DNA from: Ectocarpus siliculosus
Taxonomy: Eukaryota; Sar; Phaeophyceae; Ectocarpales; Ectocarpaceae
Reading direction: 5' to 3'
DNA length: 28,029 nucleotides
Assembly: GCA_000310025.1 (NCBI GenBank)
Contig: FN648382.1
Location: 238,981-267,009, forward strand
Below are positions 1-28,029 of this stretch, piece by piece. The position numbers and the translations under genes are program-made. How positions within the stretch are numbered: the stretch's first letter is position 1; each line of letters opens with the position of its first letter. The notes beneath the pieces are model-generated. The model did not search any database. It was not told the origin of the DNA and worked only from the letters and a program-made list of their open reading frames with translations.

Positions 1-290
1 TTTTTAAAAAAGCTTGGGGGGGGCCCGGGGGACCCCGGTCTTTTTCGGGCATTAAAAAAGGGGGGAGTTACAGGTGGGGTCTTTTAAGGGGAACCCCCCC
101 CAGGTTTTAGTTAGCAAATAAAGAGAACCCTTAGGCCCGGGGGGTAAAGGTTGGGGGAAAAGTTTGTCCTTACAGCGGTAAGTAGCACATAAAATTGATG
201 TCCCCCCCAAAAAAAAACGGGGGGTTGTTTTAAGCGGATGATGTTTTTCCCACCCCTCCCGGGGGGGGGGGGGGGGGGGGCTACTAAATA
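1..290. other. Homopolymer-rich contig edge, probably low-quality sequence
   Basis: This stretch is crowded with runs of G, C, A and T, including about 20 consecutive G at 261-280 and several runs of 7-9 G or C. Nothing similar occurs in the rest of the window except the C run at the very end. Such dense homopolymer inflation is typical of a low-quality read end or assembly edge rather than of a gene, although a natural G-quadruplex-prone tract cannot be excluded. No coding signal is visible. Confidence 0.6.
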
Positions 291-396
291 CAGTGTACAA
301 TAATAGAAGGTGTGCGGGATGACTGTCATCATGTGAACGCTTTTGGTACTATTACAAAAATCCATCGAACATACGACTCGTGTAACAACGTGCGGG

Positions 397-470
397 GGGG
401 ATATAGCTCAGTTGGCTAGAGCGTTTGTCTCATAAGCAGAAGGTCGAGAGTTCGAGCCTCTCTATCCCCG
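397..470 (+). tRNA. tRNA-Met (CAU), elongator type
   Basis: A full cloverleaf can be folded. The acceptor stem pairs GGGGATA (397-403) with TATCCCC (463-469). The D stem is GCTC/GAGC. The anticodon stem is TTTGT/GCAGA around loop CTCATAA with anticodon CAT at 431-433. The T arm is GAGAG-TTCGAGC-CTCTC. The A box TAGCTCAGTTGG and a B box GAGTTCGAGCC match the RNA polymerase III internal promoter. The T loop begins TTC and the acceptor begins with G, so it is not a typical eukaryotic initiator tRNA. No intron is present. The run of G just upstream is longer than needed for the stem. Confidence 0.93.
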
Positions 471-473
471 CAC

Positions 474-478
474 TTTTT
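474..478 (+). terminator. Pol III T5 terminator of tRNA-Met
   Basis: A run of five T begins three bases after the tRNA-Met discriminator base, the usual distance and length for RNA polymerase III termination. Confidence 0.8.
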
Positions 479-906
479 GCCCAAGTTTGCTACAAAGGTT
501 CAATGAGACACACCACTCATCATTTATCTCTCATAATTCATTACTCATCATTCATATGTAGTTCCGACCTCCATCCACCTGAAACGAATGGTAATGCAGT
601 AGTAACAATTAGTTACGGAGGGGGCGAAAGGGTGTGCGGGTTGCTCTTTACGTGGGAATGCATACATATATACAATGTTGACATGCTCTTTGACGCCACG
701 TGTGACACTGCAATCAATCTCGCTTTCTCTTTGGATTATTCCAAGGCCATATTGTGTTTTTTTTTAACGGAGCACAACCAATCCCCTACACACGCACAAC
801 ATTCCAGTGCGTACGCCCTCATCCAATATTCATTATGCGTGGGTAACTGCAGACGGACAGTTCCATGTAGTATAAAAGTCCACAATGTCCAGCTACTGTC
901 AGCAAA

Positions 907-988
907 GTCGACGTGGCCGAGTGGTTAAGGTGACGGCCTGCTAAGCCGTTGGGCTATGCCCGCGAGAGTTCGAATCTCTTCGTCGACG
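907..988 (+). tRNA. tRNA-Ser (GCU)
   Basis: This is a class II tRNA. The acceptor stem pairs GTCGACG (907-913) with CGTCGAC (981-987), with G988 as discriminator. The anticodon stem ACGGC/GCCGT encloses CTGCTAA, giving anticodon GCT. The long variable arm (TGGGCT...CCCGC) is diagnostic of serine or leucine tRNAs, and the anticodon settles serine. The T arm is GAGAG-TTCGAAT-CTCTT. The A box (TGGCCGAGTGG) and B box are intact. There is no intron. Confidence 0.95.
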
Positions 989-1005
989 AGCCCGAACGGG
1001 TACTA

Positions 1006-1012
1006 TTTTTTT
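1006..1012 (+). terminator. Pol III T7 terminator of tRNA-Ser
   Basis: Seven T follow tRNA-Ser, just after a short CCCG-AA-CGGG hairpin (991-1000). This is a strong RNA polymerase III stop. Confidence 0.8.
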
Positions 1013-1628
1013 CTCGCTCGATATGCTGTGTGTAGGTAGGTAAGCAATGCTGGTCCATGGAATGGTTTGGTGTAGATAAAGACAGGTAGTACGGGAAGTA
1101 TTTCATGCTGTCTTTAAAAACTGTTCTGACCCGTGCACAGCAGTAGTTTATACTTGTCTGTCATCATGCTCTTATCATACAAGTACCACCGCCATGGTTC
1201 ACAATTTGATCCGACATCACGACAAAACAGAGTAGTTACTGTGAGTGCGAAACATGGAGAAACACACAGAACAAGTAAAATATTTTGTACAAACACCTGA
1301 CCAAGCGTAGGGACTAGATGAAGGATATAATCTAGATATATATGAAACCCAACACTGACGTCGCAAAGAATATTTCTTCTTACCCAATACAATAGTCGAA
1401 ATGCAGGTAATAGGTGGTTGGTGTGTACTCTCCTCCTCATCATCGATAACAAAAAAAAAAGTTGTAAGTGTGAAAGGGGGGAATCGTCCTCGACAGACGT
1501 TGGGAGATCGTAGCTTTTATGTAGGTGACCACATTGCCCCTTTGCCCGGCTGGTGAGGAGGGTCCGCCCGAGGCAAAACAATTAAGGCCATTTGGCTACA
1601 CTCCGTTCACCATCAACCGAGATCCACC
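1013..1628. other. Left flank of the element, no gene seen
   Basis: A 155-codon open frame on the minus strand (1114-1581) has no recognisable domain, no supporting splice sites and no homologous copy here, so I do not call it a gene. The flank ends in gatccacc just before the inverted repeat begins. Confidence 0.4.
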
Positions 1629-1663
1629 TAGAGAGAGAGAGAAAAGGTCCCCGCAGTTTTCTG

Positions 1664-1729
1664 ATTGGCCAATTTTTTTGAAAGGAAATTTCCTGTGGAC
1701 GAAAATTCCATGGTCGACCGATGACGTCA
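1664..1729. promoter_or_regulatory. Cluster of four perfect palindromes near the left terminus
   Basis: Four perfect inverted repeats lie within 66 bp: ATTGGCCAAT (1664-1673, also a CCAAT box on both strands), AGGAAATTTCCT (1683-1694), GGTCGACC (1712-1719) and TGACGTCA (1722-1729, the CRE/bZIP consensus). All four are preserved in the right TIR (13824-13889). They may bind a dimeric recombinase or replication initiator, or be transcription-factor sites for the TIR promoter. The sequence alone cannot decide. Confidence 0.55.
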
Positions 1730-2099
1730 GCCACGGTTGTTGGTTGTGAGGTCGCCTTTTCGGGAAAACTCGAAAAATTCAAATTCCCCGTGATTGACTG
1801 ATTGGTCTGATTGGTCTGATTGATGACGCCAGACTTTCACGGGAATCGCCGGCCACACTTTCTTGTGCCCTGGAGGAAGGCATTTCCTACCGGCTCCTCC
1901 GATCCACTCTAGGCTGGGTGGTATTGAACCCACCATCCTCGCCCCTTTTCTTGTGAATTTTTTGTCGCACCCACACGACGGACGGACGGTCTTTGAAAAA
2001 AAAGGAGAGCTGCGACAAATCTTGACGGGAAACAATCGTCGCCAGGAAACACCCACACGCTCACAACTGCATCCTGCCCTCACAGGAGAAGAGACATTT

Positions 2100-2216
2100 T
2101 CTACAAAACAATCGCGTCTTCACCACACGGAGTACTCGAGAGACAGATATATTATTGTCATCAGTCAACGGTGCCACCACCGTGGTTGACGCTTCGGGTA
2201 AAAAAAGAGAAAAATT
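2100..2216 (+). promoter_or_regulatory. TIR promoter and 5' leader, left copy
   Basis: A TATA-like ATATATTA lies at 2147-2154, about 63-70 bases before the ATG at 2217. An imperfect hairpin-forming segment (GGTGCCACCACCGTGG) and an A-rich stretch follow directly before the start codon. The same arrangement is found in the right TIR (TATA-like TAATATATAT near 13406-13414), so each end can drive transcription inward. The promoter role is inferred from position. Confidence 0.4.
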
Positions 2217-5200
2217 ATGTTGGCTCATTTCAAAGAGAGGATGGCACGGGCATCCACGGCAGCTGTATCATCACCACATGCCACCAGCTACCGGTGGTGC
2301 TACGTGGAGCAGGTAGACCAGGCCGCTCCCCTCGCAGGCAGGAGCAACGGATGGCGGTACTTGGGGCCTGGAGGGATCACCTATAGGCGCCAGGCCGTCT
2401 TCGGCACGGGGTTTAGGGTTCGTATCTCCTTCCCTTCCTCGCCGGGGCCGGGATACAGGTGGTTCAACTCGCACCCCCTCGGAGGAGATCCCAACCTGTA
2501 CAATTTTCAAACTTGGGCGAGGACGGTGCTGCAGGGAGGCATGGTCCACCCGCGTGACGCCGAGGCTTGGCGCACGGCGTTTGTAGAGGTAGAGGGTGGT
2601 GGCCTTGGACAGCTGGTTGTGTCAGCGGCCGACGAGAGCTGGCGAGTAATCTTCTGCTGGGCGTCAGCTGGCAGGGAGATCGAAGTCGACACCCAGGGCA
2701 TCCCGATCTCTCTTGTGAACCTCCAGGTCCGATCTGGTCTCGACTCACAGAGCCCTTTTTTCAGACAGCTTAACATAGCGACCTTCGGGCACAGAGTTGT
2801 GAGATATGCCCCCATCACCGCATTCGGCAAAAAATGGCAGAAACAGCTTCCCGGAGCCTGTCTCGCTGTCCTCGTCGCCGAAGTTTGGCGCGATAGTCAA
2901 GTCTACCTGCTAAAAAAACCAAAGGAGAGGAGAAGGTTTGGATTCCGCGATGTAGATCCCACGGGTGCGTTTATGATCTCATCTCGTGGTGGTCGACCAA
3001 AAAAGGGCGCGCCTGTACACAACAAGAACGCTCTTGACGGTGGGAACTACTTCCGCAACCTGTATTCGATTCTACTGGAGCGAGACATCGGGGAAGTAGA
3101 GTTCGACACATGGGTTTCGGGGGATGCAGAACCACCCGCCTTGACATTACTGCATCTCGAAAAGTGGCTCCATATGACCAACGCCAGCGTGGTGGTGTGG
3201 TCACATCGGGGCACTGGTGCCAACATTCTTGGACCATCCGACGGGAAAACGAACCTCCAACTGCCCACACTACACGTTGGGGTTCGTGAGGGACACGTGT
3301 ACCGGCTTGTGCTCGAAGGGCCTTGGGGAGACAGGTTTGGATCGTCTCTAGACGTGGCAATCGATCACAGCGTACGAACCTACCGTAAATTCCGTCGAAT
3401 TTCTGAGATGACCGTGGAAGAACAGGAACCAGATACGACTGGGTTTGTCACCAAGACCTTCTCGTGTGTCGCTGACATTGTGAGTGATATCATGGCCATC
3501 AACGAAACAGGGGGGGACCACAACCGACAGCCAGTAGAAAAGCGGAAGCATGGCAGGAAGGTATCAGAAAGCAAGACGTGGTACGCGCCTCCAGGAACGG
3601 CCCTCGACGAACTCATGCTCCACCTACACCTCGCTGGGGTCTCTTGCGAAGGTAAACTCACGAACTACAGTCGCTGGGATTCACTGTCCTTACCAGCGCA
3701 CGGCGTAATCATCCGAACCTGGTGCAGCGCGAGCATGGGTGGGCTCGATCCCGATGACTTCGAGCCCGACCAGGCAACACGATTGATCGAGCTGCATAAT
3801 GCCCTGGGTCTGAAGTTCCACCGCGGGGTATTGGATTTTCGAGTATCGAGGCAGTACAGCCAGTCTCTGCTCGCCCTCCTTGAGGTTTGCTGGCGGGGGC
3901 CGATCGTCGGGGCAGAGGACGCGTCCGGGAGTTCCTACGGGAGGGAAGACTGGCAATGTGACATCAATGGGGCCCACACGGCCGCCCTAATGAACATGGA
4001 GACGGTGCCCGTTTTCGGCCACATGGATGAGGTGGAGGAGTTCGATGGCCACAACATCGAGGATTGGACGCTTTACATCATCAAGCTGGACGCGCTCGGT
4101 GAGTCAGACGTATTCCTTAATGCGGATGTGACGCCGGTCTTCGGTCGAAACTACAAGCGCTACCTCGACCTCATCGACAACGCGCCTCGCCACAGAGTCA
4201 CCCACTTCGTGCGACCATCCAGAACGGTCAGCAGGTGCCACATACCCAAACTTGTAAGAGACCTGCTCGCGCATGAGCTGGGTGATCCCCTCCTCGAGGA
4301 TGCCGACTGTGCACGCCGATTTAAAAAAGGAATATTCGTGCGGGCCAGCGGTATGTTGCAGCAGAGATATGCGGACAGGATAGATGCCGTCATGGTTACG
4401 AGCAGTGACGAGGCTTCCGTTGTGGGTGGAAAAATTGTCCCTGTCCTGTGCGAAGTCGATCGCGTCAAGGCCGAGCTTCGTACGGGACAAGGGGACCTTG
4501 GCATCGACTCACTTCACACCGGTGATGCATACCTTTGTTTCGACGCAGAACGGACCTGGTACAGAGATGGCTTCTGGGCGTTAGGTGCGCTCATTCTCGA
4601 CGAAACTCGATTACGAGTGTTGGAGGCGAGGAACGCTCTCGAACTATGCGGCGCGTCCGACTTTAGCTTCCAGTGTGACGCGGTGTTCTTCAGGGGATGT
4701 TCTTCGGTGCAAGAAAAGATGAGACTCCGCTTCAACCAGTTGTTTAGCGGCAACGACAAAACCCCCGGCACTCTCAAGTTTGAACCGGCATTGAAGAACC
4801 CGCTGTGTGGAGAGAGGAGGGTGTTCGAAGGCATCGTGGTCAAGCTATCGCTGGATGCGTTACCTCCGGCAATGAGGAAAATTCCCTGCCCGTTAAAACC
4901 CCGGCTTTTAGTGATCCCTCTGTGGGATGGCGTCGGCACCGGCTTCAGTTCGATGGAAGAAGCTCACAGCGCCTGGCGTCGTCTCGGCAAGAACACCAAG
5001 CGCAATATGTGGCCGGAAATATGCGAGGCCGAGTCACCATCAAAACTAGAAAATTTACTCCGCGGCTCGTTGTCTCGACAAGGTTCAAGGATTGTTTGTG
5101 CGGTGACCGGAGAACATGGAGGGGCGGGGAAGAGTTATTGTGCCTTCAACGCTGCCAAGAATATCTTCAAAACGGGGTTGGTCGTTACCCCTACCAATAG

Positions 5201-6482
5201 TCTGAGAACGTCCTTCACAAACCTGCCAACCGGTTGGAATGTAAAGACCGCTGACCACCAGCTCGGATTCTACCTGGGCGATGATTCTCATGTGAAGAAG
5301 ACGGCGGGGTCGATACGTGCACTTAAGGTCGACGTGATCATCATAGAGGAAGCTGCTTATATGCCTCTCCGGACCCTAAGCATGGTCCTGGCTGCCGCCC
5401 ATAGCAGCGGTACCCACGTGATCGGGACGTACGACACGCACCAACTCCAGCCCGTTTGCGAGAGTAGCGGCATGTCGATTAGCAGGGACAACGTCAACAG
5501 AAAGTTCATCCTCGAAAAAGCCTTCCCCACATGCTTTCATGTCTTCGCACGCAAGCGGGATAAAACTGTCGACGAACAGGTGGAGATGGACGACGGCCTC
5601 TTGCACATTCTGGCCGCAGGAAACGACAGTCACGAGGCGCAGACTCGAGCCATCGAGAGATTTGGTGGTGGTTGTCTGGACGACCCAAGCCCTTCAGACT
5701 TTCATCTCGCTTACACTAGAGACTGTGCTCGTTTCTATGCGTTTCGAGGCTTGCTGGGGTGCAACGAGTCTGGAGGCTGGGACGTGCTGGGGCATAAAAC
5801 AGTTGTTGGTGCACAATATCGGGACCTTGGGAACCTGGGCAGGGTTCACAAGAATCACAACTACAACATCATCCGGTCCTCAGGAGATACCGTTGTTGTC
5901 GCGAGCGCATTCGACGGTGCTGCTAGCCTTCAGGAGACTTCACTCTGTCGAGCGGAGGCGGAAAACTTGTTTGACCCCTCGGGAGCGTGCACGGTACACG
6001 CCGTCCAGGGCCGTACGGTAGAAGGGAGACTGATCATACACCAGGCCCGACACCCTTACGCCGATGTGTACTGGATATACACGGCCATAAGTCGAGCGAC
6101 CGGACCGTCGAACGTCAGGGTCATCGACGATATTCACCGAAGCAAGAGCGACATGTCAGACCGAGAGAGGGCATCGTGGATTTCTGGGAAGGTTTCAAGT
6201 TATATCTACGCCGACGTTGCGGCCGAGCGTCTCGGATCTGATGAGGGGGGACAGTACAGAGAAGCTCTCGTCCAAGAACTCCAACGCTCCTACGGGGGGA
6301 GGTGCAACTTGTGCAACCATGACTTGGTCTGGGCCGTCTATAGTGAACGCCAACCGACTCTCGATCGTCTTGACTGCGCTTTGCCGCACACGATCGATAA
6401 TGTAGATGTGAAATGCTTAAAGTGCAACAGAGCCAGAGGAAGCCTAGGGAGAGGGAAGTCGAAAAAGAGGAAGACGAGTTGA
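2217..6482 (+). CDS. PolB-like / SF1 helicase / HNH nuclease fusion protein (1421 aa)
   Basis: A single uninterrupted frame. Residues 1-34 are encoded by the TIR. Residues ~35-560 are of unknown fold. Residues ~575-900 look like a divergent family-B polymerase palm: the motif DINGAHTAAL (Asp582) resembles motif A, and QCDAVFF (Asp821) sits where motif C would be, without the full DTDS. Residues ~950-1310 form an SF1 (RecD/Pif1-like) helicase. Visible motifs are Walker A GGAGKS (968-973), Walker B VDVIIIEEAAYMP (from 1038), motif III GTYDTHQLQPV (from 1070), CTVHAVQGRT (from 1258) and YTAISRA (1288-1294). Residues 1363-1404 are a zinc-finger HNH nuclease with CxxC at 1363/1366, LDRLD, His1391, Asn1395 and CxxCN at 1400-1404. 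The C-terminus GKSKKRKTS is a plausible nuclear-localisation signal. The start at 2217 follows the leader and recurs identically in the other TIR. The likely role is replication or transposition of the element. The helicase and HNH calls are firm; the polymerase call is tentative. I recall DIN-type proteins of this kind in other protist and fungal genomes but cannot name the family. Confidence 0.88.
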   Translation: MLAHFKERMARASTAAVSSPHATSYRWCYVEQVDQAAPLAGRSNGWRYLGPGGITYRRQAVFGTGFRVRISFPSSPGPGYRWFNSHPLGGDPNLYNFQTWARTVLQGGMVHPRDAEAWRTAFVEVEGGGLGQLVVSAADESWRVIFCWASAGREIEVDTQGIPISLVNLQVRSGLDSQSPFFRQLNIATFGHRVVRYAPITAFGKKWQKQLPGACLAVLVAEVWRDSQVYLLKKPKERRRFGFRDVDPTGAFMISSRGGRPKKGAPVHNKNALDGGNYFRNLYSILLERDIGEVEFDTWVSGDAEPPALTLLHLEKWLHMTNASVVVWSHRGTGANILGPSDGKTNLQLPTLHVGVREGHVYRLVLEGPWGDRFGSSLDVAIDHSVRTYRKFRRISEMTVEEQEPDTTGFVTKTFSCVADIVSDIMAINETGGDHNRQPVEKRKHGRKVSESKTWYAPPGTALDELMLHLHLAGVSCEGKLTNYSRWDSLSLPAHGVIIRTWCSASMGGLDPDDFEPDQATRLIELHNALGLKFHRGVLDFRVSRQYSQSLLALLEVCWRGPIVGAEDASGSSYGREDWQCDINGAHTAALMNMETVPVFGHMDEVEEFDGHNIEDWTLYIIKLDALGESDVFLNADVTPVFGRNYKRYLDLIDNAPRHRVTHFVRPSRTVSRCHIPKLVRDLLAHELGDPLLEDADCARRFKKGIFVRASGMLQQRYADRIDAVMVTSSDEASVVGGKIVPVLCEVDRVKAELRTGQGDLGIDSLHTGDAYLCFDAERTWYRDGFWALGALILDETRLRVLEARNALELCGASDFSFQCDAVFFRGCSSVQEKMRLRFNQLFSGNDKTPGTLKFEPALKNPLCGERRVFEGIVVKLSLDALPPAMRKIPCPLKPRLLVIPLWDGVGTGFSSMEEAHSAWRRLGKNTKRNMWPEICEAESPSKLENLLRGSLSRQGSRIVCAVTGEHGGAGKSYCAFNAAKNIFKTGLVVTPTNSLRTSFTNLPTGWNVKTADHQLGFYLGDDSHVKKTAGSIRALKVDVIIIEEAAYMPLRTLSMVLAAAHSSGTHVIGTYDTHQLQPVCESSGMSISRDNVNRKFILEKAFPTCFHVFARKRDKTVDEQVEMDDGLLHILAAGNDSHEAQTRAIERFGGGCLDDPSPSDFHLAYTRDCARFYAFRGLLGCNESGGWDVLGHKTVVGAQYRDLGNLGRVHKNHNYNIIRSSGDTVVVASAFDGAASLQETSLCRAEAENLFDPSGACTVHAVQGRTVEGRLIIHQARHPYADVYWIYTAISRATGPSNVRVIDDIHRSKSDMSDRERASWISGKVSSYIYADVAAERLGSDEGGQYREALVQELQRSYGGRCNLCNHDLVWAVYSERQPTLDRLDCALPHTIDNVDVKCLKCNRARGSLGRGKSKKRKTS

Positions 6483-6509
6483 TTGTACCGTGGTCGACCG
6501 CTAGCTTTT

Positions 6510-7400
6510 ATGCCAAGAAACTCAGGAAATAATATGTATTGTGTGTATACAGATAATTCAATCATGAACGATCTCATTCCCCAGTGTGCCCGTTGGTTGG
6601 AGGATAATAAAGACCCGGTCCATGTTCTTGAGGTCTTGAGGACTCTGCATCCAGGCTCTCTCAACAAAAATGTTCGGCGAGTCAGGCGAGAATGGATGCA
6701 AGTATACGGTCCCGGCCGAAACGATGGCACCATCAGGAAGGAGCTTAAGCGCATACTCAAAGTCCTACAGAGGAAGGCGTCGTCGCTGGCCAAGAAAACC
6801 TCAAGTGATTCAAGGAAGAAATACAGCTTGAAGCAGCTCAAAATAGCCGAGAGCCGTATCATTTCGTTTTTCAAGTTGGATTTATTCGGCAAATGGGCAG
6901 CGCGCAATACCATTCATTCCCACAAGGAGTCCTTCACTGGGCTTGTTGATATCGACGCTCTCGTACGGAAGGTAAATATACTTCCGCCGCACGTCTCTCA
7001 GCTGGAACTCACGCCGGAAGAAAAAAGTATTCCAAGGAAACGACGTCGAGAAGCCTTGGCAGCGAAGTGCGAAAAGAGCATCACAGTGAACGCAAGCGAC
7101 CTTGTCGATCTCATGGGAGCAATTATCACATACCCCCGAGCAAATTACTTTGAATTGGCGTGCGCGTTATCGTTTGTTTCTGGGAGGGCGCTACCTGAGC
7201 TTGTTCGTAGTGCTGTCCAATTTTCGCCCAGTAGTCACGGCAATCACGAGGTACATATCAAGGTTGGTGGAGGAACCTACCGGATACCACTAATATGCGA
7301 ATACGAACACTTTATAGGGGGTGTCAATCGGTTGCGCGGAATGAAAGATACATCCCGCCTAACGCCCGCCGAGGTAACCATCGATTTAGTAAATCAGTAA
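6510..7400 (+). CDS. Telomere-resolvase (protelomerase)-like protein, main part
   Basis: 296 residues from the first ATG. The frame is the same as that of the upstream protein and is separated from it by one TGA and 27 bases, so the frame is actually open from 6483. The N-terminal half is basic and helical (an arm or DNA-binding region, with a KRRRE cluster near residue 180). The C-terminal third resembles the catalytic domain of telomere resolvases of the TelK/TelN type: ELACALSFVSGRALPELV (the conserved Arg region), a strand-rich VHIKVGGGTYRIPLI, then a helix with NRLRGMKD. Such enzymes are tyrosine-recombinase relatives that make hairpin DNA ends. The frame stops at 7400 before the rest of the domain. 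That remainder continues in another frame (see 7367-7633). No catalytic Tyr is visible in this part. A different tyrosine-recombinase subfamily is the main alternative. Confidence 0.6.
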   Translation: MPRNSGNNMYCVYTDNSIMNDLIPQCARWLEDNKDPVHVLEVLRTLHPGSLNKNVRRVRREWMQVYGPGRNDGTIRKELKRILKVLQRKASSLAKKTSSDSRKKYSLKQLKIAESRIISFFKLDLFGKWAARNTIHSHKESFTGLVDIDALVRKVNILPPHVSQLELTPEEKSIPRKRRREALAAKCEKSITVNASDLVDLMGAIITYPRANYFELACALSFVSGRALPELVRSAVQFSPSSHGNHEVHIKVGGGTYRIPLICEYEHFIGGVNRLRGMKDTSRLTPAEVTIDLVNQ

Positions 7401-7633
7401 ATTTGTACGCCAGAAAACTGCTTCCTTGCGAAGTCGGATTGCGTGTATTCAGCGATTTGAAGACGCTCCACGTCGTGATTAGTCACAGAAAGTTCACAGG
7501 GCACGAGTTTGATTTGGGTGAATGGTTAAAAATTGCACGCGGTGGTCCGAGTTCACCGGCTTTAAACCGTAAGTGTTCGGTTGTCAAAGTAGAAGGGATC
7601 AAGGAAGAGGATCACAGGCAGTGGACGGTGTGA
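7367..7633 (+). pseudogene. Frame-shifted C-terminal part of the resolvase-like gene
   Basis: After the upstream frame ends at 7400, the frame two bases over is open to 7633. It reads SVNLYARKLLP, then VFSDLKTLHVVISH and a terminal GGPSSPALNRKCSVVKVEG. In position and pattern these match what follows in telomere resolvases (helix, the 'F-K-D-x-R' helix, then the 'LGH...hYk' segment). The shift lies somewhere around 7367-7400, where no slippery heptamer in the upstream frame and no room for a normal intron can be seen. The residues aligning with the catalytic Lys/Arg pair, His and Tyr appear replaced (SDLK, ARGG, NRKC), so this copy looks inactive, unless the alignment by eye is wrong. Confidence 0.5.
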
Positions 7634-7719
7634 CTTCAATCCGCTAGCATCTTCGTCGTCGATGTCCTTCCTTTCTCAGTGACCGTGCAAAGACTGTGAC
7701 TCGTTGGATTTGTGTTGTG

Positions 7720-8240
7720 CGCGCAAACACACACGCACATACTAAATTTTCACGCAATGTTCACCGATATCTTGTGTATGAAACAAAACGTTCAAACACG
7801 TCCTATTGACCGAGACTACCACCCCGGGAGAAACATCTTTCTCTTCTCTACTTTGATCGGGGCTTTGTGTTGCACAAACACACAGTTTTCACACGCACAC
7901 ACACACACACACCAACACGAAAATTTTACACCACCAACACCAACACCGATATCTTGTGTATGAAACAAAATGCACGTCCTATTGACTGAGACTACCACCC
8001 CGGGAGAAACATCTTCTGTTCTCTACTTTGATCGGGGCTTTGTGTTGCACAAACACACAGTTTTCACACGCACACACACACACACACACACCAACACGAA
8101 AATTTTACACCACCACCACCACCACCGATATCTTGTGTATGAAACAAAATGCTCAAACACGTCCTATTGACTGAGACTACCACCCCAGGAGAAACATCTT
8201 CTGTTCTCTATTTTGATCGGGGCTTTGTGTTGCACAAACA
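7720..8240 (+). repeat. Central ~180-bp tandem repeat, nearly three copies
   Basis: The phrase GATATCTTGTGTATGAAAC recurs at 7766, 7948 and 8127 (periods about 182 and 179). Each is followed by the same segment through CGGGGCTTTGTGTTGCACAAACAC and a (CA)n tract, then AAAATTTTACACC(ACC)n. A partial unit precedes the first copy. It sits between the convergent arms of the element. It may serve as a shared 3' end or terminator region, or as an origin-like iteron block; no coding potential is apparent. Confidence 0.85.
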
Positions 8241-8429
8241 CTACGCACATGTCAACGCAAGGATATATGCACATAATAAAAGGATGATTCTCACAACCAT
8301 AACAACAGCATTTTGAGGCTTCTATCCCTGAAGACCCCGTGCATGTGGCCTCCGGCACTAGCAGCCGACAGGCATGGATCTCATATTTATTTGGTAAGAC
8401 GCCCGTTCGCCCTTGTTTCGAGTTCCCGC
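8241..8429. other. Spacer after the tandem repeats
   Basis: No feature is seen beyond the likely 3' untranslated region of the leftward gene that ends at 8430. Confidence 0.3.
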
Positions 8430-9458
8430 CTACCCCTGCGCATTTTGGTGCCACTCCCTGGCCTTCTGCATCAGGTAAGCGTTGCCTCTCTCCAACTTGG
8501 GCGCCTTCTTGATCCTGGCACCGTCCTTCGTGCATGGGTAGGATGCTCTCTTGTTGTCGCCGTTGCTGTCGAAGGGCTGGGTGCCCAACGTCCTCTCCCC
8601 GTTGTTCACGCTGGGGACGCTCCACTCGAAGAACTCCGACGGGTTTTCCGAGATGATAATGTCGCCCGTCTTCTTGTTCTTCTGAGCACGGAGGTGCTTG
8701 CCGAGGGAGGTAGCGTACGGGCCGTAGTCAAACTCGATACGACCGGCGGCGCCGGGGCCTCCCCGGTGGCTGTTGGGTTTCTGTTGTTTTCCCGATTGTA
8801 CCGCCCCTGAAAATTCGTTTCATTGGAACATTCATTCGGAGGCGGCAAGTGGCCGAGTTTGAGCGTCTTTTTCGCAAGACGAAACACGGGAAGCCCCAGG
8901 CTACACCAACGCCGGATGGAGCGGTACATTGTGGATGTAACCAGGGCTGTAGTAGCGAACATCAAGAGTGAAGGACATTTCATTCGTGTCACACGCACGC
9001 AGCCGTATCACCACATTCTACTGAGCAGGGAGCGGTCATGAGTTGGTGGCATCGGGTGAACTATCATATCATGAAAGGCGGGGAAAGGTCGGAATGGAAC
9101 TGTAGGAAAGGACGTGACAACAAAACAACACAATACAGAAACGCCTGCAAAGGAAACGACGGGCGGGGGGGATACGCTTAATCCCAACCATGCACCAGTT
9201 GCTCCCTCTTAAGGCATCGCGTTCTGTTCGATCGACTACTGTCACATAATAAGCAAGAAAAACGTTAAATAGCACGCTTCAACAACAACAACAATAACAA
9301 CAACAACAGACTCTGGGGATAGAGTGAAATACAAGAACAAGCTCACCTCCGACACTCGCGTTCTTGACGTGCACGTGTCCGTCACAGCTGCATGCCTCAC
9401 CCGACTCGGTGCAGGAACACCCGGCCACATTGCAGGAGTTGGCTGAAAATATGAACAT
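8430..9458 (-). CDS. Spliced gene of unknown function with Cys-rich N-terminus
   Basis: Two coding exons on the minus strand: 9458-9347 and 8806-8430. The donor is GGAG|GTGAGC at 9346, the acceptor ATTTTCAG|GG before 8806. Exon 1 ends in phase 1 and exon 2 begins with the two completing bases, so the frame is continuous for about 162 residues. The N-terminus contains SCNVAGCSCTESGEACSC, five cysteines in CxC/Cx3C spacing, reminiscent of a metallothionein or a small zinc knuckle. It is followed by a Gly/Ser/Gln-rich linker and a charged domain (RIEFDYGPYATSLGKHL... to EWHQNAQG) that I do not recognise. The start could instead be upstream of an acceptor TTTTCAG at 9443, which would make 9442 the first base of an internal exon. 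The 540-bp intron holds one copy of a direct repeat whose other copy lies upstream of exon 1. Confidence 0.6.
9123..9308 (+). repeat. Direct repeat copy 1 (in the intron)
   Basis: About 115 bp from AAACAACACAATACAG to GATCGACT are almost identical to 9515-9631. Weaker similarity then extends through a TYAAATANCACGC motif and a trinucleotide (CAA)n tract. Confidence 0.85.
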
Positions 9459-9514
9459 CGAATACACGCGACACAGGAAGAGTAGGTCGTTAGGGTTTCA
9501 ATAGAAAGTAAGGG

Positions 9515-9679
9515 AAAACAACACAATACAGAAACGCCTGCAAAGGAAACGACGGGCGGGGGGGATAGGCTTAATCCCAACCATGCACCAGTTGCTCCCT
9601 CTTAAGGCATCGCGTTCTGTTCGATCGACTGTCAAATTTTCATTCCAAAAGTCAAATATCACGCTTTGGCGGCAACACC

Positions 9680-9711
<32 letters not shown>

Positions 9712-9722
9712 CAGCAACAACG
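9515..9722 (+). repeat. Direct repeat copy 2 (upstream of the Cys-rich exon)
   Basis: It matches 9123-9308 and ends in (CCA)n(CAA)n. The two copies bracket the Cys-rich exon. The short motif TCATTCAANNNGTCAAATNGCACGCC, degenerate, recurs again near 9735 and 10170, so this part of the element has been built by repeated local duplication. Confidence 0.8.
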
Positions 9723-10262
9723 ACACCGGCCTTTCATTCAACGAACCAGTTGCACGCCTTGGTAACATCAGAAAGAGAGAGCGGTGATTAGATGGTTTGT
9801 GTCCGGTGAATGGCACACCGGCAAAGTGGGAGTGGAAATTACTCGTCGACCGCCAGGCAACAAAACACATAGACGTCTTCGATGATTGGGCATCGACCTT
9901 AAACGAACCAAATCCAACAACAGTTCGACCAAAGGGGGCGGTTTTAGCAGGGATTACACTCACTGAGGGGCACACCGGGAAGGTCGATGCACATGGGACG
10001 AATGGGAAACAAGACATGCCAACGCACAAGCACAAAATTCATTCATTCATTCATTCATTCATCGTTCAATTCATTCAAACAACACACAACCCCAACAACA
10101 ACAGCCCGTTCGCTTAATACAACGATATCACCGCCCATGCTCCTGATCTTTGACCCCGAGGCCACAACGTTTCATTCAAAGGGTCAAATCGCACGCCTTC
10201 CTTTAAGGACAGCATTGTGTCTTCGTAATTGGCCGTCGCTTCGTCACTCTACTCTAGTAAAA
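9723..10262. other. Intergenic region with (CATT)n tract
   Basis: This lies between the two leftward genes. It contains the degenerate repeat motif copies near 9735 and 10170 and a (CATT)n microsatellite at 10038-10063. A plus-strand open frame (about 9792-10117) reads plausibly but has no ATG and no clear splice partner, so I leave it uncalled. Confidence 0.35.
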
Positions 10263-11507
10263 TCAAAGAACAACCATAGTTCCGTTCGGGCTGCCTTTCT
10301 TGCCCTTGTTCCTCTTGCCGAGTCGGTGGTAGGCGGACGCCTGCTCCTCGGGGGGTGCTCGGAACAGCGAAACGCCGTCGGTGAAGTCCCCCGACTGCCG
10401 GATCCGTGACTTGATCGTCTTCGGCGGTACACGGTCCGTAGTCGTCACCTTGAACGCTTCCTCGCCGTCGACGGCCTTCACTCCACAGAGCGAGGGGAAG
10501 CTCTCGGCCAGCGGGTGGGACTGACTCCGCCAGGGATTGAAGGCGCCACGTCCCGGAGACCAAGTGCAGACTACCGAAAGGCTTGCTTGGTCCGGGGGGC
10601 TGATTCCGTGGAAGAGGGGGGCGTAAAGGACCTCCGAGGTGGCGATGTACGCGTCTCCGCTCCGCATCGGCATGATAAGGGGCTGCGGCAGGTCGCCGCC
10701 GCTGAGGATGAAGTCCCCGGTGGACCTCGCGGGGTCTACTTGCCCGTGGAGGAGGACGTCCGCGCCAAGGTGAACCGTGCCGCGCACATCGAACTTCATC
10801 CTGTCTGAATGAGACGTGTGAAGTTGCTCTTTCTCCCGTGTAGTCAGGTGCGCGCAGTCCGATCGCACGCCAACCAGGTCGGTCATCGTGGCGATCGCGC
10901 CAGCGACGACAGGCGCCAGGGCAAGGTCTACCCCACCGTCGACGGGCTTGCCTCTGGACAGGATGTCCACGCTGTCGTACGCTCGCTGGAACGACAGGTG
11001 GGACTCGATGTGCTGACGCTCCCCCTCGGTGAACGTCGGCACGCTCACCGCCCCACGGTAGAAAGCCAGGCCGTTCTTGACCCTGGTCGGCACTCCTGTT
11101 GGTGCCCGCGCCTGTAGGAAACGTGTGGTAGGTACGTAGACGCGGCCATGGGTGAATAACACAAAACTGCCAGAGTTCAACCAGATAAGACAGGCAGATA
11201 ACCTTGTGTATCGTGGAGAATACACGCAACACACGCACACTCTACAGGTGGGCCGACTGTCCCCCTTACCTTCGGGTCGCCTACTCCTTCGCTGCTGCTG
11301 TTGCCGCCGAAGCTGGGCTCTCTCCTCCTCTTTCCAGACGATGTCGGGGGTGTACTTTCGACAGCGTTCTCCTAATCATGGATGGAAGAGCGGGATAGAT
11401 CAGACGACAAATAGGTGGATGACAAGCGTGCACTGAGATACACGCTTTAGTCTATAGCAACATGTACTGACCTCCAATGCAGATTTGAAGCTGTAAGCGA
11501 TGTTCAT
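10263..11507 (-). CDS. Three-exon gene of unknown function (328 aa)
   Basis: Exon 1 is 11507-11472 (MNIAYSFKSALE), exon 2 is 11371-11270, and exon 3 is 11111-10263 including TGA. Donors GGAG|GTCAGT and GAAG|GTAAGG and acceptors GATTAG| and CCTACAG| are good consensus sites. All introns are phase 0 (100 and 158 bp), and the frame is open throughout, which strongly supports the model. Exon 2 encodes a Ser/Pro-rich linker with a nuclear-signal-like GKRRRE. Exon 3 encodes a hydrophobic stretch (LALAPVVAGAIATMTDLVGV) followed by a largely strand-like region (residues ~140-270), and the protein ends in a very basic tail (RLGKRNKGKKG). I do not recognise a family. A structural, DNA-packaging or accessory replication protein would fit the basic tail, but that is only inference. 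Confidence 0.65.
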
Positions 11508-12755
11508 GGTAGGATCGTGTCAGACGGGAGGGCCTTTGTGTGTGAGTGAAACAGGGGGGCGGGGGGGACTTGCGTGCCCGCGTTCACCGGGTAAAAATCG
11601 AGAACATTGGAGGCGTTACTGCTCGTAGCAGCGAATTCGTTCATCGATGCTTGGTACTACTGCTGTATTCTCTGGAACAACTTCCTCGGGAACAGGGTCT
11701 CTGTCAAGAGCCTAAAACTGTCTGCGTGGAAATCAGTACCAGTATGGTTGCGGAAAGCGGTGGTGGATTCACACGTGTTACCTCTCGAGGTGAACGGGGG
11801 GGTGCCGGGCTGTTGAGCGGTTGCGGGGTAAGAACCCGCTGGCCTGACGCCGATGTGCCACGTGCCCGAGGAGGTGTGACCGGGCAGCTCTGGAAAATAT
11901 ACAGAAAATACACAATGACACAGTGGAGAGGGAACAGAATCAGCGGATGTACCGCTTGTCACGTCCGGTTAGATCTGTTGAGCTACAAACGAGAGGTGGC
12001 AAGTGGCCTGTGCTTGGTGCTAAAAGCGAGCCGTTGAGCCTCTCGGGCATATTCTGCTGGCGGTGTCTCTTACCATCTGCGAGAGTCAAAGGAAGCAGCA
12101 GTAAGTAAGTGTGAAAACATTCGGAGTGAAATGCGGCATACATAGCGGAAAGCTTACCTCCATCGCTCTCGTAGAAGCTTGTGGGCCGGAATAGGGTAGA
12201 AGTAGTGACAACCTGCTGACGAATGAATAGATAGGTAGCACCCGATGAGGGTGGAATGGATCTCAGTTCACCGATTTCGGTCGTACATGGATGCGGTGTT
12301 CACTTTGTTTGACCGGAGTGCTTTGACAGTAGTAGGCGCACCGACGAGAATAAGGCATCTCCTGGCGATTCCGTGAATAGTATCGTTGCGCGTTCTGCCG
12401 CAGCAGAGAGAGCAACAAGTCAGCTAGTAGAGAGATAATCACATGTCAGGTAATAGGATACGTGACAAGGTTTGGGGTTACAGCACATCCAGGATGGGTA
12501 TATGTGTGGACGTACTGAACCCCCGTGGTGTATTGTGGGAAGGATGACACGGATAATTCAAGCAATTGAAACGACTCCGCCTCAGACACTGGCCCGCCGT
12601 AACGAACACAACGCACCGCAGTACTGCTGCCTGAGGCTAAGTACAGCGACGAAGTGAGAGCTCGTGGTGTTGTTTTTGTATCGCCTATCGGCAGGGACAT
12701 CGAGAGACGCAAATCAGGGAACCTGGCAGAGAGCTACGTGGACAGCTGGACAAAC
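11508..12755 (-). other. Possible further leftward exons, unresolved
   Basis: Several minus-strand open stretches are flanked by splice-like sites: an acceptor TATTTTCCAG| near 11890 followed by a frame ELPGHTSSGTWHIGV... to about 11655; an acceptor CTCTCGCAG| near 12090 followed by a frame reaching 11940; and an open frame from about 12712 to 12446. Two of these frames are continuous apart from an in-frame TAG (near 11654 and 12730). They may be exons of the TIR-initiated gene, decayed coding sequence, or chance. I could not find one phase-consistent chain. Confidence 0.3.
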
Positions 12756-13342
12756 CTTAGTGATCTGCTGCTGGTGATGACTATAGGCAGTATCCTGGTT
12801 CTTGGATGCTCGTCGACTCTGCCACAGCGGGACGTCTGGGGTGTGTGGGCCGAGCACTGCAAGGGGGTTCCATGTAGTCTGTCTGCTGGATGGGTGTCTC
12901 TGATTTTGAACCGGGGCCCCCGATCGCCACGAAAAATGGGAGGAGGCGTTTGCCCCAGAAAAAGTGTACTGAAATTAGACAGAAAGCTCCCTGCTTGGCT
13001 GTCTACCAGCCTTCCTACCACGAAACTCGAGATAAGACGCTAGGAAGAGATCATTTTGCGATTTTCAACCCACCCCAAGTGGTATGTAGCTGGACGCTTT
13101 GAAACTATTTGTTCGGGTCACCTCCCGTCTAGCACACAGCTGTAGAGCAATTGCTGCTAGAGTCAAGAAGAGAGGATCCCAGTATAATGTTTGCAGCAGA
13201 CTGGTTATTATGCTACCCTCGGTGACATACCTTCTTGAGGGTCTACCTGCTCCACGTAGCACCACCGGTAGCTGGTGGCATGTGGTGATGATACAGCTGC
13301 CGTGGATGCCCGTGCCATTCTCTCTTTGAAATGAGCCAACAT
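12756..13342 (-). CDS. TIR-initiated leftward gene, first exons (tentative)
   Basis: The right TIR contains the same ATG and 34 codons as the large replication protein. Here the frame continues three more residues beyond the TIR (PQE) to a good donor, GAAG|GTATGT at 13231/13230. A phase-consistent continuation exists: a 32-bp exon 13153-13122 (acceptor TCTAGCAG|, donor GGGAG|GTGACC), then 13039-12756 (acceptor TTCCTAG|, donor CTAAG|GTTTGT). Exon 1 is well supported by conservation of the TIR. Exons 2 and 3 are guesses, and the opposite strand is also open over exon 3. The product would share its N-terminus with the replication protein and then diverge. Confidence 0.4.
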
Positions 13343-13924
13343 AATGTTTCTCTTTTTTTACCCGAAGCGTCAACCACGGTGGTGGCACCGTTGACTGATG
13401 ACAATAATATATATCTGTCTCTCGATTACTCCGTGTGGTGAAGACGCGGTTGTATTGTAGAAAATGTCTCTTCTCCTGTGAGGGCAGGATGCAGTTGTGA
13501 GCGTGTGGGTGTTTCCTGGCGACGATTGTTTCCCGTCAAGATTTGTACATAGCAGCTCTCCTTTTTGTTTTCAAAGACCGTCCGTCCGTCGTGTGGGTGC
13601 GACAAAAAAAATCACAAGAAAAGGGGCGGGGATGATGGGTTCAACACCATCCAGCCTAGAGTGGATCGGAGCAGCCGGTAGGAAATGCGTTCCTCCAGGA
13701 CAGAAGAAAGTGTGGTCGGCGATTTCCCGTGGAAGTCTGGCGTCATCAATCAGACCAATCAGTCAATCACGGGGAATTTGAATTTTTCGAGTTTTCCCGA
13801 GAAGGCGACCTCACAACCGTGGCTGACGTCATCGGTCGACCATGGAATTTTCGTCCACAGGAAATTTCCTTTCAAAAAAATTGGCCAATCAGAAAACTGC
13901 GGGGACCTTTTCTCTCTCTCTCTA
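13240..13924 (-). repeat. Right terminal inverted repeat (685 bp)
   Basis: This is the reverse-complement partner of 1629-2319. It keeps the same outer TA(GA)6AAAGG end, the same four palindromes (13824-13889), the same leader and the same ATG (13342-13340) with 34 codons identical at protein level and one synonymous difference. High similarity between the two ends implies recent homogenisation or recent insertion. Confidence 0.95.
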
Positions 13925-15114
13925 TTTTGATTTGAATTACGAGTAACATCAATCCCAAAAAGAAACTACAACAAACAACGGGACAATCTGTTGTGGGGTG
14001 GGTTTTTGATTTCCAGGGTGGTAATGGAACACTGCAATGCATGGAAATTTCCACGCGTACAGCAGCATTAAAAAAAACGAAAAATCAGATGGATGGCCAT
14101 CAAGCGTCCACCCGCGTAAACGGCAGAAAACTAGACGCTGCTGAGCAAGCGGAGAGATAAAAATGAATTGAAAAAACAAAGGCAATGCACGAAGCAGGTG
14201 CCGGTTTTCTCATCTCTCATGCATTCATCGTCAATTCATCTCAATCTCTCGAACACCCGTACCACCAACCACAAGCTAGCCCCCTAAACCTCAAGTTGCC
14301 GCCGACTGCATCCATGCAACTGTTGCAAACTCGCGGTAATATGATGGTGGCGCAGAGTGTGAGTCCCTTACAGACAGGGCCTTATGGAACGGGGGGACAT
14401 GTAAAACTCGAAGATAAATGGTACACCCCCCCAGAAACGTTACGCGCAGATTTCATTTCTCGACCCCAACGATCACAAACAAGCCAGGATCCTTGACCTA
14501 ACACGCACAAAGCCTGGAACACATCCATACCACGAACCTCTCCGCAAGTCTGAGATACATCCACCCGCTTCGCACGCCAGTACACGCTAAACCAGAAAAC
14601 CTGGTAGGTAAATATCATCTCATATCTTTTTCCGATTGTGATTCCGACTCCGGACGAGCAATCGGAAAAATCGGTTCCCACTCACAACCCTCCAGTTGTT
14701 CCCGCCAACCGTCCAACACCGTTCCACTTCCTGACGGTGGGAGAACGACTCAGTTCATTCAACGATAAACCACAAATTGCCGCGCACTTGCAAGATGCAA
14801 CGCACCATCCAAGAAACTATCTCCATGCACCTGTGGTTAAGATTTCACTGTCGAAGCTATCACGTGCCAGGTTAAATACCCCTGTTACGCCCAGATTGGC
14901 GGGGGTGGTCAGGCAACATGGACGCCCCTGACACGCTACTGCAGGTCAACGGCTACCTAAGGAGATTTAGACAAGAACCTACACAGCCGGAGGGCTCGAC
15001 ACCATCATCAGGCCAAGGCATTCTTCAGGGGCAAACAAGCTCTGAATAGCCTGAAAGGACTAAAGGCAGCAGACAACATCCAACTTGGGAGGAACACACG
15101 AGAAATGCCAGTTG
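13925..15114. other. Unit A sequence without a supported gene
   Basis: It is homologous to about 20600-21720. Open frames in one copy are broken in the other, so I find no conserved coding sequence here. Confidence 0.4.
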
Positions 15115-15330
15115 CTACGAATGGCGCGCTTCCGCGCTCCGTCTTTCTCCCCGCCCGTCCTTCCGTAAATCCTCTTTTGATGTTATCCGGCAGTTCTCTA
15201 GCCGCTCGGTTTCCGCGCGTGGTCTGCGAGCCTCCTCCTCTTGGCCCTTCTTGTGTTGCGAAGCCATGAACCTTTTTCGCCTCTCTCTAACGAACCCAAT
15301 AGTGAAGGAGAGGTCTTCGCTCCAGTTCAC
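15115..15330 (-). CDS. Possible terminal exon, charged helical tail (copy A)
   Basis: Minus-strand frame after an acceptor TTCATCCCAG|, ending in TAG. It encodes a charged, probably helical segment (RFMASQHKKGQEEEARR and onward). The paralogous stretch at 21721-21911 keeps the same frame over its last ~55 codons and also ends in TAG despite considerable divergence, which argues for coding. The start of this copy is out of frame relative to copy B. Function unknown; upstream exons not found. Confidence 0.3.
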   Translation of the reverse strand: MNWSEDLSFTIGFVRERRKRFMASQHKKGQEEEARRPRAETERLENCRITSKEDLRKDGRGERRSAEARHS

Positions 15331-16183
15331 CTGGGATGAAAAAACAGGCACCGTTGTGTTAAAAAAGGACTCGTCCTCGACGAACGTTCGGGAGATGAAG
15401 CGTTTCAAAGGTTACATCCACAATGAAAGATGTCAGTGAAATAGTCGTAGAAGAATAAGCGCCCACATTGCGCCGGGGGATAATCGATGGAAAAAAATGG
15501 CATAGGAGGGCAATCTTACACCATCGAATACATATTGAGCATTGCTGACCTACTGCACGCGTCCACAGAGAAAGCTACACGCCGGTCAATTTTCCAATTT
15601 TCGAAGGTCGCAACCCTTCTGCAGAGGTGAACGAATACTCGGCTAAGCGTGCGAAAAAACCCCGTAAATCAAGTAAGGAGGACCACGGCGCAAACAGAGG
15701 GTATTTCATAAAAACAGTATAGTGCGTCGTCAGATGTACTTCACAAAGGGTGGTGTTGGGAAGTCTAGAGCGTGGACTCGAGGCAATAATGTTGAGACGG
15801 GTCGAATCTCAAACGAGCCCATGATGAAGACAAAGGAAGAGCAGAAAACAACTCTTTAATCCTAGGAAGAACGTTTCGTGTCTGCAGCATGAGACACCGC
15901 CGGAATCATCTCAAACGGCGGGAAACGGATTGTTGGGTAGGTGTGATGAACGAGAGGGAATCAATACTGCGGCGTGGAATCAACAAGTGTGGGATTTCAA
16001 CCGATCCATAGTTTTCGCTACAGCTGTTCCCCTCGTTGTCGAAAATTCCCAACAGCAAATTCAGAGGTAAGCGACTCTCCCCTATCCCTGGCTACTGCTG
16101 TATACCGCTCGAACAAAATTAAATATAAACAGAACAGTAGTCTTGCGCAGAACAACACAACTACACCGACTCACCTCTTCGCA
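15331..16183. other. 3' region of ankyrin gene A
   Basis: Just beyond the ankyrin stop codon the minus strand has GAAGAG|GTGAGT, a consensus donor, suggesting an intron in the 3' untranslated region. No further feature is supported. Confidence 0.35.
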
Positions 16184-17653
16184 CTACACGAATCCCACGA
16201 TCTTGCGGAGCACTCCCTCGTCCGTGACCGCCATTAGCCAGGCTGCTGTGATATCGAACCCAACAACTAGGCGTCGATGTCCAGCCCTACCTCCGGCGCG
16301 CGCGTCGCGGCTCCCCGCCCCCGCCTCCGCCCCCGCCCCCTGGCCGTGTCGGCCACCCAACTCTACCTCGACCTTCACCTGCCCCGTCCTGGCACGTTGG
16401 CTCCGGCGCTCGGTCGGTTGCCCCGTGGACTCGGCTGCCATGTCGGGGATCTCCTCTGCGAACCGTAGCCTTTCAGGATGGGCGCGGCACAAGACCAGGA
16501 AGCCCCGGCGACGCCAGGCCCTATCCTGCGGAGCCTTCTCCAGTAGCGCGGCCAGACGTTCGAGTCTCGGGCGGTCTCTTTCGTCAGCTTGAGCAATTGC
16601 TGGCATGAGCGCGCTGGGAGTGGTGACTCCCTCGTTGTCCACTGCCATCTCATCTGCACCCCATCTCAGAAGCAGATCCGCGGCGTCGGCATGGCCCTTT
16701 TGGGACGCGGCGTGCAAGCAAGTCCATCCAATTTCGTCGTGGCTGTTCGCGTCGGCACCCAGTTGTAGGAGAACGAGCATGGCAGCGCAAGAGCCCTTCC
16801 AGGCCGCGTACCAAAGTGGTGACCGTCCAAGCGACATTCGAGCTTCAATGTCGGCCCCGGCTTCGATGAGCGCTGGGATGGCGCCTGATTTGTTGCACTT
16901 GACGGCAACATGCAAAGCGGTCTTCGAAAGGTCCGTCTGACGCTTCGCATCGGCACCGGCAGCCAGCAGAACCTTCACTGTCGAAACATGATCTCCTTCC
17001 ACCGCAAGACTGATAGGGGTCATGCCTTCATCATCCAGAGCGTCCAGATCCGCCCCCTTGTGGGCCAAGGCATGCACGACGTCATGCCGACCTACGCGGG
17101 CGGCGACATGGATAGGGCAGTCACGTGCGAAACCTCGGGCTTTGGGATTGGCTCCACCGAGCAAAAGGTCCTTCGCGAGCCGTGCATGATCTTTACCGAT
17201 GGCAAGATGAAGGGGAGTGTCGCCGTTGCGGTCCGCCGCATTCACATCGGCCCCAGCAAGCATCAGCACCCGTGCCGCAGCGTCCTTCCCGGTTGCAACT
17301 GCAACATGGAGTGGAGTCCCCCCCACAATGCCCAGGACTTTGGCCTCCATGTCTTCTCCAGCGCCAGCCCTGACGAGAGCCGTCACCACCTCCTCGTTGC
17401 CGCCCTCGGCAGCCGCATGCAGCAGAGTTTTGTCATCACAACCCCGCCAGCCCGCACTCCCGTCTGCTCCAGCTTTCAACAACTTCTCCACTAAGTCTTG
17501 GTTGGCCGTGCCTGCTGCATGCTCCAGAGGGGCCCTCAGCCACTCCGCCCACTGTTCCGATGTCGCTCTATCGCACATGAGTTTGAAGATTATGCCTGCT
17601 GCATCCCCCAGGGTTTTGGCACGGTCTTCTGCGTCTTCTCTTGGCGCTGGCAT
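16184..17653 (-). CDS. Ankyrin-repeat protein, copy A (489 aa)
   Basis: The start is ATG at 17653 in context GTGTCACCATGCC; the frame is open further upstream, but this start is shared with copy B. After an N-terminal helix (residues 1-38) come about nine ankyrin repeats (residues ~40-350), recognisable as TPLHxAxxxGHxxxxxxLLxxGADxx units, e.g. GGTPLHVAVATGKDAAARVL and DTPLHLAIGKDHARLAKDLL. A helical, Arg-rich region follows (~355-410), then a low-complexity Gly/Ala/Arg stretch and a conserved tail ending KIVGFV. No signal peptide or membrane segment is seen. Ankyrin repeats mediate protein-protein binding; the partner is unknown. The gene appears to be a single coding exon with a splice donor just after the stop. 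Such ankyrin proteins form large families in brown algae. It is the tandem paralogue of 22818-24290. Confidence 0.88.
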   Translation of the reverse strand: MPAPREDAEDRAKTLGDAAGIIFKLMCDRATSEQWAEWLRAPLEHAAGTANQDLVEKLLKAGADGSAGWRGCDDKTLLHAAAEGGNEEVVTALVRAGAGEDMEAKVLGIVGGTPLHVAVATGKDAAARVLMLAGADVNAADRNGDTPLHLAIGKDHARLAKDLLLGGANPKARGFARDCPIHVAARVGRHDVVHALAHKGADLDALDDEGMTPISLAVEGDHVSTVKVLLAAGADAKRQTDLSKTALHVAVKCNKSGAIPALIEAGADIEARMSLGRSPLWYAAWKGSCAAMLVLLQLGADANSHDEIGWTCLHAASQKGHADAADLLLRWGADEMAVDNEGVTTPSALMPAIAQADERDRPRLERLAALLEKAPQDRAWRRRGFLVLCRAHPERLRFAEEIPDMAAESTGQPTERRSQRARTGQVKVEVELGGRHGQGAGAEAGAGSRDARAGGRAGHRRLVVGFDITAAWLMAVTDEGVLRKIVGFV

Positions 17654-19301
17654 GGTGACACTGATCAACGGGTGCGAACAGCGAAGGCAACACAACCACC
17701 AACACACGACTGGCCCCCGAGCACGATAGCCGAGAAGGTTCAAATCAGCGAGTTGACAACAGCAAGATGTCTGGGATGTGGCATGCCAGATGCACAGCCT
17801 GCAGTAATCTACAGCAATCAGGGGCCCCGCAAAGGTGTACGCAGGGATGCATACTGTTCTGTATCTGTGCCGGCCCCAATAACCCTCCGCATTGCCCCGC
17901 AGTGCTGCACACAGCCAGTAGCCAGCTCAGGGAGCTGCAGCTGCGCCGTGATCGGGAGAGGAAAGAGAGCACATCACACCGCTGGGTGCTTGGCAAAAGG
18001 TGGGTGTGGATAGGTGGTCATAACAGTCGCGTTAGTTCCGAGATAGGATGGTGGTGTTTTAGTGTTTGATGTTTGATGTTATATAATAACCGCAGCAGCA
18101 GTGGTCTCCAGCACGTCATTCCCCCGCAAGAGAGCAGCGTCGGGCGATATGTAGCATGGTTTGCGCATCCTGTGTGTGTGGGCAGAGCCATTGAACGATG
18201 ATTGTCGACGGGCTGAAGAGAGGGCGATCGCAAAGCTGGTGACTGTGCTTCTTGGTGTGCCCTGGCCTATCCTAGGAAACATAAGTAGTACAAACATAGA
18301 AAGACCCATTCGAGATATAATCCTCTTGAACCCCAAAAGTGTCAGATGACCGTTATATTATACTGCTGTACCCCCCATTCGCAGTCCGTAGTTCAAGCTA
18401 TGCTGCCAACAACAGATTACCCTCATGTAGTGGGGACCGTCCGCGCTTGATCTCTGTACCACGATGGACACCCTTGATTTTGCTGCGGTACCCTTGACGT
18501 GCTACTGCTATACAGAGAGGCAAACAACGTGCTACTGCTGTATCATCTTGAGCCCTCTCTTCGACGTGCGACACAGCGAATGTTGAGGGTGTACGCAAAG
18601 ACGCAAGGTATGATACACGTATTACATGTGTAACAGGCAAAGTCTTCCTGCTCCGGTGTTACATAAAGTAAGCAGCGAGGAATATCATCTAGGCCAACAC
18701 GCGGATTAAGCGAGAAGAAACGGCCACCAAGACAGACGAAGCTGCTGGAAACGATGGGAGATGACGCAGTTGCTGGAAAGCTTGGAAAACTGCTGTATGT
18801 AGCCTATAGTCTACTCTACAGTTAGCTGACGCGGGCTTATTGATAATTTTAACGGCGCTTATTGGCGTCAAGTCCTGCTCTTGATCACCGTTCGTAGTCG
18901 CCGAGAGCGCTCAAATCGAAGATGGGACGGAGGCAGGGCATGATCCCATAGCTCGGTCCTTTGCGTCGCGTTTCGCATGGCTTTGGTGCCGGCACCGACA
19001 CTATAGTATCTGTTGACGTCCGTCCAATCCCCCCCCACCCCCGCTCTGTGTGCGGCGCCCCGCGTGTTCAAAAGTGGCTTGCGGCTAGAGGAGGAGGAGA
19101 TCAGTCAAGTGCAAACCAACAGAGGAAAGGAGGGGGGCAGGAGAGGGATGGTCAGACTTCACCATTCACAAGAAAAGCCAACCACGACGTTATCGTACCG
19201 TCAACGCGGCCGGCGCGATGTGTCGAAAAAGGCGCACGCGGAGGGAAGTTAGTGGAGTAGTCTAGAGGTGCGGTTCGTCGAGGGAATCAAATCTGGCCGC
19301 G
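17654..19301. other. Upstream region of ankyrin A and of the TRAPPC8 exon copy
   Basis: The ~100 bp upstream of the ankyrin start (to about 17760) are nearly identical to 24291-24397 and probably hold promoter and leader. Beyond that the copies diverge. 18360-18600 and 18880-18960 align with 24970-25140 and 25600-25650. No conserved open frame is seen. Confidence 0.4.
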
Positions 19302-19418
19302 ATGATTTTAGAATGACTTTGAGACCGTTGCGTGCCGGTGGTGGCGACGCTGATCACGGAGGACGCCGACGTCGCCTGTAGGAAAACTGTAGTCTTAACT
19401 TCCGAGCAGCTCGTCACG
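19302..19418 (+). pseudogene. TRAPPC8: Dead copy of TRAPPC8 exon 1
   Basis: It aligns with the first coding exon at 26068-26180. The ATG is retained, but codons 5 and 7 are TGA (19314-19316 and 19320-19322), replacing Trp and Arg. The RKNGLSF segment is scrambled by a small insertion. The splice donor CAG|GTAAAT has become CACGGAAT. The core DRCVPVVATL-TEDAD-ACRK is still readable, which makes the identity clear. No second exon follows, because the duplication breakpoint lies inside intron 1. Confidence 0.85.
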
Positions 19419-20559
19419 GAATCCTGAAAGTGCTCCCGAATCTTCCGGCATAAAGCGCTGCTTTGGTCGACTCTGTCCTTTCCCTCACCCGCCTTTCATA
19501 GGTTGGCAAGTGGACGGGTGGCGGCAAGTTGGTGTCCCTGAACGGCGTGCGCTGTTTTGTTGATCGAGTCCTCGAGACTTTGCGCCTCTCACGGGGCTCG
19601 TCGGGTGAAGCTATGCATGTACAATATGAATTCGATCTTGATTTGTTGTGTAGAAATTCGGTGGGTACCGATCCTGGTCGTTCGTGTTCGCGTTGTCACG
19701 GTAGCATGAACGGGCGCGAGATACTGAGATTCATTCCATCTTGCGATGGTTTTGAGGAGGGCTAGGGTATACCTTCGGGTGTACCTGAATCAGTGACGGG
19801 GCCCCTCTAGGGCGCCGTCCCTCACGTGTTTACTTAACACGGCCAATTCGGAAGGAATAGACTTTGACCACGCTAAGAGTGCTATCAACCTGTGAGTCGA
19901 TGTATGGCTAGTCCCACCTTGATTAGCCCCCCTAGCCCCCCCTTGACTCAATTGTTAAGATACCATGAAACTGACCATTGAATGAACCGAAACTAGTTGG
20001 ACCCTAGCTAGTCGATGTTACGCTCAAGCATGAGTAAACCATCTGAATCGATAGCGTTAAAGCCTCTGTGACAGCGTGTATGCATGGTGTCATGTGCATA
20101 TATATATGGGATGTTGTTGGCGATTCACGAGAAATACTCTCGCCCTCCCCTTCACCAGTACATGGGCCTTGACGTTCTGGGGCACGGTCGGATACCGCCC
20201 CCTTTTCCCGCAGGCACGTCCTTGGAGCTGCAGTAATCCAACAGGTTGGAGAGGCAGTCGATGCGGTGGCGTGTTTAGTGGGGAGATTCTCTTGCGCGGA
20301 TAAAAAGCTGCTCGATCCTGCATGCACGTTGGACGTGACACGCGAGAGTTGGTGCTCATGCTGAGGCTGTCATTATGTCATTTATGGGGTGCATGCCTGC
20401 GTTGTGTCTATGAATCTCGTGATAGTGCCTCTTTGAGAAACATCGCAATCGCGGTCAGGGCGTTGATTTTGCTCCCCTTGTGTATACAGACAGTTGCCGT
20501 TTGCGTTTTGGGGTGCTTGCTGTCAATTTCACTTGCGTTCTTTCTCAGTCCGCCGAAAC
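19419..20559. other. Decayed TRAPPC8 intron-1 copy and duplication junction
   Basis: Stretches at 19490-19620 and 20080-20420 align with intron 1 of the functional gene (26220-26380 and 26450-26720). Between them is an extra segment (about 19690-20070). 20420-20559 is the junction between the duplication units, with no feature seen. Confidence 0.5.
19690..20070 (+). other. Insertion present only in unit A, with two strong hairpins
   Basis: Unit B lacks this ~380-bp segment. Within it, 19766-19785 folds into an 8-bp stem closed by a C(UUCG)G tetraloop. 19795-19819 folds into a 10-bp GC-rich stem with one G-G mismatch and loop CTCTA. Two such hairpins nine bases apart suggest a structured RNA or the tail of a small retroelement. 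No tRNA-like A/B boxes or poly-A end were found. Confidence 0.4.
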
Positions 20560-20599
20560 TCAACCTGTCTTGACTTGAAGTTTTGAGCATGGCCTCGTC

Positions 20600-21720
20600 A
20601 AAGCAGAAGACGAAAATCTACAAAAAAAATGGTTCGGGGTTGTGGTCCAGTCGCTTGTGCCTTGCAACGCACGGAAAGAGTCCACGAGCAGCAATAGAAA
20701 CAAAAAAGAACTGCAATCATGTAGTGTCCACCCACCGCATCAGCGGCACCAAACCGACGAAGTAGCCGAGAACTAGAACAAGGCGTCGAAAATGCACGAA
20801 GCAGTAGGATTGCTTTCCTCTCATGCTCCCATCCGCATCTTTGTTTTGAGTCTAATCTCTCGAACATCGCTGCAACCAACCACTAGCCCAATAACCTTCA
20901 AGCAGCTGTCGACGGCCCAACACTACAATTTCGCTGTGAATAGATGGTGCCGCAATGGGCGCGTCCTTCAAAGGGTCTCTCGGCGTTGACACGCGAAGCT
21001 CCGAAAAATGGCAAACAAACGTTACAGAAGTTGCGAGTAGATTTCTTTCTCCCTGCCAACGATCACAAACACGCCAGAGCTCCGTAACAAGTACACAGAT
21101 GTGGCCTGATAAATGCACGACGAGCCTTGCAGAAAGTCTGGGATGCATCCACCCACATTGTACTGCCAAATACACTAAAATACAAAGAGGCAAAACGTCT
21201 GTAAACAATCGTCTCGATTTTCCGAGTACTGTATGGTTCCGATGACAAACCGGAAAACTTGGTTCCATTTCACAACCCTGTGCATACGGTTTTTCGTTTT
21301 TTTCGCCGACCGGTCAACAACTCTCCATGTCCTGACCCGTGTGAGAATGGCCCAATCCATACAGAGGTCAAGGGGACCAAACACAACGTATTACGCACTT
21401 ACAAGACAGTCTCCGCGAAACTGCGCCGAGCACCTCACTGTCAGAGTCATCGCCAACCGCGTCAATACCCCTGTCATGCCCAGATTGAGAGTGCGGGGGG
21501 GTCGGGAAGAGTGGCCGCCCCTGAGATGCTACGGCAGTACCTCAACGACTACCGATGGAGATTTCATACAAGAGCCCCAACAACAGCAAGTGATCTCGAA
21601 ACAATTCTCAGGCCAAGCCCATTCTTCATGGACACATAAGATCTCGTCAGAGGGGACTTCAGGCAGCAAAATATATACCGCTATGAAATTTGGGACAAAA
21701 TCATACGAGAATGCAAGCAA
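20600..21720. other. Unit B sequence without a supported gene
   Basis: Counterpart of 13940-15114. A 235-codon plus-strand frame (21233-21940) overlaps here but is not preserved in unit A. Confidence 0.4.
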
Positions 21721-21911
21721 CTACTCCGAAGGGCGCTTCTGCGCAGTCCCTCTCTCTCCCCGCTCGTCCTTCCGTGGATCCCCTCTTGAGAATCGCTGTT
21801 TCCGTGCGTCTGCTAGCCTCCTCTCCTCTTGGTCCTTCTTGTATTGCGACGCCACGAACCTCTCCGCCTCTGAACTCGAAAATGAAGGAGAGTTCTTAAG
21901 TTCCAGCTCGC
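21721..21911 (-). CDS. Possible terminal exon, charged helical tail (copy B)
   Basis: After an acceptor TTTCCCTCAG| the minus strand reads ELELKNSPSFSSSEAERF, then VASQYKKDQEERRLADARK and a basic tail ending KRPSE-stop. The frame and stop are shared with 15115-15330. The composition suggests a helical, nucleic-acid- or protein-binding tail. Upstream exons were not identified; it could belong to a separate gene or be 3' untranslated sequence of the ankyrin transcript. Confidence 0.35.
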
Positions 21912-22817
21912 CTGAGGGAAAAACGAATACAACGGGTTAAAGGAGGAAAACGTCCGCGATGGACATTGGAGGAGAAAGAACCTTTTCAAAGATCACCTTT
22001 AAACTGACATCGTTCCAGAGGTGCCAGTGAAATAATGGAAGTGGTGCAGCTTTTCCACTCACATCCTATGTATCTGTCGGAGAGAGAATGTGACTCGAAA
22101 ACATTAACATTTGGCTCAAGGAGGGGCATCCAACGTCGTCAAAAACGTGTCGGGATATGTTGACGTAGCGGACGCATCCACAGGGCAAGCTACACTCGAG
22201 CATTCGTCATTTTCCCAGTCTTGAAGGGTCGCAACGCTCGTGCTGAGTGAGACCTCAGCAGTGGAGGACGCACACTCGGCACAGCGTGCTAAAGCACAGG
22301 CAGCCCGATTAACGACGACGATGGCGCATATATTTTAAGGAAATCACTAAGACTGTGCGTCGTGAGACCTCCTTCAACGGGTAGGATTGGAAAATCTACG
22401 GCGAGGAAATCGAGTAGCGGTGGTGCTTCGCCACCCCCTCCACCCTTCTTACACCCGCCCTCCCCAATATGCCAGGTGTCAGAACGTCGAATCTCAAACG
22501 AGCCCATCATGAGGACGAAGGGAGAGCAGGAATCAACTACATGTCCACCAATATCACGCGAAACAAAGGTGGATGCGAGAGCTGGTTAATATCAAACAAC
22601 ACACAACGGCACGGCCTCCTATAATAGGTAGCGTTTTTTGTGCCCGCTGCATGAGACACCGCCGTATTCATACAGCATATTGAGGCGTATGGGCTCTCAC
22701 CAATCTCTGCTGTAGCCCGTTAGACGGTTACGCTCAAATGGATGAGAAAACCTGACCTGTGCGACAAAGGTAAGCTGACAATCACACACTCAATACACCC
22801 AAACTGACCTCTTCGCA
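21912..22817. other. 3' region of ankyrin gene B
   Basis: A donor-like GAAGAG|GTCAGT follows the ankyrin stop on the minus strand, at the same place as in copy A. No other feature is supported. Confidence 0.35.
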
Positions 22818-24290
22818 CTACAGGAATCCCACGATCTTGCAGAACACTCCCTCGTCCTTCACCGCCATTAGCCAGGCTGCTGTGACATCGAACCCAACAA
22901 CTGGGCGGCGATGTCCAGCCCTACCTCCGGCGCGCGCGTCGCGGCTACCCGCACCCGCCTCCGCCCCCGCCCCCTGGCCGTGTCGGCCACCCAACTCTAT
23001 CTCGACCTTCACCTGCCCCCTCCTGGCACGTTGGCTCCGGCGCTCGCGCGGTTGCCCCGTGGACTCGGCCTCCATGTCGGGGATCTCCTCTACGAGCCGT
23101 AGCCTTTCAGGATGGGCGCGGCACAAGACCAGGAAGCCCCGGCGACGCCAGGCCCTATCCTGCGGAGCCTTCTCCAGTAGCGCGGCCAGACGTTCGAGTC
23201 TCGGGCGGTCTCTTTCGTCAGCTTGAGCAATTGCTGGCATGAGCGCGCTGGGAGTGGTGACTCCCTCGTTGTCCACTGCCATCTCATCTGCACCCCATCT
23301 CAGAAGCAGATCCGCGGCGTCGGCATGGCCCTTTTGGGACGCGGCATGCAAGCAAGTCCATCCAATTTCGTCGTGGCTCTCCGTGTCGGCACCCAGTTGT
23401 AGGAGAACGAGCATGGCAGCGCAAGAGCCCTTCCAGGCCGCGTACCAAAGTGGTGACCGTCCAAGCGACATTCGAGCTTCAATGTCGGCCCCGGCTTCGA
23501 TGAGCGCTGGGATGGCGCCTGATTTGTTGCACTCGGCGGCAACATGCAAGGCGGTCTTTAAACGGTTCATCCCACACTTCGCATCGGCACCGGCAGCCAG
23601 CAGAACCTTCACTGTCGAAACATGATCTCCTTCCACCGCAAGACTGATAGGGGTCATGCCTTTACCATCCAGAGCGTCCAGATCCGCCCTCGTGTGGGCC
23701 AAGGCATGCACAACATCATGTCGACCATGGCTAGCTGCGACATGGATAGGGCAGTCATGTGCGAAACCTCGGGCTTTGGGATTGGCTCCACTGAGCAAAA
23801 GGTCTTGCGCGATGCGGGCATCAACTCCTAATACTCCGATGGCAAGATGAAGGGGAGTGTCGGTATTGTGGTCCACCGCATTCACATCGGCCCCAGCAAG
23901 CACCAGCACCCGTGCCGCAGCCTCCTGTCCCCTCATAACGGCAACATGGAGTGGAGTCCCTCCGGTGCCCGGGGTTTTGGCCTCCATGTCTTCTCCAGCG
24001 CCAGCCCTGATGAGAGCCGTCACCACCTCCTCGTTGCCGCCCCCGGCAGCCGCATGCAGCAAAGTATTGTCATCACAACCCCGCCAGCCCGCACTCCCGT
24101 CTGCTCCAGCTTTCAACAACTTCTCCACCAAGTCTCGGTTGGCCGTGCCTGCTGCATGCTCCAGAGGGGCCCTCAGCCACTCCGTCCACTGTTCCGATGT
24201 CGCTCTATCGCACATGAGTTTGAAGATCATGTCTGCTGCATCCCCCAGGATTTTGACACGGTCTTCTGCGTCTTCTCTTGGCGCTGGCAT
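22818..24290 (-). CDS. Ankyrin-repeat protein, copy B (490 aa)
   Basis: Paralogue of 16184-17653 with the same start (MPAPREDAED), the same nine-repeat plan and the same tail (KIVGFL). Differences cluster in repeats 2-6 (for example TGGTPLHVAVMRGQEAAARVL against the copy A sequence). Repeats 7-9 and the following helical region are virtually identical at nucleotide level. No stops or frameshifts are present, so both copies are probably expressed. The segment just upstream is also nearly identical, so both likely share regulation. Confidence 0.88.
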   Translation of the reverse strand: MPAPREDAEDRVKILGDAADMIFKLMCDRATSEQWTEWLRAPLEHAAGTANRDLVEKLLKAGADGSAGWRGCDDNTLLHAAAGGGNEEVVTALIRAGAGEDMEAKTPGTGGTPLHVAVMRGQEAAARVLVLAGADVNAVDHNTDTPLHLAIGVLGVDARIAQDLLLSGANPKARGFAHDCPIHVAASHGRHDVVHALAHTRADLDALDGKGMTPISLAVEGDHVSTVKVLLAAGADAKCGMNRLKTALHVAAECNKSGAIPALIEAGADIEARMSLGRSPLWYAAWKGSCAAMLVLLQLGADTESHDEIGWTCLHAASQKGHADAADLLLRWGADEMAVDNEGVTTPSALMPAIAQADERDRPRLERLAALLEKAPQDRAWRRRGFLVLCRAHPERLRLVEEIPDMEAESTGQPRERRSQRARRGQVKVEIELGGRHGQGAGAEAGAGSRDARAGGRAGHRRPVVGFDVTAAWLMAVKDEGVFCKIVGFL

Positions 24291-26067
24291 GGTGACACTC
24301 ACCAACGGGTGCGAACAGCGAAGGCAACACAACCATCAACGCACGACTGGCCCCCGTGCACGATAGCCGAGAAGGTTCAAATCAGCGAGTTGACAACACA
24401 ACAACGTCCGTACCGTCGCACTGAGTTCAAACTTCCGACGGACCACGGTTCCTTCAAAGAACCAGAACCACCCCGGGGCCCCGCGAAGATCCACAAAGTA
24501 CTCCCAGTCTATCATACTGGCTTTATCTGTGCGGCCCCAACCCCCCGCATAATCAATTGATAGCACCAAGGCACGCACAGCTCCACCGCCACGGTGGTTG
24601 GGGAGAGGAAAGAGAACATAGCACACACCGCTGGACGCTGGGCAGAAGGTGAATATGCGCGGATATGCGAGTCGTTGCAGCTAATGTGGTGATGTTTCGC
24701 TAGATGCCCTGCCAGGAACCGCAGCTAAATGCTTATGTCCAGCTCTGAGGCACTCGTGCGCAGAGTCATTTTCCGCAGGACTGCAACAGCACCTGCAAGT
24801 CTGTGTGTGGGAGGGGGGCGATTGAGCTACGATCTATGTTTCGACGGGTTAAAGAGAGGGCGATCGCGAAGTGTGCTTGTGCCTGACCTTTCGTCTCCGA
24901 ACCCCGAACGAATCGCTCTACTTGTAGTACAAGAACAAATGGCCGCCTTTGCCCATACTCGCACGAGTTTTGTACATTCCAAGAACAGGTGACCCAACTG
25001 CTGTTGGGATTGTCCGCGCATCATCTCTGCACGAGGATGGATAGCCTCGATTTTTCCGCATTGCCCTTGACGTGTTATACAGGCAAAACGTGCTATCATT
25101 TTGAGCCCTCTCGTGGATGTGCGACACAGCCACTATTGAGGGTACGGCAATTACAGACTCGTCGTGCACTCAGCACGGCCTCCGTGTTGTTGCAGCAGTC
25201 TCTCCTAGCGTTTCCAGCAACGGCTTGCTTTATCTCCCTTCTCTCCGAGCTGCTTCGCCTGCCTTGTTGCCGTTTCCTCTCTCGCTTGACCCGGTTGTTG
25301 CCTGCCTACCTGTGCTGTTTGTCACTCTTCCCTTTCCTTCATGGGTGTTGCGCGATTGAAGAAACGTAAACGTCCTGAACACGCGGCACGCAACTTTTTC
25401 ACGGCAAAAGTCGGCAGCGGCGTTAGACGTACAGCCGGCTGCGGCGCACCATCACAACGGCAAAGGCAGTCAAACTGCAATAGCTGTTGTGCGCGAGATG
25501 GATGCTGCGATGCACACACACAAGCACGTAACCGAGGCGGGTTTATCGTTCACGTTGCTGGCATTTTTTGGTGCTAGCCCCGTTCTTGGGTTACCGTTAA
25601 TCCGAGAGCGCTCAAGTCGAGTACCAGACATGGTCCCATGGGCGTCGCAACTCACGTGCCTTTGGTGCCGCCACCCCGAGTATCTGTTGACGCCGACCCA
25701 ATATTGCCGCCCCCACTTCCCCCGCGCGTGCGGTACCCTGTCCAGATTCGGCTTGGTATAATTGGTTCAGCGGCTAGGGGAGGGAGAGACCAGAGAGAGG
25801 GAGGGAGGGGCAAGAGTCGGACTCTACCAATCAAGAGAGTAGCCATCTGCGACCGAGGTTATCGTACCGGCAGCGCGGCGGGTTTGACGTGTCGAAACAA
25901 AAGAGAACGGGGCAGGGAAGTTTAGGAGAGGAGAGGAGAGGAGAGGAGAGGAGAGGAGAGGAGAGGAGAGGAGAGGAGAGGAGAGGAGAGGAGAGGAGAG
26001 GAGAGGAGAGGAGAGGAGAGGAGACGAGGTGCGGTTGCGGTAGTCGAGGGGATCACGTGCGGCGGCG
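24291..26067. other. Divergent intergenic region, ankyrin B / TRAPPC8
   Basis: This is the head-to-head spacer between the leftward ankyrin gene and rightward TRAPPC8. The first ~105 bp are conserved with unit A. 25600-25650 and 25850-25920 also align with unit A and probably belong to the TRAPPC8 promoter. No open frame is shared between the copies. Confidence 0.45.
25924..26024 (+). repeat. (GGAGA)n pentanucleotide microsatellite, ~20 units
   Basis: A pure purine tract of about 100 bp ends ~45 bp before the TRAPPC8 start codon, so it is probably in the promoter or 5' leader. The unit A counterpart has only GTTAGTGGAGTAGTC at this place, so the expansion is specific to the functional copy. 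Long polypurine tracts can form triplex DNA. Confidence 0.9.
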
Positions 26068-27568
26068 ATGCTTCAAGAATGGCTTCGAGATCGCTGCGTG
26101 CCGGTGGTGGCGACGCTGGTCACGGAGGACGCCGACATCGCCTGCCGCAAGAACGGCCTTAGCTTCGAGCAGCTAGTCAGGTAAATCCGAAAGCTCTCCC
26201 GTATCTTGTGGCTTACGTGCTCAGTGACCCAGTCGATCCACTCACCAGCCTTACTGAGATGGCAAGGGGAGGGGGTGGCCCTAAGTTGGTGGGTGTCCCT
26301 GAACCGCGTGTGCCGTGTGGTTGGATCGAGCGATCGGGCTGTTGCTGCCCTCATGCGGCTCGTCGAGTGAGCCGTCGGAACGCGGTGTATGTATTAGCTC
26401 GGTCTTATAAAGTTGCGTGTGGTACAAATGCGGCGTTTCGGGCCTCGGCGTATGCATCCGCGTTGGATGTTGTCGGCGTATCACCGATTCGCGGCCCTCC
26501 AATGCACAGCCTTGATGGTCCCGAGCACGTTCGGATGCCGCCCGCTTTTCCTTCGCGAGGCTCCCCGTCAAAGCTGCAGTCGGCAAATGGCTGACAGACG
26601 CGGTCGATGCGGGGGCATTTAGTGGGGAAAGTATCGTGGAAAGATAAGTGGCTGCTCGAAACCGACGTGCATGTTGGGCATGTCAACCGAGAGTCGGTTG
26701 TCGTGTTTATGCGGTCCGTCTCCCCCGCCTTCATTCTGCATGACTAGGCTATTGAGTGTTCATACTGTCCGTCTAATCCCCGCCTCATTCTGCATGTCTA
26801 AGTACCTGTGTGTATGCTTCTATTTTAATGCGTGTCTTAATGCTCTCAATCTCTCTCTCTCCCACACGCCGCCCTCTCGCTGCAACACAGCGCCTTCGCG
26901 CGGATGGACGGCCTCAAGGTCCCCTTCCGCTCCTCCAGCCAGCAGTTCTCGCTCGATTCTTTCTCCTGCCGCTTCATGCGCGGCTCGTCCATGCGCCCCG
27001 CTCCCGCCACCGAGGGAGACCCGTCGCTGTCCCACATCGCAGTAACGATAACGGCGGAGGCGTCGGCCGCGGCGGCTAAGGCCAACGGGGGGGACGGAGC
27101 GGCGGGGGAGCTTCTGGATTCTTCGTTAGTGGAGGACCAGGTTAGTTTGTTTTTTCTTAGCTCTACTGCGCCTCTCCTGTTACTGGGGAGGTAGGCTCGG
27201 GGGCATAAGCTACACCGCGTGTTTTGGCTATTCGGATTCTATCTTGTAGGGACGCGCTGAGATTTGAGCCAGCCATCTCCTCCAAGTTTTGATTGGGCGT
27301 CGTACACTCGTCTATTGTAAGAGTGCTTGATTTGTGTTTTGGTTCGTGTGCGATAAGATTTTTGACAGCCCGCTTGCTTACTGCAGACTACGCCCGTGAT
27401 GACATGCACGCTCAGTTTCAGCCTTGGTGCTTCTTTTTCGGTGTTACTTTTGTGCCGCAGGAGTGGTACAAGCGGTATCGCGCCAAGCTTTGGGGGGGCC
27501 TGTGCCACCAGGAGCACGAGATGCTCGACTGTCCAGCCGCGGTGCTGGTCGTGGTCTCCAGTACAGAG
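26068..27568 (+). CDS. TRAPPC8: TRAPPC8 / Trs85 homologue, 5' exons
   Basis: Exon 1 is 26068-26180 (CTAGTCAG|GTAAAT), exon 2 is 26891-27140 (CAACACAG|C, GACCAG|GTTAGT), and exon 3 is 27461-27568 (TGCCGCAG|, ACAGAG|GTATGA). Phases agree: phase 2, then 0, then 0. The protein starts MLQEWLRDRCVPVVATLVTE, then has ACRKNGLSFEQLVSAF, DGLKVPFRSS, and in exon 3 EWYKRYRAKLWGGL, EHEMLDCPAAVLVVVSSTE. The order and key positions match the N-terminus of TRAPPC8 (a serine-poor start, the 'LSFxELLxPF' element, the 'WFxxYR...HExLxHxxA...SS' block). TRAPPC8 is a subunit of TRAPPIII, the Rab1/Ypt1 exchange factor complex acting in ER-Golgi traffic and autophagy. The remainder lies beyond the window or in unresolved exons; a 19-bp micro-exon at 27848-27866 (GTCCAG|ACAACAA...CTGCG|GTAAG) is possible. 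The protein is partial here. Confidence 0.8.

Positions 27569-28029
<461 letters not shown>

Follow-up and report, generated by a model that had tools for sequence, protein, structure and literature searches.

The window analysed here, a stretch of 28,029 nucleotides, contains between positions 1629 and 13924 a DNA segment bounded by terminal inverted repeats (TIRs) and carrying two convergent gene blocks, in agreement with the sequence-only reading that preceded this work. The TIRs, correctly estimated in that reading at ~690 bp each, extend over 1629–2319 (plus strand, with the outer end (T)AGAGAGAGAGAGAAAAGGTCCCCGCAG and the start of a helicase ORF inside) and 13240–13924 (minus strand), and are 93.9% identical over 701 aligned bases. 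The left block comprises plus-strand ORFs at 2217–6482 and 6510–7400 and the right one minus-strand frames between 8433 and 13342. A TIR-derived query gave at least 66 matches in the 189-Mb brown-algal genome, and a near-identical copy (C18) was found between flanks different from those of the window copy, sharing with it the TIR pair and the interior in blocks 86–99% identical, mostly 94–99%. This is a multicopy element whose TIRs and interior move as one unit. Nothing was found in favour of reading the TIRs as host DNA duplicated locally in inverted orientation, with host genes between them, and the C18 copy refutes it, since the same TIRs and interior recur at other loci between different flanks. 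Smaller TIR-bearing derivatives also exist, and three TIR pairs (L030, L031 and L032) had no match to the element proteins described below among the matches listed, which would fit mobilisation in trans. The family consists of unclassified mobile DNA elements of brown algae of ~12–16 kb, as had been proposed for this copy together with its TIRs and two characteristic proteins, and we found no published account of it in the literature on telomere resolvases, Ectocarpus transposable elements and transpovirons (a search of the titles and first lines of abstracts listed, with subscription papers and preprints outside its scope).

The first gene of the left block (2217–6482, plus strand) is a single ORF for a protein of 1421 aa that starts inside the left TIR and has homologues in Ectocarpus, Pylaiella, Hapterophycus, Tribonema and Heterococcus. 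An SF1 helicase ATPase core matching AAA_30 is located at 5094–5468 (Walker A GEHGGAGKS, IIEEAAY), followed at 5985–6101 by UvrD_C_2-like C-terminal helicase motifs (VHAVQGRT, YTAISRA), all on the plus strand like the remaining features of this protein. Both Pfam matches of the window protein fall below the curated cut-offs (E 3e-4 and 0.024, respectively), and at E ≤0.1 AAA_30 was matched by 9 of 13 family members and UvrD_C_2 by 10 of 13; together with the motifs they support the SF1 helicase proposed earlier. The proposed HNH motif corresponds to an HNH-like C-terminal motif at 6292–6447 (CNLC, PTLDRLD, PH, N and CLKCNRARG), where the pattern C..C / DRLD / H / N / C..CN was recognised by eye and Pfam HNH was matched by one of the 13 members (E 0.044). 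Further upstream, at 3855–4097, hhalign aligned DINGAHTAALM with DVNSLYPAQM of the phi29-type DNA polymerase motif A, a match that is not significant (probability 0.8%, P 0.066; three other segments of the protein gave P of 0.37–0.75), and no Pfam match to a polymerase was found in the middle of the protein at E 10. Krupovic in 2016 reportedly described an inactivated polymerase fused to an SF1 helicase in polintons, polinton-like viruses and Tlr1, and this possible motif A upstream of the helicase, although statistically weak, would be a point of likeness to them. With the helicase alignment nothing meaningful was matched in the PDB and no relative was confirmed among the viral contigs of IMG/VR.

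The right-hand gene would begin with an exon at 13231–13342 (minus strand) inside the TIR, in which an ATG and 34 residues are identical to the start of the helicase protein and which is followed by a plausible splice donor, GTATGT. Two further open frames on the same strand are found at 10266–11375, without match in Pfam, PHROG or NCBIfam, and at 8433–8819, where 104 residues match C18 (92%) and C9 (40%). The frames of this block look spliced and therefore point to nuclear expression. When the right-block frames of the window, C455, C9, C6, C17 and C457 were compared with Pfam, five of the six gave no match at E 5 and the sixth a single one at 0.074, which is chance level. To the eye, the C455 and C9 versions have a 2OG-Fe dioxygenase-like look (HxD...HG...R). 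Pfam detected no DDE transposase in the window ORFs and these six frames, all taken unspliced, and in the same set, unlike in polintons, no capsid, packaging ATPase, integrase or active polymerase B.

Telomere resolvases, or protelomerases, are known from phages, Borrelia, Agrobacterium and some algal giant viruses, and the second gene of the left block belongs among their relatives. Its main part occupies 6510–7400 on the plus strand (296 codons followed by an interrupting stop, intact in C18) and its C-terminal part 7346–7633 in a different frame of the same strand, which in intact copies aligns with R383, H416 and Y425 of TelN. The single product previously read from 6510–7633 does not hold for the window, where the gene is broken because its frame is interrupted near 7.4 kb; in a sister copy (L002:1501–2625) it runs uninterrupted for 374 codons. 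Intact element proteins have 352–374 aa, compared with 631 in TelN. The resemblance to TelK and TelN noticed earlier reflects true homology, since all five element proteins tested matched phrog_5272, the TelN family, with E of 3.9e-12 to 2.3e-7 (N15 TelN itself gives 3e-293), and profile comparisons, the check that had been proposed, reached probabilities of 98–99%, with E 1.9e-13 against prokaryotic protelomerases and 6e-18 against the resolvase that a probable endogenous phaeovirus encodes. In the PDB the profile query had ResT as its top match (E 0.007), while a single-sequence query found no telomere resolvase. A tblastn search of phage genomes gave no match at E 10, and thus the protelomerase homology is visible only by profile. 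Over its catalytic domain, then, the predicted element protein is homologous by profile to the protelomerases (TelN, TelK, TelA and ResT; PF16684, phrog_5272). A protein search with a 15-row alignment, in which the best 8000 candidates were scored, returned at least 14 proteins, all close relatives (12 met before and two new) and including proteins of Laminaria digitata and Ectocarpus; the element alignment confirmed no relative among IMG/VR viral contigs. The homologue was found at 18 loci, at 13 of which it adjoins a helicase match (counted by eye). Two element genes, this one among them, are under purifying selection, which for the protelomerase homologue is still evident in dN/dS values of 0.17–0.36 (from the 11 pairs, out of 28, whose dS was measurable).

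Telomere resolvases encoded by phaeoviruses have already been published for EsV-1, FsV-158 and Ectocarpus endogenous viral elements (PMC13236599), and ehv387 is a predicted telomere resolvase of coccolithoviruses (PMC10222054). The closest relative that we found is a homologue of this kind, L051, located on C16 in a probable endogenous phaeovirus, at a distance of 91 kb from an NCLDV capsid gene. It is similar in length to the element protein, shares its N-terminal region, matches it by BLASTP with E 2e-14 and groups with it in one clade (98/95 support); a scan of IMG/VR viral contigs with the phaeoviral homologue confirmed no relative. The catalytic set in TelN numbering, R275, K300, R383, H416 and Y425, is invariant in 8/8 prokaryotic protelomerases and complete in L051. 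In the element proteins, by contrast, R275 is replaced by Gly or Ala and the nucleophile Y425 by Cys or Ser in 17/17, and a second alignment (hhalign) likewise placed Ala at R275 and Cys at Y425. A tyrosine following the R383 column is absent in ten of the 17, and the other seven have none at the nucleophile position. The apparent losses at the remaining positions are less clear-cut: the K300 column holds a different residue in 10/10, in a gap-rich region where some members have a Lys two columns off; H416 is replaced in eight of ten and kept in two; and at R383, 13 of the 17 proteins have the similar residue Lys and four keep Arg. G273 and E278 are kept, as is R274 in 14/17. By sequence comparison, the element gene is demonstrably kin of the phaeovirus telomere resolvases, with its predicted catalytic residues lost.

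The sequence-only reading had suggested that a linear replicon with hairpin ends, made by its own telomere resolvase, is integrated here. The true protelomerase homology, the clade formed with the phaeoviral enzyme and the near-palindrome obtained when two element ends are joined speak for it, but the hairpin-making inference fails because R275 and Y425 are gone in all 17 element proteins compared, and an active enzyme of this type is contradicted by the active-site columns, on which both alignment methods agree. We consider this explanation very improbable. Cryptons and Starships are tyrosine-recombinase elements, and ours likewise has a protein of the tyrosine-recombinase/protelomerase superfamily, but differs from them in the missing nucleophilic tyrosine and in its long TIRs; a Crypton-type active recombinase was rejected as well, the protelomerase homologue having no nucleophile and the ORFs scanned no other recombinase.

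Hairpins could instead be made in trans by the phaeoviral resolvase in the course of infection, the element being a phaeovirus satellite whose disarmed homologue caps or marks the ends in a transpoviron-like manner. The complete active site of L051 and the capsid gene agree with this, as does the published layout of transpovirons, ~7 kb elements found with giant viruses of amoebae (PMC7031253, PMC11788076), which have TIRs of 380–520 bp, a helicase and a central tandem repeat of 180–600 nt 3' of it (PMC7031253). The element recalls them, in layout alone, by its TIRs of several hundred bp and by a tandem repeat at 7762–8241 (plus strand, unit ~180 bp, 2.7 copies) that follows the helicase and here also the protelomerase-like gene, a gene for which the consulted parts of PMC7031253 and PMC11788076 describe no counterpart in transpovirons. 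Against a satellite stand the absence of any element near the C16 viral locus among the at least 66 TIR matches listed and the spliced look of the right block, although introns are present in some phaeoviral genes too (PMC13236599). From a phaeovirus itself the element differs in its size of 12–16 kb and in having no capsid gene detected. Satellite status is rather unlikely in our view, and its full form, a linear replicon with virus-made ends capped by its own disarmed resolvase copy, is slightly more doubtful still. If true, it would provide a eukaryotic hairpin-telomere-binding protein derived from a protelomerase, in a multicellular eukaryote.

Somewhat better placed, yet still unlikely, is an ordinary TIR transposon, cut and pasted by a DNA-cutting protein of the right block or by the HNH tail, with the helicase and the protelomerase homologue as accessories. 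The TIRs, the small TIR-bearing derivatives and the TA that at 14/32 element ends immediately precedes the AG tract's first G speak for it. However, no transposase family was matched in the unspliced ORFs scanned and, by eye, the TIR pairs inspected had no consistent target duplication (no common one longer than 2–3 bp). The joined flanks of two copies matched no empty site across the joint.

The explanation that we favour, with chances we put at about even, is an element with a disarmed, end-binding protelomerase and copying driven by the helicase/HNH-like protein. A protelomerase relative without catalytic residues probably grips the element ends instead of cutting them, and the selected homologue has probably been kept as such an end-binding protein. 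There is a precedent in TelN(Y425F), which is inactive in resolution and yet continues to shield hairpin ends against Mre11-Rad50 (PMC12624138). The disarmed protein would bind the repeat conserved at the termini (GAGAAAAGGTSCCCGCAG together with the sequence next to it) and serve there in end recognition or end protection. The SF1 helicase/HNH-like protein would open or nick the ends and drive copying, possibly via a linear intermediate, and the copies would then integrate at T/A-flanked sites with no clear target duplication of fixed length. Against this count the sub-threshold matches and motifs behind the helicase and HNH assignments, the less clear-cut state of K300, R383 and H416, and the broken gene of the window copy; nor does any enzyme identified account for the joining of strands on integration.

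A selected but catalytically dead resolvase in a eukaryotic mobile element would show that end-binding is separable from cutting in evolution, in parallel with what TelN(Y425F) showed both in vitro and in E. coli. Some of the brown-algal repeats so far unclassified thereby acquire an anatomy, and a testable link is provided between such repeats and endogenous phaeoviruses.

The terminal inverted repeats (TIRs) of the element at 1629-13924, put at about 690 bp in the sequence-only reading, were recovered as a pair aligning at 93.9% identity over 701 bases, and the outer ends of the element read (T)AGAGAGAGAGAGAAAAGGTCCCCGCAG. A second copy on contig C18 aligns with most of the element length (blocks of 86–99% identity, mostly 94–99%), and its flanks are unrelated to those of the window copy (the whole window being C54:238981-267009, in a genome of 189.5 Mb in 492 contigs). 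The TIR pair and the interior therefore move together, which disposes of the earlier worry that the TIRs could be a local inverted duplication. With a TIR-derived query we found at least 66 matches in the genome (match counts here are lower bounds); those listed include end pairs on C54, C18, C9, C6 and C3, a C17 copy of which the right end was seen, and short TIR pairs on C15 (4.4 and 5.2 kb) and C23 (0.24 kb). The length of the AG tract differs among 32 distinct ends. In 14 of them the first G of the tract is preceded by TA (background 3.6%, P 1.4e-12, a nominal value as copies are related and some ends nested), and the base immediately outside the tract, counted by eye, is T in 21. No target duplication longer than 2–3 bp was common to the TIR pairs inspected, and a search for the empty insertion sites of two copies found none. 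A tandem array of a short terminal unit of the element occupies C9:174884-177625; the copies listed all point the same way, as though new ends had been stacked onto existing ones. At C26:2582160-2582250 two element ends lie head to head with a short spacer between them. Just outside the window copy are tRNA-Met(cat) (397-471) and tRNA-Ser(gct) (907-988). Two ankyrin-repeat protein genes (16187-17743 and 22821-24332, minus strand; Pfam Ank_2, E ~1e-66) sit in a direct duplication with a spacing of ~6.6 kb, and positions 1-290 are rich in homopolymers, possibly reflecting poor assembly.

The frame of the second protein, which had been read as a single product at 6510-7633, is interrupted in the window near 7.4 kb; uninterrupted genes are found on C18 (374 codons), C455 (367), C9 (373), C6 (365), C17 (365), C3 (361), C271 (363) and C457 (352). 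The resemblance to TelK/TelN held: all five element proteins tested match phrog_5272 (E 3.9e-12 to 2.3e-7), of which N15 TelN is a member (E 3e-293), and hhalign of the element family against eight prokaryotic protelomerases gave 98.0% probability (E 1.9e-13, 193 columns). Among 15 members, 11 gave a match to PF16684 (ResT/TelK) with E ≤0.1 (best 1.9e-5, under the curated Pfam cut-off). ResT was the top PDB match of the family profile (E 0.007); a PDB search with a single sequence found no resolvase.

A genome search with PF16684 also matched C16:4529765 over the cut-off (60 bits), where a 342-codon gene, L051, is located. A single NCLDV capsid match was obtained in the genome, and its position 91 kb from L051 makes the locus (C16:4438430-4530238) a probable endogenous phaeovirus; besides the capsid gene it contains a vWA-domain gene and L051, a telomere resolvase whose active site is complete. 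EsV-1, FsV-158 and Ectocarpus EVEs are already described as carrying telomere resolvases (PMC13236599). L051 aligns with the element proteins over most of both lengths (BLASTP E 2e-14; hhalign 99%, E 6e-18, 287 columns) and forms one clade with them (support 98/95, with long branches flagged).

The catalytic residues R275, K300, R383, H416 and Y425 (TelN numbering) are invariant in all eight aligned prokaryotic protelomerases; an active-site list of the same kind is available for TelA (PMC3558466). In a joint alignment of six of these eight, L051 and ten element proteins, L051 kept all five. The ten element proteins had A or G at R275 and C or S at Y425 in every case, K (eight) or R (two) at R383, H at H416 in two and K at K300 in none, although K300 counts least because its region is rich in gaps and some members have a Lys two columns off. 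Over all 17 distinct element-type proteins of our two alignments (A1 and A3), the residues were G (14) or A (3) at R275, K (13) or R (4) at R383, and C (9) or S (8) at Y425; a tyrosine past the R383 column was absent in ten, and in the other seven tyrosines were placed elsewhere. In a separate hhalign run the C18 protein had Ala aligned with R275, Lys with R383 and Cys with Y425. Thus the element protein retains the family signature without the residues for the chemistry: the telomere-resolvase-like label stands for the homology and fails for the catalytic set, with R275 and Y425 replaced in 17 of 17. Three element-type proteins (L005, L006 and P0037) have Leu even at the neighboring R274, which we read as a further step in active-site decay.

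The helicase protein (2217-6482, 1421 aa) gave SF1 helicase matches below threshold, in keeping with the original assignment: among 13 family members, UvrD_C_2 was matched by 10 and AAA_30 by 9 with E ≤0.1. The HNH motif proposed with it was matched by Pfam in one of these 13, and the C-terminus shows by eye an HNH-like cysteine/Asp/His/Asn pattern. The middle of the protein compared weakly with phi29-type polymerase motif A (hhalign probability 0.8%, P 0.066; the other three segments, P 0.37–0.75). Matches of 77–95% identity to Ectocarpus and Pylaiella proteins, several of them covering part of the query, would place the genome among brown algae of this group, and the xanthophytes Tribonema and Heterococcus have relatives at 40–42%. 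Its own genome holds at least 52 matches (33 of 62 candidates scored), uninterrupted over nearly the whole query on C54, C18, C17, C455, C12 and C457. The first 34 codons of the helicase gene are repeated in the right TIR, with a putative GTATGT donor 10 bases further. The right-hand gene therefore probably shares its first exon with the helicase gene. The C18 copy retains 9543-13928 at 97%, and other copies have differing frames in this minus-strand block. A Pfam scan of six right-block frames gave no match in five and a chance-level one in the sixth. The right-block proteins of C455 and C9 have a HxD ... HG ... SLTLVADY look that recalls 2OG-Fe dioxygenases, and Pfam finds nothing in them.

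For the protelomerase gene, dS could be measured in 11 of 28 pairs, and dN/dS there was 0.17–0.36; the remaining 17 pairs were saturated. For the helicase gene (six of 11 sequences with frames >1300 codons) dN/dS was 0.07–0.36 over 15 pairs, nine of them unreliable with dS >1. The helicase gene of C455 is near that of C12 (dS 0.07) and its protelomerase gene near that of C18 (dS 0.15), which shows that copies have recombined near the junction of the two genes.

An open-access literature search (titles and abstract openings) found no description of this element. The table of an Ectocarpus TE survey (PMC12477816) lists 94 families as "Unknown", and the main text of the survey gave no match for "resolvase". 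The element shares TIRs, a helicase and a tandem repeat 3' of the helicase with transpovirons (PMC7031253), a likeness of layout. TelN(Y425F) is without resolution, still binds hairpin telomeres and shields them from Mre11-Rad50 (PMC12624138). By analogy, the protelomerase homologue, which stays under selection without an active site, is best interpreted as a protein that binds ends. It would bind the TIRs of an element that would have a linear form and whose copying would be driven by the helicase protein.
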